DNA of 64,000 nt from Fistulifera solaris. Taxonomy: Eukaryota > Bacillariophyta > Bacillariophyceae > Naviculales > Stauroneidaceae. The stretch is taken from the NCBI GenBank assembly GCA_030295235.1, contig AP026147.1, positions 1 through 64,000 of the forward strand, in the 5' to 3' direction. Within the stretch, counting starts at the first letter, position 1, and every line of letters starts with the position of its first letter. The translations under genes and the position numbers were made by a program. Positions 1 through 64,000 of the stretch are shown piece by piece. Under the pieces are notes generated by a model, which saw only the letters and a program-made list of their open reading frames with translations, was not told where the DNA came from and did no database searches.

Positions 1-237
1 CCCTAACCCTAACCCTAACCCTAACCTCCTAACTCCTAACCCCAACCCCAACCCCAACCCTAACCCTAACCCTAACCCTAACCCTAACCCTAACCCTAAC
101 CCTAACCCTAACCCTAACCCTAACCCTAACCCTAACCCTAACCCTAACCCTAACCCTAACCCTAACCCTAACCCTAACCCTAACCCTAACCCTAACCCTA
201 ACCCTAACCCTAACCCTAACCCTAACCCTAACCCTAA
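1..237. repeat. Telomere repeat array, CCCTAA on this strand
   Basis: About 34 units of CCCTAA (TTAGGG on the other strand) mark a chromosome end at base 1. Four perfect units are followed at about 25-57 by variants (CCTCCTAA, CTCCTAA, three CCCCAA), then perfect units to 237, where unique sequence begins abruptly. Confidence 0.98.
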
Positions 238-341
238 GCCATCTGATTCAGATTTAGAGTTGTGGCCTGGTCTGTCGGCCGAATGATTAAATTGGATTCG
301 CGTTGAGCGCCGATGCTGGTAAATTTGTTCTTTCTTGGGAT

Positions 342-2049
342 TTAGTCAAGTGTTCTTGGTTGGCAGCGCTGTCGTATGACTGTTGTGTTGTTATGATCAC
401 TGGTGCTGGGCTGTGGTGTTTTGTGTAACTGCTTGGAAGACGCTGTTGGAGGCGCTTCGCTTTTCTCTTCCACATCGCGGTGGTGTCTTAATATGTTTGC
501 CCGGTGATTTACCAACCAGGAAGTGAGGTGGTTGTTGTCCATTAGAAGTCTCTGCCGCAAGGGCCGAAAACGGGTATTTGATATCGCATTGTTCCTGGAG
601 GTCGATAGTGCAATGACTGTTTGTTTCAAGTGGTATCGCTCCGCTTGTTCTGCAGCTGTTTTCTTGGAAGTGTCGACTAGACTTGACCGTATTTTCCATG
701 CTTCGTTGGTCTCTATTATGATATACCTGCTGAGTTTCTTTGCCCATGTTCTACCGTTGTTTGAGTGAGTGAGTTCGCTCAAGGTTTTGAGATGGTTCGC
801 CACTTGTTCATCCCACTCCTGCGGGATCAGGCCTTTCATCCATAGGTCTACGCTTGTTGTTGTCCAGAGTCCCGCTGAACCAGTCCTTGATACTTTTTTT
901 GGATCTCTCTACTCAGCCTCGACTACGGTTGTTTTCTCCTCAGCATATCAAGTAATCCGTCTATGAAGCGATGTCTCCAGTCGCTAAGTGCTGGACACCG
1001 CAGAACATGGTCAAAACATTCGTTTTTTTGCCGGGCAGTGGGGGCAGCGGGGTGATGAGATTTCTTTGCATTTGTGTCGCCTCTCATTTGTTGGGATCCA
1101 ATTGCTGAGTCAAGCTTCGCCGCAAAAAGCTTTAAGCTTAAAGGGCAATTTCTGTCGAAGCTAGTCGGTATGCAGTCCAATGCAGTGCGTTGTACTCGCC
1201 TTTTGTAATGTTCAATTTTTCTCGAATATATTTCAGTCCTTTTTCTCTTCCTGCTTGAGCTTTGAGTTCGCTGGAGTACTGGCTAGTCAACAGTTCATTA
1301 TCAAGTAGTATGTACGCGAAGTCCCCAAGTGGTATCGGAACGGAGGTTATGGTTCGTTGCTGGAGCGCCATTGTTGCCAGTTTGTCAGCCCTCGACATTT
1401 AGTTGTGAGACCCAGGATAGGTTTTCGAGGGCGCTGTTGTCGCCTTGGTGTCCATGAACATGTTCGCGGCGTAATATTTGGTATGTTTCGGTATTGTTGT
1501 ATAGTCAGTTGAATCACGCCCATATCTGGATGGAGTTGGTCATGGGAATTCGGTATTTCGATCTGCTTGATGTACCTTTTCTTTCTTTAGAAGCGCTTCG
1601 TTATCACACGCAGTTTTCCAAAGAGTGCCGTCGCCGTATTTTAGTTGATAAAAATCGGTGTAGTGGCGAAGGAATGTGAATGCCGCTAATCTTCCTGTGA
1701 GGGCCTCGGGCGCGATACGATGTCATGGGTCGGCCTTGTGCCGCACCCCATCCACGCCACAAAATTTCAATGTCGCTTTGCGATTACCCATCCAAATCCG
1801 CCTTTCGGCTATGCACCCTCCATCCGAGACGATATATAGCTGACGCATCTTTGTCAAGAACTGCTTCGAATAGGGCCTCGCTTTCTGGAGACTCCTTTGT
1901 GTAACGTGAATAGGTCTTGCTCCCATTTTTCGAGTGATTTTGTATATTCTTTCCATGTTCGTAATAATCGCTTTCTCCGGTGGCTTTATTTTGTGTTGAG
2001 GGATCATGTAATCAAATCGCTCTTCTTGTCGAGGCTCCCGCGGGCACAA
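342..2049 (-). mobile_element. Remains of a non-LTR (LINE-like) retrotransposon, 3' part
   Basis: Read on the minus strand from 2049 to 342, the pieces come in the order expected for the C-terminal part of a LINE-type polyprotein. First is an RNase H-like segment with IVSDGG followed by a Trp-Met-Gly stretch (about 1850-1780). Next is a segment with LLDNELLTSQYSSELKAQAG (about 1310-1250) like the second half of RNase H. Then a Cys/His motif EC-x-DH-x-LRCP (about 1020-980), common at the end of such elements, and a Trp-rich tail. No reverse transcriptase core is present. The copy is broken across several frames and is not functional. LINE assignment rests on motif order only; another RNase H-bearing element is possible. 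Confidence 0.6.
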
Positions 2050-2840
2050 ATACCTCTGGCGCTGTGTCGCCTAAGTTCAGGTCAGGTTCGTTGCGATTCA
2101 ATCCGTTGTTTGAGTGATCAGGAAATGGATAACATGTCCATTGATTGCGGTTTCGTTCGTGATAGTTGTTGCTCAGTAATGTCGTGAAACTAAATTATTT
2201 CTGTTTTAAATGAGGGCTTCTTCGTTAGTCAACTAGATGTCGCTGCGCATTCGCTGGTCGTAGTCCCTGGCTTTGCTATTGAGTTTTCGACTTTCAATCT
2301 GCGATCTTTCAATAAAGTCGAATGGCGATTTTCCATCATCCAGTTCACTTACGCTGCTTTTGCTTTGCTTTCGAAGTAGTGGCCTACAGAACAACCTTCC
2401 CGCCAACGGTTTTATGTTTTGATCGTATGAAGAAATTCATTCTTGGGCTTAGTCATCAGCATAAATGAGTGTTCCTTACTAAGATAGCTAGTATAATGAA
2501 GGACAGTCACTGTCCCTTTTTATTGGCATTGCTTTGCTCATCGATTATTACTACGTTGTTATGTTGTGTTCCAATCGACCACCGACTTCACAAAAAAATG
2601 GAGATGTGTGCATGGTATTGATGTGTTCAGAAATCCGGCTGGCGCCGGCCAGCCGGCTGCTTTTATATGGGTGGCGGAAAGACCGTAGGTGCTTTTTAAC
2701 CTGCTCGTTCAGTAGACCTATCAGGCTATCAGGAGATTTTTTTTATCTATCTATTTATAATAGCTGCTGTGTCCGCGGTGTGTGTCACGTAACGTGAACG
2801 CTGGTCCTGGGTGTCCGAATCACGGGTGTGACGCTATCCC
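2050..2840. other. Subtelomeric stretch without a recognisable gene
   Basis: No open frame here has recognisable motifs. The stretch follows the 5' side of the retroelement remains and may hold more of it in a form too decayed to recognise. Confidence 0.5.
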
Positions 2841-2935
2841 CGGGGATCGAGCCCCCCGCTTGCGGGAAGGGCGAGAACGAAAAAAGTCACTGCGGGGCTA
2901 GACGCCGAAGGCGTGCTAGTTAAAATAAAAAATAA
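2841..2935. repeat. Dispersed GC-rich palindromic repeat, copy 1
   Basis: Shares with 38921-39018 the string CCCCCGCTTGCGGGAAGGGC, then an A-rich linker ending GAAAAAAG, then a GCTAG core and a switch into AT-rich sequence with AATAA. Each copy contains small inverted repeats: CCCGC/GCGGG, and here ACGCC-GAA-GGCGT. The two copies differ mainly in the second hairpin. The size and structure suggest a tiny non-autonomous element or a mobile hairpin; no target duplication is seen. Confidence 0.6.
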
Positions 2936-3304
2936 ACTTTGTCCCTGCCCATCGGATTGTTTATTTCCCGGCACGGGCGTTGAATTATCCCCGAAAGGGA
3001 CTTGGCGCCAAGCACGCCGGTAACTTTAGAGTAGTAAATATCTACATTCCGGACAGGCGAAATAGCCGTTGCTCTATGTATGAAACTGGATCAGACCTGC
3101 GATAGTACATTTGAGTACCGTGAAAAGCGTTTAGACTCGTCCGATGTCTCAACGGCTCTGTTGTGGATTATCTGGTCGCTAAAAGCCTCAACCTGTTTTC
3201 CTGCAAGCAGACTGCACACTAACTTACAAACAGCAACACAAGAAACTTCTATGTGCACAATACCCTGGTAATTTACAATACATGTGCTACAAGAAATCCC
3301 CCAG

Positions 3305-3920
3305 CAAGTTATCGCGGACTCGCGATAAATATCCGAGCTCGCGATAATTATCGCGGATATTTATCGCTTATCCCGGATATTTATCCCCGACACGCGATAT
3401 TTCTTTTGAATTCCAAATTCCATGGTGGAACTTTTGCCTCTTGCCCTCGGGGAATTGAAACTCGGGCGCGACAGAACGCATTAGGGCTCTGTGAATACAA
3501 AGTTGCCTAGAAAAAACAAAAAACAAAGACGCTAATACTTATACGGAGTACATCCGATCAAGCACTTTCAAATCGCTCGCTCTTGTTCTTGTTATTCATC
3601 TGAAAAAGCTCCTACCGCCCAAGAAAAATCACCGGCAACAATCTTAGGCGCCTCGGTCAATCATTAGATATACTTTTGGCGCACAGACATGACAAGGTGA
3701 TGCTCGTGTTGCAGTTGTTATTGAGACGAAGTACCGAAGTACGCAGTCGTTTGATAACCTTATTGCAGAACGTTTAAGGTTGCGAGGGCCTTGATTGGCG
3801 ATGGAATTTTATGCAGCGTCAGACGGAATCTTACTTATCATCTCCGGGCGATAATTATCGCGGATAATTATCGCGTATCCGCGATAAATATCCCCGATCT
3901 GGGATAATTATCGCCAATTG
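3305..3920. repeat. Palindrome clusters built from GCGATAATTATCGC-type words
   Basis: Two dense clusters, 3309-3400 and 3845-3917, are made of self-complementary words such as GCGATAATTATCGC, GCGATAAATATCC and GGATATTTATC, separated by about 440 bp of ordinary sequence. A weaker third cluster with GCGATAATTTAACGCC lies near 4230-4270. They could be long imperfect terminal inverted repeats of a small element, or an array of binding sites. No coding capacity is seen between them. Confidence 0.55.
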
Positions 3921-4779
3921 GGGATTTTTAACGCCGCTGCCGAGAAACATCGCTTGAAAGACATTCATATTTTTCAGTTACGTCAAAGTGATCTATTCCT
4001 AAATTCTGAAAATCGCTAAAATACCAAAAATCGAAGCTCTTTGGGCCATTTTTACTAAATACTATTTATCAGACATACGTATAAGTCTTTTTCTTCCTAG
4101 ATGTTTTTCGTCTATTTGATTTGCGTCGTATCGGCTACCAAGAGCTACAGACTGTTGATAGTATTTTCCCCGTTGCTGTTCGCCAGATAAGGATGTAGTG
4201 TTGAAAGGTCAGTCCGACGACGGTGAATGCCGGATAATCGTCTTCGCGATAATTTAACGCCGTGCCCCGTATCCGTAATCCGTAATTATTTAAGTATAAT
4301 ACCAGTAAGACTCAATCACCTTTTTTGGTATGGGATAATGGCCAGTCAGAAATTTGAGATACTGCGTGTCAACGGAAAGTTTGAATTATTTATTTAGATG
4401 CACGCATAGGTGAGGTGAACGCACCCAACACTTCACACTTGCACCATTTTCGTTGTTAATATTCTAGTCGTTGCGTTGATCTTTCATGAAAATCCTATTT
4501 CAACAACAAGCCCTTGTTTTCAGACTACTATTTTGAAGCAATGTGGAAACGTTATCTAATGTTGTCTGTTTTTTGTATTCATAGCTTGCTGGGGGAATCT
4601 CGGAGACGTGAAAGTATCGAATCAATATCGCCGGCAACAATAAACACTGAAGCGCGAGAATTATTCAGCTTTTTATCGTTGCTGTTCTCCGGTACGTCTC
4701 TTTTGAATATAAATTCAATAAGACTAACTTTTCACTTACCCCAGCGGTTTCTTCCTCTTCGCCCAATAACTTCATTTTG
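3921..4779. other. AT-rich intergenic region
   Basis: No gene is recognised. It contains the weak third palindrome cluster near 4250. An open stretch at about 4541-4780 has no recognisable features and is not called. Confidence 0.5.
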
Positions 4780-5253
4780 ATGGACAGTGCAAGCGCCGTG
4801 TCCGAAACACGGACCATTGTCGCATCATTGTCATCACGAAGATGATCATCACGACAATTTTCCAGCGAGTAGCGAAAGTGACAATCAGCAAACTGAAGAC
4901 GACGACGCAACGGGAGGCGACGATTTTAACTGGAATGATGCGGATTCTAATGAATATGATTTCGGGCAATATTCGGAAGAAGTATCGACAGGATCGTCGA
5001 TCGGGCCGACAGATTCGGCGGATAATTTCTCACTTTGATGCTTTTAGCCGCGGGTGCGGCTGCCGTTGTAGCTTTTGCTACAGTTATGTTGGGATTGAGA
5101 ACACCACCAACAAAAGCACATCCGTTGTCGGGCTCGGTGGCACGACGCATGGAACTCTTTGGGAATTTTGCCGATGCTGCTTTATGCTCGACGGATCGTC
5201 CCGATCGTGTTGTCGAGATGACGGCTTCTACTGACGACTACCGTGTCGTATGA
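4780..5253 (+). CDS. Small acidic single-pass membrane protein, unknown function
   Basis: The protein is not recognised. The inferred product is about 157 residues. An N-terminal half rich in His and Asp/Glu is followed by one hydrophobic segment (from about residue 88, MLLAAGAAAVVAFATVMLGL) and a short polar tail. The frame is closed at two short runs: AAA at 4805-4807 appears one A too long and TTT at 5034-5036 one T too short. With both allowed for, ATG 4780 opens one continuous frame to the TGA at 5251-5253. The joined frames make a coherent topology, with the acidic part running straight into the membrane segment. There is no homologue in the window to confirm this. The alternative is a shorter protein from ATG 5038 that starts at the membrane segment. 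Confidence 0.45.
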
Positions 5254-5430
5254 TAAGAAACACAGACCGATTGACCCGATCGTAATGTCAAATAAGTACT
5301 GACGACTACCATGTTGTATAGCGAAAGAAACAGCATTGCAGAAAAATAATTGTTTTGCTGCAGATGGGCGATGGGAATATATTGTATCAGTTTTAATTGA
5401 ATCTTGTTAATAGTTATTGTCTTAGACTTT

Positions 5431-6853
5431 TTATTGAATGGACACCTCATTATTTGACGGCGGCAGCGAAAGTATACGCAAACAGTGCTCATGATCCATT
5501 TTATGACCCCAACCACCAGATACTTGTTTCGGTCGAACGGTATGATTCACGCGGACGGGTCCATACACGGCCGTCGCATGAAACACCGATAACGGCGCAG
5601 TAGGTGTTCCCATCAGTATGTGTTCGTGCATACCTCTATCTAAACCAATGTGACGAACTTGACTACGACTGGGAAAGAGCATGACATGCGGCAAGCTCTC
5701 TTGCAGTGTCAACTGCACCAGGGTCCAATCCCAATTGGATTCGTCCATCGTGCAGTAATCTGGTGCAGCACGAACAATTGCTTGATAGATGTCACGATGC
5801 ATCGTCATGGGACCGGTTTGAAAAGCGTGTGCATAAAACAAATGATCGGGCAAAACAACGGGCTCTTCGGCTATGCCACCATTGGTCGGGTCCAGAGCGA
5901 CACCCAGAAACGGCGTTTCGACCGAGTATTCCTCAATGGCTTGCATTCCTTGTTGAATCGTTTCATAGACGGTCGGCGCCACAATGTAATCTTCCTCCAG
6001 GAAAAAGAAGGTATCGTATTTGTTGAGTGTCTCGCTGGTGAAAGTTTCTTGCAGCAACCACGTGAAATGATGCTTGCAGCATGTAATTTCCGCTGTACGT
6101 AGATTGCCGTATGAATCTCCAAGGTCCGGCGTCGTCACTTTCATCGGAAAATCGTTGGGATGATCGGCGCACGCGTACGGATGAATCCAAACTTGCAGCA
6201 ACGGGAACTCTGTTCGCAGGCTCTCCAAATATTGCAATACATCTTCAATGTGTCCATCCACCGAAACAATGAGCGGAACCGTCCGCCGTGGGAAATCCGA
6301 TTCCATTAACGAAGCGATTGATTGTTGTAAGTACTCCAGCCGATTGTAAGCCATTACTACAAAGGGTACCGGAACAGAAGACGCCATGTCAAAGGATTTC
6401 GAAATAGGCCGTTGTTTGTAGGGTAATGCCGGACGATGTGCCCGTATGAAATCCAATTGCTCTTGAATGGCTGTGCCATTTGTGATCGACAATGGTAAGA
6501 TACTGCTTTTCAGTTTGGATGGTGACTTTTTTGGTGGCGCTGGTTGCAGTTGAGGTGCCGTTGGTGACGTGAACTGTTTTGTGGTGGATGTCGTCGGCGA
6601 TGCAACACTCGATACAGGGGGGAGCATATAACCGAAGCTGTCTTGTCGTAGAGGACGATGGAACTGAGACCAGATACATTAGCAGTATTGAAAGACTTCC
6701 GAAAACAGAGAGTGAAACGGTCAGAATGTGGCCGTAGGTGATTCGCATTCTCGGTTTTTGAACTCGTTTTCGTCGCAACGTCGGATGGCTGTTACCGTTG
6801 TTGCCGTCTCCACTTTGTGAATGAGAGCAGCTGCGTCTCTTCGGGAAATCCAT
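5431..6853 (-). CDS. MGAT2: Alpha-1,6-mannosyl-glycoprotein 2-beta-N-acetylglucosaminyltransferase (GnT-II, family GT16)
   Basis: Golgi enzyme that adds the second GlcNAc to the alpha-1,6 mannose arm of N-glycans. The catalytic domain shows the family marks: VPFVVMAYNRLEYLQQS at its start, IVSVDGH, the metal-binding FFFLEEDYIVAP, the MGAT2-type NWDWTL, and a late HIGLDRGMHEH. A membrane anchor expected for a type II Golgi enzyme (about 23 hydrophobic residues after a basic tail RRKRVQKPRMR) lies upstream in another frame, starting at ATG 6853. The two frames meet at a run of six G on the plus strand (6617-6622), and one fewer base gives a continuous protein of about 473 residues. An unusually placed short intron is the alternative. 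The gene is divergent from the phosphatase gene that starts at 7277. Confidence 0.88.
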
Positions 6854-7276
6854 TTTGATAGTTGAATGAGTTCTTGTCAAAAGGCCGCTATCGTTGATTG
6901 GTTTAAGATTATCGAAACGACATGCGAAAGTATCGATTGATGGGTCGTTTTGGCAAAAATGATTTTGTTGTGCGCGAGTTTTGTGAGATCGCTCAAAACA
7001 TCGCGCGGACGTTTGCGAGAGGTTTTTGCTCTTAAGAAACTAATACCGTTCTCGAACTGTGTCTCCGTGTTGCTTAATGAGGGAAACTCTTCGTAGTACA
7101 TTTCATGTCACTCACGTAACTCACGTATTCACACGGTACTGAAATGTCCTCCTTATTTTTCCCCGTCGGTTTTCGTCACGGACCAAAAAATCACAAGACC
7201 GATGATCGACTTCAAACACAACAGCAACAGCCACTCAAAGAGTCGACCGCTAAACTAAGCATTTACTGTGCAAAAT
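6854..7276. promoter_or_regulatory. Shared divergent intergenic region
   Basis: About 420 bp between the start codons of the leftward GnT-II gene and the rightward phosphatase gene, so it must hold both promoters. No TATA box or other defined element could be assigned. Confidence 0.4.
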
Positions 7277-9963
7277 ATGAGTGCCACAGACGATCCTTTG
7301 CAAGCCGCGCTGGATGAAGCGGCATCGTTAATGAACGAACTCGAGCAAGACGTCGTCGATGTATCGTTAACTGAAGAGAGTGCGGATTTGCATCCGTTGC
7401 ACGATCATTTCTTGTCGGCGCCCCCTCCTCCGCCAACTGTATCAAATACTTCTACAACAGAAGAAATCACTCCGGTCATGAGTCCTTCCCTGCCTCAAAA
7501 TCCTACTCAACAGATGCAACAACCGATTCTACCGCAGCCACCGCAGCAACAATCGTTACCGCCGCAGCAAATGCAATATATGCCTCAACAGCAGCACTTA
7601 CAATCGCAACGACCTTTACAGCCCGTGCAGTATCCTCCTGCTTCAACTCCTTCGACAGCTACAAGTACGGCCCAGCGCATCATTTCCGCCGATACGTGGA
7701 AGATGCAAACGCGTCAATTTGCTAGTAATATTGCGACTATGGCACAACGAGGACTTCAGCAGGTACAAGAGCATTCGAACTTCGTACCGACGCCTTCTGG
7801 ATTGCATGTTTCTTCGCCGTCACATCAGAATCATCCTGCGGCTACCATGATTACTCCTTTATCGCATATGACGAATAGCGGTACGAATAGTCATTTGATG
7901 AATCAACCCATGCTGATGACGCCCAATCGGACAGTTGCTCCCGAACCCACCCCAGTTAATCCGGAGCAACAACAGCTACTATTACAAACGCATGTGGGAG
8001 ATTTGATGCAAGGCGAAAAGATTATTCTGTTTGTTTCCAATTTACCACATGTGTCCGATTCAAGAGGTGTCGTTTCGTCGGGGGTCGCGTGGTGCGGTGT
8101 AGTCACCTATTACCGACTCTTATTGTTTCCACTCGCACCGGATGTGTCTCGATCTACATCGTCTGGCTTGCAGAGTTTGCATCCGTCGTGTCTGCCCGCT
8201 CTGACTCCGCCACGATCGGAATTATTACAATTGCCATTGACTTGCATTGAAAAGATTGAGAAATCTACCATGACGGCTCAACAGCAAATGCTCTTTCTTA
8301 CCGTCACTTCGAAATTGAGTGGTTATTGGATTCGACTGGCGTGTCCTACCTTTATGGAAACACAAAAGGTGGCCGAATCGTTGGAAACGTACGCTTTTCC
8401 GGGAAGACGAAATTTGGGATACCTGTTTGCGTTTGAATGCCAGCGGGAGGCTGTTATGCAGAGCCTCGTTCAAGATGAGCAAGGACAAAAGCGTGTGACT
8501 TTAGAACCAACACCCAAACGATTTGATGCCGTGGTAGAATATACACGTTTGTTGGGATCGTCGCTGCATGCGGCGTGGAAGATATGGACGCAATGCAATG
8601 CACAATACCAGCTTTGTCCTTCGTATCCCAATGTTGTGGTAGGGCCATCATCACTGGATGAATTGGATGTTATGGTACGACAGTGTGCGGCATTCCGAAG
8701 TGAATATCGGTGGCCGGCGTTGACCTGGGGAAATTCACGGGATGGTGCATCGATTTGGCGTTGTGCGCAACCAAAAATGGGGTTGCAAGGAAATCGCAGT
8801 TCCGCCGATGAGTATTTTTTGCAGCAAATAATGGAACAAGCGGGACGGATCAATCAACAAGCACCGTCATTGATTCAATGGTCGCGGACAGATTTGCAAG
8901 CTTTGACGGGATCGAGTGATCTTTCGAATTGGTACCCGGAGGGACAACTGAAGTTGCTTGATTTGCGCCCACGTGCTTCGGCCATGGCGAACCGAACGGC
9001 GGGATATGGGTACGAGAATACATCGTACTATCCCGGAACGACGTTGCAGTTCTGTAATATTGGAAACATCCATGCCGTTCGGGACGCGTATCAGAAGATA
9101 TCGGCAGTAGCTTTGCAAGCATCCGATTTGCAGTGGCAAAGTGCTATTGATGATTCCAAATGGTTGTCGTCCATACGTTTGATTTGGGCGGCCGCATGGG
9201 AAACTGCCTTTTGGGTTCATGTGCATCGCATGCCGGTCTTATTGCACTGCTCGCACGGTTGGGATCGCACTTCACAGGTGGCTGCGTTGGCACAATTATT
9301 GCTGGATGGTCATTATCGAACTCGAAAAGGATTCGCCACGCTTGTCGAGAAAGATTTTCACGCGTTTGGACATCCTTTTCACACGAGATGTGCGCACGGC
9401 GAGGGCGGGAATGAGCAGTCAGTTGACGAAGGTCAAGTGTCTCCCATCTTTTGCAGTTTTTGGATGGCGTTTACCAACTTGTACGCTTGTATCCCGATGC
9501 TTTTGAGTTTACCACGAAGTATTTGTTGGAGCTATCGAATCACATCTATTCATGTCGATTCGGAACATTTCTTTGTGACACGGAGCGAGAGCGAGAAGTT
9601 GCAGCCAATTTGCGACAACGGACACAAAGCGTGTGGGACGCTTTAGAAGCGCGTCCCGACCTGTGCAATGAGAAGTTCCAGGACAGCGATGGCGTTTTGT
9701 TGATACCACTTCCCTTATTGGTTCGTAGCATAACTTTATGGAACGATCGACACGCGTTACATGGCCCGAAACCGGTTCTGCGGGCTCTTCCTAACGAACT
9801 GGAGCAAGAAATGTGGCGGAGACTTTTATGCGGCGAAGCAGTGGAAGGACAGAAATTCCAGGAAGAAGACTCGCCGAAGAAAGTTGATTCAGCGGAGGAT
9901 GAAAAGGGAGGTCCCACTGATACCGCAATTTTGTCCGCAACTTCATTCACCATCGATGACTAG
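7277..9963 (+). CDS. Myotubularin-like phosphoinositide phosphatase
   Basis: Myotubularins remove the 3-phosphate of PI3P and PI(3,5)P2 on endosomal membranes. The inferred protein is about 895 residues: a Gln/Pro-rich, probably disordered N-terminal 250 residues, a PH-GRAM-like part, then the myotubularin catalytic domain with WRCAQPKMGLQGNRS and the active-site loop HCSHGWDRT, followed by VEKDFHAFGHPF and TRCAHG. The loop keeps the CX5R Cys and Arg, but has His where active members usually have Asp (CSDGWDRT), so activity is uncertain. The conserved run SPIF-LQFLDGV is split at TTTT 9449-9452, where one T seems missing; the C-terminal 170 residues continue in the next frame. TTTTGCAG there also looks like a splice acceptor, but splicing would cut conserved residues. 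ATG 7277 is the first in frame. Confidence 0.82.
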
Positions 9964-10042
9964 TTGCGTAACGATTGGTACATGACACACTCTTAACGTC
10001 GTATCCATAGACAGTTATAAATGATAAATTATCATGGCACGT

Positions 10043-11260
10043 TCAATGTTTGTGCGCTAGTTCTTGCTCGTCCCGAAACGCTTGTAAAATATAGCGCCCC
10101 GCTGATTGTGTTTCCTCCTGTTGATTTTTACAAGGATCCATCATCCAATCTTTCACGTAAGAAGAGAAATGTGGAAGTCTAACAATGTGACTCGATTCCG
10201 GTGCGGCTAGAAAGTAGTTACGAATCCATACCGACGAACTTCTCGCTAAGCGCATGAGTTCAAAGCGCACACGACGATGCTCACAAATATTTATTCGCGT
10301 TACGTCACTTGATGCGCTATTTGTCAACGATGAAGGTCGCTTTTGTTGATTGAGTATCGGAATCTTTGAAGACAACGGCGTCGATAAGCCGAGAAAATCA
10401 GTCAACGCCTGTGACACCAGCCCCGGATGATCCTCTAATTCCCTAATCTCATAAATGAAAATTGGATTGGAGACGCGTATTGTTGATTCTTCGATAGCGG
10501 TAGTAGTATTTGGTGGCTCTAAATGAGCCCCTCGATACATGCGTCGTTCGAATTCTGTCACAATGTGAGGCTGCTTCGTTTTTCCCAATTGCCGCAAAAA
10601 CAAGGCAAACTCTCCCTTGTATGTACAAGTATTCCGCGCCGAAGCCACACAGGCTCCAACCAATTCATCCGGAGGCGGCAAAGTAGTCCTCGAAAGAGGC
10701 GAACGTTGTTGTTGTAGCCGGAAATTGTACAAACTTGCAAACCAATAAACGGGATGTCGAACACCGACGATCAACTTGGCGTGAGGAAAATACTGAGTGA
10801 GATATTGTAAAACGTGCGGTAATGTCACGTCGACCGGTGATTTGTAGCCTTTGAGTTTATTGGAAGGCAACTGCGTGAGCTTTTCGATCAGTTGGTCGGG
10901 CTGATGATGCATGAGGTCAAAATTTTCGACAGGTAAAACGGCAATCTCGGGATGCGTTTGCAACCATTTCAAGACGGACGTCGTTCCGCATTTTCCGAAT
11001 CCTATAATAGCGAATTGTAGTAAATGATCCGTGTGATTGTTAAATGATTTGTTGATGATTTTGTTGTTTTGACGAGAAAGATATTTATCATGGGCTGGAG
11101 AATGCCGTTCACTCGACACACGATACAGGAAAAGGGAATTGAGAAAGAAGGACGAGAATAACAGACATGCGGTAAAGAGACTAAAAAGAACAGTCCTAGG
11201 AAGACGTTCGGGTCGTCGTCTTATTCTACTTGTTGTTTTCAATCGTTCACACAACATCAT
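10043..11260 (-). CDS. Golgi-type sulfotransferase, type II membrane protein
   Basis: Probably transfers sulfate from PAPS to a carbohydrate in the Golgi lumen. It has 405 residues. A basic cytoplasmic tail (RIRRRPERLPR) is followed by one membrane segment (about residues 24-48). The 5'-phosphosulfate loop reads FGKCGTTSVLKWLQTHPEI (from about residue 92) and the 3'-phosphate-binding strand VGVRHPVYWFASLYNFR follows (about 165-182). Several NxS/T sites lie in the luminal stem. The acceptor cannot be read from sequence. The gene converges with the phosphatase gene, the stop codons being only about 80 bp apart. Two adjacent ATGs open the frame at 11260. Confidence 0.85.
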   Translation of the reverse strand: MMLCERLKTTSRIRRRPERLPRTVLFSLFTACLLFSSFFLNSLFLYRVSSERHSPAHDKYLSRQNNKIINKSFNNHTDHLLQFAIIGFGKCGTTSVLKWLQTHPEIAVLPVENFDLMHHQPDQLIEKLTQLPSNKLKGYKSPVDVTLPHVLQYLTQYFPHAKLIVGVRHPVYWFASLYNFRLQQQRSPLSRTTLPPPDELVGACVASARNTCTYKGEFALFLRQLGKTKQPHIVTEFERRMYRGAHLEPPNTTTAIEESTIRVSNPIFIYEIRELEDHPGLVSQALTDFLGLSTPLSSKIPILNQQKRPSSLTNSASSDVTRINICEHRRVRFELMRLARSSSVWIRNYFLAAPESSHIVRLPHFSSYVKDWMMDPCKNQQEETQSAGRYILQAFRDEQELAHKH

Positions 11261-11699
11261 TCTTCTTGTTGCGTTATTATTGTTGCTGATCGATCATGAT
11301 TTTGGTTGTCGCATTTTTCATCGATCGTATCATCTCATCTCCATTATACAGGCTATAGTTTTTTTCCACCTACATTACATGCTACAATACATTTTCGACT
11401 TTGTCCTTCTGCGACTCGTACTTGTTTTCGCCTTCTGCAAAGTTTCCTTTGATCGATTATATCGACTATTATTACCGGTACTGTATGCGACCATTATTGA
11501 TTTCCTTTTGTCCGTACGTATTTCATTGTTGACGACTGAGATAATAATTTGCAAGCGCTATACTGCCCTTTCTTGCCGTCTTTTTCTGTTCAAAATTAAT
11601 TCGCTTCTCCGGAGTTCCGAGTGCGAGAAATGATCTTAGATATCTTTTGATGCGCTTGTGAGCGGAAGCCATCATTGATTTTTTGAGTTTGCGTCCAAC
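11261..11699. other. Intergenic region
   Basis: No gene is seen. The plus-strand open frame overlapping the sulfotransferase start is hydrophobic by composition and lacks motifs. Confidence 0.5.
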
Positions 11700-12004
11700 T
11701 TTTACCAGGTTAGGAATGTTCGAGTAGGTGAATGTCCCGAGGTTGCGCCAATCGTTGACGATGATTGGGCTTACGACGAGCCAAATCCTTGTATCGGTTG
11801 GGAGAAAAATGTTCCGGCCTACGAGGACGCGTTCATTTTTAAATGGCAAGAACCCGCGTGCTATACGTTCACGTACTTTGATCCGGTGTATTATCGCCTA
11901 CGGTTGCTTGGTGTACCCTCAAAGCCTTCTAGTCTTTGCGTCTCTTCTTTCTTATTGCTGAACAGATGTCTTTCGATACGTCCCTCCCACTTTTTTTACG
12001 CATG
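11700..12004 (+). pseudogene. Orphan fragment of the DUF6174-like repeat family
   Basis: One reading frame gives the end of one module and the start of the next: NVRVGECPE, a short acidic linker, then CIGWEKNVPAYEDAF and KWQEPACYTFTY. This matches the inter-module boundary of the 18642 and 20327 genes (RIGECP, then CVDWE...W..PSCYTF). After the CYTFTY motif the similarity stops, and the frame runs through unrelated sequence to a TGA near 12004. There is no signal peptide. It is a relic at the telomere-proximal edge of the cluster. Confidence 0.75.
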
Positions 12005-13314
12005 ATTCCTATCCTGGTATTTGCTAATCTATACCTCCTGTGTTGCAATTCAGATGCTTGCATCGCTGATAACAAAAATGCATGTTTAGTCATTGATACT
12101 TGTCTTACGAACTTTAATACTATTTGTTAGATTAATGTGAAATTGCTCCGACGATTTTGAACCATTAAACAAGAGACTTCCGAATTCAATCTCACGCACG
12201 ATACATCAGCAGGACATGACTTCGCGAAAGGTTTTCATAAGCGTTTGGGAGCAGTTATTGATGCGCATGCTAATGCTTTGACTCGGCCATCTAACTCAGT
12301 GCGAGCACTCGGCATCCAATACCGACGAATGGCTTAATCAGAGTTCTCTCCATTCAAAACCTAAGACCATCATCAATCCCTTCGATAGCGAGTGACTTGT
12401 CCGCCGAAAGAGTACTCAGTCTCGTTCAGCATAGTTTTGCGAAGACGGTTTAAAATGAACGGCAAAGAAAGTACACAATCGCACATCTTGTTGGCTGCAT
12501 GATTCAGCTTCGTGCCATTCTTTTAGTCATTTCGTAGAATACGGTCTGTTGCCGTCGATGCCAAGAGCGGGGAATCTGCCGAGATGATGGTATCGACAAT
12601 AAACCCACAAGCGTTCTTACAAATTGCATTAACAATCTCGAAATTCATTGACTCCCTCGCATCTTTCAACAGAATGCCCTGTTGCTAAAGGTAAAAGCAC
12701 TCAAGGGCGCTAACATTGAAAGCCCTTCACTGTCGCAATGTCGCATTACTTGCTTTTTCTCATCATTGCATGTTCACCTCGTCGCATCAATCCTTGCCAT
12801 TCCGGTGATTACCGGGTATGATCTACCATCGGCATCCTCGTAGCAGCAATGAATGGAGGGAATAATAACGAATGAATGAATCATCATCATTATTGCAAGC
12901 AGCATCTCGCGGGTTGGCGGGAAGCGCGCACCTCTCCAGAGAACGTTTTCTATATAATATACTCGGTACTCCAAAGATGTCTTAGCAGCACTTCTACTTA
13001 AGCGCCCATCCGACACCTTTTAACACGACGACACGACACGTTCGTTCTGTCGATCTTCATTCTTCGAGTTGATGTTGCAGTTTGGGATGTTTACAAGTGT
13101 GCCATCACATGTCCTTACTCTCTTGACTCAACAAAAGAATCAGTCTATTATTTAACCGCTTTAAATCTTCCGACAGCAAGATGAGAGATGAGATCTTTTT
13201 CTGTCAATCAAAAAGGTTCTCGTTCGTCGGCCAGAAAAAAATCGTTTGACAAGCAGCCACGGTGAGGACGCAGCAACCTACCTTTCGATCATTTGTTTCC
13301 GTTAATAGCGCAAG
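12005..13314. other. Intergenic region, 1.3 kb
   Basis: No gene or family fragment is recognised. It presumably holds the promoter of the gene at 13315. Confidence 0.5.
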
Positions 13315-14757
13315 ATGGTTTGTTTCTTGTCAGTTATTCGGATGCTTGCTTTTGCTCTCGTGGCGGTGACGCAAGCGCAAAATGAAAATCAAGCGAAAGC
13401 CATTTTCTGTGCCGAATGGGAGCTCAATGCCAAGGCCTTTCAAGCAGCGAGTGCTGCATGGAAGGAACCTCCTTGTTATTCATTCATGTATAGAGACTTG
13501 TCGGTTTTTTCGGATGGTAGTCCTTACGTAACGACTGTTCTGAATGGGGTGACGGAAGCAGAAGAGGCGTGCCCAATCATTACGACACTTCAGGTTGTTT
13601 GGGATTTAATTCGAAATAGTTGCTATTTCGAAGAAGATTGCCCGTTCGGGTATGGTAGTAGCTGCAGAGTTGAATATGCAACAACTAACGAAACCGGCCT
13701 CGTGTATCCGGCATTCTTTGATATATCGGAATATGATATATACCGGATTAATAATGTGCACACGGTAAACTGCTCCGTGCAAGATCCGTTGGTCTGTCTG
13801 GATTGAGAAATAACTGTTCCGGTCTATGAAGAAGCGATCGCCACGTGGAAAGAACCTGCTTGCTACACCTTCACATACGTTGATCAGATGTACACCAGTT
13901 ATCTGTCGACGCCACCATTTGAATTTGTGCAAACGGTGCAAAACGGAACTGTCTTGTCAGCGTATGGAGACGAATCACTGGGCTGGTTCCTGCCGTTTGC
14001 AACTTTTGCCGATATCTGGAACGAGATTGATGAGTCTTGTGTACGCGATTGTCCCACCAGTGGAGCTGCGTGTCAAATTGAGTACGCTACGGAATTCGAG
14101 AGTGGTATCATGTATCCGTCCTTGTTGGGCATCAACTACGCGGGAGAGCCCGGTTACGAGATCAGCTACGCAATAAGCGTGATGCCCTGTGTCGATCGAA
14201 AAGCAGGAGTCTGCGTTGATTTCGAACAAGTCCACAATGACTTCTTTGCAACGAAATACTTCTGGAACACTTATCTCTGGGCAGAAATTTCTTCTTGCTA
14301 CACGTATATTATTCGAGGTACGGTGGATGGAGCAACCCACGGCCCCTTTCCAGTTTTTGTTCCAATTGGCTTACCGACAACTGTAGGCGCGCCAATGACG
14401 GATATTGAAGCTGACATGGTTGTCACATTTGTCGATTGGCTGGCTGAGATCGAGGAGCACTGTATCAGAGCTTGTGCAAGCAACAGTACGTTGGAAGCCT
14501 ATTATAATTGTACGGTGCTCTATGATCAAGAATGGAACCTTCCAACATACATTGTTTTCGACAAGGACGGAGCGGGCGACAAGTATGTATACGAGATATC
14601 AAACATCACAATGGATGTCTGTGATGCTGAATCCTGGAAATCTCCGGCAAACGAAACGCCGTCAATATTTCCGGCAATTGCCACATCATCGGGTACGGGG
14701 GCACCGGAGTCTATTGGAGCCTTCCTCGTCGTTGCGTCGCTTTATTCTGTTTCTTGA
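13315..14757 (+). CDS. Secreted three-module DUF6174-like surface protein, interrupted by one in-frame TGA
   Basis: One frame runs from ATG 13315 to TGA 14755-14757 with a single internal TGA at 13804-13806. Residues 1-21 form a signal peptide. Module 1 begins with CAEWE and W-K-E-P-P-C-Y-S-F. Module 2 begins at the internal stop: it reads C-L-D-stop-E where paralogues have C-x-D-W-E, so TGA stands for an invariant Trp (TGG). It continues normally with WKEPACYTFTY and DCPTSGAACQIEYAT. Module 3 has the DUF6174-like pattern YDQEWNLPTYIVFD. The C-terminus is a Ser/Gly spacer and a hydrophobic end typical of a GPI signal. About 480 residues if read through, 163 if not. It could be a recent nonsense allele, a sequencing error or a readthrough codon. 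Function is unknown, probably cell surface. Confidence 0.8.
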
Positions 14758-15248
14758 AACGAAAAGCCGTACATACAAGTCTCTCTTCGTGTCACCTCGA
14801 TTATAATTTTACAAATTATTACCTTATTATTTCTGTGTGGTCTTATAGATTAATTTCAATTTGATGACTCCTATGATCTAGCACCTTAGCTACCACTACC
14901 AGTACACGAGATCGTGTTCATTACTTCCCGTTCGTCTAAGTGCTAAACGAGAAGGATGGAAATGGGTGAGACTCAGACATGATCATGTTTTCTTGCACTA
15001 TCATTCGTTTCAACGTCGTTGCCGCTTTTTGATGTTTCTTTCGAACACAACGAATAAGACCGAGCATAAAAGTGAATTGGCTTCTCATCGATCGTGTGAA
15101 AGAGAAGCGCTAATATTTGATCGACAGCAAAAAGTAGATAACAGGAACAACACCGTTTCATTTGATTGCGCGTATTTATCAGAAAGTCGACGTTCATTGA
15201 AGCCTTGTCTCTAGTCTATCGCTTCTCAGCAGCCAACAATCCTCTATA
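14758..15248. other. Intergenic region
   Basis: About 490 bp between two tandem family members. No further gene is recognised; it presumably contains the promoter of the 15249 gene. Confidence 0.5.
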
Positions 15249-17933
15249 ATGATCTACTCGAACCTCTTTTTACTTTCATTGCTTCTTTGTGTCGTCTCTG
15301 CACAGGCAGACGAAATAATACAATTAGTCAATGAGCCGTGTGTCAACTGGGAAGCCACGGCAGCGGCGTATCAAGAGGCGTTTGCGGAATGGCAAGAACC
15401 GGAATGTTACACGTTCACTTATACGTTTTTGGGGTTTTCCGTCGGAGAACCTGGCGGTGTCACACGCACCGTGCGCAATGGAACCGCGTTAGAACCAGAC
15501 GACGATCAGCCTTTTGGCACTCTGATGGATGTTTGGAAATTAATTGAGGAGCAGTGCATTCAAAATTGCCCGGAAAATGGAGCTCATACGTGTGATATTG
15601 AATATACGACACGTGAGGACGGCAATCTTGTATATCCGGCTTTCGTTAGCATCAATCCGGATGCTTTGCTTATGGATGAAGAATTAATTTACCGTATCCA
15701 AGATGTACGGACTTTGGATTGCGAGGAACTTGAAACGGAAGAGGGAGAAGATGTAGCAATCAAGGCTGATGTCTGCGTGAACTACGAAACCGTCAAGACG
15801 AATTTGGAGGCGGCTTTGCTTCAGTGGGAGAATCGCACCCGTAATTGCTACGACTTTACCATTGAACGCGTTGGGCGCGTGACCGAAGACTTTCGCGGAC
15901 CTTATCAAATTGCTGTGCAAGAGGGTAAAGTTGTGGAAATAGTCAGTGCGACCTCACAACCTGACATGAATCGAAGCTTATCGGATTGGTTACAGGAAAT
16001 TCAGACCATGTGCGTGGATCGCTGTCGAGCTGACAATGATGAAGAGCCTTATTACGATTGCACAATTGATTATGACGAGACAGTGGGATACCCGACGTAT
16101 TTTGTTTTTGATCCTGACCAATTCATTATCGATGAGGAGCTCTATTACAGAATCACAAATTTTTCGAGTTGCGAAGAAGAATTTGATGACATTTCGAATT
16201 CCGCAGTTTGTATTGATTACGAAACTGTCAAAACAGACTATGCTGCGGCGATCGAAAAATGGAATTTGGTCGATAACTGTTACGACTACGTCATCGAGCG
16301 ACAGGGTCGTATTTTAGATGACTTCCGTGGTCCTTTTGAAGTGCAAGTGCGGGATGGAGAGCCGCAGGTTATGAATATGCCTAACAACAGCGATGGTGCT
16401 GATAGACCGAACATGATGTTCACATTATCGGATTGGATGGCGGAAATCGACGAGCACTGCGTGGCGGGTTGTGAACTTGCAAGCAACAAAGATGCGTATT
16501 ATTATTGCTCTTTACAATACGATTCATTGTGGGGATTTCCAACATCGATCTTCTTTGACCCCGATGAAAATGTCGCTGACGAAGAGATTTACTATACTGT
16601 ATCCAATTTCACACCTTGCGAAAGGGGAGCAGTTGCCGAAACGGGAGATAACGAAACGTCTAATTGTACGCATCAGTCGGATGATGCTTACGAGTTCGAG
16701 GCGGCGTATGCAAAACTAGAGACATTGTTGACAGACAATCCCTGTTATGATTTCACGTACGTCGTGACTGGGTTCTTGTATCCGCCACCGCAGCCCGTGA
16801 CGGTTCGCTTTCGCGACGAGTCGACCTCTAGTCTAGGCTCCGATGATGAGTTCGCCTCTTTGATGGAGGTGATGACCTTCTACAGGAAAACGTGTTTTCC
16901 GTGCAACGATACGGTTCGACCGTTTGCTTGCAGCATTACATACGACGATCTTGGACTTCCTGAGAATTTGTGGATTGATTACGTTGAGATGCTGGCGGAT
17001 GAAGAGATGGGTTACACCATTAGCAACGTAACGTTTGTACCGTGCTCAGAAGACCCTTCTCAGCAAATTTGTGACCCTGGGTGGAGAGACGCCAAGGACA
17101 AGTGGGCGAGTCCTGCGTGTTACGACTATACCATTCGGAGGGTTGGAGAAATTCCTATGGAACGAGAAGGACCATTCGTTGTGAAAGTGAGGGATAACAA
17201 AGTGATCAATGGTACGGCGATGTCCGTCAACATGACTGTTGACGATCTATTAGCTTTGGTGGAAGAAAAGTGCATTGTTGGGTGCCCCGATACGGAGGCC
17301 TTCCAGTGTACGAATACGTATGATGCGGAGTTCGGCTTTCCAACTCAAATAAGCATTGACTATGATGAACTAATGGCTGACGAAGAAGAGATTTACGTCA
17401 TTACTAACTTTATTGCTGTCACGTGTAATTCCGGGCACGAGGACGATGGTGCTGTGACTGTGTGTCGAGAGTGGGAGCGCCTGAGAACGGAGGTCGAGTT
17501 GATCAAAGACAACTGGAAAGATCCGCCTTGTTACCAATACACAATGAAAAGAAACAACGAGTCGACAATTACGGTTCACGTGCGAAACTTCACGGTCGCA
17601 TCGCCGAAAGCGGACAGCGTTGAAGATGCTTCTTGGATACCCGTTACATTTGATGAGTTTCTTAGTGAAATTCGTGCTTCATGTATTGATGGATGTCCAT
17701 CCATGGGAGATGCAAACTGCAGTTTTGATAGTAAAGGGGAAGACTTCATGGGCAGCTGGGTGATTACTACAAAAGCATCGACAACCAATTTTGCGATTTC
17801 CGATTTTGAAGTCGTTTCATGTGACAAGAAAATAGTTACAATTGCTGAAGATACACCGTCGTCAGCAGCGGATGCCAAAGTCTCCTTCGGTATCGGGCTT
17901 TTTGTTACGGTTGTCTTTCTTTCCTTTATTTGA
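15249..17933 (+). CDS. Secreted six-module DUF6174-like surface protein
   Basis: An intact 894-residue frame, the largest member of the cluster. A signal peptide (MIYSNLFLLSLLLCVVSAQA) leads six tandem modules that begin with Cys near residues 35, 177, 322, 475, 612 and 740. Each module has a paired start (C-x2-W-E or C-x2-Y-E, then W...C-Y-x-F/Y), a variable middle with VRDG-like strands, a second Cys pair (CIQNCP, CIVGCPD), and a C-terminal YD..xGYPT..FDPD...DEE-x-YY-x-ITNF-x-x-C. The last part strongly recalls bacterial and algal DUF6174 proteins. Module 6 is shortened. Many N-x-S/T sites fit a glycosylated secreted protein. The C-terminal 15 residues are hydrophobic after a small-residue spacer, consistent with a GPI anchor. 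Function is unknown; a cell-wall or surface role is inferred. Confidence 0.9.
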   Translation: MIYSNLFLLSLLLCVVSAQADEIIQLVNEPCVNWEATAAAYQEAFAEWQEPECYTFTYTFLGFSVGEPGGVTRTVRNGTALEPDDDQPFGTLMDVWKLIEEQCIQNCPENGAHTCDIEYTTREDGNLVYPAFVSINPDALLMDEELIYRIQDVRTLDCEELETEEGEDVAIKADVCVNYETVKTNLEAALLQWENRTRNCYDFTIERVGRVTEDFRGPYQIAVQEGKVVEIVSATSQPDMNRSLSDWLQEIQTMCVDRCRADNDEEPYYDCTIDYDETVGYPTYFVFDPDQFIIDEELYYRITNFSSCEEEFDDISNSAVCIDYETVKTDYAAAIEKWNLVDNCYDYVIERQGRILDDFRGPFEVQVRDGEPQVMNMPNNSDGADRPNMMFTLSDWMAEIDEHCVAGCELASNKDAYYYCSLQYDSLWGFPTSIFFDPDENVADEEIYYTVSNFTPCERGAVAETGDNETSNCTHQSDDAYEFEAAYAKLETLLTDNPCYDFTYVVTGFLYPPPQPVTVRFRDESTSSLGSDDEFASLMEVMTFYRKTCFPCNDTVRPFACSITYDDLGLPENLWIDYVEMLADEEMGYTISNVTFVPCSEDPSQQICDPGWRDAKDKWASPACYDYTIRRVGEIPMEREGPFVVKVRDNKVINGTAMSVNMTVDDLLALVEEKCIVGCPDTEAFQCTNTYDAEFGFPTQISIDYDELMADEEEIYVITNFIAVTCNSGHEDDGAVTVCREWERLRTEVELIKDNWKDPPCYQYTMKRNNESTITVHVRNFTVASPKADSVEDASWIPVTFDEFLSEIRASCIDGCPSMGDANCSFDSKGEDFMGSWVITTKASTTNFAISDFEVVSCDKKIVTIAEDTPSSAADAKVSFGIGLFVTVVFLSFI

Positions 17934-18641
17934 GATCATGGATATTGAAGCAGGATTGCAACATACTGGCTGACGCCGCTGCTTTGAAGCAGTTCATCTC
18001 GCATTCCTTTCTCATGGGTTTTTGAAAGCTATTAGTTTGCAAAAGGGCAGTGAGGTTATGGGCAAGCGTTGACAGCACACATCATCAATAATTATCGCGC
18101 AAGTGCCACGTCAAGATGCGTCTTATATTGCACAATCCAGCAGTGAACGTCGTCTTTGACGCTCGGATAATAAGAGCCCCCGAAAGAAGAGCCGTCTTGC
18201 ATGATACATGTTAAAATGGACGAATTGGCTTGAATTTCCAATTGTTTTTCATGATCAATTTGTGAGGCGCAAAATTTGTGGGTTGTGAGAGTTTCTTTTC
18301 GGCTGTTCCAAACAGTTATGCCCTGGCAACAGCTTCTAGCTAAAAATCTTGTTCAGGACACGTTTCAACAGAAACGACCTACTGTCCAATAGAGGATCAG
18401 AATTTGATACCGAATCACGACTCCGACAAACGTCATGTTTTAGTAGTATCTTATTGCCATGAAATTCATTCACGACTCCAACAGAAAGGCGTTACTTCCG
18501 AATTGCGCCAGCTGCACCGTTGCGTCTTCGCGCCACGTGAAAAACGCTGGCAAATTTTGCAAACGCCAAATTGCCGACCACGCACACCTTCTCATTCAAC
18601 TTATTTTCATCGTCTCAAACGATTTCACTATCAGCGACATT
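17934..18641. other. Intergenic and 5' flank of the 18642 gene
   Basis: No coding region is recognised. The last 220 bp (from about 18420) resemble the 5' flank of the 20327 gene (from about 20097): both hold GTAGTATCTTAT, a GCGTTACTTCCGA word and CGCTGGCAAATT in the same order. The duplication therefore included promoter sequence. Confidence 0.6.
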
Positions 18642-19817
18642 ATGCTCATCAACGTCGTCTCAGGTTTCGTTCTCGCAGCTCTAGCGGCACAGGCTCAAGA
18701 TGATATTGCGCATGAACCGTGCGTCGATTGGGAGTCGAATGCGGTGGCCTATGAAGAGGCGTTCGCCAAGTGGACGGCACCTTCCTGCTACACTTTCACT
18801 TACGCGTATACAATTGCTGAGATGATCAAAGGACAATCACAAAAGCGTTTTGTGAAAAGTGGCCAGCCTGTACAGATGAACTATCCGTATCCCGAGTTCG
18901 AAACTATCGACGAATTTTGGACACTTATTCAAGAGAACTGCATTCAAGATTGTCCGACCATTGGAGCACATTCGTGCAATATTGAGTATACAATGAGCGA
19001 CGACGGCAGCTTCATGTTTCCTTCATCCATCGAAATCGATTTCAATTCCTCGTCTGACGCCAGCAAGGACACTCACATTTACAGTCTTTTCAATGTGAGC
19101 TCGGTCGATTGTTCCGGAATCCAAGAAATGGAGAACGTGCTCTGTGTCGATTGGGAGTCGACTGCTGCTGCATATGAAGCCGCCTACGAACAGTGGACAG
19201 CCCCTTCCTGCTACAGTTTCACCTACTCGTTTTCCAACTCTACAATCAACAATCTAGAAACAAAGCGCTCCGTCCGCGATGGAGTGTCGTTGCTGAGTGG
19301 GGACGACGGGGAACTGCATACACTCGACGACTTTTGGAGCTTCATTCTAACCAAATGCATCCAAGGTTGTCCCACCAGCGGCGCGTATTCGTGCAGAGTT
19401 AACTACTTCATGAATGAGGAAGGCGGTTTCATGTATCCTATCGACTTGTACATCGATATGGACGGTAGAATCTTTGGCACTGATACGTACAGGATTTACG
19501 ATCTTCGGATTGGCGAATGTCCCGACGATTCATCAGTCGAAGGCGAAGAAGAAGGACAGGGGAATGAAGAAACCTTAATCGAAGAAGAGGGAAATGGAGA
19601 GGGTAATGAAGAAGGCGCGGCAGAAGAGGGACAAGAAGCACAAGGTAATGAAGAAAGCGCAGCAGAAGAGGGTGGAGAAGCACAAGGCAATGAAGAAGCA
19701 ACAGTGGAAGAGGAAGGAGACATGCAAGGCAATCCAGAAACTAGTGACAGTTTGAAAGCGAAAAGCATTGTGCCGTTTCTGCTGATATTATCACTTTCAA
19801 TAGCGGTTTTAAATTAA
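18642..19817 (+). CDS. Secreted two-module DUF6174-like protein with acidic repeat tail
   Basis: ATG 18642 is chosen because it begins a signal peptide (MLINVVSGFVLAALAAQAQ); the frame is open 183 bp further upstream without one. Two modules follow, CVDWESNAVAYEEAF...W..PSCYTFTY and CVDWESTAAAYEAAY...W..PSCYSFTY, each with the central CIQDCP or CIQGCP and IEY or VNY strand and a YPIDLYIDMDG-type end. Then comes a low-complexity stretch of about 70 residues made of E-E-G-x-E-A-Q-G-N-E repeats, and a hydrophobic C-terminus typical of a GPI signal. Bases 18792-19519 appear identical to 20895-21622 in the next gene, so duplication or gene conversion was recent. Confidence 0.9.
   Translation: MLINVVSGFVLAALAAQAQDDIAHEPCVDWESNAVAYEEAFAKWTAPSCYTFTYAYTIAEMIKGQSQKRFVKSGQPVQMNYPYPEFETIDEFWTLIQENCIQDCPTIGAHSCNIEYTMSDDGSFMFPSSIEIDFNSSSDASKDTHIYSLFNVSSVDCSGIQEMENVLCVDWESTAAAYEAAYEQWTAPSCYSFTYSFSNSTINNLETKRSVRDGVSLLSGDDGELHTLDDFWSFILTKCIQGCPTSGAYSCRVNYFMNEEGGFMYPIDLYIDMDGRIFGTDTYRIYDLRIGECPDDSSVEGEEEGQGNEETLIEEEGNGEGNEEGAAEEGQEAQGNEESAAEEGGEAQGNEEATVEEEGDMQGNPETSDSLKAKSIVPFLLILSLSIAVLN
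18792..19519. repeat. 728-bp near-perfect repeat, copy 1
   Basis: Matches 20895-21622 at a constant offset of 2103 bp, with no difference seen on line-by-line reading. It covers most of module 1 and all of module 2. Identity ends at T19520 versus C21623, just after the RIGEC codons, where the two genes take up different tails. Confidence 0.9.
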
Positions 19818-20326
19818 TAGCGAATCTATCTACTTCAGAGTCGCCGCAGGCAGATAAGAGCGACGAGTGCTCCTTCCTAGCCAGTCCGAATCCTCATTTT
19901 TGCAGGGGAGCTCCGACAAGGTTACATACCACCGCCATGTCATCGACAGAGCTCTAGACTATGAGTTTGCAAAATAATAGGAGTAGTCCGTAATGACTCG
20001 GAACCGCCAACGACGGCCCCTTTAAGAAAAGAATCATGTTCCATCCACGTTTCAACACAAATCCGTTGAGCAAATTAGAGACTCAGAAACATCCTACGGA
20101 GTCACGACTCCGCCGAAAACGATTTTGGAGTAGTATCTTATCACTGGGACAAGCACTCACGACTCGAAACGAATGCGTTACTTCCGAGCACGAGCTGTTG
20201 GCCACGCGACAAACGCTGGCAAATTGCACGAGGTCAACATCACAACATCCACATCGTCTCATTTTTTTCTACTCCGCCGCGAACTGCACCGATTTCATTC
20301 TACCAATAGAAAATTCAGCCCAACGA
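19818..20326. other. Intergenic, duplicated 5' flank of the 20327 gene
   Basis: No gene is recognised. From about 20097 the sequence is related to 18420-18640, upstream of the preceding paralogue. Confidence 0.55.
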
Positions 20327-22160
20327 ATGTTCATCAACATCGCCCTCTTCTTTCTAATTGCTACAATCGTGCGGGCACAAAACGACGCTGCTTCCGCAGC
20401 ATGCGTCAATTGGGAGTCTACGGCCGCGGATTATGACCAGGCCTTTGCACTGTGGGGAGGCTCCCACGTGCTACACGTTCACATACAAGATCAACCAGAT
20501 GATGCCAACGGCACAAATCACCCGCACAGTAAAGAACGGCAAGCCGGTCGGAGAGAGCGATGCCTCGACGTACAAGACCATCGACGAGTTCTGGAATTCT
20601 ATTGAAGCTTATTGCATCCGCGACTGTCCCACCGACGGTGCCCATATGTGTGATATCCAGTATGAGAGGAACGAAATAAATGGTTTCATGTACCCAGCGT
20701 CCATCTTCATCGATTTCGACGCCGCAGTCTACGACGAGGAGCGAAGCATTACCATCACGGATGTACGTTCCATCGCTTGTTCCGAGGAAGAAACTGAAGA
20801 AGAAAATGTCGCGCACGAACCTTGCGTCAATTGGGAATCGAACACTGCGGCTTATGAAAAGGCAATCGCAAAGTGGACGTCTCCCTCGTGCTATACTTTC
20901 ACTTACGCGTATACAATTGCTGAGATGATCAAAGGACAATCACAAAAGCGTTTTGTGAAAAGTGGCCAGCCTGTACAGATGAACTATCCGTATCCCGAGT
21001 TCGAAACTATCGACGAATTTTGGACACTTATTCAAGAGAACTGCATTCAAGATTGTCCGACCATTGGAGCACATTCGTGCAATATTGAGTATACAATGAG
21101 CGACGACGGCAGCTTCATGTTTCCTTCATCCATCGAAATCGATTTCAATTCCTCGTCTGACGCCAGCAAGGACACTCACATTTACAGTCTTTTCAATGTG
21201 AGCTCGGTCGATTGTTCCGGAATCCAAGAAATGGAGAACGTGCTCTGTGTCGATTGGGAGTCGACTGCTGCTGCATATGAAGCCGCCTACGAACAGTGGA
21301 CAGCCCCTTCCTGCTACAGTTTCACCTACTCGTTTTCCAACTCTACAATCAACAATCTAGAAACAAAGCGCTCCGTCCGCGATGGAGTGTCGTTGCTGAG
21401 TGGGGACGACGGGGAACTGCATACACTCGACGACTTTTGGAGCTTCATTCTAACCAAATGCATCCAAGGTTGTCCCACCAGCGGCGCGTATTCGTGCAGA
21501 GTTAACTACTTCATGAATGAGGAAGGCGGTTTCATGTATCCTATCGACTTGTACATCGATATGGACGGTAGAATCTTTGGCACTGATACGTACAGGATTT
21601 ACGATCTTCGGATTGGCGAATGCCCCGAAGTCGAAGAAGAAGAAGTCGCCGATGAGGAGCTCAACGAACCGTGTGTGGATTGGGAGACGACTGCCGAAGC
21701 GTATGAAGATGCTTGGGCGCAATGGAAAGCTCCGTCTTGCTACACATTTGGCTTTTCGTTTGACGGAATCACACCTTCCGCGACGCGCACCGTCGTCCAT
21801 GGCGAAGCGTTGCTCGAAGACGAATCGTCACCGTTTTCGGAATTGCGGACCCTTGAAGACTTTTGGGGCTTGATTCAAAGGGAATGCATTCAAGACTGTC
21901 CTGTTAGTGGAGCTCATTCGTGTGAAATCGAGTACGCAATGCATGAAAAAGGCGAGTTTATGTTCCCCGAAGAAATCGACGTCACCCGAAACTCGTTTGA
22001 TGGTTTCCTTGCTCGAATTGACAATGTCCAGGTCATTCCTTGTCCGGGTGAAAGAGAAGAAAGCGAAGAGAAGAGCAGCAAAAGGAGAAGAAGCCGAAGA
22101 ATAAGGGAAAGAAAAGCAACTCGCTCCGAACGAATAAGAAAACCCATCCGAAATAAATGA
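20327..22160 (+). CDS. Secreted four-module DUF6174-like protein with basic tail
   Basis: ATG 20327 starts a signal peptide (MFINIALFFLIATIVRAQ). Module 1 reads ACVNWESTAADYDQAFALW, then the frame shifts at GGGG 20454-20457. With one G fewer it continues EAPTCYTFTYKIN, exactly as in paralogues, so the inferred protein has about 610 residues. Modules 2 and 3 are largely the block shared with the 18642 gene. Module 4 begins CVDWETTAEAYEDAW and matches the decayed copy at 25367-26002. Unlike the upstream members, the protein ends in a Lys/Arg/Glu-rich tail (EREESEEKSSKRRRSRR and on) with no hydrophobic end, so it is probably soluble or wall-bound rather than GPI-anchored. Confidence 0.82.
20895..21622. 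repeat. 728-bp near-perfect repeat, copy 2
   Basis: Second copy of 18792-19519. It lies in frame within the 20327 gene as modules 2 and 3. Confidence 0.9.
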
Positions 22161-22978
22161 TATAATATCAATTGCTGTGTTTTCAATATTGTTTCAGTAG
22201 TCTAGCTTGCTCCTTTTCCTCCTCGAACGCGCTATCTTTACATGTCCCCATCAAATACCTTGCATCGCTGCCTCGCGAACGCCGCGGTCAAATGTGAATC
22301 GAAAGGTGCGCTCGTCGCCGAAAGTTGCCTTTGGTGAAACGTCTTGTAAAAGAATTACCATCATCGACGAGGGGATATAGGGCGATTCCTTCCTAGCCGC
22401 CTCGATTGCAGTGGAGTCAACAGACGGAGCAGCATCTCTCGGTAATTCTTTCCTGTAGGACATCGCTATAGTTGACTTAATTGCTTGCAAGAGTCAAAGC
22501 GGCAGGACATTCCTCGTCGATGCTGGACCTGACAATTATAAGTAACGCCGATGAATAAACTAACGGCATTCTCCATTCCAGCGCAACCCCCGAAATGCGG
22601 CGTTGATTCTTGATGTGTTATTCGATCATTCGTTAGAAGCTTTTCAAAAGAAGGCGGCTGATTGTCGTTTTTATAGAGAATGGAAAGGAATTAAGATCGT
22701 TTCATGCGATCCTTGTGCGATCGATGCAAATGAAAAATAAGCGACCGCCGCAAAAACTACGGGGCGGACGAGGGACGAACCTCGAACCGACACTTGATCG
22801 GATAATAGTGCACTTGGATAGGAAAATACGATCATCTACCTAAGGACCGAAATCATAACACACTCGTTGAACAACATTTCGAGAATGGATTACAGTCGTA
22901 TAGCGTAGCGGCTTCGTAACGTTGGTAAGGCTTATAAACAAAGTGTTCGAAAGAGTCCGGGACTGAAGTGAAGTTTAG
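22161..22978. other. Intergenic, duplicated 3' flank
   Basis: The first 350 bp resemble 26003-26330, downstream of the decayed copy. Shared words include CAGTAGTCTAGC, GCCGCGGTCAAATGTGA and TGCCTTTGGTGAAACGTCTT. It is therefore part of the duplicated unit. No gene is recognised. Confidence 0.55.
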
Positions 22979-23227
22979 TCACAGCCACTTTCCGTTTGTC
23001 GAGACAAAAAAGGACTTCTTGCATGATCTGCCTTTCAAGAAACGACATGATAAAAGGACTGCAAGTATTGAGCTTTTTTCAACACATGCCGTTCTTGATG
23101 ACACGCTTGACGTCTGGATGGTACTCCAACGCGGCATGAAGGTGAAGCTGTAGCACGAAGGTTCTTTCCACTTGGGGTGGGCCTTCTTGCATTGCTTGGC
23201 GGTTTCCTGCCAGTCGAGGCACTTCAC
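22979..23227 (-). pseudogene. Fragment of a single-module family member
   Basis: On the minus strand KCLDWQETAKQCKKA and KWKEPSCYSFTF match the start of the gene at 23528-23998, and the DNA match goes on through the region encoding its DIKRVIKNG part after a frame break. The signal peptide and the second half of the module are missing. It is a decayed tandem copy of the adjacent gene. Confidence 0.7.
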
Positions 23228-23527
23228 ATTCTAAATCCAACGACAACAATAATAACAGCAGCGTGATGGTGATTGATGAAACAAGAAAAATAATCTCGCT
23301 TTTGCCATGGCTATGCTACTCGTATAGTAGGTGTTTTTTGCATAGACAGACACTCTGGATCATATGATTTTCAGTAACACAGAAACTCTGTAAGTAATGT
23401 GTCTTCGCGCGATGATTGCGACTTGCACCGCACTTGAATTAGAAGATGTCAAGCATTTTGCAACTGGATTAGATTATATACTTTGTTACCCTATTTTTAC
23501 GGTGTCTTTCCGATATGGCCGTCTTCC

Positions 23528-23998
23528 TTATCCGCATTTGCCAAAGCGAACATTTTCAATAATGTAGTTGGTATGATCATAGCCGTCTTCCCCATCGTAA
23601 GTGATCGACAAGAACCAGGGATACACCAACCCCGTCTTCTTATCCGTCTTGTATTCAATGTGGCAACTGTAAGACACACCATTGTCGGGGCACCCTTGAA
23701 GGCACTCCTTCTTGATCAACTTATAAAAGTCGTTAATGGTCAGCAATGAGCGGTAAGGCTTCTTGTACAAAGACACACCGTTCTTGATGACACGCTTGAT
23801 GTCTGGATGGTAGTCCAACGCAGCATCATGGAAGGTGAAGCTGTAGCACGAAGGTTCTTTCCACTTGGCGTAGGCCTTCTTGTATTTCTTGGCGTTCAAC
23901 TCCCAGTCGAGGCACTTCGTCTCCTCGTATTGGGTATAGGCGGTTGCGGCAACGGCAATGAGAAGGAAGACAAAAAGTGAGATCAAGTTGCGGAACAT
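23528..23998 (-). CDS. Secreted single-module DUF6174-like protein
   Basis: About 156 residues from ATG 23998. An upstream in-frame ATG at 24016 would put six residues before the signal peptide and is less likely. After the signal peptide (MFRNLISLFVFLLIAVAATA) comes one complete module: CLDWELNAKKYKKAYAKW, EPSCYSFTF, RVIKNG, ECLQGCPDNG, SCHIEYKT and GLVYPWFLSITYD...NYIIENVRFGKCG. It is Lys-rich compared with the multi-module genes and has no C-terminal anchor. A close paralogue lies at 32846-33321 in the same orientation, inside a segmental duplication. Function is unknown. Confidence 0.87.
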   Translation of the reverse strand: MFRNLISLFVFLLIAVAATAYTQYEETKCLDWELNAKKYKKAYAKWKEPSCYSFTFHDAALDYHPDIKRVIKNGVSLYKKPYRSLLTINDFYKLIKKECLQGCPDNGVSYSCHIEYKTDKKTGLVYPWFLSITYDGEDGYDHTNYIIENVRFGKCG

Positions 23999-24779
23999 GT
24001 TGGTTGAGATGAGCAAGCGTCGAAAAGTGATAAATGAAGATGAATTATTTTTTTGCGCAGTTCAAAAAAGTGAGCATTAGAAAAGTTTCTGTTTCGGCAA
24101 GCAATCAAGTACGGTATCAAGTTTACTCGAGTATCTGCGAAAGGGACAAAGAAAACTGCTGAGCAGAGAGGAGTCATTTTTCTTTGCGGTGCGGATGATA
24201 ATCGGAAATCGCGTAAGTAATTCGGATTCGGAAGCAAGGCACAGTATCGTGAACAGTACTATTTGTAGCGAGCCACAACTCTCATAGCTCATAGCTCATG
24301 CTCTTAGCGGTTAGCGGTTAGCGGCCTATCTACATGGTTACGGGGCGAGTTGTGAGTCGTGATTCGTCTTCAATCCTAAAACGTTATTCATTCGTGATTA
24401 TTATTTAAACTACTAGACCTGCTCCGTTCCTCTTTCTTGTTCTTGTTCAATAATTGTTCAATTGCTTCTTGAACACGAATCATGCTTACCAACATTCTTT
24501 GGGTCGTGAGTGAGTCGTCGTCTAGACAGCTACGATCCGTGATTTCAAGGGATCGGTGCTAAGTAACGTCTCGAGAGAGCTAGCGAGAAACAACTCAGAC
24601 ACTCAGACGACTATGGTCAATGATGATGCTAATCGGACTCATTACTATTTGCATCTCGAACGTCGGCACTCGGAACTTAACATCATTGCAAAGAGTTCAT
24701 CAGATGCTCAAGCAATTTTGCTAGTAGCATTGTACAGTCTAATTGACTTGAATTAAGAAAACATTTTTCATGTGCGTTC
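23999..24779. other. Duplicated intergenic region
   Basis: This part of the segmental duplication corresponds to 33322-34130. No gene is recognised. It holds several GTGAGTCGTGA-like words. Confidence 0.55.
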
Positions 24780-25366
24780 GACTGAGCCAGTCATGGCATT
24801 CTCTCCATTTGTGAATGCCCTCTTGGCTCGACCTACATCACCTATGCCCCCGCCAGAATCTTCCACTGCTACCTCGATGTGGGCGCCATCTCGCTTTCGT
24901 GTGATCCGAATGGAGCTCACTACCGACATCAAGCACGGCGCTATCTCCCTTTTTCAAAAACCTTTGTAAAATAACATCACTGAGCGGATCCTCTACATAG
25001 CGCTGTGCGGCTCTCCGCATGGGACGGGCTCCAAACTCATCCGCATGGGCACTACCTTCGCGCAAGACTTGCGATAACAATGGCGGATTGACTATGATTT
25101 CCATTTCAGCGTGTTACAATGCTTGTTGAATAGTCAGCTCCGCCAGCATAGCTAGTTGTGCTGAATCCAGAGGAGCAAATACAACAATTTCGTCAATACG
25201 GATCAGAAATTCAGCGCGCATCGTGGATTCCCTTTCATCTTTGACGACTCTTGAATGTATCAAAAATCATATAGCATATCGGGTGAGTCCATTGACTGTA
25301 TAATTCCTTCAGCAAAAATGCTAGCGTCCTCTTCACTTCATTGTTCGATAGTTTCTTTGAAACAGG
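24780..25366 (-). pseudogene. Truncated copy of the Clp/Hsp100 ATPase 3' end
   Basis: Matches the C-terminal coding part of the gene at 34035-37320 over about 590 bp, including the regions encoding [32 protein letters not shown] and the Ser/Glu stretch before them, with scattered substitutions and small indels. It lacks both ATPase cores. It usefully preserves GGG (minus strand, near 24950), where the full gene has only GG, and so supports the frame assignment at the end of the real gene. Its broken end joins a DUF6174-like fragment of opposite orientation at 25366/25367. Confidence 0.85.
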
Positions 25367-26002
25367 AAGGCGGCTTCGTGTATCCTGTGGACTTGTACAT
25401 CGACAAAGATGGTAGAATCGTCGGCGAATGACACGTACAGGATATATGATCTTCGCATTGTCAAATGTCCCGATGTCGAAGAAGAAGAAATCGCCAATGA
25501 GGAGCTCAACGAACCGTGTGTGGATTGGGAGACGACTGCCGCGGCGTATGAAAATGCTTGGACGCAATGAAAAGCTCCTTCTTACGACACTTTTGGCTTC
25601 TCGTTTGACGAAATCACGCCTTCCGTGACGAGCACTGTCTTCCATGGCGAATCGTTGGTCGAAGACGAATCATTACCGTTTTCGAAATTGCGGACCCCCG
25701 AAGACTTTTGGAGCTTGATTCAAACAGAATGCATTCAAGACTGTCCTGTTAGTGGAGCTCATTCATGTAAAATCAAGTACGCAATGCATGAAGAAGATGG
25801 CTTTATGTTCCCCGAGGTAATGGACGTTGTTCGAAATTCCTTTGATGGATTCCTTGCTCGAATTGAAGATGTCCAGGTTATTCCTTGCCCAGAAGAAAGA
25901 GAAGAAAGCGAAGAGAACAGCAGCATAAAGAAGGAAAAACCGAAGAATAAGGAAAAGAAAAGCAAATCGCTCCGAAAGAATAAAAAAGCCCATCAGAAAT
26001 AA
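25367..26002 (+). pseudogene. Decayed partial copy of the 20327 gene 3' end
   Basis: Begins abruptly within a module (matching 21536 onward: GGAAGGCGG, YP.DLYID) and runs to the basic tail and stop near 26002. Lesions include a frame break near 25425 and an in-frame TGA at about 25570 replacing the conserved Trp of A-W-x-Q-W-K. The CYTF motif is also changed, to SYDTF. The last 125 residues remain open (25625-26002) and end in a Lys-rich tail like the parent gene. There is no signal peptide, so it is probably not expressed as a secreted protein. Confidence 0.8.
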
Positions 26003-27025
26003 ATAATACTCCGTATAATGTCGATTGCTGTGTTTCCAACAGTTTTTCAGTAGTCTAGCACCCTGGCGAATGCCGCGGTCAAATGTGATCCGAGTCGTCC
26101 GCTCATCGCCGACATTTGCCTTTGGTGAAACGTCTTAGGAAGATTGTCATCGATGGGGGAAACAGGGCTATTCTTCCTAGCTGTCTCAATTGAAGTGCAG
26201 CCAATAATTGTCGTATTTGATTGCAAAAGTCGAAGCGGCGTAACATTCCCTATTGATGCTGGACCTGACACGTACGGTTGACGCTGACGAATAAACGGCA
26301 TTATTCCTTGGTGAGCTTTTTCCTTGTTGAGCTTTTCATCATTATAACTTTTTTCTTTCAAGGAACTGTAGCTGATTGCCGTGCGTAAAAATTGATTAAA
26401 AGAATGGCTGGTTGAACCAACACGAGAAAGTCAAATTAAATAACGGTCGCCTTCTGTTTTGCTGAGCGGGCGGGCTATGAAAAGCATACGCGAAACACCG
26501 GATACATGTTACTCCTTTCAAAATAGACTAAGGGATTCAAACGAGTGACAAAGGGGGCGTTTGATGGAGTTCAATCAACGAAAAGAGTAATGACTCGCTT
26601 CGATCAAACACAAAAAATACTCCGCCTTAGACTATACTGTACTTCGGATCGCTCTTAACAATAGGCGAGTCGTGAGTGAGTCGTGATACGTGATTTTATT
26701 GTGCCAGAATAGAAAAGTCCGAAAAGTTTTACTTTCGCTGTGACAAGGGGGTGTGGGGGTGGAATTTTTGAGAATCCATGGACTTATTTTGGACTTTACT
26801 TTGGTCGAATGTATGTTAAATGACTCGCCACAGGTCATTGATACTACTACTATAGGTTATTGTTGCAAAATTTTCAAAATATCAATGAAGTACTAAGATG
26901 TACGAAAAATCATTTGTTTTTGTCGAAAGAAAGCATGCAGTATCACTTATAAAGTGGGCTTATTTATTCCGTTGGAGTCAAATGGACGGCCGGCTTCTTG
27001 ACCGTTTGTTCCTACAAAAAAAGCC
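26003..27025. other. Intergenic; first part is a duplicated 3' flank
   Basis: 26003-26330 is related to 22161-22500. The rest shows no recognisable gene. It contains TACTCCGTA-type and GTGAGTCGTGA-type words. Confidence 0.5.
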
Positions 27026-27433
27026 TTATTCCATAAAAGCATTCTTTATGTTGTTGATGTTTGCTAGTATCTCGGCAGGCGACTCAGAAGGGAATAGGAC
27101 TAGGCCCGTGCTAGCATTCAACATTGGCAGTTCCTCTTCTTCCATTTCAGAATCATTGTTATCACCACTGCATTGCAGCTTGTCATTGTGCGGAGACTCA
27201 TCTTCAAATGTTGACAACTCGTCGTCACTTTCAGATTTGTCACCTTCCTTGGGCTGCTGTGTTGCTTCGTCAACGGAGACATCAACATCCATTGACTGAT
27301 TTGTGTAATTGCCCTGATCTTCTTGTCGGTCCATGATATCCAAATCCATGCCAACAACATGGGATGAACTATGCATTGCTTGAAGTAAGATGACGAGCAA
27401 GACGATGTGGTGGCAGTTTATATCCATATTCAT
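27026..27433 (-). CDS. Small secreted acidic protein, hypothetical
   Basis: 135 residues. After MNMDINCHHI a hydrophobic stretch VVLLVILLQAM-like (residues about 9-20) could be a signal peptide. The rest is polar and strongly acidic (repeated DE, SESDDE, MEEEE) with several N-x-S/T sites and a helical end. No family is recognised. The frame is clean and flanked by non-coding sequence, which supports a real gene, but there is no second copy or motif to prove it. Confidence 0.4.
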   Translation of the reverse strand: MNMDINCHHIVLLVILLQAMHSSSHVVGMDLDIMDRQEDQGNYTNQSMDVDVSVDEATQQPKEGDKSESDDELSTFEDESPHNDKLQCSGDNNDSEMEEEELPMLNASTGLVLFPSESPAEILANINNIKNAFME

Positions 27434-27622
27434 GCTGAAGGTAAATATAAAAGTGGGGCACGCTCGGTCGAATTCTGACGTAGGCGCGCGAAAACGCGCA
27501 TGGGGTCGAGTTTCCCAAAAGTTTCCCAGTTAGTGTTTTCCATTTAGGCGTTCTCCCAATTTTGGCGAATAAATATCCGTTGTTAAAGCGTGACTTGACC
27601 CACCAAGATTGTGACCCGTGGG

Positions 27623-28603
27623 CAGGCCTCTTTAATCCAGTATCCGCACTGATTTACTGGATTTACCTTATTTCAGTGGGTTTTAGAAGGTCGAAACAGT
27701 AAAAATGCGTTAAAATCGGTAAATTACGTAGACCTACGTAGAAAGCCTACCATACCGTAAGCCTTACCTTTTCCTAAGGCTGTTTAGCGACAATTGCACA
27801 AAAAAGTGCTTAATAAACCGCTTATTTGAGGCATATAACAAAACCATATTCGTTATTTTGCCTAGAGGATTCAAGGAATCAATAAGTTCAGAAAACGAGT
27901 ACCAAATGGTACCTCTTTGGAATTTATGTCACGGAAAATAGATGTGATTTAGATGGGATTTAGTTGCATATTCGTTTCCTTTTCGAGCCCAATTCCATCA
28001 AATCAGCGTTTGACTTCTTTCTATGGTAATGTCACTCATCTTAAAAGCACTAGGAACTTATCCGTCTCTCTGGAACTAGATGACTAGATCATTGAGTTTC
28101 GACGAACACTTAACAGCATCTCTACATCACTAAGTGGGTGACTGATTTCCGTAATCATAACATTCAAATTGAAAGATACCCATTTTTCGCCTTAATCATT
28201 ATGACTGAGGTCTTTTGATTGCTGAAGGCGATTGCCGCGATTGGAGCACCTAGCACTGATATCGTCCTTTACCTCGTATAACGACATAAAGATAGGTAGC
28301 AAGTTTTTTATTAAAACTGCAATAGTTAAATGTTAGAGATAGTAACGTTTTTAAACGTGAAGAAAGTGCTGAGCACGTTTATTAAGTTGGCTTTGTATCA
28401 TTAATTTCGATTCCATCTACGTAGCAAGCCTTACGTAGCCAATCAGATTGTTCTACAGTCCCGGTTGAGACCCTCTCAGCCAATCAGAAAACGATACTTG
28501 GTCCACCCTGACTTACTGAAATATCTTATTTCAGTGTGTTTTGGAACCTTCCACAAGGATAAAACGTACTGTTTTCCCAAAATCACTGATTTATAGAGGC
28601 CTG
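27623..28603. mobile_element. hAT-like non-autonomous DNA transposon with 8-bp target duplication
   Basis: A 981-bp element starts CAGGCCTCTTTAATCCAGT and ends ACTGATTTATAGAGGCCTG, which are imperfect inverted repeats of about 19 bp. It is flanked on both sides by the direct repeat CCCGTGGG (27615-27622 and 28604-28611). An 8-bp duplication and termini beginning CAGG are typical of the hAT superfamily. Internally, subterminal inverted words such as TTATTTCAGTG and CTACGTAG occur near both ends. There is no transposase frame, so movement would need a transposase in trans. The intact duplication suggests a fairly recent insertion. Confidence 0.88.
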
Positions 28604-28889
28604 CCCGTGGGCTAATATATTTGTTGCTGGTAACACCTGTCTATGAACAAGTGGTGTTCATTGTTCAAGAATCAAGTCTTTCAGAACAAGCTTGTAGATA
28701 AATCTTGGAAATTCAATTAATGCTAGACTGTAGACTGTCTGAGAACAAGTGGTCTTTTATGACAAGCTTGAATGTTCACTGTTCACTACGCACGGAGAAT
28801 TTATTGGCTGTTAGTAGAGACTGTCTATGAACAAAAAATGGTGTTCATTACTTCAGAATAAATTCTTAGCGTCTGTTCTGCGAACAATG

Positions 28890-31800
28890 AATGTTCACTA
28901 CAAACAATACAACCATTCCAGAATTTCTGGAACGGGCACAGAATTTATGTATGATCCAAACAACTGATTCCAGATATCTGGAACGACTACAGAATCTCTG
29001 TTTGACCCAAAACACCCATTTCAGAATTTCGGAACAACCGCAGAGTCTCTATTTGACCCAAATAACCATTTCCAGAATTTCTGGAACGACCACCGAATCT
29101 CTGTTTGTGCCAAAATATAGATTCCAGAATTTCTGGAACGTGCACAGAATCTAGTCAATGTTTGATACAAATCAGCGATTCCAGAATATCTGGAACGACC
29201 AAAGAATCTCTGTATGTCGCAAAACAACGATTCCACAATATCTGGAACCCAATACAACCATTCCAGAATTTCTGGAACGAGCACAGAATCTATATACAAT
29301 CCAAAAAAGTGATTCCAGATATTTGGAACGACTACAGAATCTCTGTTTGACCCAAATTACCGATTCCAGAATTTCTGGGACGACCACAAAACCTCTGTTT
29401 GTCCCAAAATACAGATTCCAGAAATTCTAGAACGATAACAGAATCTCTGTTTGACCCAATACAACAGTTCCCGAATATCTGGAACGGGCACAGAATCTCT
29501 GTTTGACCCAAAACAATTATTCCTGAATTTCTGGAACGACCACAGAATCGCTGTTCGACTCAAGCTTCAATCCCAGAATTTCTTGAACGACCACTGAATC
29601 TCTGTTTGTTCCAAAAACTTTCCGGAATTTCTGGAACGGGCATAGAATCTCTGCTCGACCCAAAAACACCCATTCCAGAACTTCTGGAACAACCACCGCA
29701 TCTCTGTTTGGTCAAAAATATATCTCTGTTCGGGAAAAAAAGAGGTAGGACATTTTTGGGTACTGATTTATTTTTATCAAAATTCAATGCAATGCTAACA
29801 AATTTAGGCTTGTTAAAAAGCTTAAAATGAGTAGCTTCTATCTATATACTTATATTATTTTGAAATTGATTTTAAAAAGGCGAAAATCGAGTACCAAAAA
29901 TGTCCTACCTCTTTTTTTTCTGAGTAGATTCTATTATTTCTGAAACGACCACAGAATCTCTGTTTCACTCAAATTACCAATTCCAGAACTTCTGGAACGA
30001 CTACAGAATTTCTTTTGGACCCAATACAACATTTCCCGAATTTCTGGAACGAGAGAATTGTCTGTTTGATCCAAAACACACTTTCCAGAATTTCTGGAAT
30101 GACAAAAGAATTTCTGTTTGTTCCAAATCACCGATCCCAGAATTTCTGGAACGACCACTGAACCTCTGTTTGTTCCAAAAGACACTTTCCAGAATTTCTG
30201 GGACGACCAAAAAAATTCTGTTTAATCCAAGTTACCGATTCCAGAATCCCGGAACAACCACAAACTTTTGTACGACGGAAGACAACAATTCCTGATTTCT
30301 GGAACAGTCACAGAATCTCTGTTTGCCCCCAAAACAACATTCCTGAAATTCTGGAACGACCAATGAATCTCTGTTTGTTCCAAAACACACTTACCAGAAT
30401 TTCTGGGACGACCAAACAAATTATGTTTGATACAAGTTACCAATTCCAGAATTTCTGGAACGACCACAGAATCAATGTTTAACCCATTTACCGATTCCAC
30501 AATTTCTGGAACGACCACAAACTTTCGTATGATCCAAATTACCTATTCTAGAATTTCTGGAACGACCACCGAATCTCTGATCGTCCCAAAACACAATTTC
30601 CAGACTGTCTGGAACGACCAAAGAAATTCTGTTTGATCCAAATCACCGATTCCTGAACTTCCGGAACGGGCACAGAATCTATATTTGACCCAAAACAGCG
30701 ATTCCTGAATTTCTGGAACCTCCACAGACTTTCGTATGACCCAAATTACCGATTCCAGAATTTCTGGAATGCCCACAGAATCTCTGTATTACTCAAAACA
30801 ACTAGTCCAGAATTTCTGGAACGACCACAGCTTTGTTTGATCCAAATTAATTACCGATTCTAGAATTTCTGGAACGACCACCGAATCTCTGATCGTTACA
30901 AAACACAATTTCCAGACTGTCTGGAACGACCAAAGAAACTGTTTGAGCCAAATCACCGATTCCCGAACTTCCGGAACGGGCACAGAATCTATGTTTGACC
31001 AAAAACAACGATCCTGAATTTCTGGAACCTCCAAGGACTTTCGTATGACCCAAATTACTGATTCCAGAATTTCTGGAATGACCACAGAATCTCTGTATTA
31101 CTCAAAACAACTAGTCCAGAATTTCTGGAATGATTCAAGAATTTCTGGAACGACTACAGAATCTCTGTTTGACCCAAAGCACCGATTCCAGAATTTCTGG
31201 AACGACCACAGAATCTCTGTATTACTCAAAACAACTAGTCCAGAATTTCTGGAATGACCACAGAATCTCTGTTTGATCCAAATTACCGATTATTCCAAAA
31301 TTTCTGGAACAACTACAGAATCTCTGTTTGACCCAAAGCACCGATTCCAGAATTTCTGGAACGACCACAGAATCTCTGTATTACTCAAAACAACTAGTCC
31401 AGAATTTCTGGAATGACCACAGAATCTCTGTTTGATCCAAATTACCGATTATTCCAAAATTTCTGGAACAACTACAGAATCTCTGTTTGACCCAAAGCAC
31501 CGATTCCAGAAATTCTGGAACGACCACAGAATCTCTTTTGACCAAAACAACTAGTCAAGAATTTCTGGAACGGCCACAGAATCTCTGTTTTATGCAAATT
31601 ACCTATTCCAGAATTTCTGGAACGACCACAGACTTTCGTATGACTCAATTACCGATTCCAGAATTTCTGGAACGACCACAGAGTTTCTGTACTACTCAAA
31701 ACAACTAGTCCAGAATTTCTGAAACGACCACAGAATGTCTGTTTGATCCAAATTACCGATTATTCCAGAATTTCTGGAACGACTACAGAATCTCTGTTTG

Positions 31801-32190
31801 ACCAAAAACACTGATTCCAGAATTTCTGGAACGACCAAAGAATCTATGTTTGACCCACAACAACTAGTCCAGAATTTCTGGAACGACCACAGAATCTCTG
31901 TTTTATCCAAATTACCGATTTGAGAATTTCTGGAACGACCACATTCTTTCGTATGACCCAAATTGCCGGTTCCAGAATTTCTAGAACTAATACAGAATTT
32001 CTGTATTACTCAAAACAACTAGTCCAGAATTTCTTGATCGAACACAGAATCTCTGTTTGATCCAAATCACCGATTCCAGAATTTCTGGAACGAGAACAGA
32101 GGAGCCTTTGTTTGACCGCAAACAATTTTTAAAATCCATACAGAATCTCTGTTAAGCTTATGTCGTCAGACACTGATTCCATAATTCTTT
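28890..32190. repeat. Minisatellite, unit about 52 bp, roughly 60 copies
   Basis: A degenerate tandem array. The unit consists of the palindrome TTCCAGAATTTCTGGAA, a short link ACGACCA, a second dyad CAGAATCTCTG, then TTTGACCCAAATTACCGA. The palindrome is the best conserved part; the link after the second dyad varies most. Higher-order duplication is visible at about 31170-31500, where blocks of about 160 bp repeat almost exactly. The long open frames in the array on either strand are a by-product of the repeat and are not genes. The array is interrupted by a small inverted-repeat element at 29735-29919. Confidence 0.95.
29735..29919. mobile_element. Small inverted-repeat element (MITE-like) inside the minisatellite
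   Basis: 185 bp with near-perfect terminal inverted repeats of about 29 bp: AAAAAAAGAGGTAGGACATT at the left, and its complement AATGTCCTACCTCTTTTTTT at the right. The interior is AT-rich and non-coding. It splits the tandem array, so it inserted after the array formed. No target duplication is clear, because the flanks are themselves degenerate repeats. Confidence 0.75.
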
Positions 32191-32845
32191 CATTTTTTAG
32201 GGCTACTCCGGAGTCACGTAGTATTCTTTCTCATGTCCTTAACCTTAACTTTTCCGCCTCTCAGGGGCGCCTGCCACAATCCTAAACTACTTTAATTTGC
32301 TATACTTGGGTGATGGTACGACATGATCTGGATGAGTTTTTCTTGTTATGTGGCGGACGAGAGGGCCGAAGACGAAACGGAAGACACGATGGAAATGAAT
32401 GATGATCGGTTCGTTCCGCATAAATCATTTCGATCTTCTGCCAAACTCGCAAAGAAAACGCAAAAGTCAGCGAACGACTTTTATAGACTTCGCTCACCGG
32501 AGCGATCGCCTCTTGTGAACAATCTCCTTCGCTTCACACAAGACGGAGGAAACGTAGGCACACATTCGCCTTTCGGATGGCGACGACACGTTAGTCTGTG
32601 TAAGCATTCAATAGCGATATCCGTCGATAGCAAACGCAGTTTCATTCGATTCTTCAGCAGAAGTTGTATTCTGCTTTCAAATTTTCTCGTCGCTTTCCCA
32701 ATTAGAAATCATATTGTACTGAAAGAGCAAACGAAATGCTCGCGACTTGCAATGCGCTTGAATACGAACAGCTTAACGATATTTTGCAGCTGATTTATAT
32801 ATGTTACCCTAGTTTTACGATGTCTGTCTGATATGGCCTTGTTTC
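32191..32845. other. Intergenic region
   Basis: No gene is recognised. A 156-residue open frame at 32323 lacks motifs and is not called. The last about 110 bp are related to 23420-23527, the 3' flank of the paralogous single-module gene. Confidence 0.5.
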
Positions 32846-33321
32846 TTATCCGCATTTACCAAAGCGAACATTTTCAATGATGTAGTTGGTATGATCATAG
32901 ACGTCGTCTTCGTCATAGCTGATCGAAATGAACCAGGGATACACCAACCCCGTCTTCTTATCCGTCTTGTATTCAATATGGCACCTGTAAGACACACCGT
33001 TTTCCGGGCAACCTTGAATGCACTCTTTTTGATCAACTTATAAAAGTCGTTAATGGTCAGCAAGGCGCGGTAAGGCTTCTTGCGCAAAGACACACCGTTT
33101 TTGATGACGCGTTTGACGTCTGGCGCGTATTCCAATGCCGCATCATGAAAGGTGAAGCTGTAGCAGGATGGTTCTTTCCACTTGGCGTAAGCCTTTTTGA
33201 ACTTCTTGTTGTTCACCTGCCAATCGAGGCATACCACTTCGTCGTACACCTCGTCGTAATCGGCGGTTGCGACAACGGCAATGAGAAAGAGGAGCAAAAG
33301 TGAGATCAATTTGCGGAACAT
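32846..33321 (-). CDS. Secreted single-module DUF6174-like protein, paralogue of 23528-23998
   Basis: A signal peptide (MFRKLISLLLLFLIAVVATA) leads a single module: CLDWQVNNKKFKKAYAKW, EPSCYSFTF, RVIKNG. The frame then breaks at TTTTT 33026-33030, where the paralogue has one more base. Allowing one extra T restores K-K-E-C-I-Q-G-C-P-E-N-G, RCHIEYKT, GLVYPWF and IIENVRFGKCG with a stop at 32846, giving about 158 residues. The conserved second half argues for a sequencing error, or a very recent lesion, rather than an old pseudogene. It lies 0.7 kb downstream of the Clp gene, in the same orientation. Confidence 0.8.
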
Positions 33322-34034
33322 GTTGGTTCAGATGAGCAATCGTTGAAAGTTGATTGGCGTAGATGGGATGCAGTTCAAAAATGTGAGCATTAGAAAAGAT
33401 ATTTTTTGGGCAAGTTCATTCGGATTCGGAAGCAAGTCACTAAGGAGTCACTGTGTCGTGAATCGTGAACAGTTATTATCAATTTCAGCGGAAAGTTGTG
33501 AGTCGTGAGCCTTAAATCATAGTCCATAGTCTACTCATAACTTTATTCGTGATTATTGATTATTCTAAACTTTAAACTACTTTAGGTACCGTACCTTTAG
33601 GTCTACTGTATCTCTGTACTTGTACCTCTCTTTTTTTTTTCGTTCTTTGTTCCTTGTTCAATACTCCGTAGTACGGAGTATTCAATTGCGTCTTGAACAC
33701 GGATCGTGCTTACCAACATTTCGATACTACATAGTGAGGAGAAGTCGTCTTCGCCAAGGTCTTCGCATGAGCCATGAGCCATGAGCCATGAGAGATGAGA
33801 GATGAGAGTTCATTGTTCTTTCAAAGACGAATGAAACTCTTGTTCGTCAATGAAGCAGCTGTGATCGGTGATTACAAGGGCTCAATGCTAGTTAACCTCT
33901 ATCAAGAGCTATAGCGAGAGAAAACTGACACTCACACGACTATGGTCAATAATGAAGCTACCTGGTAAACAAACTCGTTATTTGCATCTTGAACGTCGGC
34001 ACTCGGCACTCGGCACTCGGAACCTAAGATCATC
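33322..34034. other. Duplicated intergenic region with a perfect palindrome
   Basis: Counterpart of 23999-24780. At 33660-33682 it carries the palindrome arms AATACTCCGTA and TACGGAGTATT around one central G, which the other copy lacks. Short direct repeats occur at 33768-33808 (GAGCCAT and GAGATGA words) and 34002-34022 (GGCACTC). Confidence 0.6.
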
Positions 34035-37000
34035 TTAAGAGTTCGCCTGGCGCTCAACCAATTTAGCTTGTATTATACAGTCTAAGTGACTATGTAACTC
34101 ATGCACGTTGGGCTGAGCTAGTCTTAGCATTGTCGCCGTTGGTCGTGAAAGCCTTTTGGCGCGACCAACATCACCTATGCCCCCGCCAATATCTTCCACT
34201 GCTACCTCGATGTGGGCGCCATCTCGCTTTCGTGTGATCCGAATGGAGCGCTCACTACCGACATCAAGCACTGCGCTATCTCCTTTTTCAAAAAACCTTG
34301 TAAAATAGCATCACTGAGCGGATCCTCTACGTAGCGCTGAGCTGCTCTACGCATGGGACGGGCTCCAAACTCATCCGCATGGGCGCTACCTTCGTTCAGC
34401 ACTTGCGATAAAAGTGGCGTATCTACTGTAATTTCCATTTCAGCACGTTCCAATGCTTGCTGGACAGTCAGCTCCGCCACCATAGCTAGTTGTGCTGAAT
34501 CCAGAGGAGCAAATACAACAATTTCGTCAATACGATTCAGAAATTCAGGACGCATCGTGAATTCCAGTTCATCTTTGACGACTCGTGAGAGCTTGTCGTA
34601 AAGCATGTCGGGCGAGTCCATTGATTGTATGATTCCTTCCGCAAATGTGCTGGCATCCTCCTCACTCCATTGTTTGATTGTTTCCTTGAAACTACCGCGG
34701 ATAGCTTCCAATCCAGTGCTAGTGGTAGCTGCCGACTCGTCCACTGCACTTGGTGGCACATCACCTACTTCGGCCCACAATTTCTGTAAGAATTCGGAAA
34801 CGGCGGGGTCTGTTTGGGCTAGTTTCACAAGATCCGCTGGTGAACCGGTCATGGAAGTGCGCAACGCGTTCATAATTCGGGAGTCGGTAGCAGCTTGTGC
34901 CATCAGCGCTCCAGCTTTAGGACTCGATTGAAGGCGTCTCATGATCTCATCGGCTTCCATCGGGGGTCCTTCTGGTGGAGTATTTGTTAGTGCACCGTTA
35001 ACCTTTCTAACTTCACTTGAATTCGCAGCATCTTTACTTGCGGGTAAATTGCTGTCGCCATTGATATTCTTTTTGTGACTTCGTACCGTCTCTAGAATTT
35101 GTCGGCTTCCCACATTCGATGTCATGACCAAAATAGTATTTTTAAAGTTCACCGTACGACCTTTTCCGTCGGTCAGTATACCATCCTCCATGATTTGCAA
35201 CAAAACATTCAAAACGTCGGGATGCGCCTTTTCCATTTCATCCAATAACACGACCGAATGAGGGGCTTTCCGAACAGCTTCCGTTAACTGTCCCCCGCTT
35301 TCGTAACCGATGTATCCCGGTGGTGGACCTGTCAGACGACTTGCTGTGTGTTTGTCCATGTATTCACTCATATCGATTCGAATGAGATTTCTTTCTGCGC
35401 CGAAATACGTCGCCGCAAGTGTTTTGCACAGTAATGTCTTCCCCGTACCAGTCGGACCGCAAAACAGCAGAGAAGCGACAGGACGATTGGGATCTCGTAA
35501 ACCCGAACGAGCTCGGCGAATGGCGCGCGCCACACTGCGTAACGCACGATGCTGTCCTTTCACGCGTTTCGAAAACTCTTGTTCCAAATCTCGCAGACGG
35601 TCCATTTCTTCCAATTCAATCTGACCAACTGGGACGCCGGAAAGCTCACTAACGACACGCGCAATGGTATGATGCGTCACAACTGGTTTCTCTGAAGTCC
35701 CACCTTCTTCCAATTGCGCCAACGAGCCAGCTTCATCTAACAAGTCGAGTGCCTTGTCGGGCAAGAATCGATCCGTCAAGTATCGTTCCGACAAGGACGC
35801 CGCAGCTTGCAAAGCCAACGGCGTGTATTCCACCGAATGATGACGTTCGTACGTCCCCTGAATGGCCTTTAAAATGTCGCACGTTTCCTCGACAGTCGGT
35901 TCTTTTACCATGACGGGTTGAAATCGTCGTTCCAGGGCACCATCCCTTTCAATGTATTGTCGATATTCGGCTACGGTGGTGGCACCCATGACTTGCAATT
36001 CACCACGCGCCAAGGCGGGTTTCAACAAATTGGCGGCATCCATCCCACCTTCGGCCGCTCCAGCACCGACCAAATTGTGCAATTCATCCATGAACAATAT
36101 AGTAGGCGGCGCTTTCGGATCCGTCACTTCCTTCAACACCGACTGCAATCGTTCTTCAAATTCTCCCCGGTATTTGGTTCCCGCCACCAACAAACTCAGT
36201 TCCAAACTCATCAAGCGATAACCCTGTAACGAGGGTGGACACTGGTCCTCGGAAACCAATATTTGCGCCACTCCTTCGGCGATGGCGGTCTGTGTACGTA
36301 AAAGCAATGGAAATGGTTGTGATGGTGATGATATAAGATATTACTAAATCATTTTCAAGCAAGCATGCCCAAGAATGTCGGTAACGCACCTTTCCCACTC
36401 CTGGTTCTCCAATCTGTCGAAACAATCCAAAAGTAAGACATGATGAATTTGTTTTAAAAACATCCGCAAGCTCCAAGTGTACGCACCAAACAGACATTGT
36501 TTTTCCGACGCCGCAACAAGGTCCGCAAACACGCACGAATTTCGGCATCTCTTCCGTACACCGGATCCAACAATCCATCTTGGGCCTGTTGCGTCAAATC
36601 CACGGCGACTTGTGCTAACGTTGGTGTTGCAGCACTGCCACCGATACCGGTCACCAATTCTTTGCCTTCCGAATTTGATTGCAAATGACCCAACAGCGAT
36701 TCACAGACTTGCAAAGCGGTGGCATTGATCGAACACGATTCTTGCAGTAATTTCCACGCGGCACTTTCCTCGTTCGCTTCTCGTTGTTGCTTCATTTCTT
36801 GATAGCCCAATAGTGCGAGAAACAAATGATGCGTCCCAATAATGGGTTGTGACATTTGATCGGCCAACTGATTGGCGCGACGCAACGTTGATTTCATATC
36901 GGGTCCAAAAGGACGATCTTCTTGTTGCGAAGCGGCCCGAAATCCGGCCAACCAGCCTTTTTCGTTCGAAGTCGTCGAAGTGCCGTACTCGCGTTCGAGC

Positions 37001-37320
37001 TGTTGCGTGACACGACGTGTGGTGATTTGATATTGTGTCAATGTTCGCCGCAATGCGGGTGATTCGGGATGTTCTAAACATCCGGCGACAGCGTGAATGT
37101 CATTCACAAACTCACTTTGATATTGATTGGCGAATTGTTGTCCTTTCGCAATGGCTTGCACGCATTCTTCGGACAGTCGTTCAAAGACTTTTAATTGTGT
37201 AGAAGTTATTCGATTAGGAGAAGAAGGAATGATAAAGGAGTGTATTGTTGTTGTTAATGAAAGCAGACCGCCCCAAAACAGGAAGCAATGAATCGATTTG
37301 TTGCCTTGTAGAAGACGCAT
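34035..37320 (-). CDS. Clp/Hsp100 AAA+ ATPase, ClpC-like, probably plastid-targeted
   Basis: An unfoldase of about 1037 residues. ATG 37320 begins a hydrophobic leader, with a possible cleavage before F in TIHSFIIP like the diatom plastid motif. A Clp N-domain follows. Exons are 37320-36487, 36413-36390 and 36289-34035. The 24-nt middle exon encodes IGEPGVGK, the first Walker A, and is flanked by introns of 73 and 100 nt with GTGCGT donors. NBD1 has FMDELHNLV and ERRF. NBD2 has [23 protein letters not shown] and GARPMRRA. There is no ClpB middle coiled coil. NBD2 carries an insertion of about 140 residues between TSNVGSRQI and [14 protein letters not shown]. Near the end, CC at 34282-34283 lacks one base relative to the duplicate at 24780-25366; with it, the frame continues to 34035. 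The substrate and any ClpP partner are unknown. Confidence 0.88.
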
Positions 37321-37329
37321 TTTCAGCAT

Positions 37330-37995
37330 TGATTTTTTTCTAATTTTCTCCTCGTGCTTCTACAGCCGACGATTCTTCAAACTCCCTCGTATTTGATCTA
37401 GTCTATTTGAGTATGATCCAGTTGGTTCGCATGCTAATAATAAGGAAGTAATGACGGTTTGTTTATTTCTCTCGTCGTTTGCGAGAAAACAAAAAAGATC
37501 TGGCGCGAGCGAACGAAGCAAAGCCACGTCACTTTGTCAAAAGGGACTCGAATGAGTCGGTAGTCGAAACTAGGGTGTTAGAAGTTGTTGAGTTCGAGCC
37601 GCGGTGAGGCGAATCAGGTTGCAATTCATTCGAGTCGAAATAGTTAGATTAACGACTTTAGTAAAAAGTGAATTAACGTAGTCTACACAAAGAATTGTAT
37701 TCGATGCTGAACGGGAAAAAAGACGATCTTGCATTCCAAAAATCGCTGCTATAAACAAGGACTGAGATGAGAGAGACCAGACCTAGCACATGCTAAGGCA
37801 CGCGTTAAGGATTCCAACGAACTGAAAAGGTACCGAATTTACGAGAAGAGGAAATGATAAGAGACCATTATTCCCCTTGACAGCTTTACGACTCCTTTAT
37901 CGCGCTAAGACTTTGAGGGTCGCCGTTCTATTTTGTCGTATGTTTGTAGGAAAGTAAAATTCTTTAGCACGAATGTAATTTATATTTATAATGCT
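37330..37995. other. Intergenic region
   Basis: About 670 bp between the Clp gene start and the end of the L20 gene. No gene is recognised. Confidence 0.5.
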
Positions 37996-38616
37996 TCACA
38001 TTCTTTGTTGCTGTTGCTGTTGATCGAGCACATCCACCACACTCTTAAAGGCAAACGGCTCATTCGCCGCCAATTCCGACAATACTTTACGATTCAATTC
38101 AATCTGATGCTGTCCCAGCGATGACATGAATGTCGAATAATTCCAATCGTATTGTCGGACGGCCGCATTGAGTCGCAAAATCCATAAGGATCGCCAACGT
38201 CGTTTCTTGACTTTGCGATCACGGTAGGCGTATTGCCACGCTTTATGGACCCGGCGAATGGCAATCGAAAAGCAATTTTTGGATTTTCCGCGGTAGCCTT
38301 TGGCGTGTTTTAATAAATTTTTGTGCTGTGATGGGAGAGAGAAATGGGGTAAGAAAAACAGCGAGACGAGATTAACAGAAAACTGTCATGAATACTTTAC
38401 GTTTCTATCAAGGTATTCATGACAAATCCTTCTACAACACACATAAAGCTTGCATTGACTGACCTTTTTACTGGCAAGAGTACGAATTTGCCCGGCTGCG
38501 GCCGTGAGAGGCGACGAAGGAAGGAACCCCGTGAGAGGTGTCAAAGGATGCGTTGGCCCTCGCAACGAAGACGACGCCACATTCCAACAGCGTTGCGTAA
38601 GGAATCGCAAGGACAT
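37996..38616 (-). CDS. MRPL20: Mitochondrial large-subunit ribosomal protein bL20m
   Basis: About 160 residues from two exons, 38616-38464 and 38325-37996, with a 138-nt intron (donor GTCAGT, acceptor ACAG). Exon 1 encodes a basic, Ser/Leu-rich leader of about 50 residues ending in TLASKK, consistent with mitochondrial import. Exon 2 carries the bL20 core: HKNLLKHAKGYRGKSKN, VHKAWQYAYRDRKVKKRRW, then LWILRLNAAVRQYDWNYSTF. These basic stretches bind 23S-type rRNA early in large-subunit assembly. The C-terminus ends in six Gln. Plastid L20 is normally plastome-encoded in these algae, which favours the mitochondrial form. Confidence 0.92.
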
Positions 38617-39393
38617 GTCAATTGTTGTGAGATAAAATATTGTGAGATGTAATGAAGAAGACGAATGAGTAACTGAAGATCAATAACAACATGAACAACG
38701 ACAGACTGTTTTTTGCGACGACAACGATGCGAGAACCGAGGCTGAGTGTGTGTGTGTATGTGTATGTCCGTCCGTCACGGGAGGAACTTTTTTGCCGCTT
38801 TTCTCCAGTTTTGCTTCGTCGAGTGGTTTTTGTCGCTGTTTGGGTGGCTTGCGAACACGCGAAGCGCCAACATCGAGTCCCGGCTACGGGTTCAGTCACT
38901 CTTTTGCTCTTCTGCTTTTCCACGGGGAACGAGCCCCCGCTTGCGGGAAGGGCGAAAAACGAAAAAAGCTTCCCCGCAGGGCGCAGGGCTAGCCTGCCGC
39001 AGGCGGCTAGTAAATAATAAACCGACCGACCACGAAATAAACAAAACTTGTCTGCGATTCTACATTCCAGATTCCTTTTCAGCTTGGTCCATGATCCATG
39101 ACGCAGAACGCAGGATACGTGACTTCGAACTTTTTCGATCTAACGGACGGTTCGCGGAAAATCGACTGTGCGAAAGACAGTGACATTGTCAAGGGCGCGG
39201 ACTTTTTCTTCTACACGATTGTATCGACCAATTTTCGCGCCTCACACGTGTTCTTGTTTCGTGTTAAGCATTGTCTCATTCGTTTCTTGTTTCCAAGGAT
39301 TTCATAATCGACACTTTTTGAGACGCTTTCGTTCCCCCACAGAAATAAACATCAACCAGCACGCAACCATAGTAATCAACAATTAATTCAACA
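38617..39393. other. Intergenic region carrying a dispersed repeat
   Basis: No gene is called; overlapping open frames on both strands (38618-39183) lack motifs. A TGTG-rich patch lies at 38747-38765, and the dispersed repeat at 38921-39018. Confidence 0.5.
38921..39018. repeat. Dispersed GC-rich palindromic repeat, copy 2
   Basis: Related to 2841-2935. It has the CCCGC-TT-GCGGG hairpin, the linker ending GAAAAAAG, then a longer second palindrome (GCCTGC/GCAGGC) and GGCTAGTAAATAATAA at the end. Confidence 0.6.
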
Positions 39394-39864
39394 ATGATCC
39401 GGAATATTCTCATCCTCCTTTTGTCTCTCATAGCCGCCTCGGCCCAAGAAATGTCCTTTTCCTTTTCGCCCGAAGGACACCAGAGCAGTAGTAGCAGTAG
39501 CGCCGGTGCTGATTCCTGCGGCCTTTGCAGTCGCAACAACTTGAGTGCATGCACCAGTTGGGTCACGTCTCTCGATTACACCAATTACAACGTACGCAAT
39601 TTGTTTTGTGGCTGCACCGACCGCATTACCGGCGACAGTCAATGCTTCCGTTTCATGGATCGCGGACTATCGGAACTAGAAAGTTTCGCCAAGAATAAAT
39701 GCGGTGTTCATTTGCGATGCGAAATCTTGGATTACGATGCGGAACCAGACTCACACGTGTGCGATGAACAGTGTGCCGTTCTATTCATGGGCTGTTTTGC
39801 CAAGTGCTCCACGACGTGTGCGTACTTGTATTCGTGTCAAGCAATTGCGCCCGTCGGAAAGTAA
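39394..39864 (+). CDS. Secreted 14-cysteine protein, family unknown
   Basis: 156 residues. A signal peptide (MIRNILILLLSLIAASA) is followed by a Ser-rich linker and a compact domain of about 110 residues with 14 Cys. Landmarks are CGLC, C-x-SW, FCGC-x-DRIT, SQC-x-RF, CGVHLRC, EPDSHVC and GCFAKCSTTCAY. All 14 Cys and these landmarks recur in the protein encoded at 42358-43149 on the other strand, so this is a paralogous pair flanking the homoserine acetyltransferase gene. Disulfide-rich and extracellular is the natural reading. The family is not recognised and function is unknown. Confidence 0.85.
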   Translation: MIRNILILLLSLIAASAQEMSFSFSPEGHQSSSSSSAGADSCGLCSRNNLSACTSWVTSLDYTNYNVRNLFCGCTDRITGDSQCFRFMDRGLSELESFAKNKCGVHLRCEILDYDAEPDSHVCDEQCAVLFMGCFAKCSTTCAYLYSCQAIAPVGK

Positions 39865-40660
39865 GCGGTTGAACGTTTCGAAGACAGGACACTGTAATGC
39901 CAAGCAGCATAAACAGATATGTAATAGTATATACTAATTATGATAGAGGTGCCGAGCATTTTTTAGTTGTGTGGACTCCATAAAACTCCTTCTTTATAAA
40001 GAACCCGCGAAAAGCGCAGCAGCAGCTTGGCACTCTCATGCGACTTGAACCATATAAATTGTTCTTTCGTTTTATTTTATCATGTTTGCAAAGATAGCGT
40101 GGTTTTGATAGAAAGTTATGCAACTCGCGACGATTTTCATTGGCAATCAATTCCGTCCGTTTTGCTAGCGATTGTGATCTACATGTGAGTGATATTATTG
40201 CCTCGTCAAGCTGTAACTATGTGATGGAACATGTTACGGAGGAAAAGTGGATGAAATTTGGTTCCCGCTCGCTTGCTAGAGGGGCGATTGCCCACCCTAT
40301 CAATTGACTATAGACGTAAACTGTATGCGACCTTTATCACGACTGGATTTCAGTCACGAAGCGGGTTTTCCCACCTCTTCTGAATGCTATACTATGAAAG
40401 TCCTGGTGCGACGTCTGACCTTTACTTCGGCAACGCGAAGCCAAACACGCACGACGCGAAGCAACCGCGTCCATCCGCGCCGCCGACCTCGATGATTTTT
40501 TTTAGTTTTTGTTGACAGGAAAGTGTCGGTTATTGTCGGTGAATGTTGAAGGCTCTATTCGAATAGAGAGCATCACAACACAAGCACATAACTATTTACT
40601 TTGATTCTCGTTTGTATGCGCTAGAGCGAGAGGAATACAAGCTACAACACATCTACAATA
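39865..40660. other. Intergenic region
   Basis: About 800 bp; no gene is recognised. It presumably includes the promoter of the homoserine acetyltransferase gene. Confidence 0.5.
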
Positions 40661-42076
40661 ATGATTTGGTTGCGCAACGCCATGCCGATCGGCTGGAGGC
40701 GACGTTATTGCTCGCTCTCTTCCTCTTTAGCGACCACAGCCACTCGTACTCTGATTATTAGTAATAGTTGTCACAGTAGTTTACGATCCGATGTCGAAAT
40801 GATTGCTGCGAATCATCGGATAGCGGCGGCTGCTGGTCCGTTATCGAGGAACACTTCTCACAGCAACAATCTACAACAGCGGTCCTTTGCTGCTTCTACG
40901 GCTCCTACAACCACAAATAATGATTCCGAAATGAAAGACGAATACGGTGCCATGGATGATTCCGGTCATACATTTGTTTACCAGAATTTCGTCTTGGAAA
41001 ATGGACAAGTACTGCCGGAAGCGCAATTGCGCTATCAAACGTACGGCACTTTGAATGCTACCAAGGACAACGTGTTGGTGGTCTGTCACGCCTTGACCGG
41101 CAACGCCAGTTTACATGCGTGGTGGGGCGATTTGTTGGGAGATCAACTGGCTTTTGATACCTCGCAGTATTTTGTCGTTTGTTGCAACCTGTTGGGGTCC
41201 TGTTACGGCAGTACCAATCCTACTTCATTGAATCCGCGCACGGGACGTCCGTACGGCAAAGACTTTCCCGATGTCAGTGTGCGTGATTCGGTCCGTTTGC
41301 AATTGCTGTTGTTGCAACAAGAACTGCAGTTGCACTCGGTCAAAGCAGTGATTGGTGGGAGCTTTGGGGGCATGCAAACGTTGGAATTTGCCGTACAAGC
41401 CGGATCGTCCGCGAATGAACTCGAAGAGGATGATGCACCCGCGTATTTGCAAGACAATTTCTATGACACCGAGGGCAACCCCTTTGTCCGTAGTGTCATT
41501 CCCATTGCGTGTGGCGCCCAGCACACGGCATGGCAAATTGCCATTTCCGAAGTGCAACGTCAAGCGATTCAAAAAGATCCGCATTGGGAGAACGAACCCG
41601 AAAAGGCCACGGCTGGATTGGAAATTGCGCGGCAATTGGGAATGGTCACGTACCGTACTCCTAAAGGATATCAAACCAAATTCGGGCGCGATTTGATGGA
41701 TAGTACTTCGCCGGCGTACGGCACGAAGGCGCGTTGGCAAGTGCAAAGTTATTTGGAATACCAAGGACAAAAGTTTCTCAGTCGCTTTGATCCCATTACG
41801 TACGTGAAACTCACGGAACAAATGGACAGTCATGATTTGGCGCGTGGTCGTGGAGACAGTTTGGAAGAAGTCTTGCGTCGTGTCACGATTCCGGCGTTGG
41901 TGCTCGGCATTGATAGTGATGTCTTGTATCCACTCGCGGAACAAGAAGAATTGGCGGAATTGTTGCCGGGAGGTACTTTGAAAGTTATTCATTCGGAAGA
42001 TGGACATGATGGCTTTTTGTTGGAACAAGAACAGGTGGGACAGCATATCATTGATTTTCTGCAGCTTCGTGAGTAA
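40661..42076 (+). CDS. metX: Homoserine O-acetyltransferase
   Basis: Transfers acetyl from acetyl-CoA to homoserine in methionine synthesis. It has 471 residues without introns. About 95 N-terminal residues, rich in Ser, Arg and Ala with few acids, look like an organelle transit peptide. The alpha/beta-hydrolase core shows VVCHALTGNASLHAWWGD, the family-typical CCNLLGSCYGSTNP, the nucleophile elbow GGSFGGMQTLEF, and the late catalytic residues Asp in GIDSDVLYP and His in SEDGHDGFLLE. The frame is clean. Serine or homoserine succinyl use cannot be excluded by eye, but the GSCYGSTNP/GGSFGGMQ pattern fits MetX. Confidence 0.93.
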   Translation: MIWLRNAMPIGWRRRYCSLSSSLATTATRTLIISNSCHSSLRSDVEMIAANHRIAAAAGPLSRNTSHSNNLQQRSFAASTAPTTTNNDSEMKDEYGAMDDSGHTFVYQNFVLENGQVLPEAQLRYQTYGTLNATKDNVLVVCHALTGNASLHAWWGDLLGDQLAFDTSQYFVVCCNLLGSCYGSTNPTSLNPRTGRPYGKDFPDVSVRDSVRLQLLLLQQELQLHSVKAVIGGSFGGMQTLEFAVQAGSSANELEEDDAPAYLQDNFYDTEGNPFVRSVIPIACGAQHTAWQIAISEVQRQAIQKDPHWENEPEKATAGLEIARQLGMVTYRTPKGYQTKFGRDLMDSTSPAYGTKARWQVQSYLEYQGQKFLSRFDPITYVKLTEQMDSHDLARGRGDSLEEVLRRVTIPALVLGIDSDVLYPLAEQEELAELLPGGTLKVIHSEDGHDGFLLEQEQVGQHIIDFLQLRE

Positions 42077-42357
42077 GTAAGGAAGAGAATAGATTAGTTG
42101 CTCAAGTTATTGTCAGGCAATAGAAAAAGAGATTTGATCAAGAAACCCATTGTTATGCTAAACAAAATTGCTCAAGCTTACTTACTTAGAGTTGTATTCA
42201 TCATAGTGAAAATCATCTGTGTACGCAGAAGATAGTGGTGAAAAACAATCACATCTATCTACAGTTATAATAGTCTCTATGCCCCCATGCAACATCAGCT
42301 CGTCCGGGCTGAAATGGTGGTCACGAATTTTGCCAAAGTTGGACACCCGCTCTTGAC

Positions 42358-43149
42358 TTAAACTGTCTTGATAACCGTGCAAGCAATATTGTAAGCGCAA
42401 GAAGTACTGCAGCGGGCAAAGCAACCAAAGCCCACCGGGCAAATGCCGGTGCACGAATGAGAACCAGGTTCCGGATCAAAGTCGACAACATCGCAACGAA
42501 GGTGCACTCCGCATTCATTGACAGCAAACTCTTCCACGTCGGCAATACCGTCATCCGCGAATCGAAGGCACTGACTTTCAGGAGTAATTCGGTTGGCGCA
42601 TCCGCAAATGAAGTTAAAGACGCGGTAGTCACTGAAAGTGGGAGCGTAAATCCACGAAACGCAATCTCCGGGGGTTTCCGCACTGCAGGTTCCACAGGTC
42701 AAGCCACTGCTGCCACTATCGTCTTTGCTACTCTTGGTATCATCCTTGTCGTCGTTGTGGTGGTTCGTGCTCATGTCCTTGGACGGTTTGCTGTCTGTTG
42801 TAGCATCGCTGGTAGGGTCACTCACGTCGACGACAGGAACGTTGACATCCGGAACGTCCACATCTTCATCACCAGTGTCAACTGGAGGTTCGGTTTCTGT
42901 TGGGGTGCTAGTTTCCGATGGGTAGCTAGTTTCGGAGGGGCTACCAGTCTCCAATGGAGTTCCCGTCATCGGATCCGACAAAGCAAGGCCCAAGCCCGAA
43001 ATATCGGTGGCTAGATCGGAAGGAGGAATGGTAGCAGGATCGTCCGTGCTTAGACTGTCTTTGCTGCCAGTTCCGGAGTCCGAAAATGTGCCCTCCGCAG
43101 CAAGAGCAACTCCAAAAACGGAGACAAGAGCGATCAACTTGAATTTCAT
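42358..43149 (-). CDS. Secreted 14-cysteine protein with acidic Ser/Thr/Pro linker
   Basis: ATG 43149 starts the signal peptide MKFKLIALVSVFGVALAA; the frame is open 117 bp further upstream without one. About 263 residues. A linker of about 130 residues is rich in Ser, Thr, Pro, Asp and Glu (repeated PSETS/TPTET words, VDVPDVNVPVVDV) and is likely O-glycosylated. The C-terminal 110 residues hold the 14-Cys domain: CGTC, C-x-SW, ICGCANRIT, SQCLRF, CGVHLRC, EPGSHSC and GCFARCSTSCAY. It is a paralogue of 39394-39864, and the long linker is the main difference. A wall-associated protein is plausible; function is unknown. Confidence 0.87.
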   Translation of the reverse strand: MKFKLIALVSVFGVALAAEGTFSDSGTGSKDSLSTDDPATIPPSDLATDISGLGLALSDPMTGTPLETGSPSETSYPSETSTPTETEPPVDTGDEDVDVPDVNVPVVDVSDPTSDATTDSKPSKDMSTNHHNDDKDDTKSSKDDSGSSGLTCGTCSAETPGDCVSWIYAPTFSDYRVFNFICGCANRITPESQCLRFADDGIADVEEFAVNECGVHLRCDVVDFDPEPGSHSCTGICPVGFGCFARCSTSCAYNIACTVIKTV

Positions 43150-43545
43150 GGTGAAAGAAAGACGAGTGTTTGCTAACAAATGTAGTGAAGAAAAAGTGTG
43201 CAAAAACGTGCGAGAGGAGCAAACGGTTGCGATTTTATTGCGGGAACCCTCAACGGCAGATAACACAATTATTATAGCATTTTAAGTACACGAACATGGT
43301 TTTGGAAAAGACTTCAGTACTGCGATTCGCTGAGACTGACCGTTGACGATTCGCTCAATTGTCAAGGTCTATACAATTCAGTAGGGTTGCGGCTATACAC
43401 GCGGTTTTCAAGAGGCAGAGGCCGTTCGACATCGGATGATTCTCGTAACGGTACTCAATAGGCTTAAAACCAAACAACGTTACGTACGGCGATGTCATTT
43501 TTCTATGATTGAAGTCAAATATTCGTTTCACAGCTAATAAGCACA
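43150..43545. other. Intergenic region
   Basis: About 400 bp upstream of the 14-Cys gene and downstream of the first bZIP fusion gene. No gene is recognised. Confidence 0.5.
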
Positions 43546-46454
43546 TTATGAGTGTTCACCTATAACGATTTCGTTCGCCTTCACTACCAATTCCTTTAGC
43601 GTCTCATTCAAACGCTGAAGCTTACGATTTCTCTCCGTCTGCTCCATGGCTTCCTCTTGTAAGGTTTCCAGCGAATTGCGCTCTCGCTCCCGCTTCCGTC
43701 GTGAAAGAATTATTGTCATTCGTCGCTTCCTCTCGACTTTGTCCGACTCGTCCTCGTGCAAAAGAAGCTTATTGCGTGGAATCAGGTATCTCGCTGAAAG
43801 TTCTTCTTCCCTACTATTCGTAAACAGACCCCATTCGTATCGGACTCGTAGCTCTTGCCACTTCACAAAATCGTCAAAACCTAATCGACCGAACAGTGCC
43901 TTGGGTAAGCTTTCTCTTAAATATCCATAGTCTAAGAGATTTTGCAATAAATCTTCTCTTGAAGTACCGACATGTGTCTTCACAGCAGGCGCCCCCAACA
44001 CGTGTTGAAAATCCAATGCACTCTTTGTCGTGTTCAATCTAGCCTCCATCGAGCTTTCAACAAAAACGTCCGCTGGGCATAAGTCCAAACCCAGAATGTG
44101 CACTTGATGAACGCGAACAGGCATTACAGGCAGTATTGTATCCACAAAGTGCTCTTTGAAAACGCGGTCGAAGCTTGGGTCTGACCAAAAGTATAACAGA
44201 TTGAACCCTTTCATTTGAGATATCACATTCTCAGACATGATCGAAAGCATGTAAAATTTGCATCGCGCTCGCGATAAGCTGGAGGTGGACTTTTGTAACT
44301 TCGTACCATCGCAATATAGTACGCTTTCCCCGCTTTTGACACATGGTAATTGCATAAGGTAGCCGGTCTGGAGGACGGTAACATCTTTTCGCTCGAGAGC
44401 GCCCTCAAAAGATTGATTGAGTGGGAGAAAGGCGCGATTGCCAAACAAGTCCTTTCGTACTTCCCAGTACTTTGCGTACATGCTGGCAGCCTTCGTAGCG
44501 TTGCAGCCCGTAAATCGCAGAAAACTTTCCCAAAGACTTTCTTGCTCAGACAGCTCGGGTGATTTGTCGAGCGCTTCCAGGTATGCAACTTTGTTTTCAT
44601 CGGGGATGAGTGCCAGAGCAGTCCGCATGGCTTTGATTGCCGAAGATGTTACCTCTACATTTGTAACCGAAACATCACCCTCTTCCAGCCTCTGGCTCGC
44701 AAGGAACTCCATAGGCCCATCCTGTCCACCCGCTTTCTTCGGAAGACCTTCCCTAGTCACGCCCAGTGCCTCAAACGTTCGATGCATCTCCTCCTGGGCC
44801 TCGACACCGACCGAAAAATGTACATTTTGATCTCCACCGAACAAAGTTGTGAACATCCGGACAAGAAATTTACAACAGAATTCAGTAAAGACGCTCCACC
44901 CGGACGGACAAAAGATAATCTGAGTAGTAATGGGTCTAAGTGGGAAGCTTGCTTTCAAGATCTCTCCGACTCGTACAACATTTGCTCTCCATCGTGAATC
45001 GATGACAGGGATCTGGATGTGAGAGACCATTGGTATCCCAATAAATTCACCTCGATTCGAAAAAGACTCTTTCAGCACTTTTGACGCAACGTAGTACAGT
45101 ACTTTAACGCGCATTTTGAGATCCATTACGGGATCCGAGCTCATCTGTAGAAGAGGCTCTCCGCACCATACCGGACGACCACATTTACTATTCCGCGGCA
45201 GAAACTGCGATCCTACCTCCAACGCCATTTCCCCGTCTGGGCCCATAGCTCCATTTATTGTCATCGGCAGAAATGCTCGGTCTTCAAACATTTCAACACG
45301 GTACTTCCAATAATTGCAAAGTCGTATAGCCTTAAAGCGATATACATTTTAGCATGACAGATACATAAGCACACAGGCAGATGTAACGTACCGCAGCCGC
45401 AAAATTAAAATCATCAAAATCAAGAAATCTCAAAGGCGGTGATTCTGTTTCTACCAGCTCGGATGCTCGCCGAGTGGCTTCGACGTACGCAGCTTTCTCG
45501 CTTTCGGGAAGGAGACAAATGGCTTCATGAAGGCATTTCAAAGCGCAGAACCTGTCATCCGACTTAGGATTCACAATCGATGAAGTAGTGGCTGTTGCAA
45601 CAAATCCAAATTTTGCTAAAAAGCGAGGAAATTCGACACTCGATTGATAGCTACCGCCCAGCGCAGGAGGCAAGGCACTGGCAAGTATACCGTGTGGTAT
45701 CAACTTCACCAACGCTTGCGCTGGAGTCCCACAGTGATGAACCCCAAAATGACAAGGGATAACTTGCCACATTCGGAAAAAGAGAAAAGAATTCTCGACA
45801 AACCCTAAATGAGCGTCAGCATCCAAAACGAGATGAATTGCTTTGAGATGAGCCGGAAACGCCTTCGTGCTAAGTTCCATGGTCTTTGAAGCAACCCTAC
45901 TTTCGGTCCGTTTCGAGGTCCTAAAGTGAATTACAAACTGATAGCCCTTTCCGCGTAAGGCGTTGACTCGATGTCGCGATAGAAGCTGTAGAATGAAAAA
46001 GTCGCGGCGTATTGCTGACTCGATCGAGAAATCAACGCCATCGGGCTCTAGACTGCGATCAACAACCACTGTATCTTCCGCGGTGAGCTGAAAACTTCCC
46101 GTAGAAAAAAAGCCTCAAGTCTTCTCCTGTGAGAGCGCCATTTCCGCTTAAATCTAAGACTGGCAGAAAAGCCCGTTCCCCAAATAATTCCTTGCGCTTT
46201 TCCCAGTAGGTGACAATACGCGTGGCTGCATTCCAGATGTCGAAATCCGCAAAGATAAGAAACTGCATCGGATCGGACTCGGTCTTGACAAGTTGAGGGC
46301 ATCTTACGAGTGCTTCTCGGTAAGCCGTTTGTTGTTGAAGAGGTATTTGAGCGAGGGAGTCTTGAAGTTGCTCAAGGGCGCGGCGATGCAATACCACGCT
46401 GGAAGCAGCTGTTTCCGCTTCCGTCGCGGCAAGTATCTGCGAATAATCAAACAT
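43546..46454 (-). CDS. Triple Sec14/CRAL-TRIO-like protein with C-terminal bZIP-like region, paralogue A
   Basis: Inferred about 948 residues. Exons are 46454-45392 and 45330-43546, with a 61-nt intron (donor GTACGT). Three repeated modules begin with a helical CRAL-TRIO-N-like signature: NAATRIVTYWEKRKELFGER, an AIRLCNYW...FEDRAFLP form across the intron, and ATKAASMYAKYWEVRKDLFG. Each is followed by a Sec14-like part (FPAHLKAIHLVLDAD in the first, MPVRVHQVHILGLD in the last). The C-terminal 65 residues have a basic region RKRRMTIILSRRKRERER and Leu/Asn spacing like a bZIP zipper. The frame breaks at seven A (46105-46111), and one base fewer restores homology with paralogue B. A lipid-responsive DNA-binding protein is an inference. 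Confidence 0.75.
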
Positions 46455-46886
46455 CCTCTTTTTAAAAACGAATGAAAATCTTCAATCGCGTTGATTGTTA
46501 GCAGCAATTGGCTCACACACAAAAAAGGACAAAATTTTAGAAAACGGCATAAAAATAAGACGGGTGCAGAAACGCGAACGCATGATGTCTCTCGCTTGAG
46601 ATGCTTCCGGCCTTGTGTCTCGCAAAAGTATCAGATCAGTCACGCTGAGTCGGTCCCGCCTATGTTGCCTGTACTCGCGAGATTTGAATACTGCGAACTA
46701 GATCCATGTTTTCTGCTATAGCTGAAAAGACACAATTTCGTCGACGCATATAAAAATAGCAGAACGGTGGCCAAAGAGAAACAAACAAGCATCGCAAACT
46801 AGGACACCCGTATTGCCCTAATCACTACTTCTCAAATCCTAGACTTTACAGATTTTTCTAAAAGGCCACAATGTGGATCACTTCCA
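46455..46886. other. Intergenic region between tandem paralogues
   Basis: About 430 bp holding the promoter of paralogue A. No gene is recognised. Confidence 0.5.
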
Positions 46887-49873
46887 TCACATAGGTGTGT
46901 TTTTGATGAGAATGTTCGCTTCTTCCACCAGCTTCTGTAGCACTTCGTTCTGACGCTGAAGCTTACGATGTCTCTCCGTATGCTCCATGGCTTCCTCTTG
47001 CAAGCTTTCCAAAGACATGCGCTCCCGCTCTCGCTTCCTTCGCGAAAGAATGATGGTCATCCGTCGTTTCCTCTCGACCTTTTCCGCGTCTTCCTCATGC
47101 AAAATAAGCTTGTTCCGCGGAATTAGATATCTAGAAGCTTGCTCTTGTTCCCTGCTGTTCGTGAATAGACCCCATTCGTAGCGGACACGTAGCTCTTGCC
47201 ACTTGACAAAGTCACCAAAGCCGAGTTCACCAAACACTGTCTTGGGTAGACCTTCCTTCGTATAACCGTGACTGACCAGCCCTTGCAACAGATCTTCTCT
47301 CGAAGTACCTATACGTGCATCGACTGAGGACAAACCTGCAGAACGCTGAAAATCCAAGATACGCATCGTCTCCTTCAACCTAGCCTCCACCGAATGGCCC
47401 TCATCCTGATTTGCGTCCCTTGAATTCATATTTAGTGCCAAGACATGAATCTGATTGACGCGAATTGGCATCACCGGTAATATTGTTTCGAGAAAGTGAT
47501 CCTTGAACACACGATCAAAGCTAGGATCGGACAAGAAGTACAAAAGGTTGAACCCTCTCGTCTGCGACAAAGGATTCTCGGCCATGATGGAAAGCATGTA
47601 AAATTTACATCGGGCACGTGATAAGCTCGATGACGACTTTTGCAGCTTTGTTCCGTCGCAATAAAGAACGCTCTCTCCACTTTCGACACACGGCAACTGC
47701 ATAAAGTACCCGGTTTGTAACACGGCAACATCTTTGCGCTCAAGAGCGCCTTCGAATGTTTGATTGAGTGGAAGGAAGGCGCGATCACCAAATAGTTCCT
47801 TTCGTACTTCCCAATGCTTTGCGTACATTGTGGCAGCTTTTGTAGCATCACAGTCTGTAAATCGTAGGAAGCATTCCCAGAGACTCTCTTGTTCAGCAAC
47901 GTGTGGGCATTTGTTGACTGCTTCTAAATAAGCAATCTTGCCTTCATTTGGAATATGAGACAGGGCAGTGTGCATGGCTTTTATTGCTGACTTGGTAATT
48001 TCTGTTGCGACTGAGCTTGTATTCCCTTTTTTCCTCCCGTCGTTGGCGAGAAAGGAAATCCGCAGGTCCATGTTGTCCGCCAACTTTTTTAGGTAGAGCT
48101 TCCTTCGCGATGCCTATCGCTTCAAACTTTTGTTGCAGCTGCTCCAGCGATTGAGAATCGGAATAAATATGAATATTTTCAGGTTCGCCGAGCAAACTCG
48201 AGTACATTCGAAGAAATACATTGATGACAAGGTTTGAGAGGAGGCCTCCAGACGATTTGTAGATCGCCTGTGTACCTGCAGGTCGAATAGGGAAGCACTC
48301 CTTGAACAATTTCCCTGACCGAATAAGATTTGCTATCCATCTCGGATCTATGAGAGGGATTTCAATTTCGCTGATCAACGGTATCCCTATCACTCCGTTA
48401 CGAACCGAGTGTGGATTCTTTAAAATCTTTGAGGCAATGTAAAAGTACATCTTTGCACGCATTTTGAAATCCACTTCAGGATCAGAGTCCATTTTCAAAA
48501 ATGATTCGGCACACCAGACCGTGCGACCATATTTATCATTCTGTAGCAAGTAATGCACTCCTGCCCCCGCAGCTTTCTCTCCGTCCGGACCCATTGCTCC
48601 CTCGAGTGTCATTGGCAGCAGGGCACGATCGCCGAATACATCGAAACGGTGTCTCCAATAATTACAGAGTCGTGTCGCCTTGCAACGCCGTCGTAAAGAC
48701 GTGAGATACACTGAAAGCAGAGTGGTAGCACAAAGCCGTCATAACAACGTACCGCAGCCCAAGCGTCATAATCACTAAACTCCATAAACAACGAAGGAGG
48801 CGACTCGTCTTCCACTAAATCCGGTGCTTGTTGTACTGCTTGCAGATAAGCAGCTTTATCCGTGGCGGGAAGGAGTTCCATAGCTTCTTGGAACGACTTC
48901 ATATGACGAGCACTGATTTTCCCTCCCGCGAATAAATCCTGTTCCGAATGTATACTCGACGTTTGCGAAACGCTGGATGCGTCGCACCTTGCCGCGTTCT
49001 CAGTCCCCGATCGCGACGTAAACCCAAGCTTGGTCAGGAATCGGACAAAATCGACGCCCGGATTGTACGACCCGCCCAAGGAAAGAGGCAACGCACTCGG
49101 CAGTAGACCATGGGGTACAAGCTTCATCAAAGCTAACTCGGGTGTCTCACAGTGGTGTAAAAATAGGTAGCTCGAAGATATTCCCCACAACTTGCACAGG
49201 AACGATACGGCATTTTGTATGAATCCCAGCTGAAAGTCAGCTGCAAAGACCATATGAACCGCTTTGATGCGAATGGGAAAGGCCGTGGTGCAAATTTCGG
49301 ACGATTTGGCCGCGACCCTTTGATCCATCGATTTGAAACGTTTATATCGCACCACAAACTTGCAACCCTGCATCGCGGTGACTCGATGTCGGGCTAACAG
49401 CTGATACAGGAATACATTGCGGCGTATTTGCGACTCGATGGAGACTTCTGCACTTTCGGGCTCCAAGCTGCGATCGACGACCACCGTATCTTCCGCCGTG
49501 AGAAGGAAACTTCCCGTTACGATGAGCTGCACATCCTCCGCAGTCAAAGCGCCGTTTCCGCTCAAGTCTAAAAGAGGAAGAAAGGCTCGTTCTCCAAAGA
49601 CTTCCTTTCGCTTTTCCCAGTACGTTACTAAACGCTCGGCGGCACTCCAGACATTGAAGTCTGCAAAAGAAGAAACTGCATCGGATCGGACTCGGTCTCG
49701 ACGAGTTGGGGACATCTTATGAGTGCTTCTCGATAGGCTGTCTGTTGTTGAAGAGGTATTAATGCAAGAGAGTCACGAAGTTGTTCGAGAGCTCGACGCT
49801 GAAAGAAGAACCTTGAAACAGCCGCTTCCGCATCTTGGGAAGACTGTTGATTTTGCGTTGCTGGATAATACAT
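46887..49873 (-). CDS. Triple Sec14/CRAL-TRIO-like protein with C-terminal bZIP-like region, paralogue B
   Basis: Inferred about 970 residues from exons 49873-48753 and 48678-46887. The 74-nt intron sits at the same place as in paralogue A and has the same GTACGT donor. Modules start with SAAERLVTYWEKRKEVFGER, ATRLCNYWRHRFDVFGDRAL and ATKAATMYAKHWEVRKELFG. Sec14-like strands follow (FPIRIKAVHMVFAAD, MPIRVNQIHVLALN). The end has KRRMTIILSRRKRERER and a zipper-like LQRQNEVLQKLVEEANIL. Two frame breaks fall in AAAA 49665-49668 (one base short) and TTTTTT 48027-48032 (one base long). Paralogue A is continuous at both sites, so errors or recent lesions are likely. The copies are diverged throughout, so the duplication is old and the architecture has been kept. 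Confidence 0.75.
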
Positions 49874-51451
49874 TTTTATAAATGTAATGCGTTTCTAGCT
49901 CGCCTCTGCATTCAATGATAAGAATGTGGCGTAAATTATGAAGAACAGAAAAGATCAGGAATGCAAAACTATAGGTTTCTTGTTGCTCCGTTCCTCCGTC
50001 GGCAAAGGGCGGACAAGATTCTGGCGCGGAACATCCGAGAACCGTCTTTCTCGTCCGTCCGGGTCGTGGCGAGGTGCAAACGACCTTGCAAACGACGACC
50101 GCAATCCGCAATAGCCCGCAATAGCCAAGAAACCTCCGACGACCGACGACCGACGACGACGACCTTCCGAAAACAGCGTACTGTAGCATTTGAATGTACA
50201 TCCACTTTTCGTTGGACTGAAACGGTCGGACCTCGAGCTCGGGAATCCTCCGGAAGATCGAAGATCATCGGAAGGAACACTTTCTTCTTTGCTCTTTGCT
50301 CTTTCCAAGGTCCAGTCATCTGTTAGGGCTTAAGTAGACGAAAAGCCAATAGACTTATATATTTAAATACATGTTAGGCCATAGTATCTCCAGTATCATC
50401 TGAGATTTCAGTTGTGTGTTTCGAGTTCCTAACTTCGCGTCCGATACTATCGTACAACCAACGATCTACAACATCGGAAACAGAAAAACCTTCCATAAGT
50501 TTGAATCATAAAAGAATAAAGAACATGAGTCCTAAAATCATAACATAAAGTACATGAAGAATACCTTCTCCCCGAGAACAGAGAACAGATGATAGTTTGT
50601 CCTCCGCATTTACAATGTCGGACCTTTGCGGAAAAATGACCGCATCGTCGATGTCAGCATTTATAGTGACGGCAATGTTCGATTGACATCCAACATTCAT
50701 GGCATTGGACTGCTCACAATCTCTCTTCATCTTTCGTGATCAACCTAAAGTTGAGAGACATTATGCCTGTGTTCATTGGAGTGTAAATGAACGACAAGAC
50801 TAAATGTTTGTGGTTAAAATGTTGACGATGATGACGATTCTCTTATTGTTCTCGCTGTCTGCCTTGAACTTTTCGTCAAAAATCAACATCTTGTTTCGAA
50901 AATTGCGCAGTGGATGCTCAAGCCTTCTAGAAATAATGAATATACCTCCTCGTGTGGGTCGTGATTGTTTTCTAGACCACGTCAATTGGTCCTTAACAGA
51001 AAGGGTGAAAAGTCTTTCCACGAAGTAAAGTTAAAGATTTTACCATTGTGCCAATTCGACTATGCTTTTTTTAAACAAGTTTGAGATGGCGCTCTCTAGG
51101 AGCAACAAGGCTAGAGAGGGACGAGAAGCATTGTAAACGACGCACGGACTGAGGACGGACTATGATGACGTCCTGTGTACCGATACGACGCACGTATGAT
51201 GACGTACGGACGAACATGCCGACGAAGCGACAAAAAGTGACGCGATGATGAGTGACGAGAGGATGAAACACAAAGGAAAGATACTTGTATCGATCTTTCA
51301 TCATTGTGATCCGTAACTCATTTGTTGTTTATTTTGATTCCTGTCAACGAATCAATTCACCTCTTCGGTAATTTTGCTGAAAGGAGAAAGGAGCCTGGTT
51401 TTCATTCATCCTCTCGTTTGCAGAATTTTATTTTCCTAAGCTCCTACAATC
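49874..51451. other. Intergenic region, 1.6 kb
   Basis: No gene is supported. Two short frames are noted but not called: 50506-50730 minus (74 residues, hydrophobic C-terminus) and 50804-51028 plus (74 residues, hydrophobic N-terminus). A CGA/CGACC-rich patch lies at 50128-50165. Confidence 0.5.
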
Positions 51452-53751
51452 ATGTTTCGGTCCTTGACGGTCGGCTTTCTTTACGGGTGGGGATCGCTCT
51501 GTGTCCTCGGCATTTATTCCGTCACTGCCTTGACCGTCGGATCTCAACAACAGCGTGTGACAAATTTGCGGAATCGCATCGAACGCATACGAACGACCCA
51601 GTTTAACTTTTTGTCGCAACAACTCGACAGCATGTGGTATTATTTGCAACATGATTTCGAAACGACCGGACAACTGTCGGAATTGGAAGACGCCATGTTG
51701 CAACAAGCACCGTTGGAGGTACTCGAACGCATGGCGTTGGTGCGTCCGAATGCTTTAGCGGCCATGGAGCAGCAGTTGCAAGAATTTGAGCAATTGGCTC
51801 CTTTGGTGATTATGTCGGATTTCATGACGTCTCTTCAGGATGTCAAACAACCACTTTCGACGAATGTGATGCCATCCGAAACAGCAGCAGCAACGACAAC
51901 GCCGTCTGCGAGTACATCGACGCCAGCAAATCCAAGAACAACAACGAAAAAGGTCCCTTCGTCCCTCGTTTTGGCCAATCTTCGTCGCGAGCAACAATCG
52001 AGCAATGAAACGGTCGTGGATATTTGTATTGTCGGTGCCGGATTGGGTGGTTTGTGTGCGGGTGCCATTTTGAATACATTGTACAAAAAACAGGTGGCGA
52101 TTTTCGAATCGCATTATGTAGCGGGGGTTGTGCGCATGCGTTTCCACGCCAAGTGGGCAACCTGCAATTTGTGATGGATTCGGGGCCAACGATTTTGACG
52201 GGATGCACTAGCAATAGTCGCGTCAATGCCTTGCAACAAGTGTTACAAGCCATCGATCAAACTGTGGAATGGATACCCTATCAATCGTGGGGAATGATTG
52301 AATCGCCGGGGACACCCAATGAACTTCGATGGAGTGTGCCTTTGGGAAAAGAAAAAATGATACAAGGACCGATTCTACAATTTGGAGGGGCGGCGGCTGT
52401 ACAAGAATACAAAGCGTTGCAAGAATTGTCCAAGTCGTTGACAGTCGGAGCCGAATTACCGGCCATGGCGATGCGACCGGGAAAAACAGCCCTAGTTCCG
52501 TTGTTGCGCTATTTGTCTACTACAACGAAACTGTTGAGTCAACCGATGGATCTGCTGACGGGGACTTTTGCACCGTACATGGACGGGCCACTGTTTACGG
52601 TCCAAAGTCCTTGGTTAAGGAATTGGCTCGATGCGTTGGCCTTTTCCTTGTCCGGCCTTCCCGCCAATCGCACAGCGGCGGCAGCCATGGCGGTTGTATT
52701 ACAGGATATGGAAACGTCGCAATTGGATTATCCGGTTGGTGGGATGGGAAGTATCGTCGATGCATTGGTTCGTGGAGTCGAACAGGGTTCGGCGGGCAGT
52801 AAAGTACATTTGCGTTCACCCGTCAAGTCGATTGATTGCAACGATATTGCCAGTCGTTTCGTCGGCGTCACACTGGAAAATGGACAACGTATACGAGCGC
52901 GACAAGGTGTCATCTGCAATGCGCCTCTCTGGAGTTTAGCGGAGTTCATTAAAGATCCTCGTGCTCTCCGTAAATTAAACAACAACCAAATATACAATTT
53001 ACCGGCATCCTCCGAGTCATCCTCGACGCTACCGCAACGACGCACATCATGGGTCAACAATCGTATCGTCGACCATCGCGATAACACGGCTACTATAGAC
53101 ACAGAATCGTTGCTACAAACATGCGAGACGGCGGAAATGACAGGCTCCTTCATGCATTTGCATTTGGCCTTGAATGCTTCAGGCCTAGATCTCGCCTCCC
53201 TTGAAGCACACTACACGGTGATGGATCGTGGTCTTGGTGGACACAATGCAACGGACGGTCCCACCGGAATTCTCAATATGATTGCTGTGTCTAATCCGTG
53301 TCGACTTGATCCGACCTTGGCACCACAAGGAACTATTGTTGTACATGCTTACGGAGCTGCCAATGAACCATACGAAATTTGGGAAGATATGGATCGGAAG
53401 TCGACCAAATATCGTATCTTAAAACAAAAACGCGCTGAGCCGCTTTGGCGAGCCGTCGAAAGTATCATTCCCGACGCACGTGAACGGGTTTTATTGGAAC
53501 TGATCGGTTCGCCACTGACCCACGAGCGCTTTTTACGACGTCCCGGCGGAACCTATGGGAGCGCTACGGAAGATTATCTGCCTAATGGCCTCACCAATTT
53601 CGAAAGCCTAGTTCTCGCGAATGACGGTGTATTTCCCGGTATTGGTGTTCCGGCCGTAGCGATCGCCGGAGCGAGTGCCGCGCATGCGTTTGTTACGATC
53701 GGAGAGCAGTGGTCTGTTCTCAACAAGTTGGAGCGAAAACAACAACGCTAG
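51452..53751 (+). CDS. FAD-dependent carotenoid isomerase/desaturase-like oxidoreductase
   Basis: Inferred 766 residues. A hydrophobic N-terminus (residues about 7-28) that could be a signal or anchor leads into a coiled-coil-like Gln/Glu-rich part. A Thr/Ala/Pro linker follows, then the FAD-binding Rossmann motif DICIVGAGLGGLCAGAIL. The catalytic part shows FVMDSGPTI soon after, and a C-terminal block GTYGSATEDYLPNG...FPGIGVPAVAIAGASAAH like plant and algal CRTISO and related phytoene-desaturase-type enzymes. The frame breaks at GGGGG 52123-52127; one extra G gives SHYVAGGCAHAFPRQVG, the expected family sequence. The substrate (carotenoid or another polyene) is not determined. The plastid location is inferred from the family. 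Confidence 0.82.
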
Positions 53752-53881
53752 GCACGTATGGGGAGCCGGATGTAGTACAAAAATCAAAATCTACTGAATT
53801 ATCTATCGCGGGACCCTTAGAAGTCGAGTTCTGGACGTGAAATACAAAATTGCAGGAGAGAAACCGACGTCCTTCGCACGT

Positions 53882-55180
53882 TCACGAGACGTCTGTGTCG
53901 TTCAGGTACACTCGCGTGAGAGGTGTTAGAAGATTGGTACTCGCATTGACCACTTGCAAATACGTAGGGAAGAACCCCAGTGGAGGCAGGTGTGCCTTTT
54001 TACGTTTCTTCCAGTGGGTCCGGACGTTAATATCGGTGCGCCCTTGTTCTTTCAACAATTCGGAAAGTTCGTACATCCAAAAATGCTTGGCCGATTTGTA
54101 TTGGGTGTTCGGTCGGCAGCATTCGGGCGGTGCACCGCCTTTCAACCAAGGTTTCGACAATCCCGAAAAATGAACAAAACAATGGAACGGATATTTCATT
54201 TGGGAGTGCTTCCCCGGCAGACGAATCCTGGGACTGTCGTCGTTCAAAAACGCATCGGTGGTTTGATGAAAGGGCTTTATTTTGGTTACGGCGACACCGT
54301 TCCATCCATAGTGAGCTATAGCTCCCGTACGATGGACAACGCTGACGGATTTGCGATGGTATTTGGCATAATAGTACAGCAGTCCCTGATCGGCAAAGGC
54401 TGCGAGAAACGACCATTGTGTTCCGCTTTGAAGTTCACTGGTCCAAGGGTCGTTGATAAGATTATGACCCCAGCCCATGGTGAGATCAAAGTGCGGATAA
54501 TCGAGCTGGGCAGCCTTGGCTTCTCGCTTGGCAATGATCTGTTGAATTTCATCGAGATATCCTGTCTTCAACAAAAAGAATCCGCCATTGAACGGCTCTC
54601 TCAGACCTTCGATCACCACATTTTCTTGAAATTGGCGCGAAGACAGGAACGGATCCAAGTTACAGAGAGGCATGATATCGCCATCCAGAAAGAGAATTTT
54701 TTCGTACTGCTGCAATCCCAAGATTCGAAACTTGTCCAATTGCGTTCGATAAAAGGTTTCGCGTTTTTGCGGTGGGATGGAGTAGATGATGACATTCTGC
54801 GAGTCCAGCAACTGCAAATCTTCGTTCGGAAGTTGCAATTTGGTGGCCGTTTCCGACATTTGAAAGAGGGCGACCACATCGGCTTTATTGCCCAGACGTT
54901 TCAAAATGCGGGCGGCGACGGCGATACTGAACAAATAATTTTGTTACGTGGGTCGATTGACTGGATCGCAACCGCCAATGACAAACGCATACGCGTAGCG
55001 AGATGTGCCGTCGACCGATGACGGAGGATCGTGAATCCAATCTGGCTCATGGTAGAAATGAAACAGTTGCGTGAGCTGGTACAAGTTTCGCAAGTTAAGC
55101 GAAATCGCTACGCTGATGAAAAGAAATGCTCCAAATATCTTCCATGTTCGTTTTCTACTTTGTGGTGGTAAAAACGACAT
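53882..55180 (-). CDS. Glycosyltransferase family 8 (glycogenin-like), type II membrane protein, one in-frame stop
   Basis: One frame of about 432 codons. It has a short basic tail (QSRKRTWK), a membrane segment (about residues 16-32), a stem, then the GT8 fold starting YAYAFVIGGCD. The nucleotide-sugar and metal motif is KILFLDGDIMPL; later come GFFLLKTGY, ADQGLLYYY and HFSGLSKPW. A TAA at 54944-54946 interrupts it: it reads NRPT-stop-QNYLFSIAVAARIL, with conserved-looking sequence on both sides, so the stop probably replaces a Tyr codon. It may be an error, a nonsense allele or, less likely, part of a 21-nt GT...AG segment in frame (GTAACA to TTCAG). A Golgi glycan-building role is inferred. 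Confidence 0.78.
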
Positions 55181-56838
55181 ATCGGACGATAAACGATACG
55201 ACGATGATAGTTCAGGCTTGCCTTAGGCAGTCATCTTTTCAAAGCATGGGACGAGGCAGCAGGAAAAAGGCACAATAAATACGGAGTTATAAAGACGATG
55301 CTTGAAACCTGCTTGAAAACTGCCTAGGGTCTAGAGCACAGCGCACAGCCACTATCTATGCTGTCTTCCCAAGTCAAAAGTTGAAGTGCTCTCTAGTATT
55401 TGGTATTTGCTCTAGAGTGCTGGGTGCTGGAGAGGAACTTTGAACTCTGTGTGCTTGGTGGCTATAATACCTGGTAGTTGAACGACGCGAGAAGGCATCT
55501 TTCATTTATCGGGTGTCTTCTGGGAAACATTAGCTGCTGAATACGGAACTTAAGACGGAAAAAATGCTCTCTCTAGAGTAACATTTCGTTGCCGATACTA
55601 CAGTAGACTCTAGGTAAAGATACTCGGTAAGAAAGTAGCCAAGATTTAACCCCTGGAGGTCTAGTTCGGAGTTCGGAGTCCGGGGCTATTCTAACGCGAG
55701 ACCCGTGACTCACGGCTCACGACCCAGCCTCCGATGGGCGATGCCCGACAACAGACCACACCTCTATCTTTCATGATCCAGGAGATCCATCTTGCGGCTA
55801 TCTCGTGCATATTATCAATGTATCATTCATCTTGATGCGGGCTTTTCTATTATTCCGTATCTTTCTATTGCCATTCTGTCACCATGAGTTATGACTCGAT
55901 TATTTCTTTCTCGCCGTCGTCGGCTCTTCACTTTGATGAATGAATCATCGTCCACGATGCACAATCCTCGACTCTCTTCGAATTAGGTACTAGATAAACG
56001 TTTTTCTCCAAGACGGATCTCCGTGGTGAAGCAGCAACAACAGGGTCCATGCTACCAAGAGCAGGCTCCCTATGAATGTTTCACATGACGTAGCAACGAA
56101 CGTGACTGAACAGATCATTCCCACAATGCTGAGCCCGATTCGGATCGACTGGCGTTTTCGTGGACATGATCGAAAGCGTCTTATGTCATTGGTGCTACTT
56201 TAATGAGTAGTGTAAACCCATAAATCGAATGAGATTTGACGTTGGAGCATTTTTGTTAGAGACAGCAGGACGCACGTCACCTCAACTTAGGGACGAAATT
56301 TTTAACTCGTGTACACTTTGTAGGACAGTGTCAAATTTGAAACGAATGACATCTACACACGTCATTGCAATTTCATGATGCCATCCTTCTTTTTGGCCTA
56401 TTGTGAGAGAACGCTCTGACACACTTGACACCCGGTTTCTTCGATTGTGTCACGTTTTTATTGATGTCGGAAGAAGAAACAGGAACCAGTGACGGTTTTT
56501 AGTATCTGCTACAATGTAGGAAAGCGAAGGTATGGTACTTCAACGGGCAATTATAGACGAAGTTGTATTTTGTATAGAACAATGAATAGTTGGAAAATTG
56601 CGGAGGATGAAACGTGAAGGCGTAAAAGTGTGCAACCGATGGTCGCCATCAAAGTCATGTTTTCGCTTTGTTTTTGCCTACAAAACAAAAGCTAATTACC
56701 TTGCTTACACCTTTTACAGTTTCTCTTGTCATTGGTATCCCAAGACATAGCATTCATAGATAGAGTTGCTCTGGATCATCGCATCATTCTCTCGGGTCTT
56801 CTTTACACTACTGTTATCATCATCTTCACAAAATCATC
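55181..56838. other. Intergenic region, 1.65 kb
   Basis: No gene is recognised on either strand. Short direct and inverted words such as GTGACTCACGGCTCACGAC (near 55706) occur. Confidence 0.5.
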
Positions 56839-57225
56839 ATGACAAATTCCTCGATTCCCAATACTCCTTCAGTTTCTCATCGTCGAGCTGCTGCTGCTGC
56901 TGTTACGAAAGCCCTACTGGACCCACCGGCACGTCCACCGCGTCGCACGTGTTCCGTCCAGACACTCTCCGCCTTGGCGACGTCGTGCCCTGCAGATTTT
57001 CCGTTGACACTGACGTGTAGTAGCCCTCCAGACATCTTTCGTCTCGAGCCACGATTGTTGTTGGCGGCAACATCTTCGGTTTGTGACCGAAGAGTCTCTT
57101 CTTCGTCCACAGCATCCAGTGCACGACTTCCTCGGATACGAGATTTCTTGGAAGAGGACGATGACCATGAGGATCTTCCTCCGTGCAAACGTCTCAAGAT
57201 GCGTTCTTCTACCATGCGCTGGTAA
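56839..57225 (+). CDS. Small Ser/Arg-rich hypothetical protein with a possible nuclear signal
   Basis: 128 residues, from an ATG with A at -3. Low complexity: Ala run, Pro/Arg stretch, Ser-rich middle (SSSSTASSARLP), then an acidic patch EEDDDHEDLPP directly followed by a basic PCKRLKMR that could be a nuclear import signal. No family is recognised. The ordered acidic-then-basic end and an isolated clean frame favour a real gene, but antisense frames of similar length overlap it, so support is moderate. Confidence 0.45.
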   Translation: MTNSSIPNTPSVSHRRAAAAAVTKALLDPPARPPRRTCSVQTLSALATSCPADFPLTLTCSSPPDIFRLEPRLLLAATSSVCDRRVSSSSTASSARLPRIRDFLEEDDDHEDLPPCKRLKMRSSTMRW

Positions 57226-57694
57226 AACCAAGCCTCCTGGCTTTGCTATCGCAACAAACACTCTTTTGAATTCTACGCTAGAATCTTTGCTATACTGCTT
57301 GAGAACAAAGGACCTTGTGAACGCTATCTTCTCGCTCAATCTGTTTGTCTATTTCTCTACTTGTCTATACCTATTGTAATTACTGCAATAACTGTTAATA
57401 TTTGTTTACACTCCTTTCATTAATGGCTTTCGATAGCTTTAGTTTTTTATCGATGATTGCTGCTCTTTGACAAAACGAGAATGAATTGACAAGCATCAAG
57501 CACCATCCGTATCGTTCCAGTACTAGCCGAATTCATTGCGGAGTAATACAAAATAAACCTCAAACGTCAAACGTGATTAAAGTTTATTCAATGTCGTTAA
57601 TTCAATCCCAATTTCATTCAACTCTATCGCTGCATCCCTACATCCGTCTCTCCTTTCGTATCTTCCATCGCCGCTGGTTTCTTCCGACATCCTT
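57226..57694. other. Intergenic region
   Basis: Between convergent genes; presumably the 3' untranslated regions. No gene is recognised. Confidence 0.5.
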
Positions 57695-59436
57695 TTACCA
57701 TAAATGAAATTTCGGTAAGCGGTGCATGACTTCGGCTTTCAACACCAAGGGCAGCGCTACGGGGATGACTTTGAGATCGGGATACAAGGCCGACGCAATC
57801 CCTTCCATAATTTCGACGGCCAAGGCGGCACTGACAAAACTCGGTTCCAATTTGACCTTGTGCATACAGGCCAGGTAACAAATGTCGACAATGTAATCAC
57901 CGACATTTTCGACAAAATTATTCCCTTTATCGGACTCGACAATCTGTTGAATGCCTTGGACAAAGAGTTGCACATCGACATCACTGGCTTGATGTCGCGT
58001 AGACGACGTATCGACCATGAGTTGACCCGCCTTGGTACCATCCTGTCGCGTAAAGGCTCCCAAGATCTTGACAACATTCACGTGTTGTTCCGGTCCCATT
58101 TCCAAGACAATCCCACAATCGAGTAAATGCAAATGGGGTTGCTGGGTTTCTTCGTTCCAACTGACCAGTATATTTCCCGGATGCAAGTCTGCATGGAGTA
58201 AGAATGTACGTTTTTAGTTTGCGAATGAGTGAAAACAAGGAATAGAACAACCCAAACCAAAACTACTCCTTATACGCACCACCATGTAAGAAATCATCCA
58301 AAAGATCATTTTCAATGTCGTTTCCAATCCCAACAAGGCGACTTGTTGACGGACTTTTCCGAATATTTCGTTTCGTTGGTAAATTCCAAAATGGGTGTCC
58401 CTTGCACAAAGGTTTCCGTCAAGACTTGTCGTGTCGTATAATCCATGAGTGGTGTCGGAAAGGAAACCTTTGGATTGGACGCAAAATTGTGTTGAAAGCG
58501 TTGTAAATGTTTGGCTTCCAAGGTCAAATCCAATTGCGGTAACATGATATCCCGAAATTGGGTCACCGTATCCACCAAACTGAGATACTGCAAATTGAGG
58601 TACGGCAAAGCTTCCAACCATTGGGCGACTTTGGCCATGATATAAAAATCGACACAGACTTTGTACAAGATTCCGGGATGTTGGACTTTGACCGCGAGGG
58701 GTGTTCCGGCCGGATACTTGTCAACGGCGTGCAACAACTGACCCTTATACACTTGAGCAATGCATCCCGAACCAATCGGTGTCTTTTCTAAAGCGACATG
58801 TTGTAAAAAGGAAGGTGGCAATTGTTGGACGGTTTCCTGCCAACTGTGACCGGCCGTTTCATCGCGCAACGCCCCAAAGTAGGAACAAAATTCGGGCGAA
58901 AACAAATCGTGTCGGGTCGTCGCCCATTGCACTAGTTTGACAAAGGTCGGTCCCGCTTGTTCCAATCCCCATAAGGCGTACTGCCAATGATAGTTTTGAA
59001 TGGTGGTCGAATACGCCGCGAATGGATACAGAAGGACAAAGGGCGTTGCGAGGGCCGTCAACGACAGCAATCGTGTCACGGCACGGTACCATCGTTCTAT
59101 TTTCGAGGAACCCAATTGCGCCAACAATTCATCCGTCCAATCTTTCCGAAACCAATCCATCCATTGCGTTGGTGGTGCGTGAGTCATAGTCGCAGCATCG
59201 AGACGTGTCTTATTTTTGTGGGTCGCTGCTGCTGCTGTCACCGCCGCCGACAGTAAATGACGAATCTTTAATTTGAGACCATTCTTTTGAAAGTACAGCA
59301 ATTGTCGTTGAATATTATTCGAAGGCATAGCAAAAAATCGACTGCCGTACCGTTGTACCATCATCGGCGATGTATAATACAAAAAACGATGCATGATGAA
59401 ACGAAAGAAAATGGAAGAAAGAGCAAAAGAGAACAA
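57695..59436 (-). CDS. ABC1/UbiB-family atypical kinase, ADCK2-like
   Basis: Inferred 550 residues from exons 59436-58280 and 58188-57695, with a 91-nt intron (donor GTGCGT, acceptor ATGCAG). ABC1 proteins support coenzyme Q and lipid metabolism in mitochondria or plastids. Motifs are GPTFVKLVQWATTRHDLFS (the K-x-x-Q element), PIGSGCIAQVYKG in place of the Ala-rich loop, LAVKVQHPG with the ATP lysine, FVQGTPI, and across the splice HGDLHPGNILV, then LLDCGIV (a DFG-like D-C-G). Two breaks lie in four-base runs: TTTT 58355-58358 and AAAA 58300-58303 on the plus strand. One extra base at each restores KVRQQVALLGLETTLKMIFLDDFLHG. The first 30 residues are hydrophobic and basic, consistent with organelle import. 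Confidence 0.85.
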
Positions 59437-59651
59437 GTAAATTATTCACACAAGTGCGTAAGAATGACAGAGGAACGGAAGGACTGCAGGAATCGAATAC
59501 CAAACCAATTCAACCACATCTACTGCATTATAACTTTGATGGTTGCTTCTGTCTTTTGTCTTTTCATCATCGTGTCAACCAAACAAAGCGTCGCGTTCGC
59601 TATCGCTCATGCATCGGCGTTTGCTCCTCGTACGTGCGTGTTCGGAAGGTC

Positions 59652-59690
<39 letters not shown>

Positions 59691-59924
59691 CGACTATCCG
59701 CTCGATGGAATTCGGAATTTTTCCAGGGTTCAAACCGCAAACACACGAAAACACCTTTTGCGAAAAAGAAGCATTCCATTCGAGCGAGATCTTTTTTTTT
59801 CGAGACGAAAAAGCACGAACGAACGATGGGAGATGCCATGAAAGCGTTCTCATTTTCATTTTCATTTGCAAGTAGAACAACCAAACGACTTCTTTCTTAC
59901 TCAACTAAATACTAACTATCAATA
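59437..59924. promoter_or_regulatory. Divergent intergenic region
   Basis: Separates the starts of the leftward ADCK2-like gene and the rightward acyltransferase gene and so must hold both promoters. It includes the GTCT microsatellite. The open frames here lack motifs. Confidence 0.4.
59652..59690. repeat. (GTCT)n microsatellite
   Basis: About ten perfect GTCT units lie in the intergenic region between the ADCK2-like gene and the acyltransferase gene. Confidence 0.97.
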
Positions 59925-61989
59925 ATGTTATTACACGAAAATGATAAACGATGGAAGCAAACGCAACTGGTGGTGTTTTTTGTCGTCTTTTTGTTGGCGG
60001 TCCCCGAGTACGTTACTTGTTGTTGTGAATGTCTTGTATAGTATTGTATTCGACTCACACACTCTTAATTACTTTTCTATAGATTCAATCCGATACAAAT
60101 GCTCTATCATACCTTTTCGACTTTACAACCGTGGCATGTTGGTTCCTTTTGTTTGGTGATGATGATTGCCATTTTTTCTTTCGGATGCTCCGCATTTGTT
60201 GTACACCGCGATTCGCATCTTTTTTCATTCCATTCTCAGTATCTTCTTTGATAAGGTCGAAATTATTGGTTTATATCAAAACATTCCGCCCCAAGGACCC
60301 GTCATCTTTTGTATCAATCACGCAAATCAATTCATGGATGCCGTCATGGTCTTGTGTACTCTTTCGAGAGAAATTTCGTATTTAATGGCCGAAGCCAGTT
60401 GGAAACGACGAATTATAGGAGATTTTGCACAGGCGTTGCAAGTCATTCCGGTCAAACGAGCCCAAGATGAAGCGCGGAAAGGTATCGGGCGTGTGACCGT
60501 CGTTCAGAATGAAGACAAAGACGACAAGGACGCAACTACATCAAAACGACTCATATTACAAGGACACGAAGGAACGCAATTTACACAACAGACCAAAGTC
60601 GGTGACAAGATACGATTGGAAGGTATGGCGTATGCCGCCAAAATTGTGCACATGGAAAGTGATACGTGCTTGCACTTGGCGTGGGACTCTCCCACCCCAC
60701 CACCACCGTTTCACACTTCGTTACAGTACGACATTTTGCCGCAAGTCCCACTCCAAGTCGTTTTTGAAAAAGTATTGGATCGATTGACCTTACAAGGTGC
60801 GGTCGGGATCTTCCCCGAAGGAGGATCGCACGATCGGACCGATTTGTTGCCACTCAAAATTGGGATTTCGTTGTTGGCGTATCAAGCCTTGGATACGCAC
60901 GGATTGCGGGTTCCCATCATTCCTGTGGGATTGTCGTATTTTCATGCGCATCGGTGGCGGGGACGGGCGGTCGTCGAATACGGCAAACCGGTCTATGTGG
61001 ATCCGGCCACCTTGCCAGAATTCCGACAAGGCGGAGCGGCGCGGCATGCCGTGTGTCAGGCCTTCTTGTCGCAAGTCGAAGATGCCATGCGGAGTGTTTT
61101 GGTCCAAAGTCCCGATTATGAAACACTCCAATTGTTGCATACGGCGCGACGCTTGTATCAACGACCGGAACAACAACAAACACAAGAGAAACAAGATTTG
61201 GCGCGGCGGTTTACCGTCGGGTATCAGAAATTCGTGCAACAAATGGCGGAACATCCCGACGCGATGCCACCGGAATGGATGGATTTGCAACGACGATTGA
61301 AAGAATACGCGAATGAATTGAAAGAATTGGGATTGAAAGATTATCAAGTCAATATGTTGGTGGCGTCGGAAGATGAAGAAAAGGAATCATCATCGTTGTA
61401 TATGGGCTTGCAATGGTTGTATTCCGTCGTGCATTTGGTGGTCTTGTTGATGATCGCGGCCGTGCCGACCTTGTTGTTGAATTTACCGGTGGGTGTTTTA
61501 GCGGGACTGTACAGTGAACGGAGACGTCAAAAGGCCTTGCAGAAATCCAAAGTCAAGATACACGGATACGATGTCATGTTGACGGAAAAAGTCGTCTTTT
61601 GTATGGTCATGGTCCCGACCTTGTGGTTCATTTACTTTTTGATTTTACGATTTGGAACCAATTTGGAAGGTCCGACGATTTCGTTGATCATGCTATCGTT
61701 GCCCGTCTTTTCGTACGTTGGTATTATCGTGGCGAAAGCGGGTATGGTGGGATGGAATGATTTGCGTCCGCATTTGATGCGGCTGTTTCCGACGACGCGT
61801 CCTCGTTTGAAGGCATTGCCCGCGACACGACAAGCGTTGCAAAAGGATTTGCGGGCTTTCATTAAACGTATTGGACCGGAATTGGGTGATTTGTATTACG
61901 AAAAGGAAGTGGATTGGGCGGCCGTGCAAGAAAAGTATCGCCGTAGTAAAGAAGAGTCGTCCGTGCAGTTGGACAAGAAAGAGCAGTAG
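59925..61989 (+). CDS. Glycerol-3-phosphate acyltransferase, ER type (SCT1/GPT2-like)
   Basis: Makes lysophosphatidic acid, the first step of glycerolipid synthesis, at the ER. Inferred 662 residues. Exon 1 is 59925-60007, then a 75-nt intron (GTACGT to CTATAG), then exon 2 from 60083. The N-terminus holds hydrophobic stretches. Acyltransferase blocks are NHANQFMDA (catalytic His and Asp), GIFPEGGSHDRTDLLPLK (the yeast Gpt2/Sct1-type block III) and VPIIPVGLSYF. Two or three further membrane segments lie in the last third (about 61400-61750). The link between the N-terminus and the catalytic frame passes TTTTTT 60172-60177, where one T fewer is needed; that part is less certain than the rest. 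A start inside exon 2 is the alternative. Confidence 0.85.
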
Positions 61990-62860
61990 ACTAGAAAAGT
62001 AAAGTATGATAAATTGAATGGTTGGAACGAATGGATTTTAACTTACGGGTAGGAACCACACGAACAGTTTTAATCTCTCTGACCTCGAAAATGTGAGCGA
62101 GTAAGGAGAAGCTAGACTATAGACTATAGATGATAGTCAGTTTTGTCTATTCAGTCCTGCGGGCACGTCAACTCGGACTTAGAAGCAAGGAGGGCGCATT
62201 TGCGGCATAAATGACGTGTGTGAGATTCGGGGATGAAAGAAAGCAGCCTTTGTTATGGAGTTCCGTGGAGTTCCAGCTTCGGGAGGTTGGTGTATAGCCC
62301 AATTCGTAGGGCAGAAAGCTAGGAAAGGATGAGAGGTTCGCATTTTTGGTTGTCAAGTTCCTCACTCTGCAACGAATAGTTCTTTCATTATTGCTTTCGA
62401 GTCAAATCCAGATTTCAGCAATGAAATTCCGCGATCGTCTTTTGAGCAACACGGAAGGTTTCCTAGTTGAATCTTTGCACATAGCAATGACTTGTGCTGG
62501 TGCGACAGGAAATTTCGACGTTGTCGATGATAGGCGTACGTTTCAAAGTGCCCATCAAAGAGACGATCCTGATTGGTCGAGAAGATCTGACAATTGTTGA
62601 CTCTTGTCCTGACACGTGACACCATCCTTCCCTTCATTTTCATTGTGGATCGTGTAGAAAGTACTACTCCGCCGACAAACATCCATCAATCTGTCAAAGA
62701 ACAAGTACATTAAACGCGATACAAAAATTGCGCGAAAAAATTCGAACCTTCAAACTCAAAATCTTGGCACCGTTTTCTCTTTCTCACACACCCATCAAAC
62801 TCACTTCCTCCATTTCCATCAATCTCATGAGAATGCGTGTCGTGTCAAACGAATAGAATA
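61990..62860. other. Intergenic region
   Basis: About 870 bp. No gene is supported; short frames on both strands lack motifs. Confidence 0.5.
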
Positions 62861-63268
62861 ATGATGGAAACACGTCAAAAACGACCAGATGCGGCACACC
62901 GAAGTCGCTGTGATCTGCTGGAAGTCCCCGCCTCAAATCGTACCTCGAAGAAGATAAGAATAGTCGAGCAACAAGAGCCCGTACATTTGCCCAGTCACCA
63001 GGAGAGTCCACCTTCTTCTTGTTTCTTTCGTGCTATTGACGATGATGATCTTCATGGGGACACATTGACTATAGATTCCCCGAATCCTTCGCTGGTAGCG
63101 ACGAAAATGGAAGTACCACTCGATCAAAGAACGCAATGTGGAGCGATTCTATTCGTGGATGCAACTACCGCGCCCCATTTAATTGCCCAGTGCCCACGAT
63201 TTCCTTCCTTGTCCGACCTAGATCAAGTTCTTAGTCCCCGTGCTTTACCCTGCAACCTCGATCGATGA
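62861..63268 (+). CDS. Small hypothetical protein
   Basis: 135 residues from ATG 62861; an in-frame opening 24 bp upstream starts at a non-ATG codon. A basic N-terminus (ETRQKRP, SKKIRI) is followed by an acidic DDDDLHGD patch and a C-terminal part with a hydrophobic CGAILFVDA and LSDLDQVLSPRAL. No family is recognised. The frame is the longest in the region and begins with two adjacent ATGs. There is no independent support. Confidence 0.45.
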   Translation: MMETRQKRPDAAHRSRCDLLEVPASNRTSKKIRIVEQQEPVHLPSHQESPPSSCFFRAIDDDDLHGDTLTIDSPNPSLVATKMEVPLDQRTQCGAILFVDATTAPHLIAQCPRFPSLSDLDQVLSPRALPCNLDR

Positions 63269-64000
63269 GACGACCTAACAGTTTGCCGGGGGACCAAGAA
63301 ACGAGATACACTGGCAATCTCTTGGGATTGTGAACTCATCGCATTTTCCTTTTCTTGGACCATCTTTTGCTCCTGCTATCTTAATGCTATCTTTCGCTCC
63401 ATTGCTTCCGTCATCAAGCTATTGTTAATACATTAAAATACCCGCTATTTGTGCTGTTTAAGTTATGAACATAGTAATGTTAGCTGCTGGCAACAGGATG
63501 AATGCAATTCAGCTCTGAATACGGTAATTTGGAGCGTGCTTTAGCAGCGAAATTGGATTTCGATTCACATCAAATTGACCCTTGTCGTGAAGATAAAGGA
63601 CGTTCAAATAATTAGTTATTGCATAAATTCCAGTCTTTATGCGGAAGGGCGACTTATTAGTCGGTGTCAACATCGACAGCATCTCCAAAAGGCAGGTGGC
63701 AGGTGCCAAACCTTTTCGGGGAGGTTCCGCGCGAAAATTCATCGGGAATACTCGTCCGGCCATGTACTTTGAAATAGACTCTCCCGACCATTTGCCTAAA
63801 CAAATACGGATACTTAGGATAGGCCAATTACTCCAAAGCCTATTGCTCTTGTATTTATAGCAAACAGGTTGTACTTGAAGAAAAAGTCCTCAAAAATTAC
63901 CGCTATACGAAACAGTAGCTTGTAGACAAGTACGAGGAAAGACGTACGACGCCCGTTTCTGAACATAAGTCATGAGTCATCCATGTTAATCGTGAGTCGT
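63269..64000. other. Intergenic region to window end
   Basis: No gene is recognised. The window ends in ATGAGTCATCC and GTGAGTCGT words like those in other intergenic parts. Confidence 0.5.

Follow-up and report, generated by a model that had tools for sequence, protein, structure and literature searches.

Two tandem genes of the diatom Fistulifera solaris that join three CRAL-TRIO modules to a bZIP-like tail

Two tandem genes and their frame breaks

The window, that is, the whole stretch of 64 kb analyzed here, corresponds to positions 1 to 64000 of contig C34 in a Fistulifera solaris genome of 51.7 Mb and 61 contigs. We found in it two tandem genes (genes 1 and 2), both on the minus strand and where the earlier note had placed them (Table 1), and a matching pair (genes 1' and 2', locus L009) on contig C35. 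The predicted intron can be read at one common site in all four copies. Gene 1 is interrupted by one single-base frame break, within a run of T at 46105-46111, and gene 2 by two, at about 49665-49676 and about 48024-48036; these indels fall inside or beside short homopolymers. A tRNA scan of the window with the bacterial code found none, and at 28001-32000 the G+C content falls to 0.38-0.40, with a negative GC skew (-0.11 and -0.24).

Table 1. Coordinates of the gene pair, its parts, and the related features discussed in the text (window positions, except for the last row)
Feature	Position	Strand	Remark
Gene 1: two exons, three CRAL-TRIO modules and basic-zipper tail	43546..46454	-	one frame-breaking indel
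Gene 1 exon 1, ATG to frame break; module 1 N-lobe, YWEKRKELFGERAFLP	46107..46454	-	
Gene 1 exon 1, remainder: module 1 lipid-binding lobe (LPPALGG), start of module 2 N-lobe	45392..46102	-	
Gene 1 predicted intron, GTACGT...AG, phase 0, 61 bp	45331..45391	-	predicted from sequence
Gene 1 exon 2: remainder of module 2, whole module 3, tail	43549..45330	-	594 aa, unbroken
Gene 1 module 3, CRAL-TRIO fold	43738..44658	-	
Gene 1 bZIP-like tail, 63 aa	43549..43737	-	Thr for invariant Asn
Gene 2: tandem paralog, layout as gene 1	46887..49873	-	two frame-breaking indels
Gene 2 exon 1 past first break: module 1, start of module 2 N-lobe	48753..49673	-	
Gene 2 predicted intron, GTACGT...AG, phase 0, 74 bp	48679..48752	-	predicted from sequence
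Gene 2 module 2, from intron to near second frame break	48037..48678	-	leave-one-module-out HMM, E 3.8e-24
Gene 2 module 3	47079..48008	-	CRAL_TRIO_2, 24.2 bits (cutoff 23)
Gene 2 bZIP-like tail, 63 aa	46890..47078	-	
Neighboring ORFs that change frame between homoeologous copies	5431-6627, 10043-11260, 15249-17933, 52174-53751		
Near-identical tail blocks in genes 1' and 2'	about L009:1654-1863 and L009:4980-5189		on C35

Three modules of the CRAL-TRIO family

Each gene encodes three CRAL-TRIO-family modules that are homologous to one another. The earlier note had read the signature YWxxRxxxFGxRAxxP in three repeats of each paralog; in this strict form it is present in four of the six modules, and the other two deviate from it (YWKYRVEMFEDRAFLP at 45312 and HWEVRKELFGDRAFLP at 47816). 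Across all six reading frames of the window, a looser form occurs at these six places and nowhere else, and it was absent from 20 random 64-kb sequences drawn from a first-order Markov model. The likeness of the repeats to Sec14/CRAL-TRIO proteins, also proposed there, is firm for module 3, well supported for module 1, and supported for module 2 via homology to the others. The Pfam family CRAL_TRIO_2 scores over its cutoff in module 3 of genes 1, 2, and 2' and under it in module 1 (E of 0.076 for the gene 1 ORF at 45332-46069 and 0.0054 for the gene 2 ORF at 48609-49715); among the exon translations, module 2 had no Pfam match of its own. A leave-one-module-out HMM matched module 3 plus the tail of gene 2 with an E value of 5e-45.

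A 25-row profile matches alpha-TTP (E of 7.2e-6), and one of our profiles (A1) searched against the PDB matched seven sequences at E≤1, all of them CRALBP or alpha-TTP (best E, 0.032); a profile of module 1 and its relatives alone (A2) had no PDB match at E≤1, and NCBIfam returned no family for three proteins. Structure prediction, a check that the earlier note had proposed, gave a CRAL-TRIO fold with an N-lobe and a lipid-binding lobe. From this fold, the modules are predicted to form pockets of the type that holds hydrophobic ligands, and they presumably bind such ligands.

Single-module CRAL-TRIO relatives are found on contigs C41 and C40 (L010, L011, L012, and L013), several of them in tandem. 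In some, the C-terminal region is different and includes a Cys/His-rich stretch (CRHCAHLPRQ...ATYYPT...); for the piece of L012 (on C41) that bears this stretch, there was no Pfam match at E≤0.1. In a benthic diatom, 40 CRAL-TRIO genes are among the clade-signature genes, according to the part of the paper available (PMC7335047).

Second copies on C35 and selection

On the basis of the compared genes common to both, we treat C34 and C35 as probable homoeologs; the genus is recognized as allopolyploid in the accessible text of one study (PMC12159174). Gene 2' runs without interruption (exons of 373 and 596 aa), and gene 1' has at least two frame breaks and was read as having three. The homoeologous copies gave a dN/dS of 0.11-0.15 at a dS of 0.41-0.66, downstream of the breaks too, over eight segments, some overlapping (three of gene 1 and five of gene 2, with module 1 of gene 1 left out). 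The compared segments are under purifying selection. Between the paralogs 1 and 2', dN/dS is higher in the tail (0.19, at a dS of 0.91) than in module 3 (0.087, at a saturated dS of 2.2).

We compared 14 neighboring ORFs of the window with the fetched parts of C35. In four of them, the match is contiguous except for a change of frame (Table 1), two had no match in those parts, and one, which we take to be MetX-like, matched by its last 34 residues only. Those that change frame are the ORF at 15249 and what are presumably glycosyltransferase-like, sulfotransferase-like, and carotenoid-isomerase-like ORFs. These changes suggest that single-base indels may be frequent in the assembly. The simplest explanation for the frame breaks of the gene pair is small assembly errors, recent mutation being another. 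Programmed frameshifting was rejected as their cause, since the break sites differ among the copies and gene 2' has none.

We see little chance that the genes are decaying pseudogenes, in which the apparent combination of domains would by now be irrelevant. Decay would account for the single-base breaks in both window genes and for the two or more in gene 1', but gene 2' is unbroken, the low dN/dS between homoeologs extends past the breaks in the segments compared (module 1 of gene 1 not being among them), and four of the 14 neighbors likewise change frame between copies.

Two other ORFs of the window (18459-19817 and 20433-22160) have a long, near-identical, Cys-containing stretch in common, and both match best one and the same region of C35 (about 16.3-17.8 kb), which suggests that an additional tandem copy is present on C34 at 18459-22160.

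The bZIP-like tail

The string RKRRMTIILSRRKRERER, which had been reported from the C-terminal part of the proteins, is found in both genes. The bZIP-like region claimed there has some support in its register, helix, and zipper spacing and none from Pfam thresholds or a PDB match, and the key DNA-contact Asn is replaced by Thr. Searching the genome with the tail gave four places, which are genes 1, 2, 1', and 2' (E≤1e-28), and the next of the eight scored candidates had an E value of 1.2. In the predicted model, the C-terminal part is a single helix (residues 302-367, the tail starting at 308), with a block pLDDT of 55-84 in the basic half and 90-95 in most of the zipper half; the structure comparison, in which residues 1-301 are spanned by at least a fifth of the rows, hardly tested the tail.

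In bZIPs, the basic region is joined without a gap to the zipper, with the spacing N-x7-R-x9-L. All four tails have the spacing T-x7-R-x9-L, with the Arg retained, and the d positions of their zipper, by our reading of the register, are L, Q or H, L, L, and A. Against 19 bZIP stretches of the same genome, selected without second copies, the best gapless local match was L056 (at C4:1882806), in one register common to the four tails (scores of 80 for gene 1, 64 for gene 2, 68 for gene 2', and 70 for gene 1'). Shuffle controls covered genes 1 and 2': the gene 1 score was equaled by none of 1,000 shuffles and by none of 1,000 that kept the basic block and heptad class, and the gene 2' score by 2 and 21 of 1,000, respectively. 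The best scores of the 19 canonical stretches among themselves are 80-189; the gene 1 tail ties the lowest of these, and the other three tails lie below all of them. A profile-profile comparison of the tail (hhalign) gave a P value of 1.5e-4 and a probability of 51% over columns 15-59, the match beginning after the Thr and having a seven-residue gap inside the zipper. Its score was reached by 0/400 full column shuffles and 5/400 heptad-preserving ones; with shuffling confined to the basic part, 28 of 200 reached it, and with shuffling confined to the zipper part, 6 of 200. Therefore, the likeness rests mainly on the hinge and the zipper.

At the protein level, the 20 basic residues of the tail are the same in each of the four copies; at the nucleotide level, five of the six pairs differ by 6-8 silent changes, and genes 1' and 2' do not differ. 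In this C35 pair, identity reaches 97 and 100% in two adjacent 60-nt blocks that cover the basic and hinge part of the tail, against 50-85% in the remaining blocks of module 3 and the tail. The pattern resembles a tract of local gene conversion, which the window pair lacks. Because of the tract in genes 1' and 2', the four tails are not four independent witnesses.

The Asn of the bZIP basic region is a key DNA-contact residue that reads bases. We read 32 bZIP stretches, comprising the 30 best of 103 PF00170 matches and two others, a sample that favors canonical members; every one of them has this Asn, and all four tails have Thr in its place. Pfam bZIP_2 scored 8.3 and 10.4 bits in two of three tails and had no match in the third (cutoff, 22.3), and unrelated families appeared in the same search with similar or better E values. 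A bias-corrected HMM of bZIPs from the same genome (19 training rows, one of which, L044, is out of register) failed to distinguish the tails from shuffled sequences; in two shuffle sets of 2,000, those scoring as high numbered 47 and 153 for gene 1, 63 and 189 for gene 2', and 682 and 706 for gene 2. A PDB search with a single tail found no bZIP, and its three matches at E≤10 were all designed helical proteins; a further PDB search for the tail found no bZIP and two resolvase sequences. A canonical bZIP of the same genome had 49 PDB matches at E≤10, with Fos, Jun, CREB, and C/EBP among them and a best E value of 0.0028. Since the Asn and the profile score are two defining features of the family and the tails have neither, we do not claim bZIP membership for them; the tail may be bZIP derived and may function like a bZIP. 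Stand-alone, sequence-specific DNA binding by this Thr-bearing tail is doubtful.

It is quite possible that the protein is a cytosolic lipid-transfer protein, carrying lipids, for example, between the endoplasmic reticulum (ER), plastid, and oil bodies, and that the basic helix, MTIIL patch included, anchors it to membranes and dimerizes as a coiled coil, without a role in transcription. Every firm domain match is to a lipid-carrier fold, the tail has neither a bZIP match in the PDB nor a Pfam bZIP match above threshold, designed helical proteins are all that a single tail matched in the PDB at E≤10, and the hydrophobic MTIIL in the basic stretch, together with the loss of the Asn, would suit contact with a membrane at least as well as contact with DNA. 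However, the four tails can be aligned without gaps to a canonical bZIP, with basic region, hinge, and zipper in register, a spacing that a generic membrane anchor would not need, and the match of the tail profile beats nearly all heptad-preserving shuffles.

We consider it improbable that the tail is a former bZIP of which the zipper alone still acts, pairing with canonical bZIPs and either blocking their DNA binding or holding them in the cytosol, perhaps at lipid membranes until a ligand frees them. The similarity is indeed greatest in the hinge and zipper, the Asn is absent from all four copies with the zipper spacing and Arg retained, and blocking by heterodimers is one possibility named for non-Asn bZIPs in the available part of one study (PMC11267843). 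Nevertheless, an identical 20-residue basic stretch in four copies points to constraint beyond what a pure decoy would need, although the gene-conversion-like tract on C35 explains part of that identity.

A putative ligand-controlled regulator

We tentatively favor, over the membrane-anchored lipid carrier, a ligand-controlled regulator that combines CRAL-TRIO pockets with a bZIP-derived helix and has a transcriptional role, exerted with or against canonical bZIPs. Three CRAL-TRIO (Sec14-family) pockets for lipids or other hydrophobic ligands would stand in series, followed by the C-terminal bZIP-derived helix, and the zipper would form homodimers, or heterodimers with canonical bZIPs. Ligand in at least one pocket would then shift the location of the dimer between a membrane or lipid droplet and the nucleus or, alternatively, ligand loading would expose the basic helix, and transcription would be adjusted by either event. 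The favored reading would thus entail dimerization, a nuclear location, contact with DNA or with bZIPs, and lipid control of transcription. Given that the base-reading Asn is missing from the basic region, the protein would, in the nucleus, most likely bind with altered specificity or pair with canonical bZIPs to inhibit them, and not act as a stand-alone activator. It is rather doubtful that the protein is a Thr-for-Asn bZIP gated directly by lipids via its three CRAL-TRIO pockets, a lipid-sensing counterpart of the aureochromes. Oil accumulation in Fistulifera solaris was reportedly described by Tanaka in 2015; if the favored reading is true, ligand pockets plus a transcription-factor-type helix would make this protein a direct candidate for a lipid-state sensor in a diatom.

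Comparison with known systems

The modules are of the same fold family as alpha-TTP, CRALBP, and Sec14p, but here three of them stand in tandem in one chain and are followed by a basic-zipper tail, an arrangement not noticed in any of the hits listed. With bZIP factors, the tail has in common the basic stretch, a zipper in canonical register, the predicted continuous helix, and the retained Arg; unlike them, it is below the Pfam threshold and fused to lipid modules. In the viral, bacterial, and archaeal contig collections searched, which are uninformative on diatom orthologs, module 3 plus the tail had no pattern match among viral contigs, and the tail alignment had 68 pattern matches in viral and 141 in bacterial and archaeal contigs, none of which was confirmed.

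Non-Asn bZIP variants also occur in related stramenopiles, the oomycetes, as described in the accessible portions of two papers (PMC11267843, PMC4046829). In Phytophthora infestans, some bZIPs carry Cys, Val, or Tyr in place of the Asn; DNA-binding arrays yielded motifs for one of seven Cys, one of five Val, and 11 of 17 Asn proteins, and the non-Asn ones, it is suggested there, may bind only as heterodimers or may block canonical bZIPs (PMC11267843). The other paper sorts bZIPs by the residue at this position, with a few non-N-R candidates in non-oomycete species (PMC4046829). The variants named in these portions are Cys, Val, and Tyr and the classes C-R, R-R, V-R, N-K, and "other," Thr not being among them (PMC11267843, PMC4046829).

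No protein combining CRAL-TRIO or Sec14 with bZIP was found among the open-license PMC papers listed, as judged by titles and the openings of abstracts. Aureochromes of stramenopile algae, as far as the sources available describe them, resemble the proteins reported here in logic and lineage, with a sensor joined to a bZIP; however, their sensor is a flavin-based LOV domain that responds to light, in contrast to three putative lipid pockets N-terminal to a degenerate bZIP, and the exon translations had no Pfam match to a LOV/PAS family. Plant HD-ZIP class IV factors with START likewise unite lipid-binding and leucine-zipper DNA-binding parts in one protein, but their parts are START and a homeodomain instead of CRAL-TRIO and a bZIP-like tail, according to the accessible text (PMC9889695); the exon translations had no Pfam match to a homeodomain or START either. 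By analogy, aureochromes and START-containing HD-ZIP factors appear to be the nearest systems in logic. What would be new here, within the titles and abstract openings searched, is the coupling of a zipper to a sensor fold undescribed in that role and, if the favored reading is true, a lipid sensor would join the light-sensing bZIPs of this lineage.
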